Origin: Styela clava
Lineage: Eukaryota > Chordata > Ascidiacea > Stolidobranchia > Styelidae
NCBI RefSeq assembly: GCF_964204865.1
Contig: NC_135251.1
Span: 15,996,001-16,060,000, forward strand
Reading direction: 5' to 3'
Length of the DNA: 64,000 nucleotides
The stretch's first letter is position 1, and every line of letters starts with the position of its first letter. A program made the translations under genes and the position numbers. The notes under the pieces are model-generated. The model saw nothing but the letters and a program-made list of their open reading frames with translations. It was not told where the DNA came from and searched no databases. Of this stretch, positions 1-64,000 are shown one piece after another.

Positions 1-69
1 TACGTCTGCGTTGGAACTAAGGACATATTCTTTACTGCGTGATCTTTTTTACAAATAGATCTTTCCCGC

Positions 70-76
70 AAAAAAA
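70..76 (-). terminator. Pol III terminator of tRNA-Lys copy 1
   Basis: Seven consecutive T on the minus strand directly follow the tRNA 3' end. Equivalent runs follow the tRNA genes at 1653, 3227, 4775 and 8570. The other five near-complete genes lack one. Confidence 0.8.
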
Positions 77-78
77 GG

Positions 79-151
79 CGCCCGATAAGGGACTTGAACC
101 CTTGACCGTTGGATTAAAAGTCCAACGCTCTACCGACTGAGCTAACCGGGC
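79..151 (-). tRNA. trnK-UUU: tRNA-Lys(UUU), copy 1
   Basis: The 73-nt gene folds as a full cloverleaf. The acceptor is GCCCGGU with AUCGGGC, with discriminator G. The D stem is GCUC/GAGC. The anticodon stem is UUGGA/UCCAA around loop CUUUUAA, giving anticodon UUU. The T arm is AAGGG-UUCAAGU-CCCUU, so the internal A and B boxes are intact. A run of seven T on the coding strand (70-76) lies two bases past the discriminator, a good Pol III terminator. CCA is not encoded, as expected in animals. No intron is present. Confidence 0.93.
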
Positions 152-482
152 TACGGTACGCGTTAAAACAAAAGACATAACGGATGATAAGAATGAAAAT
201 TTTTGCAATAAGTGTGTTTGTGCATTGTGCTATGTCCATCGCCAGCTATACACAATCTAATCTTCTCGGAACAAAGACGCTACAGCGGCTGTGGTAACCG
301 GGCCACGGTCCGCATTAAAGCAAAAGACATAACGGATGATAAAAATCAATGATTTTGCAGCTAAAACAATTATAAGTGTGTTTGTGCATTGTGCTATGTC
401 CAACACCAGCTATACACAATCTAACGTTGATCTTCTCAGCGTGACCTATTTTTACAAATTGAACCTTTCCGGAACAAAGATG

Positions 483-555
483 CGCCCGATAGCGCACTTG
501 ACTCCTTGATCGTTGGATAAAAAGTTCAACACTTTACCGATTAAGCTAACCGTGC
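483..555 (-). pseudogene. Degenerate tRNA-Lys, type B
   Basis: This is the type example of the decayed full-length form. The T arm reads AAGGA-GUCAAGU-GCGCU, which destroys the T stem and the B box. The anticodon stem has A-C mispairing (UUGAA/UCCAA) and the loop is CUUUUUA. The acceptor strand has GCACGGU. It should not be transcribed by Pol III as a tRNA gene. Confidence 0.85.
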
Positions 556-739
556 TACGGTCCGCATTAAAATAAAAAGACATAACAGATGATAAAAATG
601 AATGATTTAGCAGCTAATACAATTATAAATAGGTGTGTTTGTGCATTGTGCTATGTCCAACGCCAGCTATACACAATCAAACGTTAATCTTCTCAGCGTG
701 ATCTATTTTTACAAATTGAACCTTTCCGGAACAAAGAGG

Positions 740-812
740 CGCCCGATAGCGCACTTGACTCCTTGATCGTTGGATAAAAATTTCAACACTCTACCGATTG
801 AGCTAACTGGGC
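740..812 (-). pseudogene. Degenerate tRNA-Lys, type B
   Basis: Same T-arm lesions as the copy at 483. The acceptor begins GCCCAGU and the loop region reads GAAAUUUUUAUCC, which loses the lysine anticodon context. Confidence 0.85.
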
Positions 813-1173
813 TACGGTCTGCATTAAAACCAAAGACATAACGGATGATAAAAGTCAATGATTTAGCAGCTAATACAATTATAAGTGTGTTTGTGCAATT
901 TGCTATGTCCAACGCCATCTATACACAATTCAATCTTCCCGGAACAAAGACGCTCTACCGACTGAGGTAACTCTACCGACTGAGCTAACCGGGCTACGGT
1001 CCGCGTTAAACGAAACATATACCGGATCGTCGGAATCTGTTTATTAAGCAGCTAATACAATTATAAGTGTGATTGTGCATTGTGCTATGTCCAACACCAG
1101 CTATACACAATCTAACGTTAATCTTCTCAGCGTGATTTATGTTTACAAATTGAACTATTCCGGAACAAAGGGG

Positions 1174-1246
1174 CGCCCGATAGCGCACTTGACTCCTTGA
1201 TCGTTGGATGAAAACTTCAACACTCTACCGATTGAGCTAACTGGGC
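1174..1246 (-). pseudogene. Degenerate tRNA-Lys, type B
   Basis: Acceptor GCCCAGU. The anticodon arm GAAGUUUUCAUCC has the loop altered to GUUUUCA. B box destroyed. Confidence 0.85.
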
Positions 1247-1387
1247 TACGGTCTGCATTAAAACCAAAGACATAACGGATGATAAAAGTCAATGATTTAG
1301 CAGCTAATACAATTATAAGTGTCTTTGTGCAATTTGCTATGTCCAACACCAGCTATACACAATTTAATCTTCCCGGAACAAAGACGC

Positions 1388-1414
1388 TCCACCGGCTGTG
1401 GTAACCGGGCTACG
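1388..1414 (-). repeat. 5'-half tRNA-Lys module (representative)
   Basis: Only the acceptor 5' strand and D arm are present, joined directly to spacer. Two forms occur. One is GCCCGGUUACCACAGCCGG followed by UGGAGC; the other is the normal D arm GCUCAGUCGGUAGAGC. On the minus strand they occur near 281, 944 (doubled), 1388, 1551, 1855, 2518 (doubled), 2962, 3125, 3442, 3740, 4120 and 4674. On the plus strand they occur near 5038, 5200 (doubled), 6018, 6188, 6604 (doubled), 7428, 7848, 8150 and 8727. In the first form the base changes keep a 4-bp CCAC/GUGG hairpin. Confidence 0.8.
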
Positions 1415-1652
1415 GTGTGCAGTCAAACAAAAGACATGACTGATGATAAAAATCAATGATTTAGCAGCTAATACAATTATAAGTGTGTTTGTGCATTGTG
1501 CTATGTCCATCGCCAGCTATATACAATCTATTCTTCTCGGAACAAAGACGCTCCAGCGGCTGTGGTAACCGGGCTACGTCTGCGTTGGAACTAAGGACAT
1601 ATTCTTTACTGCGTGATCTTTTTTACAAATAGATCTTTCCCGCAAAAAAAGG

Positions 1653-1725
1653 CGCCCGATAAGGGACTTGAACCCTTGACCGTTGGATTAAAAGTCCAAC
1701 GCTCTACCGACTGAGCTAACCGGGC
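1653..1725 (-). tRNA. trnK-UUU: tRNA-Lys(UUU), copy 2
   Basis: Identical in sequence to copy 1 and located 1574 bp away in the next higher-order unit. The T7 terminator is at 1644-1650. Confidence 0.93.
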
Positions 1726-2056
1726 TACGGTACGCGTTAAAACAAAAGACATAACGGATGATAAGAATGAAAATTTTTGCAATAAGTGTGTTTGTGCATT
1801 GTGCTATGTCCATCGCCAGCTATACACAATCTAATCTTCTCGGAACAAAGACGCTACAGCGGCTGTGGTAACCGGGCCACGGTCCGCATTAAAGCAAAAG
1901 ACATAACGGATGATAAAAATCAATGATTTTGCAGCTAAAACAATTATAAGTGTGTTTGTGCATTGTGCTATGTCCAACACCAGCTATACACAATCTAACG
2001 TTGATCTTCTCAGCGTGACCTATTTTTACAAATTGAACCTTTCCGGAACAAAGATG

Positions 2057-2129
2057 CGCCCGATAGCGCACTTGACTCCTTGATCGTTGGATAAAAAGTT
2101 CAACACTCTACCGATTAAGCTAACCGTGC
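2057..2129 (-). pseudogene. Degenerate tRNA-Lys, type B
   Basis: Counterpart of 483-555 in the second higher-order unit. It differs by one base near 2107. Confidence 0.85.
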
Positions 2130-2313
2130 TACGGTCCGCATTAAAATAAAAAGACATAACAGATGATAAAAATGAATGATTTAGCAGCTAATACAATTAT
2201 AAATAGGTGTGTTTGTGCATTGTGCTATGTCCAACGCCAGCTATACACAATCAAACGTTAATCTTCTCAGCGTGATCTATTTTTACAAATTGAACCTTTC
2301 CGGAACAAAGAGG

Positions 2314-2386
2314 CGCCCGATAGCGCACTTGACTCCTTGATCGTTGGATAAAAATTTCAACACTCTACCGATTGAGCTAACTGGGC
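2314..2386 (-). pseudogene. Degenerate tRNA-Lys, type B
   Basis: Counterpart of 740-812 in the second higher-order unit, with the same lesions. Confidence 0.85.
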
Positions 2387-2747
2387 TACGGTCTGCATTA
2401 AAACCAAAGACATAACGGATGATAAAAGTCAATGATTTAGCAGCTAATACAATTATAAGTGTGTTTGTGCAATTTGCTATGTCCAACGCCATCTATACAC
2501 AATTCAATCTTCCCGGAACAAAGACGCTCTACCGACTGAGGTAACTCTACCGACTGAGCTAACCGGGCTACGGTCCGCGTTAAACGAAACATATACCGGA
2601 TCGTCGGAATCTGTTTATTAAGCAGCTAATACAATTATAAGTGTGATTGTGCATTGTGCTATGTCCAACACCAGCTATACACAATCTAACGTTAATCTTC
2701 TCAGCGTGATTTATGTTTACAAATTGAACTATTCCGGAACAAAGGGG

Positions 2748-2820
2748 CGCCCGATAGCGCACTTGACTCCTTGATCGTTGGATGAAAACTTCAACACTCT
2801 ACCGATTGAGCTAACTGGGC
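2748..2820 (-). pseudogene. Degenerate tRNA-Lys, type B
   Basis: Counterpart of 1174-1246 in the second higher-order unit. Confidence 0.85.
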
Positions 2821-3226
2821 TACGGTCTGCATTAAAACCAAAGACATAACGGATGATAAAAGTCAATGATTTAGCAGCTAATACAATTATAAGTGTCTTT
2901 GTGCAATTTGCTATGTCCAACACCAGCTATACACAATCTAATCTTCCCGGAACAAAGACGCTCCACCGGCTGTGGTAACCGGGCTACGGTGTGCAGTCAA
3001 ACAAAAGACATGACTGATGATAAAAATCAATGATTTAGCAGCTAATACAATTATAGGTGTGTTTGTGCATTGTGCTATGTCCATCGCCAGCTATATACAA
3101 TCTATTCTTCTCGGAACAAAGACGCTCCAGCGGCTGTGGTAACCGGGCTACGTCTGCGTTGGAACTAAGGACATATTCTTTACTGCGTGATCTTTTTTAC
3201 AAATAGATCCTTCCCGCAAAAAAAGG

Positions 3227-3299
3227 CGCCCGATAAGGGACTTGAACCCTTGACCGTTGGATTAAAAGTCCAACGCTATACCGACTGAGCTAACCGGGC
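3227..3299 (-). tRNA. trnK-UUU: tRNA-Lys(UUU), copy 3, D-stem variant
   Basis: Same as copy 1 except that the D-stem strand GAGC reads UAGC, leaving one unpaired D-stem position. The T7 terminator is at 3218-3224. The same base change occurs in the plus-strand copy at 8570, so the two are likely inverted duplicates. It may be functional, but less surely. Confidence 0.75.
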
Positions 3300-3527
3300 T
3301 ACGGTCCGCGTTAAAACAAAAGACATAACGGATGATAAAAATGAAAAATTTTGCAGCTAATACAATTATGGGTGTGTTTGTGCATTGTGCTATGTCCAAC
3401 ACCAGCTGTATACAATCTAATCTTCCCGGAACAAAGACGCTCCACCGGCTGTGGTAACCGGGCTACGGTCTGCGTATTATTTAATGCTTGATCTTTTTTA
3501 AAATTGAACCTTCCCGGAACAAAGAGG

Positions 3528-3600
3528 CGCCCGATAAGGGACTTGAACCCTTGACCGTTGGATTAAAAGTCCAACGCTCTACCGACTGAGCTAACCGGGC
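3528..3600 (-). tRNA. trnK-UUU: tRNA-Lys(UUU), copy 4, no close terminator
   Basis: The cloverleaf and the A and B boxes are the same as copy 1. The 3' flank begins CTCTTTGTTCCGGG and has only three T in a row. The first T4 lies about 25 nt downstream (near 3500-3503), so transcripts would carry a longer trailer. Confidence 0.88.
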
Positions 3601-3901
3601 CACGGTCCGTATAAAGCAAAAGACATAACGGATGGTAAAAATCAATGTTTTAGCAGCTAATACACATATAAGTGCGTTTCTGCATTGTGATATGTCCAAC
3701 GCCATCTATACACAATCCAATCTTCCCGGAACAAAGACGCTCTACCGACTGAGCTAACCGGGCCACGGTCCGCGTTAAACGAAACACATACCGGATCGTC
3801 GGAATCTGTTTATTAAGCAGCTAATACAATTATCACAATCTAACGTGAATCTTCTCAGCGTGATTTATTTTTACAAATTGAACCTTTCCGGAACAAAGAG
3901 G

Positions 3902-3973
3902 CGCCCGATAGCGCACTTGACTACTTGATCGTTGGATAAAAAGTTCAACACTCTACCGATTGATCTAACCGTC
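3902..3973 (-). pseudogene. Degenerate tRNA-Lys, type B, 72 nt
   Basis: The acceptor strand is shortened (GACGGU in place of GCCCGGU) and the D arm reads GAUC. T-arm lesions are shared with the other type B copies. Its plus-strand partner is 7602-7673. Confidence 0.85.
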
Positions 3974-4207
3974 TACGGTCTGCATTAAAACAAAAGACAT
4001 AACAAATGATAAAAATGAATGATTTAGCAGCTAATACAAGTATAAATAAGTGTGTTTATGCATTGTGCTATGTCCAACGCCAGCTTATACACAATCTAAT
4101 CTTCCCGGAACAAAGACGCTCCACCGGCTGTGGTAACCGGGCTACGGTCTGCGTATTATTTAATGCGTGATCTTTTTTACAAATTGAACCTTCCCGGAAC
4201 AAAGAGG

Positions 4208-4280
4208 CGCCCGATAAGGGACTTGAACCCTTGACCGTTGGATTAAAAGTCCAACGCTCTACCGACTGAGCTAACCGGGC
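4208..4280 (-). tRNA. trnK-UUU: tRNA-Lys(UUU), copy 5, no close terminator
   Basis: Full tRNA sequence with flanks of the terminator-less class (CTCTTTGTTCCGGG). Upstream it abuts the spacer variant GGACCGTGGCCCGG, also seen at the plus-strand copies 5888 and 7296. Confidence 0.88.
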
Positions 4281-4460
4281 CACGGTCCGCATTAAAGCAA
4301 AAGACATAACGGATGATAAAAATCAATGATTTTGCAGCTAATACAATTATAAGTGTGTTTGTGCATTGTGCTATGTCCAACACCAGCTATACACAATCTA
4401 ACGTCAATCTTCTCAGCGTGACCATATTTTCACAAATTGAAACTTTCCGGAACAAAGAGG

Positions 4461-4533
4461 CGCCCGATAGCGCACTTGACTCCTTGATCGTTGGATAAAA
4501 AGTTTAACACTCTACCGATTGAGCTAACCGGGC
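4461..4533 (-). pseudogene. Degenerate tRNA-Lys, type B
   Basis: The acceptor 5' strand is still GCCCGGU, but the T arm and anticodon stem carry type B lesions. Nearly identical to the plus-strand copy at 8318-8390. Confidence 0.85.
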
Positions 4534-4774
4534 TACCGTCGGCATTAAAACAAAAGACATAACGGACGATAAAAATCAATGATTTAGCAGCTAATACAAT
4601 TATAAGTGTGTTTGTGCATTGTGCTATGTCCAACGCCAGCTATACGCAATCTAATCTTCTCGGAACAAAGACGCTCCAGCGGCTGTGGTAACCGGGCTAC
4701 GTCTGCGTTGGAACTAAGGACATATTCTTTACTGCGTGATCTTTTTTACAAATAGATTCTTCCCGCAAAAAAGG

Positions 4775-4847
4775 CGCCCGATAAGGGACTTGAACCCTTG
4801 ACCGTTGGATTAAAAGTCCAACGCTCTACCGACTGAGCTAACCGGGC
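4775..4847 (-). tRNA. trnK-UUU: tRNA-Lys(UUU), copy 6
   Basis: Intact cloverleaf. The terminator run has six T (4767-4772). This is the last minus-strand gene before the orientation switch. Confidence 0.92.
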
Positions 4848-4900
4848 TACGGTACGCGTTAAAACAAAAGACATAACGGATGATAAGAATGAAAATTTTT

Positions 4901-4993
4901 GCAGCTAATACAATTATAAGTGTGTATAGATTGTGTATAGATGGCGTTGGACATAGCAAATTGCACAAACACACTTATAATTGTATTAGCTGC
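4901..4993. repeat. Inverted repeat at the strand-switch point
   Basis: A 24-base arm at 4901-4924 (starting GCAGCTAATACAATTATAAG) is exactly complementary to 4970-4993. The 45-base middle carries spacer sequence ending in a new plus-strand unit. All array units left of it face minus and all right of it face plus, so this is the fold-back junction of the array. Confidence 0.85.
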
Positions 4994-5378
4994 TAAATCA
5001 TTGACTTTTATCATCCGTTATGTCTTTGGTTTTAATGCAGACCGTAGCCCAGTTAGCTCAATCAAAAGATTAACGTTAGATTGTGTATAGCTGGTGTTGG
5101 ACATAGCACAATGCACAATCACACTTATAATTGTATTAGCTGCTTAATAAACAGATTCCGACGATCCGGTATATGTTTCGTTTAACGCGGACCGTAGCCC
5201 GGTTAGCTCAGTCGGTAGAGTTACCTCAGTCGGTAGAGCGTCTTTGTTCCGGGAAGATTGGATTGTGTATAGATGGCGTTGGACATAGCAAATTGCACAA
5301 ACACACTTATAATTGTATTAGCTGCTAAATCATTGACTTTTATCATCCGTTATGTCTTTGGTTTTAATGCAGACCGTA

Positions 5379-5451
5379 GCCCAGTTAGCTCAATCGGTAG
5401 AGTGTTGAAATTTTTATCCAACGATCAAGGAGTCAAGTGCGCTATCGGGCG
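5379..5451 (+). pseudogene. Degenerate tRNA-Lys, type B
   Basis: Same variant as 740-812 (GCCCAGU acceptor, GAAAUUUUUAUCC arm) on the other strand. Confidence 0.85.
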
Positions 5452-5635
5452 CCTCTTTGTTCCGGAAAGGTTCAATTTGTAAAAATAGATCACGCTGAGA
5501 AGATTAACGTTTGATTGTGTATAGCTGGCGTTGGACATAGCACAATGCACAAACACACCTATTTATAATTGTATTAGCTGCTAAATCATTCATTTTTATC
5601 ATCTGTTATGTCTTTTTGTTTTAATGCGGACCGTA

Positions 5636-5708
5636 GCACGGTTAGCTTAATCGGTAGAGTGTTGAAATTTTTATCCAACGATCAAGGAGTCAAGTGCGCT
5701 ATCGGGCG
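5636..5708 (+). pseudogene. Degenerate tRNA-Lys, type B
   Basis: GCACGGU acceptor as at 483, combined with the GAAAUUUUUAUCC arm of the 740 variant. This mosaic suggests exchange between units. Confidence 0.85.
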
Positions 5709-5887
5709 CCTCTTTGTTCCGGAAAGGTTCAATTTGTAAAAATAGGTCACGCTGAGAAGATCAACGTTAGATTGTGTATAGCTGGTGTTTGACATAGCAC
5801 AATGCACAAACACACTTATAATTGTATTAGCTGCAAAATCATTGATTTTTATCATCCGTTATGTCTTTTGCTTTAATGCGGACCGTG

Positions 5888-5960
5888 GCCCGGTTAGCTC
5901 AGTCGGTAGAGCGTTGGACTTTTAATCCAACGGTCAAGGGTTCAAGTCCCTTATCGGGCG
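5888..5960 (+). tRNA. trnK-UUU: tRNA-Lys(UUU), copy 7
   Basis: First complete plus-strand gene. All stems pair and the anticodon is UUU. It belongs to the terminator-less class. A TTTT lies about 30 nt downstream (GTTCAATTTTAAAAAAG). Confidence 0.9.
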
Positions 5961-6352
5961 CCTCTTTGTTCCGGGAAGGTTCAATTTTAAAAAAGATCAA
6001 GCATTAAATAATACGCAGACCGTAGCCCGGTTACCACAGCCGGTGGAGCGTCTTTGTTCCGAGAAGAATAGATTTTATATAGCTGGCGATGGACATGGCA
6101 CAATGCACAAACACACTTATAATTGTATTAGCTGCTAAATCATTGATTTTTATCATCAGTCATGTCTTTTGTTTGACTGCACACCGTAGCCCGGTTACCA
6201 CAGCCGGTGGAGCAACTTTGTTCCGGGAAGATTAGATTGTGTATAGCTGGTGTTGGACATAGCAAATTGCACAAAGACACTTATAATTGTATTAGCTGCT
6301 AAATCATTGACTTTTATCATCCGTTATGTCTTTGGTTTTAATGCAGACCGTA

Positions 6353-6425
6353 GCCCAGTTAGCTCAATCGGTAGAGTGTTGAAGTTTTCATCCAACGATC
6401 AAGGAGTCAAGTGCGCTATCGGGCG
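6353..6425 (+). pseudogene. Degenerate tRNA-Lys, type B
   Basis: Inverted equivalent of 1174-1246, including the GUUUUCA loop. Confidence 0.85.
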
Positions 6426-6786
6426 CCCCTTTGTTCCGGAATAGTTCAATTTGTAAAAATAAATCACGCTGAGAAGATTAACGTTAGATTGTGTATAGCT
6501 GGTGTTGGACATAGCACAATGCACAATCACACTTATAATTGTATTAGCTGCTTAATAAACAGATTCCGACGATCCGGTATATGTTTCGTCTAACGCGGAC
6601 CGTAGCCCGGTTAGCTCAGTCGGTAGAGTTACTTCAGTCGGTAGAGCGTCTTTGTTCCGGGAAGATTGGATTGTGTATAGATGGCGTTGGACATAGCAAA
6701 TTGCACAAACACACTTATAATTGTATTAGCTGCTAAATCATTGTCTTTTATCATCCGTTATGTCTTTGGTTTTAATGCAGACCGTA

Positions 6787-6859
6787 GCCCAGTTAGCTCA
6801 ATCGGTAGAGTGTTGAAATTTTTATCCAACGATCAAGGAGTCAAGTGCGCTATCGGGCG
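6787..6859 (+). pseudogene. Degenerate tRNA-Lys, type B
   Basis: Inverted equivalent of 740-812. Confidence 0.85.
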
Positions 6860-7043
6860 CCTCTTTGTTCCGGAAAGGTTCAATTTGTAAAAATAGATCA
6901 CGCTGAGAAGATTAACGTTTGATTGTGTATAGCTGGCGTTGGACATAGCACAATGCACAAACACACCTATTTATAATTGTATTAGCTGCTAAATCATTCA
7001 TTTTTATCATCTGTTATGTCTTTTTGTTTTAATGCGGACCGTA

Positions 7044-7116
7044 GCACGGTTAGCTTAATCGGTAGAGTGTTGAACTTTTTATCCAACGATCAAGGAGTCA
7101 AGTGCGCTATCGGGCG
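7044..7116 (+). pseudogene. Degenerate tRNA-Lys, type B
   Basis: Inverted equivalent of 483-555 (GCACGGU acceptor, CUUUUUA loop). Confidence 0.85.
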
Positions 7117-7295
7117 CCTCTTTGTTCCGGAAAGGTTCAATTTGTAAAAATAGGTCACGCTGAGAAGATCAACGTTAGATTGTGTATAGCTGGTGTTGGA
7201 CATAGCACAATGCACAAACACACTTATAATTGTATTAGCTGCAAAATCATTGATTTTTATCATCCGTTATGTCTTTTGCTTTAATGCGGACCGTG

Positions 7296-7368
7296 GCCCG
7301 GTTAGCTCAGTCGGTAGAGCGTTGGACTTTTAATCCAACGGTCAAGGGTTCAAGTCCCTTATCGGGCG
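7296..7368 (+). tRNA. trnK-UUU: tRNA-Lys(UUU), copy 8
   Basis: Intact gene of the terminator-less class. It marks where homology with the left-side higher-order unit switches from a 5'-half module to a complete gene. Confidence 0.9.
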
Positions 7369-7601
7369 CCTCTTTGTTTCGGGAAGGTTCAATTTGTAAA
7401 AATGAACACGCATTAAAGAATACTCAGCCGTAGCCCGGTTACCACAGCCGGTGGAGCGTCTTTGTTCCGGGAAGATTAGATTGTGTATAAGCTGGCGTTG
7501 GACATAGCACAATGCATAAACACACTTATTTATACTTGTATTAGCTGCTAAATCATTCATTTTTATCATTTGTTATGTCTTTTGTTTTAATGCAGACCGT
7601 A

Positions 7602-7673
7602 GACGGTTAGATCAATCGGTAGAGTGTTGAACTTTTTATCCAACGATCAAGTAGTCAAGTGCGCTATCGGGCG
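7602..7673 (+). pseudogene. Degenerate tRNA-Lys, type B, 72 nt
   Basis: Inverted equivalent of 3902-3973, with the same shortened acceptor (GACGGU) and GAUC D arm. Confidence 0.85.
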
Positions 7674-8016
7674 CCTCTTTGTTCCGGAAAGGTTCAATTT
7701 GTAAAAATAAATCACGCAGAGAAGATTCACGTTAGATTGTGTATAACTGGTGTTGGACATTGCACAATGCACAAACACACTTATAATTGTATTAGCTGCT
7801 CAATAAACAGATTCCGACGATCCGGTATGTGTTTCGTTTAACGCGGACCGTAGCCCGGTTAGCTCAGTCGGTAGAGCGTCTTTGTTCCGGGAAGATTGGA
7901 TTGTGTATAGATGGCGTTGGACATATCACAATGCAGAAACACACTTATATGTGTATTAGCTGCTAAAACATTGATTTTTACCATGTGTTATATCTTTTGT
8001 TTCAATTCAGACCGTA

Positions 8017-8089
8017 GCCCGGTTAGCTCAGTCGGTAGAGCGTTGGACTTTTAATCCAACGGTCAAGGGTTCAAGTCCCTTATCGGGCG
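8017..8089 (+). tRNA. trnK-UUU: tRNA-Lys(UUU), copy 9
   Basis: Intact gene of the terminator-less class. The upstream spacer is a diverged variant (GTGTTATATCTTTTGTTTCAA). Confidence 0.9.
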
Positions 8090-8317
8090 CCTCTTTGTTT
8101 CGGGAAGGTTCAATTTGTAAAAATTAACACGCATTAAAGAATACGCAGCCGTAGCCCGGTTACCACAGCCGGTGGAGCGTCTTTGTTCCGGGAAGATTAG
8201 ATTGCGTATAGCTGGCGTTGGACATAGCACAATGCACAAACACACTTATAATTGTATTAGCTGCTAAATCATTGATTTTTATCGTCCGTTATGTCTTTTG
8301 TTTCAATGCAGACGGTA

Positions 8318-8390
8318 GCCCGGTTAGCTCAATCGGTAGAGTGTTAAACTTTTTATCCAACGATCAAGGAGTCAAGTGCGCTATCGGGCG
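8318..8390 (+). pseudogene. Degenerate tRNA-Lys, type B
   Basis: Inverted equivalent of 4461-4533. The anticodon arm reads UAAACUUUUUAUCC. Confidence 0.85.
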
Positions 8391-8569
8391 CCTCTTTGTT
8401 CCGGAAAGTTTCAATTTGTAAAAATAGATCACGCTGAGAAGATTAACGTTAGATTGTATACAGCTGGTGTTGGACATAGCACAATGCACAAACACACTTA
8501 TAATTGTATTAGCTGCAAAATTTTTCATTTTTATCATCCGTTATGTCTTTTGTTTTAACGCGGACCGTA

Positions 8570-8642
8570 GCCCGGTTAGCTCAGTCGGTATAGCGTTGGA
8601 CTTTTTATCCAACTGTCAAGGGTTCAAGTCCCTTATCGGGCG
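8570..8642 (+). tRNA. trnK-UUU: tRNA-Lys(UUU), copy 10, variant
   Basis: It carries the UAGC D-stem variant of copy 3, an anticodon loop CUUUUUA (A to U next to the anticodon) and a U in the variable region (CUGUC). The acceptor and T arm are intact, and T7 follows at 8645-8651. Position 37 is normally a purine in tRNA-Lys, so function is doubtful. Confidence 0.6.
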
Positions 8643-8908
8643 CCTTTTTTTGCGGGAAGGATCTATTTGTAAAAAAGATTACGCAGTAAAGAATATGTCC
8701 TTAGTTCCAACGCAGACGTAGCCCGGTTACCACAGCCGCTGTAGCGTCTTTGTTCCGAGAAGATTAGATTGTGTATAGCTGGCGATGGACATAGCACAAT
8801 GCACAAACACACTTATAATTGTATTAGCTGCTAAATCATTGATTTTTATCATCCGTTATGTATTTTGTTTTAATGCGCACCGTAGCCCGGTTAGCTCAGT
8901 CGGTAGAG

Positions 8909-8923
8909 CGTTGGACTTTTAAT
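8909..8923. repeat. Target-site duplication, 5' copy
   Basis: CGTTGGACTTTTAAT matches 9780-9794 exactly. It covers the 5' anticodon stem and the anticodon loop of tRNA-Lys. A direct repeat of this length with a poly(A) tail is the signature of target-primed reverse transcription. Confidence 0.92.
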
Positions 8924-9733
8924 TAATTCTCGGCGAAAAAGACCTGTGCAAACAGCCTCACAGAACGTCGCACAACCTACCAACATAGTTGCTGATGTGA
9001 CTGAAGTATCGACCTCTGAATCTGAATCCAAATGTCTGCGAGAGATCAAAGACTGGTCAGAATGTGAGGACGTCGAAAAGATCAGCCCGCTCAAAACACC
9101 ACCATCGAGACCGGCCAGGCAATTGTTCCGACTCAAAGAAACATCCACCATCGGCAACACCCCGTTCAACCCGCCTTCAATGGGGAAAGCGTATGTTAAG
9201 GTGAAGATTCACAACATCGAGTCTTTTGATACAACAACATCATCGGTCTCCGAGGAAACACCAGATGAAACAACATCTGCTCCAGCATATCTGGAATCAA
9301 ATATGCAGCCGCCAATTGTCGATCTGACCAGTAAACGTAGCAGGGAGGACACAACATCTACAGACTCGTCAACATCCAAAACTACCAACAAGAGAGCAGT
9401 AGGCAAAAAGAAAAAATAACAGTGAGTGCCTCAACCTAGGTTTCGACCGCGAACCATCAAAATTCCCTTCTCGTCTTTTCATTTCGGGCATGATATGTTA
9501 CAATTTGGCCTTTAAACAAATTTCCCCGATCAAACGCCCAGTTGATGGCGTTAAATCTCAACTACGGTAATACCATCTAACAAGTAACGGAAGTGATGAA
9601 AGGAATTCTACCACAACACATGGTATACAAAATGGTGATCTCTATTACAAAGAGAATTGATCCATAAACTTCCGTCGGCACAGTCTGGGTATGAAGGCAT
9701 TTGGGCTGGATTCCAGACTTGTCGTCCTGATCC

Positions 9734-9779
<46 letters not shown>
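8924..9779 (+). mobile_element. Internally deleted LINE copy with 44-nt poly(A)
   Basis: The insert begins within an ORF1-like frame, contains that frame to its stop at 9419, then a short piece resembling the start of ORF2 (ATGGCGTTAAAT at 9545, compare ATGGCATTAATC at 11463). About 180 bp of 3' sequence and an uninterrupted A44 (9736-9779) follow. Almost all of ORF2 is missing, so the copy is non-autonomous. The long pure A tract argues for a recent insertion. LINE-A at 10975 belongs to the same family, judged by the shared ORF1 C-terminal half. Confidence 0.88.
8925..9419 (+). CDS. LINE ORF1-like protein fragment
   Basis: The frame is open from the 5' junction (no start of its own; the first codons read NSRRKRPVQTA) to TAA at 9417-9419. 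It is low-complexity and Ser/Thr-rich with a core STIGNTPFNPPSMGKAYVKV and a lysine-rich end (AVGKKKK). The core and Lys-rich end recur in LINE-A (STIGNTPFRPPQKGSAYVKV, TLKKKK). I recognise no RRM or zinc knuckle. The name rests on its position before ORF2 and the resemblance between the two copies. It is 5'-truncated, so the full length is unknown. Confidence 0.7.
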   Translation, partial: NSRRKRPVQTASQNVAQPTNIVADVTEVSTSESESKCLREIKDWSECEDVEKISPLKTPPSRPARQLFRLKETSTIGNTPFNPPSMGKAYVKVKIHNIESFDTTTSSVSEETPDETTSAPAYLESNMQPPIVDLTSKRSREDTTSTDSSTSKTTNKRAVGKKKK

Positions 9780-9780
<1 letters not shown>

Positions 9781-9794
9781 GTTGGACTTTTAAT
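9780..9794. repeat. Target-site duplication, 3' copy
   Basis: Second copy of CGTTGGACTTTTAAT, directly after the poly(A) tract. Confidence 0.92.
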
Positions 9795-9934
9795 CCAACG
9801 GCCAAGGGTGCGAGTCCCTTATCGGGCCCCTCTTTGTTCCGGGAAGGTTCAACACACTTATTTTATAATTGTATTAGCTGCTAAATCATTGATTTTTATC
9901 ATCTGTTATGTCTTTTGTTTTAATGCAGACCGTA

Positions 9935-9974
9935 GCCCGGTTAGCTCAATCGGTAGAGTGTTGAACTTTTTATC
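9935..9974 (+). pseudogene. Array-end tRNA-Lys 5' part, broken in the anticodon arm
   Basis: GCCCGGTTAGCTCAATCGG and onwards to GAACTTTTTATC, then an abrupt change to TCAGTCAGTCAGTAATCAG-type sequence unrelated to the array. The break lies within two or three bases of the LINE insertion point in the neighbouring unit. Confidence 0.85.
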
Positions 9975-9984
9975 AGTCAGTCAG

Positions 9985-10170
9985 TAATCAGTAGTTTATT
10001 TTCTCACCATACTAAATGCACACTTGATATACAAATTGCAATAAATAAATAAAAGGCATTTCAGGGTGAGGGGAGCCGCGAGAAACCAAATTTGGTTATC
10101 GAGCAGCGGCACCCATAAGCACAAGTCTAACAAGGAAATAATAACAAAAAAAAAGTCGAACTGTGTATAT
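9985..10170 (+). repeat. Interspersed repeat R1, copy 1
   Basis: It shares AGTTTATTTTCTCACCATACT, the stretch GCATTTCAGGGTGAGG, GGTTATCGAGCAGCGGCACCC and a trailing A-rich AAAGTCGAA with the repeat split by a hAT element at 62112-62600. No coding capacity. Its class is unknown. The A-rich end would suit a SINE or a LINE 3' tail. Confidence 0.7.
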
Positions 10171-10220
10171 ACAGTTCAATTCAATTAAAGAGTCCAGCTG
10201 CACACTAACACAAATGTATT

Positions 10221-10270
10221 TCTGTAACGTTTCGTCCGACCAGAGTCAGACTTCCTCAGACAAGCAGTTT
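10221..10270 (-). ncRNA. Hammerhead-ribozyme-like motif (candidate)
   Basis: On the minus strand the order is CTGAGGA, then a 7-bp hairpin GUCUGAC-UCUG-GUCGGAC, then GAAAC. That is the CUGANGA / stem II / GAAA order of hammerhead cores. Bases just outside (UUGU and ACAG) can form a short stem I. Two points weaken it: there is one extra A between CUGAGGA and the stem, and stem III would be only AC/GU with no loop. Such cores occur in Penelope-like elements and retrozymes, but I see no Penelope reverse transcriptase here. Confidence 0.3.
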
Positions 10271-10974
10271 ACAACAAGTATCATATATACGTTAATTTGA
10301 AAATAAATATAAATACGTCAAGGCATTCCAACCAGGTATGCCCAGTAATCTCGCGTTTCAACAACAACAAAACAAGAAACGACTCCGTGCACCAATAATC
10401 GTAGTAGCCATGACGATAGCTGCGTTATGGTAAAGTCACAATGGTACCATTGTGAGGTGACTGTGGCCGTATGTAGAACATTGTATGGTGCAGGGCTACA
10501 GTTGTTTAGGTATCAATGGTAAAAATGAAGTTTCACGAACAGGAAGCCTACCAGTAGTATGGTATGCATGCAACGATAGTACCGGTAGTCATAAATAATT
10601 TAACCTTTTATGGTAAGAAGAAAATTGAACTTCAGTGTGTAACTGGAAGGCACATGATCAATGAATAAATGGTATTCTACAAAATCAAGGTAGGATTAAA
10701 TTTCATGTGGAACTAACCACTTCATACAAAACATGGAAAAAGCAAAGGTAGGTAGGTTGATAAAAATCTAATGTCAGTCAATTTATGACATAACGATGCC
10801 AAATGTACAAAGATAAAAAAAACAATTTACAATCGAATATGGTTTAACATTAAAATGATGTTATTAAGGGTGCCAGAGACCAAGATCTTAGTAACTTAGA
10901 TCGGGCTCAAATATTACCAATATATAACTGACTAAATTACATGACATCACAGTGCATGAACTATGCATGGTTTC
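10271..10974. other. Non-coding, repeat-like flank of LINE-A
   Basis: AT-rich sequence with stop codons in all frames. I see no gene or tRNA. It may be remains of older repeats between the array end and the truncated 5' end of LINE-A. Confidence 0.5.
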
Positions 10975-10979
10975 TTCTT

Positions 10980-11315
10980 ACACTAAAACGACAAGATCAA
11001 CCCAGGAAATTGAAACAGAGCTCTACAATCGGAAACACTCCCTTTCGTCCACCTCAGAAAGGGAGTGCATATGTGAAAGTGCTAATCCATAATTATGAGA
11101 GGAGCGACTCACTATTTAGCGATTCAACAGATAAAATATTATCTGCCCCTGCACACTTGGAAAGTAACCAAACATTAACAAAAATCGTGGACATAACAGA
11201 TTCAAACTTGGAAAATACGGATTTTAATACTAAAAGGATAAGACAAAGCACTTCATCGGAGTCGTCGTTCTCAACGATTCCAGAGGAGAAAAGAACACTG
11301 AAGAAAAAGAAATGA
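10980..11315 (+). pseudogene. LINE-A ORF1 C-terminal remnant
   Basis: It carries the core SSTIGNTPFRPPQKGSAYVK followed by a Ser/Thr-rich stretch and EKRTLKKKK before TGA. It matches the ORF1 fragment of the neighbouring LINE copy in order and in the Lys-rich end. Upstream the resemblance stops at about 10980, the apparent 5' truncation. Confidence 0.7.
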
Positions 11316-11462
11316 CGTGAGTGCCAAATTTTTCTGTTTCGTTAAACACGTACCCTCGCTACGTCATATTATTGACATTAGATAAGTTTAAAGAAACGAA
11401 TTATGTAAACAGCTACCACAAAGCTCAGTTATATTGAGTTGATTACTTACTTAATTTGTGCA

Positions 11463-14400
11463 ATGGCATTAATCAAAATAGTATCTTTAAATTCAAATGG
11501 TTTTCAACATCGCTTGGATACTCTAAGAAATTTCATTGGACACGAGAGGCCTAATATCTTGTGTGTGCAAGAGGTGCACAGAATAGAAAAAACATCGGTC
11601 GCGCAGTGGGCGGAATCTTTGGGTTATAATGTATTCGTTAACACGCTGGACAAATTTGATAATTATTATACTAGCTTTAGACAAGGGACTCTGATCATGA
11701 CAAAGTTTGAAAATACTATAATCCCGGCCACATATACAATTCATATACTGCATCGTCTGGATAGCATCGAAATTGAAATTGACAATAATGTAATCAAGAT
11801 ATTCAACGTATATGCACCAGCTCAGAATGGACCGGAGAAAACTAAATTATTTGAAAACTTGGTGGCAACCCTAAAAAACTATACCGACTCATACGACCTA
11901 CTAATTGTAGGGGACTTCAATTGCGTTCTGGAACCACTCGACACGTTAATTACGAAAAACTTCAAACTACGGCCGCCAGAGAAAATACTTAAAAGTTTCA
12001 TCCAAAACAATAATATATTTGATACCTACTGTAAAAAATACCCCCAAAAACAAATATTTACTCATTATTTCGGAAAACAAGGACGCAGGATTGACAACAT
12101 CTACAACTCATATAATCCGCAACATTTGATATCACATATCGGGCACATACCAAACACTATAGCTGACCATCTCCTCTGTCCCACAATCAAATTAAAGCAA
12201 ATCAAGAAAATCCGCTGGGGGAAAGGGACCTGGCGGAACAACCTAACGCTCTACCACGACCCTATCTTTATTAGTATTATAAAAAACGTATATGAACATG
12301 CTCTGGCCGACATGGAGAACTTTAACAATATACAAGATTGGTGGGATTATTTAAAAAACAAAATTAAAAAAGTTTCGATTGCTTACTCTAAAACCAAAAC
12401 CCTGGACAAAAAAAAACAATATTGCCCGAATTCGTAAACAAATAGATGTCACCATCAATGAAGGCTTAGAGGGAAATGTAATTAAGATTGGAAATCTGAA
12501 AGCACAACTTAAATTAATGTTAGATGAGCGTAAACAATTGGATTTATTGATGGCTAATATGGAAAATTTAGAGAAAAATGAAAAACCAACAAGGATTTTC
12601 TACTCAAAAATAAAACAAAGAGCGAAACAAACTACTATAGAAAAACTAAAATCCAAACACAACACAATGACCTCAAACGAAGACGGGGTCATGTCGGAAA
12701 TCGAAGAATTCTATACAGAGCTGTGGAAAAATGAAAATGAGCCAGATATACGCCACCAGAAATACTATCTTAAATTAATAGGCCAAACTCAAATAAACGA
12801 AGAAGACAACAACCTCCTTGAACAACCGGTTACCCGGGAAGAGATCTACAATGCAATACAATGACTGCGTAACAACAAAACTCCCGGCATCGATGGTCTT
12901 TCGAAAGAGTTTTATACTACATTCTGGGACATAATAAAAACGCAGCTTATACAACTAATAAATAATATATTACTTTTCGGCCCATTTCCCAAATCATCAT
13001 CTATCGCTAAGGTAAAGTTACTATACAAGAAAAACGACGAGACGAAACTAAAAAACTGGCGACCTATTACCACTCTTAATATGGACTACAAAATCATCTC
13101 CAAAATCATAGTGAATCGTTTGGCCCCTATACTGAATAAAATTATAAGTCCCACACAAAAATGTTCCCTTTTGGATCGAAATATGTCGGATATCCATTAT
13201 AACATCGATGCCGTCATAAGGCATTGTAAACAAAAGGAAATACCAGGAACCATCGTCCTAATTGATAACCTTAAAGCATTTGATCGAGTAAATCACAATT
13301 TTCTATTTCGAACCCTGCAATATATCGGACTCGGGAACAAGACTTTGAAAGCTAAAAAAAATATGTATCGCGACAATAAAACTATCGTAGACTTAAACGG
13401 TAGACTATCTAGAGAGATAAATATAAGGAGAGGCATAAAGCAAGGATGCCCCTTGAGTATGCTCCTTTACGCCGTTATAGTTGAACTTCTGGCAAGATCA
13501 ATACGCGAAAATACAAACATACGCGGAATAAAGCTCGGACGCCATGAGTTTAAATTGGACCAGTTTGCAGATGACGTCACCTTCGCTGTACGAGACCAAA
13601 ATTCAATTGCACAAATCTTCCAAGAACTATATAACTTCCAATTAGCTTCCGGACAACAAATTAATCAGGATAAGACAGAAATATTATGTATTACAAAAAC
13701 ATCCCAAAATTTAATAACCAGGTCCCAATACAACAAATATATAAAAGAAACAGTAAAGATACTTGGAATAAAATTTGGACGTAAACAAATAGATAGAATA
13801 TGGGACGAAATAAAAACCAAGCTGATTGGAACCTTGAATTCTATAAAACCCAGACATCTCACTTGGCATGGAAAAATTTTAGTAATCAACTCTCTTATAA
13901 TGTCTATAGTAACTTTCCATGCAAAAGTAAAGACCATTTCGCCAAAAACAACCAAAGAAATAGAAAGCATACTATTTAAATTCCTCTGGCTGCCGGAAAA
14001 GATCGAGGCAATTGGAAGAAAAAAGCTCCAACTACCATTGACGGATGGGGGTTTAAACATGGTGGAGGTAAACTCCAAGATTGAGACATGTCAGGTAGAA
14101 AAGCTGGAAGCCTTTATGATTGGTAAAGACTTAAATCAATTCTGGCACCACGAAGGCCTGTATTCATTAGGATCAAAAATCAAATTTATAAATAAGGATT
14201 TATACTCCAACTCCACTCCCCACAGCAACGTAATCCCTATATACTGGGCTCATCTGTTCAAGATCTTTCAGAAAATTGACCTCACTCGTGACCAGTGGAT
14301 AACAGCAAGGCATAGACACATATACCAATCACTTAAAGAATATACTAGACAACAGTTACGGGAACAGCCACCACAACAACTAGCCATAAACTGGGAGGAA

Positions 14401-14946
14401 GTACACCTCTTCAATACAAGCTATATATCAAATGTAGAAAGAATTGTCTCCTATCGAATCACCCGAAATGGATACATCTTCGGGGAAAAGAAGCGGGGGA
14501 TGACGATCCGGTTCAACCCATCGGGCAAACTGAAAATCCTAAACTGTAAGTTATGGAAGGACAAATCGGACAACACCAAGCACATCTTTCTCAATTGTAA
14601 AACAACAGGTAATTATATTACAGAAATCTTGAACTGCCTCAATGCCATACTGGACACCCAAATTATCATAAATAAAGAACAGATTTTTTATAATAGTTAC
14701 AATGGCCCACATCAAATTGCTGTGACCAAAGCCTTTGTTCTACTGAAAAAGAACGTAATTAAATTAAAACTGCAACTAGACACCCTGGATCGATATCTGG
14801 CCCCCACAGACGATGACATCATACCCAAAACTGTAACCCAAATCATGGAATTCCTCATAATGATAAAACATAAATTCAATGACGTGCAACCTTTAGGACT
14901 AAGGAGTAACTGGAAGGAAATACTAAACGGCTATCTGACGGTCTAG
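11463..14946 (+). pseudogene. LINE-A ORF2: endonuclease plus reverse transcriptase, disrupted
   Basis: The start is ATG at 11463 (MALIKIVSLNSNGFQ). The N-terminal APE-like nuclease shows SLNSNGF, CVQEVHR (catalytic Glu), VGDFNCV (Asp/Asn), GRRIDNIY and IADHLLCP (His). Reverse transcriptase follows: RPITTLN, LIDNLKAFDRV (motif A), GIKQGCPLS (motif B), QFADDVTF (catalytic FADD), QINQDKTEI and ILGIKFG. A poorly kept C-terminal Cys/His segment ends with KHIFLNC. A frameshift lies in the A-run near 12408-12417, and an in-frame TGA lies at 12862-12864 between EIYNAIQ and LRNNKTPGIDG. Otherwise the frame is open for about 1160 codons. Confidence 0.9.
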
Positions 14947-15408
14947 CAAAATAAAATAGCAACTTGGGAACTTTTAAACAGCCACCATAAATGGTAGACC
15001 AAACCAAAATTCAAAACTGCTCGACGAACTTTGTTTTTAGCCCCGATAATACATTCAATACAGCGGAAATGATGAATCGGGATCTTCTCGGTGGATGTCA
15101 TGCTGCGTTATACGCGGTATGTACGGAAGCCGGGGTGGCCGAAGTTGTGCCCTGCTCTGCATGGCATGGACGGAAGCCCCAGGTTTAAGCGTATGCATTG
15201 CATATGTAGAAGCCCGTGGTGGAAGTCTGTGCTTTGCTGATGCGCGGCACATACTGAGGCCCACGGAAGTGTATGACTACTGCATGCAGTAGCATGCTTA
15301 TGAAGCGATTGACCGATATAACTCGGATATGACGTGTCTTAAAGACACTGATCTGAGTCTGGGAAAACTGATCTGCCATAAAATATAAAAAAAATAAAAT
15401 AAAAAAAA

Positions 15409-17774
15409 ACCAACGGCTTTCGGCGCCGTTTGAAAGTTTTGGAAAGTTTCATTAAATATACTAATCCAAATGTTCTTTGTGTGCAAGAAGCACATAGAAT
15501 AGATAAAGACTCAGTGATTCTTTGGGCAAATGATTTCGGATACAATATACATTTCAATACTATAGGAAAATTCGACAAGCATCACACAAATTCTAAGCAA
15601 GGAACCGCTATTTTAGTCAAAATAGAAAACTCAATATTGCCGTCAACTTATACAATCCATATAAAGGACCGCATAGCATGTGATAGCATAGAAATTCGTG
15701 TCGATGATCACATTGTAAAAAATTTTAATGTATACGCCCCGGCTCAAGACAGACCGATTAAGACCGAATTCTACCAGAATCTGGTAAAAATACTGATAAA
15801 CTACTGTGACACCGACGAGATGTTACTCTTTGGCGATGTCAATCTAGTACTAGACCAAGCCGACACCTCAAACCCCAAAAATTTCAAAATTCGGGCCCAG
15901 AAAGAATCTTTAAACAATTTATTGAGCAGAACAACTTTTCGGACACCTTCAGAAAGAAATACCCCAAAAAACAAATTTATACATTTCTATTCCGATCACA
16001 TGGCCGTCGAATTGACAATATATATAATTCTAAAAATTTGGACCACCTAATTTCAAGAATTGAACACACAGCAAACACAATATCCGATCACCTGCTGTGT
16101 ACGGTGATTGAACTTGTGCAAATGAAAAAGGTCCGATGGGGGAGGGGCACGTGGCGCAATAATTTATCACTATACAGAGACCCAAAATATGTGGAAATTA
16201 CAAAAAACGTATACAAGGCCGCTCTTGCTGAATTAGACAATTATGACGTAATACAAGAATGGTGGGATATTTTGAAAATGAGAATAAAAAAGAGCACAGT
16301 AGCATACTCGACAGGGGTCACCGGCTGTGTGGCCATCGTTAGTGTGCTAAGCGTTAGGTTCGCAGGTTAGAATCTCATGCGAGGATAGTTATGTGCAAGA
16401 GACTTGCTGGACCCCTTGCTGTTGTTGGGATGGCTTCCTTTGCCATCAAGTCTATGCTTACGAAAACGAATAACTTACCTATTCCAATACCCGACATGAA
16501 ATGGTAACCAGACGAGAGGCCTTGGTTCGCCATATGGTTAAGCCGTCTTATCGACCATCTTCTCCCCCGGGATAAATATGTAAATCCCATCCTATCCTGA
16601 GTTTATGTCAAAAATGTTGATTCACAAAGATAGGTTGAACGAAACAATGGTCTCGTAAAATAGAATTGCTGTATGATTTGAATCGCGAGCTTTTTCTGCC
16701 CGTACTGCGCTGGATAGTTAGCGCGGTAGCGTGACAAGCCGTGAAATATCTTTTCGCTTTGCCGTCGCTACAATCGCCCCACAAATGAGACACGCGCAGG
16801 CTGTTTTCATGTTGGTAAAAATATATCCACCCCCAATCATCATGAAAATGGTGGGTTTTTCATCGTTTTCTGCCATTTTTCTTTGGAATCAATAAATATA
16901 TTATTGCTGCTCCACAAACCAACGGACAAGAAAAAGCGCGGGTTCGTAGTAAGTGATATCAGCGTGATGTCATAATTGGAAGAGTGTTAATTGACCCGTC
17001 ACATTACTGAGGGTCAAATAAAAATCAGGTTGTTGGCTACAATAATTAATATAGTGCCATTCCCGATTCCCATATAAATGTGATTTATACAAGAATAGCA
17101 GGACAAAATTTAATCGATGCAGCTTACTCATAAGCGCCGTTATTAAGCTCTGTTTGGAACAGACCTGCGGGCGACTCATATGGTCTTCACGGGCGACTTG
17201 GTGCCCACGGGCAACGCGTTAGTGACCCCTGCTCTAAGAACAAAGCAAAAACAAAACGTAATGCGATAACGCAGCTATGGGAAAGTCTAGACAAACTCAT
17301 TAATGAAGGAAAAAATGAGAATCTGCCGCAAATCGAAAGAATAAAACTTCAACTAAAAACATCACAAGAAGAGCGCAACCAACTAGATATCCTAATGGCC
17401 AAAATGAGTGACATGGAGCAACACGAAAAGCCAACAAAAACTTTCTTTGAGAAAATTAAAAGAAGGACAAAACAAACTATCATAGAAAAGCTGATCTCTC
17501 AAAATAACACCATAGTCACCGGCGAGGACGAAATAATATCGGTGATAGACTTCTACTCAACCCTGTGGGGAAAAGAGCACCAAACAAACGAGCTATATCA
17601 ACACCAATATCTCTCCTTAATGAGTCATACACAAATAACAGAGGACGAAAACCGCACATTGGAACAACCCGTCTCCAGTGAAGAAATTCTTGATACAATA
17701 AAGTCCATGCGCAACAACAAGTCCCCCGGCCTGGACGGCCTGAGTAAAGAATTTTATACAACTCTATCCGATTG
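15409..17774 (+). mobile_element. LINE-B, truncated related LINE copy
   Basis: The first residues after the LINE-A tail (TNGFRRRLKVLESFI) align with SNGFQHRLDTLRNFI of LINE-A, so this copy is 5'-truncated inside the endonuclease. It keeps CVQEAHRI, FGDVNLVL, GRRIDNIY in another frame and SDHLLC, then breaks at 16311 where a hAT-like element sits. It resumes at 17232 and ends at 17774 in the region before motif 1 of the reverse transcriptase (MRNNKSPGLDGLSKEFY). A frameshift lies near 15915. No 3' end or poly(A) is seen, so the 3' part has been lost. Confidence 0.85.
16312..17231. mobile_element. hAT-like element inside LINE-B
   Basis: The ends are CAGGGGTCAC and GTGACCCCTG, an exact 10-bp terminal inverted repeat with the CAGGGG start typical of hAT elements. 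Near the 3' end, motifs such as GGGCGACTTGGTGCCCACGG resemble ends of animal hAT families. It separates the two parts of LINE-B precisely (CATACTCGA to CTCTAAGAAC). An 8-bp duplication CTCTAAGA would fit if the 5' copy lost three bases. No transposase frame, so it is non-autonomous or decayed. Confidence 0.75.
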
Positions 17775-17842
17775 ATCACACTCTGATGAAAATGGGGTTT
17801 GAATCCGAGATCTTCAACCTGCCAGCGCAGTCATATACTAGG

Positions 17843-18231
17843 CAGGGGTTCTCAACATGGGGTTCGTGAACCCCTGGGGGATTTCCAGGAGTACTTGGAC
17901 GGCAGTCGAGTTTTTGTGTGTTGCTGTTTTTTAATAGTCTTTATTACTACTAGAGGAAAATGCGTGTCGATTGAAACTAGATGCCAATTGGAACGTAGAT
18001 TTTTCCTGGTGTTGCGTTGTTGTGATTGTGACGCAACAATGTAAAAGCCACGGCTTTGCAGGCAAATTGTGAAATCTCAAAAGACAGCAAGCTGCGAGCA
18101 AATCGTTAGTCAATATATCACAATTTTGTTCGATGTCTGATTACCGGGGGTTCGCGTTGATTGGTTCGTGACTCGGGGGGTGGGGGTGGGGGGGGGGGAG
18201 TACTTGACAGAAAAAAGGTTGAGAACCCCTG
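17843..18231. mobile_element. hAT-derived MITE
   Basis: It starts CAGGGGTTCTCAACATGGGG and ends GGTTGAGAACCCCTG, giving a hAT-type terminal inverted repeat. TACTAGG flanks both sides (17836-17842 and 18232-18238). It contains a G-rich tract (18175-18199) and no transposase. Part of its 3' end also exists at 28375-28410 in the inverted arm, so insertion predates the palindrome. Confidence 0.85.
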
Positions 18232-18352
18232 TACTAGGGAGAAAAAAACTCCTGGAAAAAAGTGGAAAGACGAATGAAATATTGAAAAATCCAAACAGAA
18301 TGTGTTCGTGTTGATCAAATCGTATGTTTCAGATATGTAACGAAAGTGTCTG

Positions 18353-18393
18353 GTCTGATAAGAGACTTGAACCATTGACCGCTGGATTAAAAG
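18353..18393 (-). pseudogene. tRNA-Lys 3' half, left palindrome arm
   Basis: It reads CTTTTAATCCAGCGG then the T arm (ATGGTTCAAGTCTCTTATC) on the minus strand. It begins exactly at the anticodon loop; the 5' half is absent and sequence before it is unrelated. The T stem and acceptor have a few substitutions. Confidence 0.85.
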
Positions 18394-20429
18394 TTTATGT
18401 TTTAATACTGGCAAGCTAGATACATATCAATTTAAATTTTTACCGAGACAAAAATATATGTTGTATGTATTCGAATTAAACGTTTTCAATCAAGCACTCT
18501 TAACGCTGCAAAGCAACATTCCAATTTGACTTTCATAACGACAAAAACTTAACAAAAAATAGACGCTTTTATTTTCTTTGAAAATTGGGTTTCCTTTGAG
18601 TGACTACTAGCTAATTACGCTTTATTATCAATTACTTAACTTGGGATAACAATCGTTTAATAAATTATGAGAGACTCCAAAAGCTGTTTTTGTGAAGTAA
18701 TTGAGATCAATGCGCAAAATGATTAACTATGAATTAAGAGATGAACGCAAAAATTAACAATAGTATTTGCACACTCAGAGTATTTAAGAAGAGGTAATGC
18801 AACCCACACGAGAGATTACATGCGATTTAGATTTTTTATAATGTAAATCAATATTTTTTAACGAAATATCCATAGGTAATTAGTTATCATGCAGCAGCAC
18901 ACAAATCATACGTCAAGAAAGAGTGTACGAACATATAAAAACGTATCGTTAGAACAAGGTGCTAAAAGTTTGCTTGCTGGATCAACTTGGTTTTTCGTTA
19001 CCTATGTTGTTTGCATTAAATAATAATAGAAGCAATTGTTGCATTGATAACGGCAGAACAAACTTCAATATATATTATCAAGCAATGCTGAGTAAACAGG
19101 CTAGAGCAAAGGAAATTGTTTCACACTTTAAACATAAACAAATTCAAGCACATACAACGTCAAAATGAATCTGCATTACAAAATAAATAAAATTTCAGTG
19201 ATCAAGCACAATTTTAAACTGATGAATGAAAAAATGATATTAAGAGATCAAATTTACACATTTAAAACCCGTTAAAAGAATTGCGTGTCTTGGCTTGGTC
19301 ACCCCGCCGCTACGATATTATGTTGATATTCGAAATACGCAGCGATAAAATTATATCTTATACGATTGGGAATTACTTGAAAAGTAGGGGTAGTGTTAAG
19401 AATAATCCAATTTACTATACGCTCATGATCATCATGAAACTATTAGCAACCGGCAAAACTGTGAGTCATTGATAGATTAGCGGCACTTCTAAAATTGTTT
19501 AAACTTTTTGTCGGGAATATACGGGTTGGACTAGGATGCGAGCAGTAGAAGAAACCGACGTGTGAAAAGCACGGCATGCCACTAGAAGTCAACTCTAATC
19601 TCAACCGAAATAACAAACACTCCACTGGGTGTTTGTTCCATCGAGCTCTATTTAATACTCTGGTGGAAATAAAAATTCCTACTCCTTTGTTGAGCGAAGG
19701 TAATTATAAATTAACCAAACAAACAAATTCAGCACACCTATGGGGCTACTGTCTTAGATTCAGAGTAGTTACGATTTATTATACTAATGGTTACAATAAA
19801 GATGATCTAGATTCTAGATTCTTGAGATAAATATATCGGAAACACCACAACACTGATACAGTACAGTCTACATTGGCAAGTAATCGGAAGATTCAAGATA
19901 TCTATATAAACATCGAGCATTCTCTGGAACAAATGATACTAAATATCCCGAATGTCTGATGAAGATATTCATTGACATATTTCCTATGTTAAAAAACTTT
20001 ATAAATTTCAATCCAGTGTAAATTCTCAGAGTTTAAATAATCTGTTACATGAAATGTTCTATAACGATAGGGTGGCGTAGCATTTCTCAACTTGGCAACT
20101 ATAGCCAACGTGTCAATACGTAACGCCGTGTCAATATATACCTTCAAATCCACATTTACATTGTGTTGATACGTATAATAATATCTGTCACTCATAATGT
20201 TAATAGAAAAGGTTGTCAAGACAGGTTTGTCAATGAGCTCTGCAAGATCATATAATATTCCCCTTATATGGCTATTCCTTCTCTTACCTCAGATAAAATT
20301 TAGTAAACTACTAAATAAAAATAAAGGTCAGAAGTAAAAAAATTAAACATTCTTGAGGATTTATTTATTATACGATAAAATATTTCAAATAAAATAACGA
20401 AAAAGCAACATAAAAGACGATTTTTACAA
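18394..20429. other. Left-arm non-coding block downstream of bHLH A
   Basis: AT-rich sequence. It contains a duplicated upstream block at 19560-19710 (plus) that is not attached to any bHLH gene. Its inverse partner is 27140-27300. The sequence near 18700-18840 (ATGAACGCAAAAATTAACAA, CCACACGAGAGATTACATG) recurs at 35200-35300 and 27800-27900, so it belongs to the duplicated unit. Confidence 0.7.
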
Positions 20430-21267
20430 TTAGGAACAAAAAGGAGATGAAATTATCGAACTACATTCAGATCCATACGCTTAATCGTTTGGATTCAGTT
20501 CTTTCGCTGGAGTTTGTTGGATAAAAGTTATTTGGTCAGACGCATCTGAAGATTCATCCAATATTTTGTCGATAAAATCAACATGACGAATTGGAAGATG
20601 AACGTTTTCCTGATTGAAGGAAAATGAAAATGAACTTTCTTTGCCGTGGCCGCAATGCTCTGAAATAACATCCATTGCGTCATTGAACGATTGCTCTGTG
20701 TCTTCAACTTCTAGTTCACATAAGTCATCAAATACTTTGTAGTTAAAGTCGGTGAAGAAAAAATAAGAAGATTCAATCGTTGGTTCTGAATTACAGTTTG
20801 ATTTAAAGTTCTGATTTAGGACATTGGCAGAAATTTCCGTAGAATTGCGCAATCCGTCAAAATCAGGCGTGACAAAGGTGTCAAACAATGGACGACAAGC
20901 TGCAGCATCAATAGCATTTATAAAATCCTCTTCTTCTGAACCTGAACTATACATTAACCTATATCGATCGTCAAAATCTTTTATACCTTCTTTGCATTCA
21001 TGTAGAAATTGGATATATTTTGGATAATTCAAGCGTTTGTTTCTTGTGAAGTTTTTGTCTTTTTGGAAGTCGAACTGAAATATTATTCTACAGCATTTCG
21101 AGTGCTTGATTAAAAACGCTTATTCGCTTTCTTTTGCAGCCTTTTTTTGTCTTTTTTGGTTTTCTGTAACTTGTTTGTTCCTCATGCTCAAATTTCCTTT
21201 TAAGAGACATTGTAGTTCCTCCTGACAAAAATGCAAGACCGGTTTCACAATTCCACAAATTGTTCAT
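20430..21267 (-). pseudogene. bHLH copy A (pseudogene)
   Basis: ATG at 21267 gives MNNLWNCETGLAFLSGG and the Lys/Arg-rich stretch RKPKKTKK. A 4-bp deletion at the basic region shifts the frame. Helix 1 ends at a stop (FNQALEML, then TAG in place of CAG). A net 2-bp loss in helix 2 restores the frame (NYPKYIQFLHECKEG). The acidic C-terminal region is open, but TCA to TAA at 20481 cuts off the conserved NDSAYGSECSS tail after NPND. All the lesions but the last are shared with copy B. Confidence 0.9.
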
Positions 21268-22765
21268 TTTCCATTTCGTGAGTATTATAGGCAGTAGCAA
21301 CAGTAATGATATGATTACTATATATGATCCATGGTGTTTATATATATATCTTGAATCTTCCAATTACTCGATTTTGTCTGACCCATGTCAGTTGGTGTTT
21401 CCGATTCAATAATCTTTAGATCATCTTTATATCAAACAAGATTAATAATGCGGAACTCGAAGAACAAACGGCCTTGCATAGATGTATAAATCACTATTTT
21501 TGTGTAATGTTTAATATCTTCACTCAGCACAAGACTCGGAACTTGTACTTCCGCCAGAGCAATAAATAGCTCAATGGAACAAACACCCCATGGAGTGCAG
21601 TGTGTCGTCGCGGTTGACATTACAGTTGGTTTCCAGGGCATACATGATTTTCACACATCGGTCTTCCATGCCACCCCTATATTAATTTTTTGACCGTGTA
21701 CTACAGACAATAATTCAAATGAAATTTACTGAAGCTAGTGAAAAATCACAGTAATTATTTGACTAATTAATTAAGGATCATTTGTTGGAGTGCTACAGTT
21801 TGCAACATTCCAAGATGATATTTCCATAAACTTGAAATATAATGGCAATAAAGTTTACGCACCAGTAACTTTGCAAATCAAGCATAGTATGGTTTCATGA
21901 ATTATAATTTGTTTCGGACATAAAAACAATTGTGAAAAGTACTAACGATTGTCAGTGACTCAGCATTAAATATCTCTCTTCCATTTTTATTTTTTTTTTA
22001 TACGATGTTTACAACTCGAGGTTCTCAATAGAAGTCATCTATGTGTAATATGCTACTATTTCTGGAAGAACTGAAATCTTTTTCGTTCGGCATTGTCCAC
22101 TCAATTAATTACGCTCTGTGTGAAATGGCAGAAATGTGTTTTGAACCCTTAATTTTTAGCATGCAAAGAAACAACTCTCGCGAAAAAAACAGTGGAAAAA
22201 GATGAATAAAATATTGAGAAATACAAACAGTACATGTAAGAAATGATAAGTGTATGGGCAATGAAATTTGTAAGAAATATTTTGACTTTGAGGTGTATCA
22301 GCTCGTGATCGGTTCATTCTTCAATACTTGCAAATTAGATACATATCAATTATAGTTCACAAAAACTGTATTATTGACTTTTCTCCCGTGTTTGTATTCT
22401 GATTAATCGTTTTCAATCTAGCACTCCTGAAGCTGCAAATCAATATTTCAATTTGACTTCCTTAACGACAAAAACCTAACAAAAATAAACGCTTGTATTT
22501 GCTTTGAAAGTTGGGTTTATTTTAAGTGGCTACCTGCTAACTACGTTTATCATCAATTAATTTACTTGGGATAACAATCTTTCAATAAATTATGAGACAC
22601 CCCAAGCGTGTTGAGCTGTGTTTAAGTAGTTATTGAGAGTAATGGGCGAAAATGATTATAAATATTATATTATAAATTAAGAAATGAACTCAAAAATTAA
22701 CAATAGCAGTTGCATATTTGACGTATTTAAGAAGAGATAATGCAGCATGAGAGGTTAACATGCGA
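21268..22765. other. Upstream region of bHLH copy A
   Basis: It has a duplicated upstream block (about 21530-21660, minus), then AT-rich unique-looking sequence that is mirrored at 23880-25390. No gene seen. Confidence 0.7.
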
Positions 22766-23879
22766 TGTAAATGTTATAAAACATTTCATGTAATAGACTA
22801 TTTAGACATAGAATTTACACTGAATTGGAATTAATTTATAAAGTTGTTTTAACATGGGAAATACGGCGATGAATATCTTTATCAGATATTCAAGATATTA
22901 AGTCTTTTTAGTTCCAGAGAATTCTTGATGTTCATATAGATATCTTGAATCTTTCAATGACTTGCCAATGCAGCCTGATTTTGGTATTATGCTGTTTCCA
23001 ATTTAATAATCCCTAAATCTCATTAGTAATAAAGTGGAACCGCAGGGGCTCGGTACTGGCGTAGGTCTGCTGAATCCATTTGTTAGATTAATATATAGTA
23101 TAATACTTTCGCTTAACACACGAGTAGGATTTTGTATTTCCGCCAAGGTAATGAATAAAGCGCGATGGAACAAACACCCTGTGGAGTGTGGTTTGTTATA
23201 TCGGATGAGTATAGGGTTTGCTGTTGCATCCAGTTGCATTCCGTGCTTTTCGCACGTCGGTCATCTCTACTGCCCATATTGTAGTCTCAACCGTATATTT
23301 AAAACAAAAAGCTTAAAACAGTTTTAAAAATACCGATAATCTATCGATGTCTCATAGCCTTTATGATGATTGTAAACGTATTGTATTTTGGATTATTCTT
23401 AACAGTACCCCTATCGTATATCATGCAAGATGACATTGGGCCAAAGACACGCAGTTCTTTTAACGTGCTTTATGTGTACACATTTGATATCCTAATATCA
23501 CGATTTTATTCATTTGTTTGATATTGTTCTCGGTCACTAGTAAATTTTTTTATAATTTTCAAATGCAGTATTTATTTTGACATTGTATGCGCTTGCATTT
23601 TGTTTATTTGTAGTGTGAAACGATTTTCTCATTTGGTCTAGCGCGCTAACCCAGCATTTCTTGATAATACTTAAGTTTGTCTCACCGTTATCAAAGCAAT
23701 TCTATTATCAGTTAATGCAAACAGCATATGTAACAAACAAAAAAACGAGTTGATCTAGCAAGCAAACTTTTATCACCCAGTGATAACGATAGGTCTTTAT
23801 ACTTTCGTACTCTCATCTTTGCCTTATTATTTGTGTTTCGCTGCATAATAATAAATTATTAGTTGAAATCATAAAACAT
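22766..23879. other. Palindrome spacer
   Basis: About 1.1 kb between the arms. It has no gene. It contains one more copy of the duplicated upstream block (about 23110-23260, minus) and a GCGTGTCTTTGGCCCAATGT-type stretch near 23440, both known from other parts of the cluster. Confidence 0.75.
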
Positions 23880-25390
23880 CTACATCGCATGTTAACCTCT
23901 CATGCTGCATTATCTCTTCTTAAATACGTCAAATATGCAACTGCTATTGTTAATTTTTGAGTTCATTTCTTAATTTATAATATAATATTTATAATCATTT
24001 TTGCCCATTACTCTCAATAACTACTTAAAACACAGCTCAACACGCTTGGGGTGTCTCATAATTTGTTGAAAGATTGTTATCCCAAGTGAATTAATTGATG
24101 ATAAACGTAGTTAGCATCTAGTCACTTAAAATAAACCCAAGTTTCAAAGCAAATACAAGCGTTTATTTTTGTTAGGTTTTTGTCGTTAAGGAAGTCAAAT
24201 TGGAATATTGATTTGCAGCTTTAGGAGTGCTAGATTGAAAACGATTAATCAGAATACAAACACGGCAGAAAAGTCAATAATACAGTTTTTGTGAACTATA
24301 ATTGATATGTATCGATTTGCAAGTATTGAAGAATGAACCGATCACGAGCTGATATACCTCAAAGTCAAAATATTTCTTACAAATTTCATTGCCCATACAC
24401 TTATCATTTCTTACATGTACTGTTTGTATTTCTCAATATTTTATTCATCTTTTTCCACTGTTTTTTTTTCGCGAGAGTTGTTTCTTTGCATCCTAAAAAT
24501 TAAGGGTTCAAAACACATTTCTGCCATTTCACGCAGAACGCAATTATTTGAGTGGACAATGCCGAACGAAAAAGATTTCAGTTCTTCCAGAAATAGTAGC
24601 ATATTACACATAGATGACTTCTATTGAGAACCTTGAGTTGTAAACATCGTATAAAAAAAAATAAAAATGGAAGAGAGATATTTAATGCTGAGTCACTGAC
24701 AATCGTTAGTACTTTTCACAATTGTTTTTATGTCCGAAACAAATTATAATTCATGAAACCATACTATGCTTGATTTGCAAAGTTACTGGTGCGTAAACTT
24801 TATTGCCATTATATTTCAAGTTTATGGAAATATCATCTTGGAATGTTGCAAACTGTAGCACTCTAACAAATGATCAATAATTAATTAGTCAAATAATTAC
24901 TGTGATTTTTCACTAGCTTCAGTAAATTTCATTTAAATTATTGTCTGTAAGACACGGTCATAAAATTAATATAGGGGTGGCATGGAAGACCGATGTGTGA
25001 AAATCATGTATGCCCTGGAAACCAACTGTAATGTCAACCGCGACGACACACTGCACTCCATGGGGTGTTTGTTCCATTGAGCTATTTATTGCTCTGGCGG
25101 AAGTACAAGTTCCGAGTCTTGTGCTGAGTGAAGATATTAAACATTACACAAACAAATAGTGATTTATACATCTATGAAAGGCCGTTTGTTCTTCGAGTTC
25201 CGCATTATTAATCTTGTTTGATATAAAGATGATCTAAAGATTATTGAATCGGAAACACTAACTGACATGGGTCAGACAAAATCGACGAGTAATTGGAAGA
25301 TTCAAGATATATATATATAAACACCATGGATCATATATAGTAATCATATCATTACTGTTGCTACTGCCTATAATACTCACGAAATGGAAA

Positions 25391-26233
25391 ATGAACAATT
25401 TGTGGAATTGTGAAACCAGTCTTGCATTTTTGTCAGGAGGAACTACAATGTCTCTTAAAAGAAAATTTGAGCATGAGGAACAAACAAGTTACAGAAAACC
25501 GAAAAAGACAAAAAAGGCTGCAAAAGAAAGCGAATAAGCGTTTTTAATCAAGCACTCGAAATGCTGTAGAATATTATTTCAGTTCGACTTCCAAAAAGAC
25601 AAAAACTACACAAGAAACAAACGCTTGAATTATCCAAAATATATCCAATTTCTACATGAATGCAAAGAAGGTACAAAAGATTTTGACGATCGATATAGGT
25701 TAATGTATAGTGCAGGTGCAGAAGAAGAGGATTTTATAAATGCTATTGATGCTGCAGCTTGTCGTCCATTGTTTGACACCTTTGTCACGCCTGATTTTGA
25801 TGGCTTGCGCGATTCTACGGAAATTTCTACCAATGTCCTAAATCAGAACTTTAAATCAAACTGTAATTCAGAACCAACGATTGAATCTTCTTATTTTTTC
25901 TTCACCGACTTTAACTACAAAGTATTTGATGACTTATGTGAACTAGAAGTTGAAGACACAGAGCAATCGTTCAATGACGCAATGGATGTTAATTCAGAGC
26001 ATTGCGCCCACGGCAAAGAAAGTTCATTTTCATTTTCCTTCAATCAGGAAAACGTTCATCTTCCATTTCATCATGTTGATTTTATCGACAAAATATTGGA
26101 TGAATCTTCAGATGCGTCTGACCAAATAACTTTTATCCAACAAACTCCAGCGAAAGAGCTGAATCCAAACGATTCAGCGTATGGATCTGAATGTAGTTCA
26201 ATAATTCCATCTCCTTTTTGTTCCAAATTGTAA
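25391..26233 (+). pseudogene. bHLH copy B (pseudogene)
   Basis: Inverse duplicate of copy A with the same 4-bp deletion after AAAGAAAG, the same TAG in helix 1 and the same indel before NYPKYIQFL. Unlike A it keeps the C-terminal tail (NDSAYGSECSSIIPSPFCS, stop at 26231). A stretch of about 200 codons downstream of the bHLH remains open, but without its own good start. Confidence 0.9.
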
Positions 26234-28212
26234 AAATCGTCTTTTATGTTGTTTTTTCGTTATTTTATTTGAAATATTTTATCGTATAATAAATAAATCC
26301 TCAAGAATGTTTAATTTTTTTTACCTCTGACCTTTAGTCAAGTAGTTTACTATATTTTATCTGAGGTAAGAGAAGGAATAGCCATATAAGGGGAATATTA
26401 TATGATCTTGCAAAGGTCATTGACAAACCTGTCTTGACGACCTTTTCTATTAACATTATGAGTGACAGATATTATTATACGTATCAACACAATGTCAATG
26501 TGGCTTTGAAGGTATATATTGACACGGCGTTATTAGTTTCGAATATTTATTATTAAATGTGTCTGTTATAGAAACTAATCAAAGACAGAATAACAGTTTC
26601 ATTCGTATTAATTAATAAAACAAGTTTAAATTAAAACAAACTTATATAACTGAATAGATTTGAGCATATACGAAACCAGGAGTTTTAAAACGTGTGCCAA
26701 TGGATTAACCCATATACATCCACTAATTAAATAAACAGTCGTCTTTGGCTATAGTTGCCAAGTTGAGAAATGCTACGCGACCCTATCGTTATAAAACATT
26801 TCATGTAACAGATTATTTAAACTCTGAGAATTTACACTGAATTGAAATTTATAAAGTTGTTTTAACATAGGAAATATGTCAATGAATATCTTCATCGGAC
26901 ATTCGGGATATTTAGTATCATTTGTTCCAGAGAATGCTCGATGTTTATATAGATATCTTGAATCTTCCGATTACTTGCCAATGTAGACTGATCTGTATCA
27001 GTGTTGTGGTGTTTCCGATATATTTGTCTCAAGAATCTAGATTCTAGATCATCTTTATTGTAACCATTAGTATAATAAATCGTAACTACTCTGAATCTAA
27101 GACGGTACCCCCATAGGTGTGCTGAATCTGTTTGTTTGGTTAATTTATAATACCTTCGCTCAACAAAAGAGTAGGAATTTTTATTTCCACCAGAGTATTA
27201 AATAGAGCTCGATGGAACAAACACCCAGTGGAGTGTTTGTTATTTCGGTTGAGATTAGAGTTAACTTCTAGTGGCTGCGTATTTCGAATATCAACATAAC
27301 ATCGTAGCGGCGTGGTGACCAAGCCAAGACACGCAATTCTTTTAACGGGTTTTAAATGTGTAAATTTGATCTCTCAATATCACTTTTTCATTCATCAGTT
27401 TAAAATTGTGCTTGATCACTGAAATTTTATTTATTTTGTAATGCAGATTCATTTTGACTTTGTATGTGCTTGAATTTGTTTATTTTTAAAGTGTGAAACA
27501 ATTTCCTTTGCTCTAGCGTGTTTACCCAGCATTGCTTGATAATATATATTGAAGTTTGTTCTGCCGTTATCAATGCAACAATTGCTTCTATTATTATTTA
27601 ATGCAAACAACATATGTAACGAAATAACAAGTTTATTCCAGCAAGCAAACTTTTAGCACCTTGTTCTAACGATACGTTTTGATATGTTCGTACACTCTTT
27701 CTTGACATATGATTTATGTGCTGCTGCATGATAACTAATTACCTATGGATATTTCGTTAAAAAATATTGATTTACATTATAAAAAATCTAAATCGCATGT
27801 AATCTCTTGTGTGGGTTGCATTACCTCTTCTTAAATACTTTGAGTGTGCAAATACTATTGTTAATTTTTGCGTTCATCTCCTAATTCATAGTTAATCATT
27901 TTGCGCATTGATCTCAATTACTTCTCAAAAACAGCTTTTGGAGTCTCTCATAATTTATTAAACGATTGTTATCCCAAGTTAAGTAATTGATAATAAAGCG
28001 TAATTAGCTAGTAGTCACTCAAAATGAACCCAATTTTCAAAGAAAATAAAAGCGTCTATTTTTTGTTAAGTTTTTGTCGGTATGAAATGTTGCTTTGCAG
28101 CGTTAAGAGTGCTTGATTAAAAACGTTTTATTCGAATACATAAAACATATATTTTTGTCTCGGTAAAAAATTAAATTGATATGTATCTAGCTTGTCAGTA
28201 TTAAAACATAAA
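26234..28212. other. Right-arm non-coding block downstream of bHLH B
   Basis: It holds an AATAAA near 26288 just after copy B, the arm-specific insertion near 26530-26760 and the upstream-type block at 27140-27300 (minus). No gene seen. Confidence 0.7.
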
Positions 28213-28253
28213 CTTTTAATCCAGCGGTCAATGGTTCAAGTCTCTTATCAGAC
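28213..28253 (+). pseudogene. tRNA-Lys 3' half, right palindrome arm
   Basis: Inverse duplicate of 18353-18393, also starting at CTTTTAATCC and preceded by ATTAAAACATAAA. Confidence 0.85.
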
Positions 28254-28410
28254 CAGACACTTTCGTTACTTATCTGAAACATACGATTTGATCAACACGA
28301 ACACATTCTGTTTGGATTTTTCAATATTTCATTCGTCTTTCCACTTTTTTCCAAGAGTTTTTTTCACCCTAGTATAGGGGTTCTCAACCTTTTTTTCTGT
28401 CAAGTACTTC

Positions 28411-29308
28411 TGTCAAGGGAGGATGGTCGCGCATTGGTACCCATACTGAAGGGAGCACTGAATTTGCAGAAAAATCGGTGAGCCGGTCGAGCAATGCGAA
28501 GCATAAAGTGCTCTCCGTTAATTTGTATTTTGAAAAATACTATTTAACATTTGTTAATAACAATAACAAACAGTCCGATATCGTCTCGATAAAGTCGGTG
28601 CTCACTGCTGAATTGACGTATTAGTAGTACCGATATTAACAATTTGAACATTGGAGAGTTGGAACCTGGCGTGCAAGTTTGATTTGAAGTTGAGAGACGG
28701 GTAAACTGTGAGTCACTGATAATTGTTGGTATGTCTACAACAAATTATAATTTATGAAATAATGCTGTGCTCGGCTTTCAATATTATTGGTGCATGAAAT
28801 TTATTGCAATCATATTTCAATTTTATGATAATCTCATCCTGGAATGTTGCAAACTGTAGCACACTACGAAGAGATTATTTATTAATTCGTCATTTCATTA
28901 TTTACTGTTATTGTTAACTACCTGTAATTAATTTCATTTAAACTATTGTCTGTAGTATACGGGTTTAAAATCAATAGAGGGATGGCATGAAAAGCCGACG
29001 TGTGTAACTCACGTATGCCCTGGAAAGTGAAAATCGGCTATAATGTATCCGCGACAAAACATTGCACTCCATGGGGTGTTTGTTCCATTGGGCTATTTTT
29101 TGTTCTGGCGGAAATACAAATTCCAACTCTTATTCTGAACAAAGATAATATACATTAACCAAACAAATAGATCTTTCTACACATATGCAAGACGGTCTGT
29201 TTTTCGAGTTCCGCATTATTACTCTTGTTTGCAATAAAGATGATCTGGAGATTATGGAATCGGAAACACCAACCGTCACGCGCTAGACTACATCGACGAG
29301 TAATTGGA
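28411..29308. other. Region upstream of bHLH copy C
   Basis: Starts with unassigned sequence (28411-28680). It then joins the duplicated unit: GTTGCAAACTGTAGCAC near 28850 and the GGGGTGTTTGTTCCATTGGG block at 28985-29150. No gene found. Confidence 0.65.
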
Positions 29309-29317
29309 AGATTCAAG

Positions 29318-29330
29318 ATATATATGTGTA
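29318..29330 (+). promoter_or_regulatory. TATA-like element of bHLH C
   Basis: ATATATATGTGTA about 75-80 bp before the ATG at 29401, within a stretch (GGAAGATTCAAGATATATAT) kept upstream of A, B and C. Position and conservation suggest a core promoter. Confidence 0.5.
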
Positions 29331-29400
29331 AAAACATCACGGATGATAGTCATAATACCTTTACTGTTGCAAACTGCTTCTATTACTCTCGAAACAGAAA

Positions 29401-30249
29401 ATGAACTATTTTCGGAAGTGTGAACCCCGTCTTGCATTTTTATCAGGAGGAAGTACAAGGTCTCCTAAAAGAAGGTTTGAACATGAGGACCAAACAAGTT
29501 ACGGCAAACCGAAAAAGACAAAAACGGCTGCTAAAGAAAGATCGCGATTAAGCATTTTCAATCAAGCACTCGAAACGCTGCAGAATATTATTCCAGTTCG
29601 ACTTCCAAAAGGACGAAGACTTCACAAGAAACAAACGCTTGAATTTGCTTTGAAATATATACAATTTCTACATGAATGCAAAGAAGGTACAAAAGATTTT
29701 GACGATCGGTATAGGTTCATGTATAGTTCAGGTTCAGAAGAAGAAGATTTCATAAATGCTATTGATGCTGCAGCTTGTCGCCCATTGTTTGACACCTTTG
29801 AACAAACTGATTTTGATGGTTTGTGCAATTCCAAGGAAGTTTCTGCCAAAACCACAAATCAGAACTTTAAATCAAACTGTAATTCAGAAGAAGCGATTGA
29901 TAGCTCTGATTTTCTTTTCACCGACTCCAACTGCAAAGTATTTGGTGGTCTATGTGAACTAGAAGATGTGGACACAGACCGATTGTTTAATGATGCAATG
30001 GATGTGATTTCAGAAAATCGCGGTCTAGACGCAGAAATTTCATTTTTAATTTCCTTCAATCAAGGAAACGATGATCTTCCAATTCTTCATGTTGATTTTG
30101 TTGACGAAATATTGAATGAATCTTCAGTTGCGTCTGATCAAATATCTTCAATCCAACTAACTCCAACGAAAGAGCAGAATCCAAACGATTCAGCGTATGG
30201 ATCTGAATGTAGTTCGGTATTTTCCCCTCCTTTTTGTTCCAAATTGTAA
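29401..30249 (+). CDS. bHLH transcription factor, copy C (intact)
   Basis: 282 codons, intronless. A Lys/Arg-rich stretch (about residues 18-48) leads into a bHLH domain at about 45-95. The basic end AAKERSRL keeps the Glu that contacts E-box DNA. Helix 1 is FNQALETLQNIIPV, the loop RLPKGRRL, and helix 2 HKKQTLEFALKYIQFLHEC. The rest is acidic (YSSGSEEEDFINAIDAAA) and ends in the cluster-wide tail NDSAYGSECSSVFSPPFCS, perhaps a phospho-site or interaction motif. Family placement among class II bHLH groups (achaete-scute, atonal or others) is unresolved. An AATAAA lies at about 30296. Expected role: nuclear DNA-binding regulator. Confidence 0.85.
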   Translation: MNYFRKCEPRLAFLSGGSTRSPKRRFEHEDQTSYGKPKKTKTAAKERSRLSIFNQALETLQNIIPVRLPKGRRLHKKQTLEFALKYIQFLHECKEGTKDFDDRYRFMYSSGSEEEDFINAIDAAACRPLFDTFEQTDFDGLCNSKEVSAKTTNQNFKSNCNSEEAIDSSDFLFTDSNCKVFGGLCELEDVDTDRLFNDAMDVISENRGLDAEISFLISFNQGNDDLPILHVDFVDEILNESSVASDQISSIQLTPTKEQNPNDSAYGSECSSVFSPPFCSKL

Positions 30250-32090
30250 AAAAAAATTATTTTATTTTTATTTTATTTGAAATCTTTTATAGTATAATAA
30301 ATGAATCCTCAAGAATGATTAAGAAATTTTTTACTTCGGACTTTTAGTCGAGTCGTTTACTTTATTTCATTTGATGTTAGTGAAGGAATAGTCAGATTAG
30401 GAGAATATTTGATCTTGCAGAGGTCTTTGACAAATCTGTCGTTGCGACCGTTTTTTACCGAGTGACTGACAGTAATTATTATACGAAGTGATGTAAAGGT
30501 AGCTTTGAAGTCATATATTCACATGGCGTTGTTAGTTTCGAATAAGACTATGGAGATATTTTGAAGATCCTGATTCATCATTAAATAAATCTTTCATAGA
30601 AAGTAATAAAAGACAGACTAGTAGTTTCAGTTGTATTGTTATCGTAGTTAAATAGTGCACATGTTTAAAATGTAGCATGTATAAAAATGAATGTATAAGT
30701 TATCAATAACTGTACACTAATCCGGCCTACCACGCTGCCTGGGCATACGAAACATACGGTACGAAATTCTCTAAATCTAAATAGTCTATTACATGAAATG
30801 TTTTATAACGATAGGGTTTATATCTTCATACCTATGTAAGTTCTGTTATCATTCTGATTCCGTTTGTTATTCTCATGACATCAATATGCATGACTATGGA
30901 ATATCAAACTGCCTTGATATTTTGGTGAAAAACAGAGCACGCTCTCTCAGATATAGTTTGACTTGATAGAATTTAAACTGGGTTGGAATTTCGTAAAATA
31001 ATTTAACACAGAAAGGTATCATTGATTATCTTTATCGCAGATTTTCAGGATATTTAGTTTCATTTGTTCCGGAGACTAGAATAAAAATTACAATTATCCA
31101 ATAATGCCCGCGGTTTCAGAGCATAGAATTTTTGTCCCCACGTATATAAGCATATTCTTAAAATACTATTTCTGAAAATATAATTAATATTGCATCATAA
31201 AACATATTAATAATAAAATAACATACACGTTTTAACAATGTCAGGGAAAGTCCACCTTGAAATTTTTACAGTAATTACTCCATCAAATTCAATTTGCCCT
31301 ATACTTCGAAATCGAAATTGTTTTACATTAGATTTATAACGAGACAACGGCTCGCGTAGTATCCTGCAGACGCAACTTGGCAACAAGCCTAAGCCTAAGA
31401 AGTACTTTTAGTTTCGCCAAATCAAACTGGATTGGTTGAAGTAGAGTATAACGGCTAATAAATTTTAAATGTCGTATGGCGTTTAATTTTGAAAAGTGAT
31501 TGGTTAGGGGTTTTAACAAAAAAGACTGGCAAATCATAAAAGAAAAAAGTAGCTCGACAATTTTTAATTAATTAGCTCGTACCGTATGTTTCGAATGCCC
31601 CGGCAGCGCGGTAGGGCGGATTAGTGTATAGTTATTGATAACTTTCATTTTTATACATGCTACATTTTTAGCATGTGCATAATTTTAACTACGATAATAA
31701 TACAACTGAAACTACTAGTCTGTATTTTATTACTTTCTATTAAAGACTTATTTAATGGTATATAAGGATCTTCAAAATATCATCATAGTCTTATTCGAAA
31801 CTAACAACGCCATGTGAATATTTACCTTCCACGCTACATTTACATCACTTTCGTATAATATTTATTCTCAGTCACTCTGTAGCAAATGGTTGCAAAGACA
31901 AATTTGTCAAAGATCAAATATTCTTCTATTCTGACTATTCCTTCACTAACATCAAATGACATAAAGTAAACGACTCGACTAAAAGTCCGGAGTAAAAAAT
32001 TTCTTAAACATTCTCGAGGATTCATTCATCATACAATAAAAGATTTCAAATTAATTAATTAACAAACAAAAAAACATAAAAGTCGAAATT
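30250..32090. other. Inverted non-coding region between bHLH C and D
   Basis: 30500-30770 (AAGTTATCAATAACTGTACAC, ACATACGGTACGA) is inverse to 31577-31850 (TCGTACCGTATG, GTTATTGATAACTT), the second inverted duplication of the cluster. It is centred near 31170 and has C and D at its outer ends. No gene seen in the middle. Confidence 0.8.
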
Positions 32091-32896
32091 TTACAATTTG
32101 GAACAAAACGGAGGTGAAAATATGCTCTTTCGTTGGTGTTAGTTGGATGGGAGATATTTGTTCATACGCAACTGAGGAAGATTCATCCAATATTCCGTCA
32201 ACAAAATCAACATGAAGAATTAGAAGATCATCGTTTCTTTGATTGAAGAAAAGTAAAAATGAACCTTCTGCGTCTAGACCGCGATGTTCTGAAATCATAT
32301 CCATTGCATTATTGAACAATCGGTCAGCGTCCATAACTTCTAGTTCACAAAGGTCATCAAATACTTTGCAGTTGGAGTCGGTGAAAATTAGAAGTATCAA
32401 TCGCTTCTTCTGAATTATAGTTTAGTTTAACGTTCTGGTTTGTGGCTTTGTCAGAAATTTTTGTGGAATTGCACAAGCCATCAAAATCAGTTGAGGCAAA
32501 GGTGTCAAACAATGAACGACAAGCTGCAGCACCAATAGCATTTATGAAATCCTCTTCTTCCGAATCTGAACAATACACGAATCTATAACGATCATCAAAA
32601 TCTTTTTTACCTTCTTTACATTCATGAAAAAATTGAATATATTTCAAAACAAATTCAAGCGTTTGTTACTCGTGAAGTTTTCGTCCTTTTGGAAGTCGAA
32701 CTGGAATATTATTCTGCAGCGTTTCGAGTGCTTGATTGAAAACGCCTAAGCGCAATTTTTCCTTTGTCGCAGTTTTAGTCTTTTTTGATTTTCTGAAACT
32801 TGTTTGGTCATCATGTTCAAACTTTCTTTTGAGAGACCTTGTACTTCCTTCTGGCAAAAATGCAAGACTGGATTCACAATTCAGCAAATTGTTCAT
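32091..32896 (-). pseudogene. bHLH copy D (pseudogene)
   Basis: ATG at 32896. The basic region and helix 1 are intact (ATKEKLRLGVFNQALETLQN). A stop replaces the second Lys after KLHE (GAG TAA in place of AAG AAA) in the loop/helix 2 border. A 5-bp deletion after DTSNF shifts the frame at about 32395. A deletion near the end removes the NDSAYGSECSS tail. Closest relative is copy F (shared FRKSKKTKTATKEK). Confidence 0.9.
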
Positions 32897-33861
32897 TTTT
32901 TTTCTTTTTGAGAGTATTATAAGCAGTTTGCAACAGTAATGATATGATTACTATGATCCATGGTGTTTATATTTATATCTCAAATCTTCCAATTACTCGT
33001 CACTGTAGTCTGACCCGTGCCAGTTGGTGTTTCCGATTCAAAAATGTTTAAATCATCTTTATTGCAAACGAAAGTAATAATGCGATACTCGAGAAACAGA
33101 CGTCTTGCATAGGTGTAGAAAGATCTATTTGTTTAATTAATGGTTAATACATAAACTGATAGAAAGCAATCGTACCATTGATAACGGCAGAATGAACTTC
33201 CATATTATAAAGCAATGCCGGGTAAACACGATACAATAAATAAAGAATCGTTTCACACTCTAATAAAAATAAACAACTTTTAGCACCTACGATGTCAAAA
33301 TAAATCTGCTTTAAAACATTTTGTGAAAATATTTTAGTGATAAAGCACAATAGTAAACTGAGGAGTAAACACGTGATATGAAAAGAGAAATCTTGCACAC
33401 CTCAAAACAAGTTATTGTTGCATGATGTCATCTCACATGTTGCGATGTTTTAACTTATGAGTGGTATGCCTAAGCATATTACAAATTAGAATTTGCTTAC
33501 GATCATTACAAAAAATAAGAGACTTCGACACTAGGCTAGTAAAGAAGCTCCATAAAAGGCTGATGCCACGAATAAAACTAGAAGCCAACCATTTTCTCAT
33601 AAGCGATAACAAACCCATCCAGCATTTTCTTATTCGAGCGGAAGTACAAATTCCGAATCTTATGCTGAATGAAAATATTATACGTTATCCAAACAGACAG
33701 ACCTCACTACACATATACAAGCACCGTCTGATATTCAGAATTCTTCGAGTTCCGCGTTATTACTCTTGTTTACAATAAAGATAATCTATGGATTATTGAA
33801 TCGGAAATGCCCACTGACACGGGTCAGACTAAAATCGACAGTAATTAGGAGATTCAAGTTC
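32897..33861. other. Divergent intergenic region between bHLH D and E
   Basis: Acts as shared upstream region for D (minus) and E (plus). It holds the duplicated upstream block (33560-33690) and sequence near 33140-33780 that recurs at 38060-38650. An open frame of 105 codons is kept in both copies but lacks an ATG and overlaps the upstream block. I treat it as non-coding. Confidence 0.65.
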
Positions 33862-33869
33862 TATAAAAG
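33862..33869 (+). promoter_or_regulatory. TATA box of bHLH E
   Basis: TATAAAAG at 71-76 bp before the ATG of copy E, a near-consensus TATA box that predicts a short 5' UTR. Confidence 0.65.
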
Positions 33870-33937
33870 AAATAGGAATGTTGATTATCATATCATTGCT
33901 GTTGCAAACTTGCTCATAGTACCCCCGAAAAAGTACA

Positions 33938-34777
33938 ATGAACGAGTTGCGACATTGTGAATCAGATATTGCATTTTCAATGAAGAAAAGTACGTGCACT
34001 CTTAAAAGAAAGTTTAATTATGAAAATCAATTTCTATCAAGTTACAGGAAACCGAAAAAGCCCAAAACAGCTGCTAAAGAAAAAACGCGATTGAGCGTTT
34101 TCAACCAAGCGCTTGAAACACTGCAAAATATTATTCCAGTACGACTTCCGAAAGGACGTAAACTTCAAAAGAAACAGACCCTCGAATTCGCTGTGAAGTA
34201 CATCCAATTTCTTCACGAATGCAAAGAAGGTAAAGAAGATTTTGACGATCGTTATAGGTTTATGTATAGTTCAGGATCGGAAGAGGAAGATTTCATATGT
34301 GCTATTGATGCTGCAGCTTCTCGTCCCTTGTTGAAAGATTTTAACGAACCTGATGCTGATAGTATATGTGCCAAAGATACAAATCTAAATTTAAAATCAA
34401 ACCAGAGTTCCGACGAGGTGATCAATATTTCTCCTTGCCTCTTAACCGACACCGACTACAAAGCATTTGATGACTTGTGTCAAAAAGAAAATTTGGACAC
34501 AGAGCAGTTGTTCAATGATGCAATGGATGTTGTTATAGAACGACATCACAATCCTGACGAACAAAGTTCATTTCATTCTTTCTTCAATCAAAAGAACGTT
34601 GATCTTCCAATTCTGCATGTTAATTTTGTTGATGAAGTGTTAAATCAATCTATGGTTGCCTCCAATGAATTACCATCTTTTCAACAAACTCCAACGAAAG
34701 AGCGATATCTAAACGATTCAGCGTATGGATCTGAATGTAGTTTTGTATTTTCATCTCCTTCTTGTCTCTTGTTGTAA
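33938..34777 (+). CDS. bHLH transcription factor, copy E (intact)
   Basis: 279 codons, single exon. It starts MNELRHCESDIAFSMKK, followed by a basic stretch (YRKPKKPKTAAKEKTRL), helix 1 FNQALETLQNIIPV, loop RLPKGRKL and helix 2 QKKQTLEFAVKYIQFLHEC. The acidic part is more diverged than in C or F (RPLLKDFNEPDADSI) and the tail reads NDSAYGSECSFVFSSPSC. It has the clearest TATA box of the cluster, and an AATAAA at about 34823. With G it forms a sub-family separate from the A-D/F type. Confidence 0.86.
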   Translation: MNELRHCESDIAFSMKKSTCTLKRKFNYENQFLSSYRKPKKPKTAAKEKTRLSVFNQALETLQNIIPVRLPKGRKLQKKQTLEFAVKYIQFLHECKEGKEDFDDRYRFMYSSGSEEEDFICAIDAAASRPLLKDFNEPDADSICAKDTNLNLKSNQSSDEVINISPCLLTDTDYKAFDDLCQKENLDTEQLFNDAMDVVIERHHNPDEQSSFHSFFNQKNVDLPILHVNFVDEVLNQSMVASNELPSFQQTPTKERYLNDSAYGSECSFVFSSPSCLLL

Positions 34778-36269
34778 AACATTTTTACTTTTTTGTCAAG
34801 TTATATTAAATTTTAATTGTTCAATAAAATATATATTAGCGAAATGAGAGAACTGTAATTTAATCCTTTAGCCAAGTCGTTCACTAATACAATATTCTCC
34901 GCGAATCGTTCTACGTACGCTATAATTTCGTGTCAAAATGATTTATCAAGACCACGAAGGATTTTGAAAAACTTCAGTGGTATACTTCCAATCGGAATGG
35001 ATGACAACGTTTTATATTAAAATGATCCCGTAAACTAGTTTTACGTTTTTATTACATTATCATTATAGCGGTAGTTAGTTCATTGCAGCTGACGGGCAAC
35101 TAACTACAACTTAGAACAAATAGAACTAGTAACAAAATGAAACAAAAATTTAAACAACAAGGTTTTTAACGTTACTCATGCAAAAATGACTATTAATCTA
35201 TGAATTGAGAGATGAACGTAAAAATTAACAATATCAGTTGCACACTTAGAGTATTTAGGAAGAGGTAATGCAGCCCACACAAGAGATTACATGCGATGTA
35301 GATGTTTTATGATGTAAAAATAAATAGATTTTTAATGAAATATCCAATGGTTAATTAGTTATCATGCATCAGAACACAAATCATAAGTCGAAAAAGAGTT
35401 TACGAACATATAAAGTCGTTAGAACAAAGTGCTAAAAGTTTGTTTGCTGTATCAACCCGTTTTTTTTTGTTACATATGCTGTTTGCATTAAAATAATAAT
35501 ATAAGCAATAGTTGCATTGATAACGACAGAACAAACTTCAATATATATTATCAAGCAATGCTGGGTATACACGCTAGAGCAAAGGAAATCGTTTCACACT
35601 TTAAAAATAAACAAATTAAAAGCACATGCAAAGTCAAAATAAATCTGCATTACAAAATATAAAAAATTTCAGTGATCAAGCCCAAGATTAAACTGGTGAG
35701 TAAAGACGTGATATTAAGAGATCGAATTTGCACACATAAAACACGTTAAAAGAATTGCGTGTCTTTGGCCCAATGTCACCCCGAATGCTACGATGTTATG
35801 TTGGTATTCGAAATACGCAGCGATAAAATTATATCTTATACAATTGGGAATTAGTTGAAAAGTAGGGGTAGTGTTAAAAATAATCAATAACAAATAATCG
35901 TTTTGTCTGAAATATACGAGTTAGACTAGGAGGCGAGCAGTAAGAAAAGACCGACGTGTATAAACACGGAATGCCACTAAACGTCAGATATAATCTCATC
36001 CGGCATAACAAATCACACTCCACGGGGTGTTGATAGATTATTATTTTCCACTCATACTGTTAATAGAAAACAGGCGCCAATACAGGTTTGTCGAAAACCT
36101 CTGCAATATCAAAGTATCTCCTTATCTGACTATTCCTTCTCTAACCTCATATGAAATAAAGTGAACTACTTGAGTAATGTCCGAAGTGAAAAATAATTCA
36201 AACATTCTTGAGGATTCATTTATTATACGATAAAATATTTCAAATAAAATACAAAAAAAACATAATTTT
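34778..36269. other. Intergenic region between bHLH E and F
   Basis: No gene. 35177-35880 resembles the outer arm region of the A/B palindrome (around 18700-19400) in the same order, including GAATTGCGTGTCTTTGGCCC. A partial upstream block lies at about 35940-36030. Confidence 0.65.
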
Positions 36270-37118
36270 TTACAATTTGGAACAAAAAGAAGGTGAAAAT
36301 ATCGAACTACATTCAGATCCATACGCTGAATCGTTTGGATTCTTCTCTTTCGTTGGAGTTTGTTGGATTAAAGCTATTTGGTCGGACGCAACCGAAAATT
36401 CATTCAATATTCCATCAACAAAATCAACATGAAGAATTGGGAGATCAACGTTTTCTTGATTGAAAGAAATTGAAAATAAACTTTCTGCAGTTGGGTCGGG
36501 ATGTTCTGGAATAACATTCATTGCTTCATTGAACAACAGGTCTGAGTCTACTAATTCTAATTCACAAGGGCCATCAAATACTTTGAAGTTGGAGTCGGTG
36601 AAGAGAAAATTAGAAGTACCAATCGCTTCTTCTGAATTACAGTTTGAATTGAAGTTTTGATTTGTGGCTTTGGCAGAAATATCCGTGGAATTGCACAAAC
36701 TATCAAAATCAGTTGAGGCAAAAGTGTCAAACAATGGACGACAAGCTGCAGCATCGATAGCATTTATGAAATCTTCTTCTTCTGAACCTGAACTATACAT
36801 GAACCTATAACGATCATCAAAATCTTTTTTGCCCTCTTTACATTCATGAAGAAATTTGATATATTTCAAAGCAAATTCAAGCGTTTGTTTCTTGTGAAGT
36901 TTTCGTCCTTTTGGAAGTCGAACTGGAATAATATTCTGCAGTGCTTCGAGTGCTTGATTGAAAACGCCTAAGCGCGATTTTTCTTTAGTCGCAGTTTTTG
37001 TCTTTTTTGATTTTCTGAAACTTGTTTGGTCATCATGTTCAAACTTTCTTTTAAGAGACGTTGTACTTCCTCCTGGCAAAAATGCAAGACCTGATTCACA
37101 ATTCCGCAAATTGTTCAT
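36270..37118 (-). CDS. bHLH transcription factor, copy F (intact)
   Basis: 282 codons, intronless, starting MNNLRNCESGLAFLPGG. The basic region FRKSKKTKTATKEKSRL has the E-box-contacting Glu. Helix 1 is FNQALEALQNIIPV, the loop RLPKGRKL and helix 2 HKKQTLEFALKYIKFLHEC. Then come acidic YSSGSEEEDFINAIDAAA and the tail NDSAYGSECSSIFSPSFCS. It lies head-to-head with the broken copy G. A TATAAATA sits about 75 bp upstream. Confidence 0.86.
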   Translation of the reverse strand: MNNLRNCESGLAFLPGGSTTSLKRKFEHDDQTSFRKSKKTKTATKEKSRLGVFNQALEALQNIIPVRLPKGRKLHKKQTLEFALKYIKFLHECKEGKKDFDDRYRFMYSSGSEEEDFINAIDAAACRPLFDTFASTDFDSLCNSTDISAKATNQNFNSNCNSEEAIGTSNFLFTDSNFKVFDGPCELELVDSDLLFNEAMNVIPEHPDPTAESLFSISFNQENVDLPILHVDFVDGILNEFSVASDQIALIQQTPTKEKNPNDSAYGSECSSIFSPSFCSKL

Positions 37119-37190
37119 TTTTATTTCGTCTTGAGAGTATTATAGGCAGTTTGCAACAGTAATGATATGATTACGATGATCCATGGTGTT

Positions 37191-37198
37191 TATATTTA
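37191..37198 (-). promoter_or_regulatory. TATA-like box of bHLH F
   Basis: TATAAATA on the minus strand about 73-80 bp before the ATG of copy F, in the same position as the elements upstream of C and E. Confidence 0.5.
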
Positions 37199-38812
37199 TA
37201 TCTTAAATTTTCCAATTACTCGTCAATGTAGTCTGACCCGTGTCAGTTGGTGTTTCCGATTCATTAATCTCTATATCATCTTTATTGCAAACAAACGTGA
37301 TAATGCGGGACTCGAAGAACAGACGGTTTTACATAGATGTAGAAAGATCTATTTTTTGATTAATGGTTAATATGTTCGCTCAGCACAAGAGTCCGAATTT
37401 GTACTTCCGCCAGAATAACAAATAGCCCAACGGAACAAACAGCCCATGGAGTGCAGTGTGTTATCGGTGATAGCATTATAGTTGGTTGCCAGGGCGTACG
37501 TGGTTTTCACACATCGGTCTTTCATGTCACCTCTATTTCATAAACTTGAAATATAATTGCAAAAAAATTCATTCACGAATAATTTTGAAAGCCAAGCTTA
37601 GCACCATTTGATAAATTATAATTTGTTTGGACATAAAACAGTTGTGGAAAGTACCAACAGTTGTCAGTGACTCACAGTTTATCCTACTCTCAGCTTAGAA
37701 TCAAACTTGCACATCAAATCCAACGCTCCAGTGTATTTACATAGGTGTTATTAATACATCCGATATTGGACTAAAACAAATGAAAGAAGAACGCTTTGTG
37801 CTCCGCATTGGTCGACTGCCTCGCCGTTTCTTTCATCAAATTTAATGCTTTCATCGTTTCAGGCCTTACAGTAAATCGATATTCGATACCCGATATTTGT
37901 ACCCCCATATCTGAACAAAAGCCACCTATGTGTAATGCGCTACAGACGGAACGTTATCATTTGGTGCTGAAAGTTTGCTTGCTAGATCAACTCATGTTTT
38001 CGTTACATAATTATACTGTTTGCATTAACTGATAAGAAGCAATCGCAGCATTGATAACGGCAGAATAAACTTTCATATGATGAGGCCATGCCTGGTAAAC
38101 ACGATATAATAAATAACGTTTCGTTAAATCGTTTCACACTTTAATAAAAACAAACAACTTTTAGCACCTACGATGTCAAAATAAATCTGCTCTAAAATAT
38201 TTTGTAAAAATTTTACTAGTGATCAAGCACAATATTAAACTAAAGAATGAACACGTGATATGAAAAGAGCAAACTTGCGCACCTCGAAACAAGTTATTGC
38301 TGCATGCTGTCATCTCGCATGTTGCGATGGTATGAGTGGTATGGCCAAGCATATTCCAAATTAGAATTCGCTTACGATCATTACAAAAAATAAGAGACTT
38401 CGACACTAGGCTAGTAAAGAAGCTCTATAAAAGGCTGATGCCACGAATAAAACTAGAAGCCAACCATAATCTCATCCGCGATAACAAACTCATCAAGCAT
38501 TTTCCTATTCGGCCGGAAGTACAAATTCCGAATCTTATGCTTAGTGAAAATATTATACGTTATCCAAACAAACAGATCTCACTACATATACACAAGCACC
38601 GTCTGATATTCAGAATTTTCCGACTTCCGCGTTATTATTCTTGTTTGCAATAAAGATAATCTACCGATCACCTTATCGGAAATGCCCACCAACACGGGTC
38701 AGACTAAAATCGCCGGTAATTAGGAGATTCAAGTTATATGAAAAGAGTAAAAAGGTTGATGATCAAATCATTACTGTTGCAAACTTGCTCATAACACTCT
38801 CGAAAAAGTACA
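37199..38812. other. Divergent intergenic region between bHLH F and G
   Basis: Longer equivalent of the D/E region by about 650 bp. It holds upstream blocks at 37380-37520 (minus) and 38440-38570 (plus), the second next to the degraded TATA of G (TTATATGAAAAG). No gene seen. Confidence 0.65.
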
Positions 38813-39648
38813 ATGAACGATATGAGGCATTGTCAATTAGATACTGCCATTTTAATGAGAAGAAGTACGTGCACTCTTAAAAGAAAGTTTAATTATGAAA
38901 ATCAATTTTAATCAAGTTACAGAAAACCAAAAAAGCCCGAAACAGCTGCTAAAAAAAAACGCGATTGAGCGTTGAGAAAGCGCTTGAAACAATGCAAAAT
39001 GTTATTCCAGTACGACTTCCGAAAGGACGTAAACTTCAAAAGAAACAGACCCTCGAATTTGCTGTGAAATACATCCAATTTCTTCACGAATGCAAAAAAG
39101 GTAAACAACGATTTTGACGATCGTTATAGGTTCATGTATAGTTCAGGATTGGAAGAAGAAGATTTCATAAATGCTTTTGATGCTGCAGCTTCTCGTTCAT
39201 TGTTTGAGCTTTTTTATGAACCTGATGCTGATAGTATATCTGCCAAAGATACGAATCTAAATTTAAAATCAAACCAGAGTTCAGAAGAGGTGATCAATAC
39301 TTTTCCTTTCCTCTTTACCGACGTCAACTACAAAGTATTAACTTATGTCAAATAGAAAAGGTGGACACTCACACAGAACAGTTGTTCAATGATGCAATGG
39401 ATGTTGTTTCAGAACAGCACAATCCTCGCGAACCAAGTTTATTTTAAATTTTCTTTAATCAAGGAAACTTTGATCTTCCAATTCTGCATGTTAGTTTTGT
39501 TGATGAAGTGTTAAATCGATCTATGATTGCCTCCGATGAAATAGCATCTTTTCAGCAAACTTCAACGAAAGAGCGAAATTTAAACGATTCAGCGTATGGA
39601 TCTGAATGTAGTTTTGTATTTTCATCTCCTTCTTGTTCCAAGTTGTAA
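38813..39648 (+). pseudogene. bHLH copy G (pseudogene)
   Basis: Relative of E (MNDMRHCQLD, then CTLKRKFNYENQF). A TAA replaces the Leu codon after ENQF. Frameshifts lie near the basic region (AAAAAAAAACGCGATTGAGCG) and after CKKGK in helix 2. A further break falls after YKVL near 39340. The bHLH core is recognisable in pieces and the tail NDSAYGSECSFVFSSPSCSKL is still readable. Confidence 0.9.
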
Positions 39649-42476
39649 AACATTTTTACTTTTTCGTTAAGTTATTTAAAAATTAAAAACGTTAACGTTT
39701 TTAAAGTTACTCATAAATTGATAGTTTATTCACGTTATGATTTTAGCAAAACTGATTAAAATGACTTTTTATGGGGTGTAGGAATAGGAATAGTAGGAAT
39801 ATGGAGCAGCATGAATAAGACCTGTCAACTTGAGCAGCTAGTACAATTTACAATAAATTATATTCACATATTTCTCTTAACTCTGAACGAATCGCTCTTT
39901 CACCCATAGATTTAGTTTCATGGTAATAAACTGATGGTTTGTCAGTCAAATAGTTCATAATGATAAGAAAAAAACATGCACGCAGTTCAAAGAGTATGAG
40001 CACGAAGAAAATTAGTAAAACTGACTTAATCAAACTCATTATACGACAAAGATAATGGGCGGCGTGATCAACAGTGAATCAATATTGACCGATAAAAAAT
40101 AACGATGCAAAAATAGGTTTGTTAAATAATAAATAAGAACAATTATATTTAAATTTATTTGATTTATTTTGTAAGAAGTTTTTAAACTGAACTCTGAACG
40201 TATAGATATCATATGGAATCCATAATATAGATGGTATATTGATTATTTACTGTATACGCATAAGCGAATGTTTAGTATATATTTAAATTTATTATCTGCT
40301 TTCCATAACTTTTCTTACGCACTGCGGTTTGAAGTGATTAAAAAGGTTTCTGAACTTTTAATTCATTGTATAAAATTTATATGTGAAACAGTGAAGTACA
40401 AATATCTTCAAAAATCTCTCATCGAGTGTCTATTTTGACTAAAGTGAATTTTAACCGCCAGATACGAATATTTGGTATTAACTTCGGTAATTGTAGTATG
40501 AAATACATATTGTGAATTGCACTCAATGAGTTACTTTACCTTAAATTGTTGACGTGTTGTGCTTCAGGCCAACTCATCTATGTAGAGAATGAGTATATTA
40601 TTTAGGACCTCGTAGACATAAAAACCATTTTCCGGAAATCAGTGCCTCACGTTCATAATTTTGCTAAATAGGAAAATGAAACACATAAGAAGTATATAAG
40701 CCAAAAATAAATATCTCACAATTCGAAATCATTTTAGTCCATCTCCGGTAGACTCACAGTTATTCTCAAATGTATAAAAAAAAGGGGGGGCTACACTTGG
40801 AGGACTGTAGGGTACAAACATAGAATAACTATTTATCCGTGGCCTTTGTCGATTGGGCGTATGCAATCGATAATATACTGTACAAAGTACAAACACATCT
40901 ATGATACGAATAAAACTTACTGAGTGAAGACTTCAATAAATAGGCTAAAGAATAATTACCGTTTACTTTATTGTTGTCTTCAACAATCATATTTTAACAT
41001 CGCTATTTGGTTCACTAAATATTGAATAATTGTTAATCAGTTCATCCAATATTTACTCTGCATAATTAATTCGATAAATTCACTTATTACAAGCTTTTAA
41101 CTGTGCTATTACTATATATATATATAAGTCACGCGTATGCTCTTATTCGATCATTGTTGTATGGGTAAGTCTGTGGTGTCTGTTCGTCAAGCAAAACGTT
41201 CGAGTAGAATATTCGCGATACGTGAAAGTGAAAGACCACTTGATATAGTCCTTCTGGCTCTACCTGATATATACCTATTGTCAATGTAATCGGATACCCT
41301 AACATTAAGCCAAAGAGAAAGCAGCAGTCGCGTTACTCCAATTGATCACATAAATATGAATATCATCAAAAGTTAACATGCTGCTTTGTTATGAAATGCA
41401 TCATTTTTGAAATGGTATCAATTGACTCTATGTTTAGTATATATTTTTACTTGGTTTTACCTATTATCTATGTCCGCAACTAAATTAATGAGAAAATACA
41501 TTGTACATGTCATATACTAACACAATTCTAATTATTCACCCTAAAAGTGATGACGTATCGAAAAACCCCGGAGTGGAGAAATTGGGGAACCCCCATGAAT
41601 AAAACCGAAGTGAGAAATTGGTATCAGTTTGCTCAGCTTTATTTGTCAGAAGCTGAAAGAGAATGATTAATACAGTTTGCCACTTGGCCGAGTGACACTG
41701 AGGTCTGTTCACTGCAGCTATATATAAGGTTAGAGCTGGAAATAGAATAGTGTATCAAGTATGTAAATAGTGATATGTGGAGACTTACTAATTTTAAAAA
41801 CTTCCCACAAAAATAAAAATTATAGCAAGAAATGTTGCCTATACTGACATCCCGAATTAAACCGAGTTGTCCAACATTTTTATACTAGTTGTATAAATGA
41901 AGGGCGGTTAAATAATTCGATTGTATGCTGATAGACTTAGGAAGAGTGTAATTGATCGCTATACCACCATATGTTTTGTGAGATTTGTAGATTGATACTT
42001 TATTGTTTATTAATATATTTATATACATTATATTTATTTCGCTAGACAAATTTTAGCTGGTCTGTATAAATCAACCCATGCCTATTAAGGTCAAAAACAA
42101 TTGCTCGACAACTCTTACTGTCTTAAAACATTAAAATTCTGGTAGGATAGAAATATAATAGTTATCTAAGTGGGTTCTAAGCTGAGGAATAGTAAATTGT
42201 CTGACTGACCTTTTTTCATTTCTAGAACTTGAACATTATGATATCTTGCAGACGCATTGCTGTATGAATCATTACAGTGCCTTTATTTCCTTGTTAGTGT
42301 CGAAACGGTATTTTATGTTACTTTGCAGTGACAGCACTGAAGTTAGAGCGTACCTTGAATAAGAAACGAGAACTCGTCTCATTTGTTTCTTTTTTGTTAG
42401 GTTATCGACGGTCTGTCTGTTTGATTATATTAAGCCATTGTATTATTAAGACATTTGTAGTCTTCTATCAACAAAA
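39649..42476. other. Intergenic, AT-rich
   Basis: No reading frame longer than about 60 codons that resembles a protein, no tRNA, and no repeat shared with the rest of the window that I can recognise. This is the boundary between the bHLH cluster and single-copy genes. The promoter and any 5' exon of the next gene would lie at its right end. Confidence 0.6.
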
Positions 42477-45400
42477 ATGTCAGCCAAAACAAGGTTTGTA
42501 AATGACGAAGCGGAGAGTTATGAATCTATCAACATTCAAGTCAAGTTCTCCGGACTTGATGTGATATCGTTGAAATCATCGGAGAAGACGTTGAATGTTG
42601 GAGGAAGAGAGGTAGATAAATCTAATTCTAATCAGTTACTACTCAATCGGATGAAAATCCTTTTTTGTGTTTGAGCTGGCGGAATGTTACACTTGGTTCC
42701 GTTACAATTGAACCCACGTACATTTGAACCCATGACAATTGCACCTGCATGCTCTTGCACATATGGACTTTTTTTTGTTTTACGGATAGTTGAACCCATA
42801 CCAACCCTAACCCATGGCATTTAGCACCCGCATATAGATTGAACCCGCGGATATACACATGGGTTCAAATGTACGGTCACCGTTACACTTAAATATCAAA
42901 CTTGAGTTACATAGCGTTTTCACATTGTACTGGCCCGCTCATATTCAATTCTTTTTGAAAGATTTTTAATCAGAATAGCAAATGTGTAACATTTTAGGTA
43001 CATTTGTGTCACTTTTACTTTCTAATATCTATACTGACATGAATCGGAAACTACAGTTTATTAGATAGCATAGTTCTCAATGAGCTCTATCATAAGCTTT
43101 AACATTATCCACTAAATATTTCGTATATTTTTGAAGTTTCCATCATCTAGATTTGGAACATGGATTTTCAATAACGGACATCAGCAGGAAGATGTCAAAG
43201 AAATTCTGATTAATGGGGGAATTGTTGTTGCTCTGATTTGGGGGATGTTGAAAACATATCCCGAGGTGAGTAATATTCTTGTTACTAAAAAAGATATTTA
43301 CACTACAATCGACCTAAATAATCGATAAAGGCAATATCAAAAACTCAACCTCAAGTGTATCATATTTATCACGACCATTTAGTTTGTATCTTTGCAGTGT
43401 ACATCAGTGAGATTGTTATGTACTTTCTCCTACCAAGAACCAAGTATAATGAAAATATTTAACTAACAGCAACCTATAATTCAAGCATCTGTCTAATTAT
43501 TTATTAGACTCCGGTGACCAAAAAACTGCTAATTCTGGCCTTCCAAACGTCGACGCACATAAGTGGCGACCTGGGCTTGACGGACGTAAGTCTTCGAACT
43601 TTCGAATCTACCCGCAATACCTGTCATTTTTTTTACGTAAGATAAAGTATAAGGGCAATGACCCTAACAACGTTTGACAACGCCTGGATGCTGGAACCGA
43701 TTTGTTCATGGTTTCAGTATTGAATGCACAACCGATGGATACACTCAGTATATTCTTTAATGGACGAAATGAAGTATTGACTATTCAGTGACTTAATTAT
43801 TTTAGGCGTTCGGCAAAGGCTTGACAGGACGCAAATGTATTTCTGTTAATGATACCAAACTTATTGCAATTTTATTTTTTCAGGTAACTGCTTGGGTTAC
43901 TGACGTGAATGGATATTGCTTTTCTTTGGATGTTAGGAAGAGTCAAAAGAAAAGAATGATAAATGAGATTGGTTGTGGAAAGATGGCGAAACAAGTCGAA
44001 AGAGCTTTGAAAAATCTTGCAGTCACGTCTTTCTACAAGAACATCAAAGTGAAGTTGTTCAAACTAATGTAAGTGATATTGATCAGTAATTCCGGTCAAA
44101 TTCTAACTAATTTGTAGTGGAAGGTAACTAAACAACGTTATTTCCTATGTTGATTTCTGTCTGATTCAGAACTAATAGCGGTGCTCGCAAATGAATATTT
44201 GATCGCTTTTTTTTTATATATATACACATATGATATATAGGTATTACTGAAAGAGCACTTTACAAATATTAAAACTGTTTTTCGCTTCATTTTTGCACCC
44301 CGATTTGAGGATGAATTCTCCTTACCCGGATCCTCATACCTTGAGCACTATTCGGTCATAAATTTATGTTACACCGACGACCTCATAATGTTCTGACTAT
44401 GACTATTTTCAGGCGAGATGCTAGTCCGAGTAAAAAGAGAACTGAAAATGGTATGATTTTTTTTTACAATATCGTCACGCTAATAACCGAATTGCGTAAG
44501 TCATTTTTAGCAGTTTTGAGAAAAACGTAAAAAACTTCCTAATGATTTTGTTATGCAATTGAGAGTCAATAATTTGCCATGGTTCAATTTTTTGATCGTA
44601 GCCGGATTTGGGTTAATTTGTATGACGCAGTTAAGTGACGTCATAATGGCGCACTGTGACTTAGGCAGAAATGTGTCTATGACTTGGTGACATACGCAAT
44701 TTGCAACTTCACTATATGCACCAGTCCTGAAAACTAAACATTCCAAAAACGAATGTAATTCTCAGTATCTACAATGTCTAATCCACAAAATAGCTAATCA
44801 GTTTCAATTAAATCATTTTTTTTGTTTAAAAATATATATTTAATCAATATAACACGTTCTGCACACCCACCGAAATAAGACTAAGATTAAATATAAAGAA
44901 TAAAACAGCAACGCACCCAATATAAAAGCCAACCAAGGTAAATTTGACTCGGACAGTGAATATCACAAGTGTACATCTTCCTATACTGTAGTAAAAATTC
45001 AAATTAATACGCGCTAAGCTAGAATCCGAGATGCAAAAACTCGAAAATACTTCGCCGAGGTTATTTTGCCTTTGTGACGTCACAATAGTACTGCGTAACA
45101 AGGATAATTCATTATGACGAAACAATTGCACAAATGTGCATGTCATACTAAATCTCCATTTTTATGGGTTTCGGAATTCCTGAAATAAAATCTGAGTTAA
45201 CAGACAGGTGCGCAGCATTACATAAATACCTATTTTATAAAAAACTCAAAATCGTCAAAAATGACTTACGCAATTCGGTTATTAGCGTGACGATATGTGA
45301 TCGAGTATTCATATGAGATTTACAGTAACATTGTTTAAGACTACAAAAGTTGATTCCAGTAGAAATTGTGTAACAAAACATTTACACATCCAATAATACA

Positions 45401-48400
45401 AGTGTAGTGAGAGTGTAGCCTACTCCGCGTGGACCTGATTCCTCCGAGGTCCGTATAACATACCGCAATATTTGCGTTGTCAAAAGCCAATATATTGTAA
45501 AATTACGCAATCAGATTGAAGCATACCAAAAAACGAATAATGAAATACACTTATGACTAAAACAAAGACAAGCAATTCTTGAGTGGGTGGGAGTACAATG
45601 ATGGATAATCTTGTACATAATCATAATAAATAAAGTGGAAATAAAGTGGGTGGACCTTGCTTCTACGCATTTAACATGCTCTATTGCTTCTGAGTAGTAA
45701 AAAATATTGAATTGCACAGTAACCATTAATCATTGAGTACAAAATTTCCTGAAGGAACAAATCATTTGTTCAAATTGCTTATGCTTAGAGTTTGTGATAT
45801 GCAGCGGTTTACTTTTTAAAGATTGATCCAAAACACGATTTTTCATTTTGTACGATCTCGTCAATATTAAATTTTATCCACACTTCTTTTTTTATTTATC
45901 GATATTCAGATGAAGATAAATCTGATCATATTTCAGAAGCCATGAGAATGAAGAAACTTGAAAATGCAGGTGATTGTCAAATCAAATTTATATAATATCT
46001 ATGGGGAATATTATAGCAATCAATAAATAGTCACCGATACAATAAAAATAAAACTATCCTACCATTTTCCAATAGGCCCTACCTGCTGATTTTAATTAAA
46101 TATAAATTGTGCTTAATTTAAAAGAGTTTGTTGACTCCTAGCCCAGCCTATAATCATAAAGATTGAAGGAAGATAAATAAAGCACAACCGGTGTTAGCAA
46201 GACCATATAAATTTCTATGCAGAAAAACTGGCACTCCCATAGTATGTGAACCAAGATGGCGGACACCGGAATATAGTATGTGTACCAGGTTAGGGTTAGG
46301 CCATAATTTTATCCCAATTTTCCTCATTTTCGTTCTATTACGTGTTCGGAGACTAGCCAAGTGACTCACGTAATATTGGTCCGCCATCTTGGTTCACATA
46401 CTACGGGAGTATCGAAAAACTCCATCAAGAAATGATATGACAAAGAACACTAGCGTGTATGCAAGAAAAATTACCAAAGCGTAAACTATGATCTAAAAGT
46501 ACGATAGCGTGATATAATAGTTCTAAGTAATTTGGCAAAAGTTTAAACAAGCATGGGGACTATTTAAACAACGGGATTATAAATATACCTCGTGGCAACG
46601 CACCACCAACAACCCTACACTAACGAATAATTGGGCTATCCCGGGTTGGAATTCAGCCAGGAATATCACATAACAATCGAAACAATTCACTCGCTGTTGT
46701 TGCGATTCACATAAAATTGCGGTTGTGATTAAATTGAGCGAATTGTTATAGTACGTATAAGAAATGCTGCTTGACAATTACATATCAGTCTGGAGAGGCA
46801 TGCTTAAAGTTTCATGTTTTTCTGTTATAAAGTTCTTAACCATGTTGAAATATTACCTGTAGAAAAAGTTGCAATATTCATGAATGACGGTAACTTCAGC
46901 TGGGCGTTTATGCGATTAAAGCAAGAATTGCAGACTGAAAAAGATGACGTTTCAAGGTGATGGTTTGTTGTAATAAATGGGCATTCTAGATAAACAGTAT
47001 CTAGTTATATCTATCTCAAATTAATATACATTTGCTCTCGTAGTAATGAACTCTTATGTACTTATGGACTATAGAATTCATGTCTCCAGTGCGAGAAATC
47101 AATGCAATAAAAAATATTTTAGAGGAAAATAGTCCTCGGACAAAATCGCCTTGTGATGTTCTTTTAATTATGACTTTTTTAATCCTTGATTAACTTATCA
47201 AATAGATAAAGTGCCTTGTCGTATTACTACGTAAAATGAATCGACTCTCGAGCCATTTAGTAGATCAATTTTGATGAAATGCCCGAATGCCTTAAATTGA
47301 GGATATACTGAATTCATTGTTTAGATATTTTACTTTTATTAGTCTTCTTTTTTTTAATCTTATTATTGTTTACTTTTTTAGACTACAGATGCTGTTAAGG
47401 CTTGCCATATGCTCATTACATCTCAGAAACGCTGATGAAATTGAAACGTCTACGGATCAAGTTTTGAGACTGATGAAGGTTGTCACCATTTCAGCCAAAC
47501 AACACAATGAATATCAGCATGATTTCCTTTTCCTTCACGAGATGTTCACCAAAATGGGACATTTCATCAGAGCGATAGAAATGGCTTTTGCTTTCAACAG
47601 AGTTACAAAAAAATTCCCGATTCTGATGAACGCATTGAGAAGATATTTCGCTACTTGACTCGTATTGTCGGATCTCTAACAGACCTTGTTTCGATTAATC
47701 CGGGAGCCTGTTTAATGAGTCAAGTGATTTTATATAAGCAACAGGTAAAGACAATATTATACTCAATACGTAAGTCATTGGAATTAAACAGCTAAGTTGT
47801 AAGCAAACTGTTAGACTAATAGTTTTATATTCTTTACCATATTTGTTATTTTTATGAACAATTTGACAAGAAATATGCCGACTTCTTTTTCACAAGGGTG
47901 GATAAAGAAATTGAAGACACTAAAAATGAGAAAAACTGTAGTCCATTAGTGATGGCTCGAAACGTATACTACATTGAAATCATGAAGACTCATATGGAAT
48001 CGGCAATAAACAAAAGTGTTGCACTTCTTTTCGGAGAAAATAGTGAGACAACTTTTTTTTTTGGAGTACAGCATAGTACTCGCACAAAAGTTTTATAAAA
48101 TTGTAAAAGATATCTGGCTTATCAAAATATTTGCTTTTCCAACACTGAATATGAATTATCTATATGTTGCTTTTTGCTACTTTTTGCTTCTCCATTATTA
48201 TGTTGCTGGATGATAGTGCATGCTGGGGTTTTGAATTACGGTTTAGTCAATTCGATGTTGTTGTATAAATACCATTATTTTTAATTAAAGAAATGCCTCG
48301 AAGAATTTATTTTTGCACAGCGAAAGAATTTAATGAAATGGTATGCTGTTGGAGTGATTATCCGTTTGTGGCGAAGAAGCTAGCAGAACATCCATTAACA

Positions 48401-48532
48401 GCAAGCTATACAGAAGATGAAAATTTTACAAATGCTTGTCTACAAATATCAAAAAATCCAGCTTTGCTTAAAGAGTATGACTTACGTTTTACTTATGGTT
48501 CCCCCAAAAAGATCTACTGTTCAATAAAGTAA
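42477..48532 (+). CDS. Multi-exon gene, armadillo-like/helical repeat protein, possibly decaying
   Basis: Proposed exons: 42477-42611, 43137-43265, 43508-43585, 43806-44068, 44413-44450, 45910-45969, 46863-46956, 47382-47744, 47823-48102, about 48294-48532. Almost all have AG/GT borders and the phases of the first seven fit. Residues such as VKEILINGGIVVALIWGMLK and TPVTKKLLILAF look like an armadillo repeat. Later exons are helical. Two breaks are seen, one base missing in the A7 run at 47607-47613 and an extra base or phase slip in the T10 run at 48053-48062. With them corrected the frame continues (DERIEKIFRYLTRIVG; LEYSIVLAQKFYKI). These could be assembly errors or a young pseudogene. I do not recognise the family. 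Confidence 0.55.
42695..42881. mobile_element. MITE family M1, copy 1
   Basis: A 187-bp element flanked by a perfect 9-bp duplication GTTACACTT (42686-42694, 42882-42890). Ends are GGTTCCGTTAC and GTACGGTCACC. It is filled with short GGGTTCAAATGTA / GAACCC words and carries CTAACCCTAACCC. It lies in the first intron of the preceding gene. A 9-bp duplication points to a Mutator-like transposase in trans (inference). Confidence 0.9.
44469..45296. mobile_element. Non-autonomous DNA transposon with long inverted ends
   Basis: ATATCGTCACGCTAATAACC continues for about 45 bp and is mirrored at 45246-45296. Inner parts are also loosely inverted (GTGACGTCATAATGGCGCAC near 44636, and GTGACGTCACAATAGTACTG near 45074). 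828 bp, no coding frame. It lies in an intron. No clear target duplication was found. Confidence 0.75.
46233..46410. mobile_element. Short MITE with ~28-bp inverted ends
   Basis: ACTCCCATAGTATGTGAACC with AAGATGGCGGAC at the left, and the inverse (GTCCGCCATCTTGG, TTCACATACTACGGGAGT) at the right. 178 bp, with a GGTTAGGGTTAGG tract in the middle. Lies between two exons of the same gene. Confidence 0.8.
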
Positions 48533-49080
48533 AGTTACGTGTTAAAATAGAATCGTTTTCGTGTAATTCGTGTAATATTGTATAATTATTTTCGAATTAT
48601 ATTGACACTGTATAACAAAGGGGAGGGCCTCGGTCATGTTTTCGTGACAATTATGAGTTAAAACACAAGATAACTTGAATTCATATACCGGCTTAACAGC
48701 ACAACCATTCTGGTGTATTTATGGCATATCTATAGGATTAGCTGTGCGTTTCATTATCTATGATATAAAAAAGGGCGAAAACAATTTTTATTAGTTATGT
48801 ATCCCAACTGAACTTATTTCATATAACAGAAAAATATCAGATATAAGAATTGCTCAAGCAAATGAAGTGCTCAGATCGGAATTTAAAGGTACAGATGAAA
48901 AGAGCAAGCAATCGGCAAAAAGGTTGGACCTGCTTGTTTTATTTTTTATTTAATGATTTCTTAATTTTTACTCAATGTTTAAAGTTAGGAAGAGATGAGT
49001 TGTATTTACAACGATTGGTATTGGGAAAGAAGAAAGTTTAATATTATTTAATCATTCAATAATAAAAAAAATTCAGAGAA
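48533..49080 (+). other. Region between the helical-repeat gene and the TPR gene
   Basis: Possible further exons: 48840-48935 (KISDIRIAQANEVLRSEFKG, lysine-rich, coiled-coil-like) and 48980-49035 (LGRDELYLQRLVLGKKK). I cannot assign them to either neighbour. The two genes could even be one longer gene. Confidence 0.35.
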
Positions 49081-50762
49081 ATGGAGGAAATTGACGTTGC
49101 ATCTGGAAATTTCGGAGTTACAACTAGCAAAAAATCTGGGAAAAATAACAATCGTCCTTTGGATAAGAAAAAAGAGGTGATTACAAAATCATTATTCTAT
49201 ACTTTACTTCAAAATTAATATTGTATCTGAACTTTGATCACATATGTTTTGCAGTATTGTCCCCTGAATGCCTCCAATGCACAATATTGCTAACGAGGTT
49301 ACTCTCTTAATTTACTCATAAATTCACATTTCTGTGTATTGAGTATAAAACAAATCAGCATACTTAAATTGATTGAAATTCTCAAGTTGGTGTTTCTATT
49401 CTCTCTGATCTAGAAAGTGTGACATTGCAATGAGCTACTCCTAATTGCAAATCGATTTGTTCAAATGTTTACACGCATGTCATTATATAGTCATTCAGAA
49501 AATTGGCATTGTCTAACATATTCCAAAGAATTTTTTTTCATCATGCTTAATATATAAAAAGTTCTGTCATTTTTATATTTTATTATCAAAGTAGCAACAG
49601 AAGCCAATGAAGTAGTGATTATCAAATAACAAAAATTAGTTTTATGCTTTTTGCCATTTATATGAATTTTAATATGAAGGCTGACGTTGAAAAAGAAAAG
49701 GGAAACGACGCATACAAAAACAAACTCTTCGATAAAGCCCACAAGCATTACGACAAGGCTATTGAGTTGGATCCAATGAATGCGATGTTTCATTCAAACA
49801 AATCTGCAGTTTATATTGAAGAAAAGAAATTGGGACAAGCAAAATCAGCTTGTTTAACAGCAGTTAGATTGGCAACACAAAGCGAAAGACATGATAATCG
49901 CGATTTATCGAAGTAAGTTTAGTATTCTATGTAAACGGGCATTTTGAAATTTTGACACTGGTCGTTGATTACATTATTTGAGAGCATATTCTAAACACTG
50001 GGAAATGTCAAGTGCAATTCTGTAGAAGCTTCACGAAAAACTCGTAGTATCGGGGACGAAAAGTTAAAATGGAATATTCAGTTTGATTTATCATGTGCAG
50101 ATGCATTCTATACCTCTCCGCAGAATTTTATTAATGCTATTCACTTACTTCATTAATTAAAACCGCAATAGCTAACGTGCATTTAAGAATAAATCTATTT
50201 TCGCGCCATTAACATACAACTCTACAACAAAATTTCTGTACTCGCCCATATATTTCATTGAATTCTGATTTTAATTATCACAGTAAAATTTCGTAACCTT
50301 ATTCACTATCTTATGAAAATGTTCAATTTTTATAAACCATGTGTTATGTTTAGAGATCAGCTCTGTATGCTTATACTATTAGTTGCATTTTGTATGATTT
50401 GTTCTTATTTATCTATCCCTGCGTGCGTAATGTTCAGAAATTTATATAATCTATAATCTTTGAGTCACAAGGCAGCACGAACCAGCTAAATTAGTACGAT
50501 GCAATAAATCATAATAGTAAGTGGATATCCATCCCATTTGCATATCGTGATTGTTATATTCGTTTCTAGAATTCTTGCCAGACTTGCTCGGATTGAAGTA
50601 TTAGAAGGGAAACCGAATGGAGCAATCGAGACATACGATCGATCACTTCGACTTCATCATGACGATAAAGTGGCCCAACAAAGACAACAATGCATTGATG
50701 CTATTATGGCAATGCGCTTCATGCATTCGATGAGATTCGGCTCCGAATTTCCGTTTTACTGA
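49081..50762 (+). CDS. STI1/Hop-like TPR co-chaperone (TPR2A-type domain only)
   Basis: Three exons: 49081-49176 (MEEIDVASGNFG, 32 codons ending in GTGATT donor), 49680-49912 and 50570-50762. Phases fit and the stop is TGA. Total about 174 residues. The TPR part begins EKEKGNDAYKNKLFDKAHKH and runs through three helix pairs to QRQQCIDAIMAMR. It resembles the TPR2A domain of STI1/Hop, which binds the Hsp90 EEVD tail. The clamp residues are kept: Lys and Asn in KGND, Asn in SNKSAVY, Lys and Arg in SKILAR, the Lys codon being split by the last intron. It lacks the other TPR and DP domains of Hop (about 540 residues). Expected cytosolic Hsp90/Hsp70 adaptor. An AATAAA lies at 50811. Confidence 0.75.
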
Positions 50763-50810
50763 TTCCGGAATGTAGCAAAATGTACAGTAGCTTCTAGAAC
50801 ATTTTACTGT

Positions 50811-50816
50811 AATAAA
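50811..50816 (+). terminator. Polyadenylation signal of the TPR gene
   Basis: AATAAA 49 bp after the stop codon. Confidence 0.65.
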
Positions 50817-52275
50817 AGTTCTTCAACTATATTCCATTTGTTTCGTTAATATAAGCCACATTGATACATATACTTAATAGGGAGCAATCGATATTTGTAA
50901 ATTACTGAAGAATTTTTCTGTGTAACAAACACTGTTCTAAATTATGGGTTAATCGTATTTATTGTATTTTCTTTTAACTTACATGATTATTGACTTGTTA
51001 ATGTTATGGATTTTGTTTTAAATGCAACATCTTTATCATACAAATTCAGCTACCAGATAACGACACACATTAAACATATTAACTTTTTAAAATTGATTTT
51101 CACGAAATTTGTAATTTCAATTTTATAGAATTAATTAATTTTTGTTTGTCATCCGTAGTGTAATATAAGAGCAGATGAAAGTTCTTAGTCTTGATCTCCA
51201 TCAAACTCTATTTCTGTGGTCGCCTGATCCTTACACCGAAACCATAAATAATAATTCAGACTTGGCCAGCAAACTATTGGAATGTTGTTGCCAATTTGTT
51301 CGCCACGGCCATGCAGTATGTAATGGATATATATGTATATACTGTCTATATATATATACTGAATTTGTTTGCTCGAAATGACGAATTTCAAACCATTTTA
51401 ACATGTATTTTACTACTGAATGTGACTACAATAAATATATATAGATAAAAGACGAAATTTATGACAACAAAACGCGGACCAGGTTAATAGACCTATCGGG
51501 CCGGATTGGCTCCGCTGGCCATAGTTTCCCCATGTCTGTTATAGTGTTTTTATGAGATGCGCAAGTTGAGTAAACATACCAAATAGTATATTTTAAAGAT
51601 AGGACAAGAGGTCAGTTAATCAGGTCAGATGTATCAAGTTAAATATTTGAGATTGCGTAACGCAATGTATAAATGACGAATGAAATGCTGTGATAGATCG
51701 TCCTCATACAGATATGATGTCATATGGTGCAAATAGTACGATTGGGGCTGTCGCCAAAGTTTGCAGGTTCTGTGTTGCATGCAATGCATATTTAATATTT
51801 CGCCCATATTTGCTTCAGATGACATTTTCATCAAGTAGGGTTCATAGAACAACCTTGGCTTGTGTGTTCAGATTACTATCATGAATGTAAAGTCACTAAA
51901 AAATAATTATTAGTTGTGAATGGAACCTAACAAATTCCACACTATTTATATTTATTCTTAAACTACACGAGGGAAAAAATGTTACTGAAAATTCGAAAAC
52001 ACTTGATGATAAAACAAATTAAGGACGTTATGGCGGAAACACTTAATTATATAAATAGTTCAAGGGTTTTACTGTGTTACAATTTGGTCTGGCTATTATT
52101 AGAATTCCTAAATTGATACGCAACACATACCAACGTTGGGGTGAAATAGTTAATACATCGTAGTTTCAGTGTATAAATGCCACGTTTTGAGATTGTATTT
52201 TTGAGCCTGGTACGTAGATTTCTCAGTGCTTACGGATTTTTATGTGCTATATTCTTTAATATGTACCAGCTCTCG
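50817..52275. other. Intergenic with hAT remnant
   Basis: No convincing gene. 51499-51536 (GGGCCGGATTGGCTCCGCTG, then GCCATAGTTTCCCCATG) resembles the inner end of animal hAT elements and is probably an old fragment. A 68-codon frame at 51175 shows no family features. Confidence 0.55.
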
Positions 52276-52545
52276 ATATCATTTTTATCGGAGTGAAGTG
52301 TTTGACTGGGATACTCGGCAAGAAACTTTATTATTAGGAGGTTATTATTACGGATACCCATTTCCCAATATTGTTGGAGGATATTTGTCAAAATGATTTG
52401 GAGTTAAACTTGGTCGAGGAATCTCTATGTTTTTTCGGCCATTCTTGGAATATTAATCCCATTGATTGATTGATACTCCTTTTTCCTGATGCAGGAATAA
52501 TAGCGGACCAACCCGGGCGGAAAGTCGTGTTTATACAATTGGAAC
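52276..52545 (+). pseudogene. SLC17-like pseudogene fragment
   Basis: VFDWDTRQETLLLGGYYYGY, a stretch ending IVGGYLSK, then a TGA and FGVKLGRGISMF match exon 3 of the adjacent transporter. A little further, AGIIADQPGRKVVF matches its exon 4. The intervening half of each exon is missing and there are stops. It lies on the opposite strand from the intact gene and downstream of its 3' end, so it is a decayed, inverted partial duplicate. Confidence 0.85.
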
Positions 52546-52936
52546 ACATAAACCTTCGTAAATATATGATTATTATATTTATTGTCTACTGTTTCGAAAG
52601 ATCAATATACTTAGAAAATATCGTATGGATTTAAATTATATTAATATCTGAGTATAAATACACCTATACACTGGTTGGGGTGTCGATCGTCCCTGGCGTC
52701 GGATCTGAAGCCAAACGCGTAGGATTCAAAGTTTATCGTTCTGAACATCGGGAAGTTCCTTTTTATTGAAAGTGGTTATGTTTTCTGATCGTTCATAAAC
52801 TGTAAAACGATACAATAATATTTATTATCTTTTAACAGTTAAAAAACGTTAAAATAGCCAATATGTTTTGATGCTTAGATCATTATGCTGTAACAAAATC
52901 AGTAACTGTTATAACTAGCGTTCTATTAGTATATTG

Positions 52937-55900
52937 TCATGTTAAAAATAGCAAATAAAAACTTTTCATATCACCTTTGCTAGACGACGCCGTGTCGGAA
53001 ATTGAAGTATCATTAACATCAGGCGGAATGGCCCAAGATTGTACTTCTCCAGAGCCAAATATAGCAAAAAATATGAATCCGACAGTAGCAACTAATGCCG
53101 ACATCCAAAATACATACTGCCATTGCTGAATGGTTTGCTTGGATAAAATGTGTAAAAATGTTTTACCGTCAAATTTTTCAAAATACATGGTTTGAAATGA
53201 TTTCCATGGGAACGAATAAACAAAGCGTACATTTTCAGGTTTGATTTTAAAGTATGCCGCCACAACAACTAATTGTGGCAAAATAAACTTACCCCGTTCA
53301 GAAGAATAAGTCCGGCCATTTGAGGCGCAAGAAATCCGGGAAAGTTTCCAATGGCATTAATGACTCCGCAAGTAATCCCACTATATCTTGGTGCTAAATC
53401 TATGATATTTGCTTCATGACTTGTCACTATGATATACAAAACAGTAAACAAATATTCTTAAGAAGTGAGATAACTATATTATTTTATTATATAGTAGGTC
53501 GGGGTAAATCGGACACCCGGGGTATGATGGACAGTCAAAATAAAATCCTCCTAATAGCGACACCTCGCGCTTTTTCGTCGCTCAAAACGCATCGCGTGAA
53601 AGAGCGACATCATGCGAATAACGACAGAACCAAGATTTTACATTTCAGGCTCGACAACTTACAAGGCGGTGCTTTTTGGGGAAAGGGTGTTTTTGTTGGG
53701 ACAAAAAAAACATCAAATTATAGAGTCCCATGGTGGCGAAGAATAATTTTAGCCGGAAAATTCTACGAACTCGGTTCTATTTTGTTTATTTGTTGAAAGT
53801 AGTTGCATTAGACAGAATAAATTCTTTAGCAGACTGCCAGTACTCATTTTTGGGTTGGCAGGGTCACTTAAGAAGCAGGGTCGATTTTGAAGGGGGAAGG
53901 GGGAGGATTTTTTTTAATATAGTTTGTTGGGAATGTGAATGGGGCGTCGTCATCGAAACTTATAAATAATTATTTTTTGGTACTAAGTACTCTTTTACAA
54001 CAAAGATCAAAAGCACACTTATCGCCATATTTATACTGGGTCTCTTAGAAGTTAGGCCCGGCGTAAAATTTCATCTTACCCCGACTAATTTTTTTTTCCA
54101 TATGCGTATAAAATACGCCCAAGGTTATGCCAAGAAATTACAAAATAAATACTTCTAGAGGTAGTCCGTGTAAAGAAGGTATAAAAATTGCAGTTGAAAA
54201 AGTGCAAACTAAATTTTAAATTTCTAGTTTTCCTAAAACTGTTCAAACTTTTTTGAAAATTGCCTTGTTATGTCGTTTATGGGGTAAGACGGACATACTT
54301 TTTAATATGCAAGAAAAGTGATCTGTTTAAAAGAGACAGAATCCTGGGTCATCTAGGCGTTGACCGAAGTCTTATGACCGAAATCTTAGACACCATCAAG
54401 TTTATTTTGGTGTGTGTCCGTCTTGCCCACAAAGTGTCTAACTTACCCCGATATGTTTTTAGCTGAAAATCGGGCGTAAATTCCGATTCGTTGCTATGGC
54501 AACAATGTGCAAATGTGGCAAGATAGCTGGAGGGTGGGTGCATAAATCAAACGTAGAACGAATGCAGCTGCGACATTATTTGAAGAGTTATTCAAAATAA
54601 CTTATTAGTGGGTCCGACTTCCCCCGACCTACTATATATACATACCATTAAATGCAAGAAAGGCTACCGAAATGCTGAAAAAACTCACTGCTGCCGCAAC
54701 ATTGCAACCACTGTAGCCGGCTAGTACAATGAATATACTCGGAATAATCAGAGACAAAAACGAATTCACTTTTCTCACTGTAACTGTTTTTGCGATACGT
54801 CGTTGACGGATGATATCACAAAAATATCCAGCTGCCAGCAATGTGAAGAATTGCAACAAATAAGGAAGGGCAGAAAGTGCTCCACTCTGCAATGCATGTT
54901 AGAATGTAGGTATAATCCAGCTTTAATTGATACAAATTTGCATGATTTGCCAAACTCACAGCAGCAAGATTAAATCGAAGTATTGAAGACATGTACGTTG
55001 GTAGTAGAGACAAGTACGTGTGCGATGCCCAATTACAAGCAAAAAATCCTACAGTTGTGGCCCAAAGTGGAATTGACGTAAATAATGCTTTCCATGGAGT
55101 TGGTTGGTCACTTTTCTAAAATTAGAATAAGATATTGAGACATATGAAAAATATGACAAATTTATTTCTTCGCACCTCTTGAGATATCCCCGTTGTCTTT
55201 TCAATATACGATTTTTCTTCTTCTGAAATTCTTGGATGATCAGATGGTGAATCATGAACGACAGCAATCCACAGCATTGAGCATGGTAAAGCGATACCGC
55301 CTGTAATAAAATGTTTGCTTAAATCTTATTTTGTAAAAGTTTATAATTTTCTCGGGACTCAACGCCAGTTTTCATTGACATGTTGCTATGGTAATTAATA
55401 CAAAATATCGCAACGTCACGTAACACTTGTCTGTCGTATTTTTCAGCACACTGGGTGCTCGGTCTTACCATTGCGATTTACATGTGGTAAGAGATATAGA
55501 TAAGATTCAGTTGTCAAAGGTGATAAAATTTGAGGAGATCATTATAATAAAATACACATCAGGTAATACCAATATGAAAAAGAAACAGTCTCGTGGCCAA
55601 TTTCGCCTAATATTGGCATCAAATCGAAAAAATTTGTAGCTTCCTCACTTTGCGGATGAAAATTTCAAGTCGGCTTTTTCTTAACTAAAATGCTGACTAT
55701 TTTGATCATTTGAATTACTATCTGTCAGAAAAATGTCTCATTGAGAGAAATTCGGCGTCACAGGCACAATAATTGATTATCGTTTGAAATAGAATACTTT
55801 AATTCAAAGTCATGGTGTTCGACAGCATAGTCAATTCACTTCATATAAAGACTGAAATGCGGCGTATCTAAGTGACTTCAATTTAAGCACCAATCAGAAC

Positions 55901-58900
55901 GTCCCACAAGGTAAATTTGTCGTCGCATAGAGTCATAGACCAGTGGTTTTCAATCTTTTTGGTGAAGCGGAACACCAATACAACAATCCAGATTCTCGAG
56001 AAACCCTATGAGCCATAGTTTATTTGTCTTTTATTGTTTAAGTTTATTAACTACTGTAAATAGACATTTATATCTAGGCAAAACTAAATGATCTTTAGAA
56101 TGTAGCGAGTTTAATATTAGTGGCAAACCTAATAGATTTTGATTATATTCAATAATATACATATATATATATTAATATAGATTCTCGGATTTGGATGTTA
56201 CCTTGCGGAACCTATGTACTGTACTGGCAGAACCCTGGGGTGTCGCAGAACTCCGGTTATAAAACATTGGCATAGGCAATAAAAGAGCAAGTTTTGTTAG
56301 TAAGATGAAAATCTGATTTAACTCTCTTTGTGGTGGTCATTTCATCAAAAGTATCAGTACAAGGAAGACAGGATGAAATTTAAGCTAAGAAATACCTGTT
56401 ATATAAAATACTGCTTCCCATCCTAGTTGATCTGCTATTATTCCGGCTACAGGGAGTGTGACTAGTGTTCCGATACAATTTCCACAAGAAGCTATTGCAA
56501 CAGCTTTTGTTAGTTCCAGCGGTGGAATCCATTTTCCAATAGCAGCATGAACTGATGGAGCGAGTGGTCCCTTTATTGTTAAGATTAGAACAAGTTTGCA
56601 ACCTATTAGTGGACATAATAAAGTTTAAAGAATGAAAATGTCGGAAAATGCCAAATGATTAGTTTTACCCGTTCGACGTGTGAAATATTCAAATTTTGGA
56701 CTAAAAATTGAAACATCATATTCTATCTTCTATTCGAAATGAAATAGTTAATTGTGATATGTAAAGAGAATGAACTCTCATATTTTTATATTATAAAATA
56801 GAAGTCAGCTTTTTTGGTTGGAGTTTTTTAAGGTATTGCGCTGGTTATATCATGATATTGTCTTTTTCTTGAAACGAGTTAGGCTCTCATTTACAGTAAT
56901 ATTCAAATTCGTAGCAGAAATAACAACCAACCTGTAGCACTCCAAGTAGTATTCTCGCAGCCACAAACAGTCCAAAACTGGATTTAGCAATCGGAGGACT
57001 TAATATTGTGACAATAGAAGACAAAAGCATCGAGATTCCAAGAACAAGTTTTATTCCAAATCTTTTTGCCAAATACCCTCCGACAACATTCGAAATTATA
57101 TATCCGTAATAATAGCATCCTAAAAGCAAACTTTCTTGTCCAATATCCCAGTTGAAAGACCCATTCTGAAAATCATTTAGCCATAACATTTTGATAATAC
57201 GAAAGATAATATATAATAAATATACACAAAAATATGTTTGTAAAAAATGAAACGTGGTCTCTCTTTGTTTATTAACCTCAAAATGCCGCATTTGAACGGC
57301 AAAACACAAACCTCTAACTGTCAATTTCAAGTCAGGGCTGATAAGTTATCGGCGTATTCATTTATTTTTCTAATGAATTTTAATAGTACTACTAGTTTGA
57401 ATATTAGGTATTAGGCGGATTACCGCCATACGGTTAATAATATAACGATATGAAATAGATTTGACAATAAAAGATTATTTTGTATGCAAACACTAAACCA
57501 TTCCGAGATTTTCGATTTCAAATTCAGTCACAAAATCCAACTCTATTTACTGAAACTTGAAATGACCGCACATTGTAACAATAGGAATTTGGTTAGTTAT
57601 ATTTCACATATGGCTATATGCCTCGAATCTTTAGAGTATTGGGACACAAATAAAATTCGGAAAAAGGGTATTTCAAATTTCTGTCAAAAGATTGTCACAG
57701 TCACTAAATACAGTTGAAATGATGTTTGGCTATCATCGTACTACATGTATGCAAAAGAGTTTTTGACAAACATTTGTTAAAAGTATGCGCATAGCATTGT
57801 ACGCAGCTCAATTTGTGTTAAACAAATTTTGTCTTTTTGTTAACTTTGTAATATATTATAAGCAAAGTACCTCCCCATTTTCATCTATTTCTGAACTTCC
57901 ATGGTCAGGACAAACATCAGATGTGTTAGCTGAGGTATCTTCATCAGTTTGATTCACCATGGCAACAATAGCAACACTGAGATTGGTTCTCATCGAAAAT
58001 AAGTTGAACTTTGCAATAAATGACATCAACACGATTATATGTCTTGCTTTGATATAGCAGCCATTCGATGTTTTTTCAGACTTAGAAAAAAATTGACGTA
58101 AATTAATTTAACAAAGGGACCGCATTTTGCAATTGAAGGCAAAGGTTAACGTTAAAATTATATACACTACAAAATGTAATTGCACGTGACTCTAACCTAA
58201 TTTCAACATTTCTTTGAATATAAAATGCTTGTATTTAGTAAAGATGCACAATAGCTAGGGTTACCATATTTTTGATTTTGTAACTTTACATTTTCCGATT
58301 TTACTACAACGGCCTACATTTAAATCAATCCCGGCTGACTTCATTGACCACATTGTCATCGATAGTTTATGCGCATATTCTCTGTCTAAATATCGGGTTC
58401 AGTTCGAAATATAGAAAGGAATTAACGTTACAAATAATTCGAATTTAGATTTTTTATGTACAACAAAAGGAAGAAAGAATAATAAAATAGTCGGCGGCTT
58501 TCAAGCACTGAGAATTTACTTCTTCGCCTAATGATACTTTTCTGTAGATAACACCTTCTTCAAAAAGACGTTGTTCATTATTACTTTCACGTAAAAGTCA
58601 GAGCAGGGCCAATTAGTATTGATTTTACATGTGATAGGTTCGCTAACAATGAAACAAACAAAATAACGCATTCACCTCCAGTAAGTAGGCAAGCGTTGCA
58701 CTGCAAAGCAACAGCAGTAACGAGCACATGTTAATTGATAATGTTCGTATTAATGTATTATGCTGGATGGCTGAACGCCAAAGCGGGACTTTTCTGACTT
58801 GTCGGGACGGCGGGACAAGACGCTAAAAAGCGGGACGTATGGTAAGCCTAACAATAGCAAAAGTATAACAAACAACCTATATAAAATCGTGTTTAAAAGC

Positions 58901-59754
58901 GAACAGTTCTTGATAGTACTTGTTCAAATTTGTTTGAAACAAGTGTATCGTGTAAAAACATTGATAAAGTATTGTATATATATAGCATAAATAAACCAAA
59001 TGTACCCCATTTCATGTTGAAATTATCAAAACAAATTTAATTCAAACAAAGACTTTCGTGGGAATCAAATCACACCCCTTTTAGGAACATAACAAGTTTC
59101 GTCCAGCCAATATCAAATTGGGTTTTATTTTATCACGATATTTAAACACTAATTTAAATAATTATATGTAAGTTCCCATCCGTACGATGTTCATAGTTAC
59201 CCGTATTGAGATAATAGGAGTTTCTGTTTATAACGTGAATCACGAGCTCACGTTTACAGTATTTAATTAGATTTATGATCAACGTATAAATACTACTTGA
59301 TATCTTTCAATGTTGGGCTAGTCTGGATAAATGTTTTAGGACCGTATTCTGTGAATTGTGGAAATCTACGAATAAAATAAAATAGATATTTTCTAACGTA
59401 TCTTCATTTAACGTGGGCGTTGACGACTGCCAGTGTCTATCATCAGGTTGACAAACTTGAGACAAAACTATTGTCAGTCAAAATTTGTGTCAGACGCAAC
59501 TAATCGAACCAGTCAACAAACAACTTCTGTATAGTGGTAAATAATCACTATATTTGGTGAAATCACTATATATATTCATATATGGCATTTTGAAAATTAT
59601 ATAAAATGACATTACTCATATATAACGATACACAACTGTAGTAGATAAATTTGCTTGAATTTCATATTCTTACCTCCTCGTTTTCGTGTGAGATATTTTC
59701 AACTCCATCCCACTCCTTTGTATTGTTTCTCCTTGCTCGTGTATTTGTAGACAT
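52937..59754 (-). CDS. SLC17-family (sialin-type) anion transporter
   Basis: Nine exons on the minus strand: 59674-59754, 57871-58080, 56932-57165, 56396-56570, 55176-55300, 54960-55115, 54646-54886, 53293-53426, 52937-53137. All borders are GT/AG, all phases agree, total about 518 residues (sialin is near 495). Family motifs: FNLFSMRTNLSVAIVAMVN (TM1), the luminal loop, WDIGQESLLLGCYYYGYI and GGYLAKRFG, WIPPLE, GTLVTLPVAGIIADQLGW, DHPRISEEEKSYIE, LPTYMSSILRFNL, SGALSALPYL, LAPRYSGITCGVINAIGN, WQYVFWMSA, IFGSGEVQSWA. It should be a 12-span membrane carrier for organic anions, proton- or sodium-coupled, in lysosomal, vesicular or plasma membrane. Substrate cannot be told from sequence. The extreme C-terminus is uncertain. 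Confidence 0.93.
53493..54634. mobile_element. DNA transposon remnant in SLC17 intron 7
   Basis: The ends TAGTAGGTCGGGGTAAATCG and (inverse of the right end) TAGTAGGTCGGGGGAAGTCG form a terminal inverted repeat, with TA at both borders. Inside, GGGGTATGATGGACAG, GGGGTAAGACGGACAT and CTTACCCCGATATG are degenerate inner copies of the same word. About 1.14 kb, no transposase frame. TA target and length suggest a Tc1/mariner-like derivative, but the family is not certain. Confidence 0.75.
55940..56262. mobile_element. hAT-type MITE remnant in SLC17 intron 4
   Basis: CAGTGGTTTTCAATCTTTTT is a hAT-type terminus (compare CAGTGGTTCTCAACC), and inner GAACCCTGGGGTGTCGCAGA is typical of the same group. 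The right terminus is not recognisable, so the element is partly lost. Confidence 0.6.
58081..59673 (-). other. SLC17 intron 1
   Basis: The longest intron of the gene (about 1.6 kb). No embedded gene or clear repeat seen. Confidence 0.7.
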
Positions 59755-60806
59755 GTTCTATTTAGTCATATTCAAATATTTGCCGAATAAATAAGGATGT
59801 GTTCCAAAGTACAAAGCAGTCGTAATGCTGTTGTATCCCGAGGAAATGGATTTTCCGTTTTTTTATTCGATCTGTTTTAATGTCAGATTTGTTCTCCCGT
59901 AGCCGTGTAAACAAGTAAACTAAACAGTCAGGTTTCTTTTCCCAAAGAGAGTGTCATTTATAGTTGTCAATTGTCTATATAGCAAGTGGTCAACGTATCC
60001 TGGGATTGGGACGAACGTTGCTTTAAATTGTGAAAAAAGACTGCGCAATAGCCTTCGAACTTTATAGGCGAAGGTTAGTTTTCTACAGGGTTCAATTCAC
60101 CCAAACGCTTGTTTATCGCAGGCTTTTTTTTACAAATTTCGAGTAATACGAGTCCATCAATCAAAAAGTAGGGCAGACATGAAAACCATGGATAGATTTT
60201 TCTACCAAACGCTAAAGTATCCAAGCTATTTAACCAATTATTTGAGCGAAATGGAAACAAAGATTCCAAATGCCCCAAGAATTGATATGAATGCTTGATA
60301 AATACAGAAGTTACTATTTCTTGATTACAAATATGTGACTTTTCTCACGATATTCCATGATATGCACTGCAGATTGAATAATAAACTCACAGACGCAAAC
60401 ATGAACGATAACTAGCGTTGGGATGAAATACGAATAGTAGGCCGTTGTGATAAAGTTTTATCGGAACAACAAAATTACAACCTTAAAACGGTGAAGAAAA
60501 ATTGGTACTATGTTTGCATCCATAACGCAATGATAACCCTACAATACTCAAACAATGAAATGCAATAATTATATAAATACGTATTTGAAATAATGCCATG
60601 CTTTCAAATAAATAAATAGTTTCAGACATTTTTATCATAACGTTGATCGCAGGAAACACTGACGAGGCCCTGTTGAAACTAGATGACCTAATTTTAGATG
60701 CATGATTAATCAACCATTGAACTTGTGCAAAGCAAGCTAACCATTTCAAAAGCCAGCGGACTCATCGCCATGTCTTCTGCAACTATCTCAATCACTGCCC
60801 GCCACC
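59755..60806. other. Upstream region of the SLC17 gene
   Basis: Should contain the SLC17 promoter near 59760-60000. No TATA box stands out. Short minus-strand open frames at 60075 and 60483 show no known family. Confidence 0.5.
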
Positions 60807-61009
60807 GGTGACCGTACATTTGAACCCACGTACATTTGAACCCATGTGTATATCCACGGGTTCAATCTATATGCGAGTGCTAAAACCCATGGGTTAGGGT
60901 TAGTATGGGTTCAACTATCCGAAAAACAAATAAAAATCCATAGGTGCAAATTCATACGGGTGCAATTGTCATGGGTTCAAATATACGTCGGTTCAAATGT
61001 AATGGAACC
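60807..61009. mobile_element. MITE family M1, copy 2
   Basis: 203 bp, flanked by a perfect 9-bp duplication CCCGCCACC (60798-60806, 61010-61018). It starts GGTGACCGTACATTTGAACC and ends AATGGAACC. Contains GGGTTAGGGTTAG. Orientation is opposite to copy 1. Confidence 0.92.
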
Positions 61010-61018
61010 CCCGCCACC

Positions 61019-61493
61019 AATTATCATATCGTTGGCTACCGCTACAATAATATTATGATTTCTTTGGCTGGCATTGAATTCACTAGTTCTGCTTCAGTTT
61101 ATATTTCTAACAATGATTACTTGTATTCTAGTGCTCCTTTTTGTTGCGAAAACATATTCTCTTTCCGCTACCTGATCTTGTAAGTTTTCAAAGTACATAT
61201 TCACATATGAAGTTTATAGACTTTTCTGCATGATGATAATTGAACAAGTCAAAATGTGTCAAGTTGGTTAATCAATAACAACATAGTGAGAGAACTTCTA
61301 GTATTCTGACGCAGCAAATCTGAATCATAAGGCCAACAACTCTCTCATTTTCGTGGCCAAAAGATCGATGTACGTTCAAGCCAAGCTGAATGAAAAATAT
61401 CCTGTATCACGAGGTCGGGCCGTTTCAAAACTCTGTTTCGAAGCACTTATAAGTCGAAACGGTGCTGTCTAAACTTTCGAAAACTATCAAAGA
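61019..61493. other. Intergenic
   Basis: No gene recognised. Confidence 0.5.
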
Positions 61494-61625
61494 TGTTTGG
61501 CTACGCTAAGAAATCGTAACGCTCACCTTCTTGACCAGCTATCAAAGAGGCTTCTTTGCCAATGCGCGGAGCTGCTGACTAATCACGTCTGGATTCGCCC
61601 TTATTTCATCTTCACAACAGTCTGT
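61494..61625 (+). repeat. Repeat R2, copy 1 (possible transposase remnant)
   Basis: About 115 bp from AGATGTTTGGCTACGCTAAG to CCCTTATTTCATCTTC recur at 62908-63032 in the same direction with about ten differences. One frame reads RCLATLRNRNAHLLDQLSKR and continues to NHVWIRPYF. That ending recalls N-terminal parts of PIF/Harbinger nucleases, but this is a guess. Confidence 0.65.
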
Positions 61626-62111
61626 GGTATCATATAAAGGAGCAAATTAGACTGTACGTTGTTACTAAACTTACATGGTGGAGTGATAATGAAATGTGTA
61701 CTTCAAGTTTGTCACAGCTTGCCCTAACTCCTTGTGTAAAAGTTCTCTCGAATGCAGACCATACTGCTCTAGAATTGAGGTCTGATTTAAACAGGCAAGC
61801 ATGTAGAAACCTGTGTTTTGGAATGGTAATACTGGTCTATGGCCGCATGATATTCAATTACGTTAAAAACGGTGCTCTTCCCATCACGTTTTCTAATTGT
61901 TCACAATACGCCACGTTTCAAGCTTTTTTGTTTGGGCATCACCACCAATCGATAGTCGTTTGGAGTTCTGTTCGTTCATTGACTGTAAGACAATATATTA
62001 CTGTATCTGTCGTGTAAGCAATCAAGAGCCTCAAAAGTTAGTAGATACGATGAATTTTATTTTGCAATTGGCTGACAGTCAATGGAGAGACTTCGGAGCT
62101 GTTTGCAATCA
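61626..62111. other. Intergenic
   Basis: A 107-codon plus-strand frame at 61694 has no recognisable domain. I leave it uncalled. Confidence 0.45.
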
Positions 62112-62600
62112 CTAGTTTATTATTTCACCATACTGAGAATAGTCACAAGCAATGTTCCCTCTAATTTCTTGTAGTATGTGTGCGCAGAACTTTTGGTATG
62201 TGCGCACTTTTTTGGGAATGGCTAATATTTGTGCAAAAACCAATGTAGAAATTTTGGCGTTCTAACAGGGTAATGGGTGGGCCAACAACAACACTTTCTC
62301 AACCTGCCAACCGAGAAAATTGTTACATTACATCGAAATACGTCTGTGCGCAGTAAATCTATGCGTGTGCGCAGCCTCTGAAAGCTGTGTGCGCAGCCTC
62401 TGAAAGCTGTGTGCGCGCGCACACGCGCACACCTTAGAGGGAACACTGGTCACAAGACATACATATTTCAATAAATCATAAAAAAATTGCATTTCAGGGC
62501 GGAGGAAGACCCGACAATGGTTATCAAACAGCGTCACCCTTAAATAAGCCTAACAGAAAATGATAATAAAAAAATCGAAGTTCATATAATAATTGGGTAC
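62112..62600 (+). repeat. Interspersed repeat R1, copy 2, split by a hAT MITE
   Basis: The left part 62112-62149 (AGTTTATTATTTCACCATACT) and right part 62457-62600 (GCATTTCAGGGCGGAGG, GGTTATCAAACAGCGTCACCC, AAAAATCGAAG) together match 9985-10170. The middle is the inserted element. Confidence 0.75.
62150..62448. mobile_element. hAT MITE nested in repeat R1
   Basis: 299 bp. The terminal inverted repeat is CAATGTTCCCTCTAA / TTAGAGGGAACACTG. A perfect 8-bp duplication GTCACAAG (62142-62149, 62449-62456) identifies hAT-type insertion. Inside are two direct copies of GTGTGCGCAGCCTCTGAAAG and a GTGCGCGCGCACAC palindrome. Confidence 0.93.
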
Positions 62601-62904
62601 TAGATTAATTCTTGCCAATAAGTTTATATCGATTTTTTTTTAATCTGTCCCCGAAATACTTCCTGCACAAATTTTCCTTCTTGCCGCGTTGGCGACCTCT
62701 GAAGGCGAGATAATCGTTCAGCGCAGTAGAGGATTATGCAACTGTCTTGTTCTCGACATGACAACCCACTCGCCACTGGTTTTCATCGCCAGTTGTCAAA
62801 AGTATCGCCTTTGCTATGCAGTTAGTAGCGATATGTCTTGCACAAGTAGTAAGTATACTGATAATGACTTGTAGCGATCTGTTAGGGTGTAGAGCCCAAA
62901 CAGT
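62601..62904. other. Intergenic
   Basis: No gene recognised. Short frames only. Confidence 0.45.
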
Positions 62905-63032
62905 GCAAAGATGTTTGGCTGCGCTAAGAATTCGTAACGCTCACCTTCTTGATCAGCTATCAAAGAGGCTTCTTCGCCGATGCTCGGAGCTGCTGACTAA
63001 TCACGTCTGAATTTGCCCTTATTTCATCTTCG
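62905..63032 (+). repeat. Repeat R2, copy 2
   Basis: Direct repeat of 61494-61625. The frame reads RCLAALRIRNAHLLDQLSKR and ends NHV followed by a stop where copy 1 has Trp. Confidence 0.65.
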
Positions 63033-63441
63033 AGCTGTATAATCAGCTGACGCAGTGCGTGCTCAATGTATTTTAAACATACCTTATCTCCCAACTGTAG
63101 CTGTTGGAGTGGAGCGTGGACAAGAAATCCTCTGATAAGAATTCTTCGTAAAATTTTCCAGTCTAATACTCGTCTTTCAATACCTTCTCGAAACTGTCCA
63201 GCGTGACTTTTGTACTGGCTTTCCTATGTGTCTTACTTGGGTTTGCTTGATAAGATACATCTGCTTTCTCCCCCCTTTTAAACCAATTCAGCACCATTTT
63301 TACGGATTCATTAATTAGGATCACATAATACTTGGTTTTATTTCTTGGTTTTTCTTCGGGATTGGTATTGTCGGTTTATGGGGACACTATGGATCAGCAG
63401 CCTTGTTCCTAACTAGTTTTTATTGGGTTAGTTTTGGAAAC

Positions 63442-63658
63442 GGTGACCGTACATTTGCACCCACATACATATGAACCCTTACATTTGCACCGGTATATAC
63501 GCGGGTTCAATCTATATGCGGGTGCTAAAATCCATGGGTTAGGGTTAGTATGAATTCATATATCCGTAAAATTTCATGGGTGCAATAGTATGCAGGTGCA
63601 ATTGTCGTGGGTTCAAATTACGGGTGCAAATGTACATGGGTGCAAATGTAACGGAACC
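63442..63658. mobile_element. MITE family M1, copy 3
   Basis: 217 bp with a perfect 9-bp duplication TTTGGAAAC (63433-63441, 63659-63667). Starts GGTGACCGTACATTTGCACC and ends AACGGAACC. The inner word is mostly GGGTGCAAATG rather than GGGTTCAAATG, so it is a sub-variant. Contains GGGTTAGGGTTAG. Confidence 0.92.
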
Positions 63659-63806
63659 TTTGGAAACAACTAAGACTACTTGCAGTTTGCGTCTCCTCGC
63701 GAGGTAGTCTATTCGCGGCGACCATTGTGACGTGTGTTGTTGTGCTAGTTTCTTTCGGCAATCTTGTATACACTAGGCGGCGACGATCTGATTTCTTTTG
63801 GTCAGC

Positions 63807-63936
63807 TGTTCATTTTTTCGAGAATGAAGAGTCGCTTACAACGCGTGCGGTTGCATTTTGTCAAAATCGCTGTTCATTTTTTCGAGAATGAAGAGTCGCT
63901 TACAACGCGTGCGGTTGCATTTTGTCAAAATCGCTG
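63807..63936 (+). repeat. 64-bp tandem duplication
   Basis: TGTTCATTTTTTCGAGAATG and onwards to GTCAAAATCGC occurs twice without a difference at a spacing of 64 bp. Perfect identity indicates a very recent event, or an assembly artefact. Confidence 0.9.
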
Positions 63937-64000
63937 AATGTTTTCGTGAGCGTGTTAGTTAATCCGTAAACACGTTTACGTATTTATTCCCTCTAAATAA

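Follow-up and report, generated by a model that had tools for sequence, protein, structure and literature searches.

The window analysed here comprises 64,000 nt of the forward strand of Styela clava contig NC_135251.1 (positions 15,996,001–16,060,000, assembly GCF_964204865.1), and its first part is occupied by an array of tRNA-Lys(UUU) genes (table 1). Direct reading of the sequence downstream of the array revealed a tRNA-Lys(UUU) gene that is split by a 5'-truncated LINE-like copy followed by an A44 tail. The target duplication, CGTTGGACTTTTAAT, is exact over its 15 bp (8909–8923 and 9780–9794) and corresponds to tRNA nt 25–39, that is, the 5' anticodon stem and the loop, with the gene resuming at nt 25 after the insert. 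A single additional T at 8924 lies between the duplication and the element, and the insert thus consists of this T, 811 bp, and A44. When the flanks were joined and one copy of the duplication was removed, ARAGORN recognized a 75-base tRNA-Lys(TTT). The initial annotation had placed a LINE with A44 in the anticodon region of tRNA-Lys(UUU), flanked by a 15-bp duplication covering the 5' anticodon stem and loop, and both the direct reading and ARAGORN bear this out. Its statement that the target is one of many copies of a tandem tRNA array holds as well: 10 tRNA-Lys(TTT) genes are present in the window, and a pattern for the tRNA-Lys anticodon arm has 209 matches genome-wide against 0 for the reversed control pattern, with matches extending back to C2:15.88 Mb.

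Table 1. Features at the insertion and in its surroundings (window positions).
Feature	Position	Strand	Remark
tRNA-Lys(UUU) array, tandem and inverted	77–8644	.	10 ARAGORN tRNA-Lys(TTT) genes and pseudogene-like units
5' part of tRNA-Lys(UUU) gene, runs to nt 39	8885–8923	+	ends with first copy of the 15-bp duplication
5'-truncated ORF1-only (half-LINE) copy	8925–9735	+	C-terminal ORF1 part, stop 9417–9419, then 3' UTR
Poly(A) tail, A44	9736–9779	+	
Second duplication copy (9780–9794) and tRNA-Lys 3' part	9780–9830	+	
5' part of another, diverged tRNA-Lys copy	9935–9975	+	anticodon arm broken by a different repeat
Degraded autonomous relative (window relative)	10932–15409	+	ORF1 end 10932–11315; 3' UTR to about 15409
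ORF2 parts of the window relative	11409–12437; 12865–14946	+	endonuclease; reverse transcriptase part
Third related LINE copy, fragments, interrupted	15403–17775	+	

The copy in the tRNA gene has close relatives elsewhere in the genome. Two of them, L010 and L013, extend upstream of the point that corresponds to window position 8925 into an open ORF1. The window copy shares 98–99.3% DNA identity with L010 (99.3% over 811 bp) and 98% with L013, and the open frames of these relatives have lengths of 417 aa and 419 aa, respectively (about 410 when counted from the first ATG); neither has an ORF2 ahead of its poly(A). A more distant full-length relative (L020:1649–3475) has an open ORF1 frame of 514 aa, about 490 aa from the first ATG. 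In all three full-length copies ORF1 is followed by the 3' UTR and poly(A) without an ORF2; the family is, therefore, an ORF1-only half-LINE of which the window copy is a 5' truncation. Calling the insert a LINE copy was accordingly right as far as its LINE-like structure, with an ORF1 end and a 3' UTR, is concerned, but its full-length relatives lack ORF2, which makes it a nonautonomous half-LINE. The 3' UTR of the window copy terminates in CTGATCCGT. The ORF1 of the half-LINE matches zf-CCHC with an e value of 0.00059, just below the Pfam cut-off. No ORF2 is encoded by the half-LINE.

Using window positions 9600–9900 as a query against the whole genome, we identified at least 41 places with the 3' end of the half-LINE (40 of the 184 first-look candidates were scored), a number that, like all genome copy counts given here, is a lower bound. 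All 41 flanks were read. Fourteen continue into the intron start of a spliced-leader (SL) type unit (13 clear cases and L011, an SL-like variant), and the other 27 comprise the window copy in tRNA-Lys, two U1 snRNA-like flanks, one ORF1 of another LINE, and 23 in which nothing was identified. One of the 14 (L046) is without poly(A). The initial annotation had suggested that this family may use the tRNA-Lys anticodon region as its target and had named the flanks of the 3' ends as the test; by that test the suggestion fails, since only the window copy adjoins tRNA-Lys (1/41). The U1-like stretch at L045 and L047 was considered as a third target and dropped because in both places LINE pieces are strung together into a chimera that lacks poly(A). 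Dispersed half-LINE sites have no common motif and only a weak likeness to the SL site, and clear duplications were absent for most of the truncated dispersed copies examined.

The 14 SL-type places continue with GTAAGCTAGAGCCC..., GTGAGTTGTGGACC... or a variant, and these sequences are the intron starts of tandem units with a spacing of 254–308 bp on C4 and 490 bp on C6. The exon of the units has a length of 21 nt and reads ATTATTCGCTATTTGATTAAG, ATTATTGCTGTTTTGATTAAG or a variant. The first of these exons agrees with the Ciona spliced leader, as given in an excerpt of its source (PMC7986045), at 15 of 16 nt after one 2-nt deletion, a likeness that is in keeping with a tunicate host and is equalled by none of the 63,982 18-mers of the window. 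A pattern comprising exon and splice donor has 1,164 genome matches compared with 3 for the reversed pattern. Copies of the exon with a next base other than G number 47 (control 0); 16 of them resemble SL units with a mutated donor, and the other 31 are scattered and have many different continuations, as expected of copied trans-spliced RNAs. This pattern misses continuations beginning with G, and its count covers the exon and its continuation, tails excluded. In addition to the donor, the units have a hairpin and then a U-rich stretch in five of the six unit types that were folded (type B folds otherwise). A search of two loci with SL units against Rfam gave matches only far below the family cut-offs, and a literature query with the letters of the exon found no SL paper. 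Based on the likeness to the Ciona leader, the exon and donor matches, and the scattered exon copies, we call the tandem units putative SL RNA genes.

Full-length half-LINEs in the arrays are inserted between the SL exon and the intron, with the 5' junction ...GATTAAG/GCAACCC (in one case GTAACCC) and the 3' junction A(n)/GTAAGC or its C6 form GTGAGT, and the exon is thereby parted from its splice donor. The 5' junction pattern, when two mismatches or fewer are allowed, occurs at 47 places (control 2), 31 of them exact: 12 are in the C4 array, four in the C6 array, and 31 elsewhere. Judged from these junctions, the SL RNA gene is the home of the half-LINE family, whose full-length array copies are located exactly at the exon/intron border.

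The SL genes also harbor a partner LINE, here referred to as SL-LINE, with an ORF1 and an endonuclease–reverse transcriptase ORF2. Its position in the C4 array (L071 and L026, L016) is intron +5, which is 5 bp deeper than that of the half-LINE, and the C6 array has its 3' end at the corresponding intron place (L028). The ORF2 of SL-LINE and the degraded LINE in the window (window relative in table 1) both match RVT_1 from Pfam, and the window relative additionally matches Exo_endo_phos at 11409–12434 (e value 1.6e-12). Its endonuclease region is 72% identical at the amino acid level to that of SL-LINE and 58% identical to that of a second autonomous LINE described below, the tRNA-LINE; for its reverse transcriptase part, the amino acid identity is 61% to SL-LINE and, in the tRNA-LINE, 62% to the first and 49% to the last part. 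In the PDB, the ORF2 part of SL-LINE is most similar to human L1 ORF2p (e value 4.4e-50, compared with 1.8e-25 for R2). Taken as predictions from sequence, these matches support an ORF2 of L1 type, and the AP-like endonuclease recognized in the window relative has matching regions in both sister LINEs. The ORF1 of SL-LINE did not match zf-CCHC in Pfam, although C-x2-C motifs are visible.

The tRNA-LINE came to light in a search for poly(A) followed by CGTTGGACTTTTAATCCAACG with three mismatches or fewer, which occurs at three places (control 0), namely the window copy, L092, and L093. L092 is a tail-only insert in another tRNA-Lys unit of the window's array, nicked as in the window, with a 14-bp duplication whose two copies differ at one base, and L093 is the 3' end of a LINE in a tRNA-Lys(CUU) gene on C9. 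The ORF1 of the LINE in question is about 490 aa long, and its ORF2 is open for 898 aa in L094 and continues to the stop in the overlapping L093; its amino acid identity to SL-LINE is 55–59% in ORF2 and 44% in ORF1. At least 17 copies of its 3' region are 97–100% identical, the query included (40 of 310 candidates were scored), and all 17 3' flanks were read. Thirteen continue into the 3' parts of tRNA genes from the anticodon arm, and four, on C13, do not. The 13 sites comprise five in the Lys(UUU) array, four in Cys, and one each in Lys(CUU), Ser, Val(CAC), and Val(TAC), where the assignments to Cys and Val(CAC) are presumptive and follow from the resemblance of the 3' halves. The five copies in the Lys(UUU) array and the four in Cys share their junctions apart from minor differences in tail length or single bases and were probably amplified rather than inserted independently, which leaves about six of eight independent sites in tRNA genes. 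Among the 27 less similar copies, the four that were read (L111–L114, 81–89%) do not lie in a tRNA gene. The C10 copies have tRNA genes a few kb away.

ARAGORN recognized tRNA-Lys(CTT), Ser(GCT), Val(TAC), Gly(GCC), and two tRNA-Lys(TTT) in the joined flanks of inserts in tRNA genes; the join for Val(TAC) depends on a cut that we chose. The tRNA-Gly gene is split by a second half-LINE, a full-length copy (L068), at about the same tRNA position as the window copy. In two of the four tRNA inserts compared (window and L092) the nick is exactly between nt 24 and 25, and in L068 and L093 it is within 1–2 nt of this point given the ambiguity of the poly(A), whereas the nicks of the tRNA-LINE as a whole range over the anticodon arm between about nt 24 and 37. 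The idea of a multicopy tRNA target, which does not hold for the window's own family, consequently does apply to its sister LINE, with 13 of 17 copies in the anticodon arms of several tRNAs, in addition to the inserts L092 and L068.

In the reading that we favor, to which we assign a probability of roughly 70%, the half-LINE is based in SL genes and copied from RNA made by the host promoter, and the window copy was placed in tRNA-Lys by the enzyme of the tRNA-LINE. The half-LINE RNA would be made from the SL promoter and carry the SL exon at its start, as concluded from the junctions, and the tRNA-LINE would enter several tRNA genes through a nick in the anticodon arm, placed anywhere from about nt 24 to nt 37. 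In the window, the ORF2 protein of the tRNA-LINE would have opened the tRNA-Lys gene between nt 24 and 25, and the same protein would have reverse-transcribed the poly(A)-tailed half-LINE RNA and stopped early, leaving a 5' truncation. We infer the involvement of this enzyme from the existence of a tRNA-targeting LINE whose 3' end (CTGATCCG...) is related.

The window copy could instead be an off-target insertion by the enzyme of SL-LINE, which would then be the sole mobilizer of the half-LINE. The 3' end CTGATCCGTA is common to the half-LINE and SL-LINE, the two elements also have the SL genes in common, and a loose endonuclease of the kind that dispersed half-LINE sites without a common motif bring to mind could have reached tRNA genes as well. 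Moreover, the tRNA D arm ends in GGTAGAG, which is similar to the GATTAAG that closes the SL exon, and a loose G-R-T-W-R-A-R covers both of these together with GGTAGAA in tRNA-Gly and GGTAAAG at the dispersed site L024. This pattern was, however, defined after the fact, and a nick motif common to SL and tRNA sites is too weak to be retained other than as part of the off-target account. The 15-nt identity to the SL site is ordinary, being equalled by 20% of window positions for the tRNA-Lys site and by 39% for the tRNA-Gly site, and only two of the 10 sites tested reach the 3% tail of likeness to the SL site. Because SL and tRNA sites are barely alike, a relaxed specificity of SL-LINE is the weaker explanation, and with a sister LINE at hand that is found in tRNA genes we consider it unlikely.

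The 5' ends of dispersed copies bear on the other part of the favored reading, an RNA made from the SL promoter. Half-LINE 5' ends outside the arrays number 31; we fetched 26 of them and counted 25, omitting L066, which was read and has two mismatches. The pattern used to find these ends requires the last 9 nt of the exon; therefore, only a match further upstream counts as evidence. By this measure 16 of 25 ends match at least 20 nt of the 21-nt exon with at most one mismatch and nine have shorter matches. The longest match is 25 nt, so none of the dispersed half-LINEs follows the SL promoter far. Among the dispersed copies, L022 (GGAAATACTCCTT before ATTATT), L024, and L068 in tRNA-Gly are clear cases, each with a duplication. 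Because 16 of the 25 ends carry at least 20 nt of the exon, the half-LINE RNA apparently starts at the SL transcription start and begins with the SL exon. For SL-LINE, a 5' pattern comprising the exon end, GTAAGCT, and the body of the element occurs at 16 places (control 1), of which 10 were read and eight counted (L088 repeats L087, and L090 lies in the C6 array). Five of the eight match at least 20 nt of the exon, among them L084, which is part of an SL-like unit; a further 5' end, L089, with a 15-nt exon match, is located within one of the group's ORF1s. One SL-LINE copy at an unrelated site, with L085 and L114 as its ends, has a 17-bp duplication, CGACGCAGCACTCTCTC.

An exon at the 5' end could also have been added to an ordinary half-LINE transcript by trans-splicing. 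Scattered SL exons joined to many sequences occur in the genome, the AAG/G joint between exon and body of the half-LINE could be a product of splicing, and one of the nine shorter matches (L049, a partial match of 12 nt) combines a C4-type exon end with the other subfamily. In all 16 copies with long matches, two of which (L058 and L059) are duplicates of one locus, the exon type nevertheless tracks the element subfamily, and the array copies are located exactly at the same exon/body joint. Furthermore, SL-LINE copies at non-SL sites bear the exon together with the unspliced GTAAGCT, which trans-splicing would remove. Cotranscription out of the SL gene is, therefore, the better reading of the exon on dispersed copies, and we regard an origin by trans-splicing as improbable. 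Exons and promoters are not always matched within the C6 array, where L028 has a C4-type exon behind a C6 promoter and L090 and L017 have hybrid exons, as if the exon of the cDNA had been joined to that of the target by homology; gene conversion within the array is an alternative.

A family specific for tRNA-Lys anticodon regions would account for the window's exact duplication of 15 bp across the anticodon arm, for L092, where a lone tail was inserted at the same nick of a different tRNA-Lys unit, and for the full-length relative in tRNA-Lys(CUU). Given that 40 of the 41 3' ends of the family lie outside tRNA-Lys, and that the tRNA-targeting relative is a different element which is not confined to tRNA-Lys, we attach very little probability to it. 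Common LINE insertions that accumulated by chance in a large tRNA-Lys array (209 anticodon-arm matches in the genome) where selection may be weak are just as hard to credit, as the 32,363 tRNA candidates (63 scored), even if all are counted as genes at 75 bp, make up about 0.65% of the genome against about six of eight independent tRNA-LINE sites, and the nick is repeated to the base in two tRNA-Lys units.

Known target-specific elements share some features with this group and differ from it in others. We take Keno, Mutsu, and Dewa to be Tx1 elements. According to excerpts of two reports, they are found in U2 snRNA genes, 5S rRNA genes, and the tRNA-Leu spacer, respectively (PMC4640811, PMC3706591). 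As described there, they resemble the elements studied here in targeting multicopy small RNA genes, and Keno also has an AP-like endonuclease; the Styela elements use the SL RNA gene and, in several tRNA isoacceptors, the anticodon arm, targets from which those excerpts report none of the three. The U2 insertion that characterizes Keno was not found, as the flanks identified are SL, tRNA, and U1-like, and in 20 short flank loci run through Rfam U2 matches were absent and U1 matched in two. SLACS, CZAR, and NeSL-1 are LINEs inserted in SL exons. An excerpt on LINE targets lists SL exons among them and states that a restriction-like endonuclease is typical of those target-specific LINEs that belong to neither the Tx1 nor the R1 clade (PMC4640811). 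Insertion in SL genes is common to those elements and to the 14 of 41 half-LINE 3' ends and the SL-LINE at intron +5. The site here is, in contrast, the exon/intron border or the first intron bases, and the endonuclease is AP-like (Exo_endo_phos) where theirs is described as restriction-like; because of this endonuclease, membership in the restriction-endonuclease SL LINEs fails.

For tRNA genes the same excerpt names NeSL-1_TV in tRNA-Pro, LIN15_SM in tRNA-Arg, and LIN25_SM in tRNA-Glu (PMC4640811). Each of these is given there for one tRNA, whereas the tRNA-LINE occurs in tRNA-Lys(UUU), Lys(CUU), Ser, Val, and Cys, and its endonuclease is of the other type. The TRE5 and TRE3 elements of Dictyostelium are described in part of another report as L1-type and as inserting 40–54 bp upstream or 40–150 bp downstream of tRNA genes (PMC5911963). 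On that description they too are L1-type LINEs drawn to tRNA genes, but the insertions studied here are inside the gene, in the anticodon arm. Dada elements, in the passages concerned, are DNA transposons that insert within genes for tRNAs and snRNAs, and in some of them the two flanks come from different tRNA genes (PMC3706591). They differ, on the same account, in their 6–7 bp duplications and in transposing without reverse transcription or poly(A). Half-LINEs of the HAL1 type have ORF1 only, are poly(A)-tailed, and rely on another LINE. The half-LINE described here resembles this type and differs by its base in an SL gene and its SL exon as 5' leader. In titles and the beginnings of abstracts of the open-licence literature we found no LINE with an AP-like endonuclease that occupies SL genes or several tRNA anticodon arms, and a group of this kind that uses SL and many tRNA genes appears to be new among target-specific LINEs.

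The leaders of the tRNA-LINE hold pieces of several tRNAs, probably of former host genes. Its 5' end occurs at six places (control 0), and all six leaders were read. Those of L115, L118, and L119, the last two being near-identical places, contain nt 2–41 of a tRNA-Ser, exact to the tRNA-Ser gene that is split at L116/L100, preceded by nt 14/15–33 of a tRNA-Lys (exact in L115, with one change in L118 and L119), and the L115 leader also holds nt 1–65 of a diverged tRNA-Val. A stretch corresponding to tRNA-Lys nt 18–30 is present near ORF1 in 6/6 leaders and, in L094, is at the junction with the host tRNA-Lys. L117 is preceded by what we take to be a tRNA-Glu-like 5' part. These pieces are most simply explained by a tRNA-LINE RNA that starts within the host tRNA gene, or upstream of it, and collects a 5' part with each move; alternatively, reverse transcription may have jumped onto tRNA halves.

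Taken together, the elements may represent one L1-type radiation that lives between promoter and body of small-RNA genes and is transcribed by the host into RNA with a host 5' part, with targets switching within the group and ORF1-only riders carried to either address, a tentative picture for which we put the odds slightly below even. If it is correct, the mRNA of the SL branch already bears the spliced leader without trans-splicing, and each move of the tRNA branch adds the 5' part of the gene visited, so that the leader is a travel record, which for L115 would read Val, Lys, Ser, Lys, ORF1. The targets of specific LINEs known so far include rRNA, snRNA, SL, and single tRNA genes; with regard to shifts of specificity, relatives in one genome at SL intron +0, +5, and further in, as well as in several tRNA anticodon arms, offer a natural comparison of endonucleases. 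The SL-led RNA also suggests a simple source of promoter and translatable leader for such elements. The tRNA pieces in leaders may record past host genes.

At 31 scattered places in the genome the exon of the spliced-leader (SL) RNA gene, here followed by a base other than G and lying outside SL-like units, runs into varied sequences. The continuation opens with TTTGCAGAT in 10 of these places and with a close variant in 2 more, and the 31 places are likely to be copied trans-spliced RNAs, one repeat family being among them.

Further LINE lineages occupy a deeper insertion point in the SL intron, at about +14 to +18, and are preceded by the SL exon and intron bases at the three loci listed in the table; at L026 the SL exon is of a different type from that usual behind its promoter. 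On C14, at loci L045, L047, L069, and L070, chains of LINE fragments, which come from the end of ORF2, the start of ORF1, and the 3′ UTR, are connected to a U1 snRNA-like stretch with no poly(A) at the joint.

In the window, the anticodon arm of a diverged tRNA-Lys copy is interrupted by a repeat other than the half-LINE, with a tail of ACTGATTACTG type, a short relative of which is held by another diverged tRNA-Lys unit at L120. The tRNA-Lys array (window 1–9000) contains long inverted copies, and two diverged tRNA-Lys-like 3′ halves lie on the flanks of a large inverted duplication. One gene family, presumably basic-helix-loop-helix-like, lies within window positions 20300–39700 in tandem and inverted copies with ORFs of 120–297 aa.

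Coordinates of repeats, tRNA-Lys-like halves, and deeper-intron LINEs
Feature	Location	Strand	Remark
Inverted pair in array (example)	window 1851–3152 and 6021–7322		98% complementary
Repeat in diverged tRNA-Lys	window 9976 to about 10280	minus	
tRNA-Lys-like 3′ half	window 18340–18390		opposite to 28206–28256 half
tRNA-Lys-like 3′ half	window 28206–28256		opposite to 18340–18390 half
Deeper-intron LINE	L016:6489–7679		
Deeper-intron LINE	L026:6762–7675		
Deeper-intron LINE	L017:5734–6260
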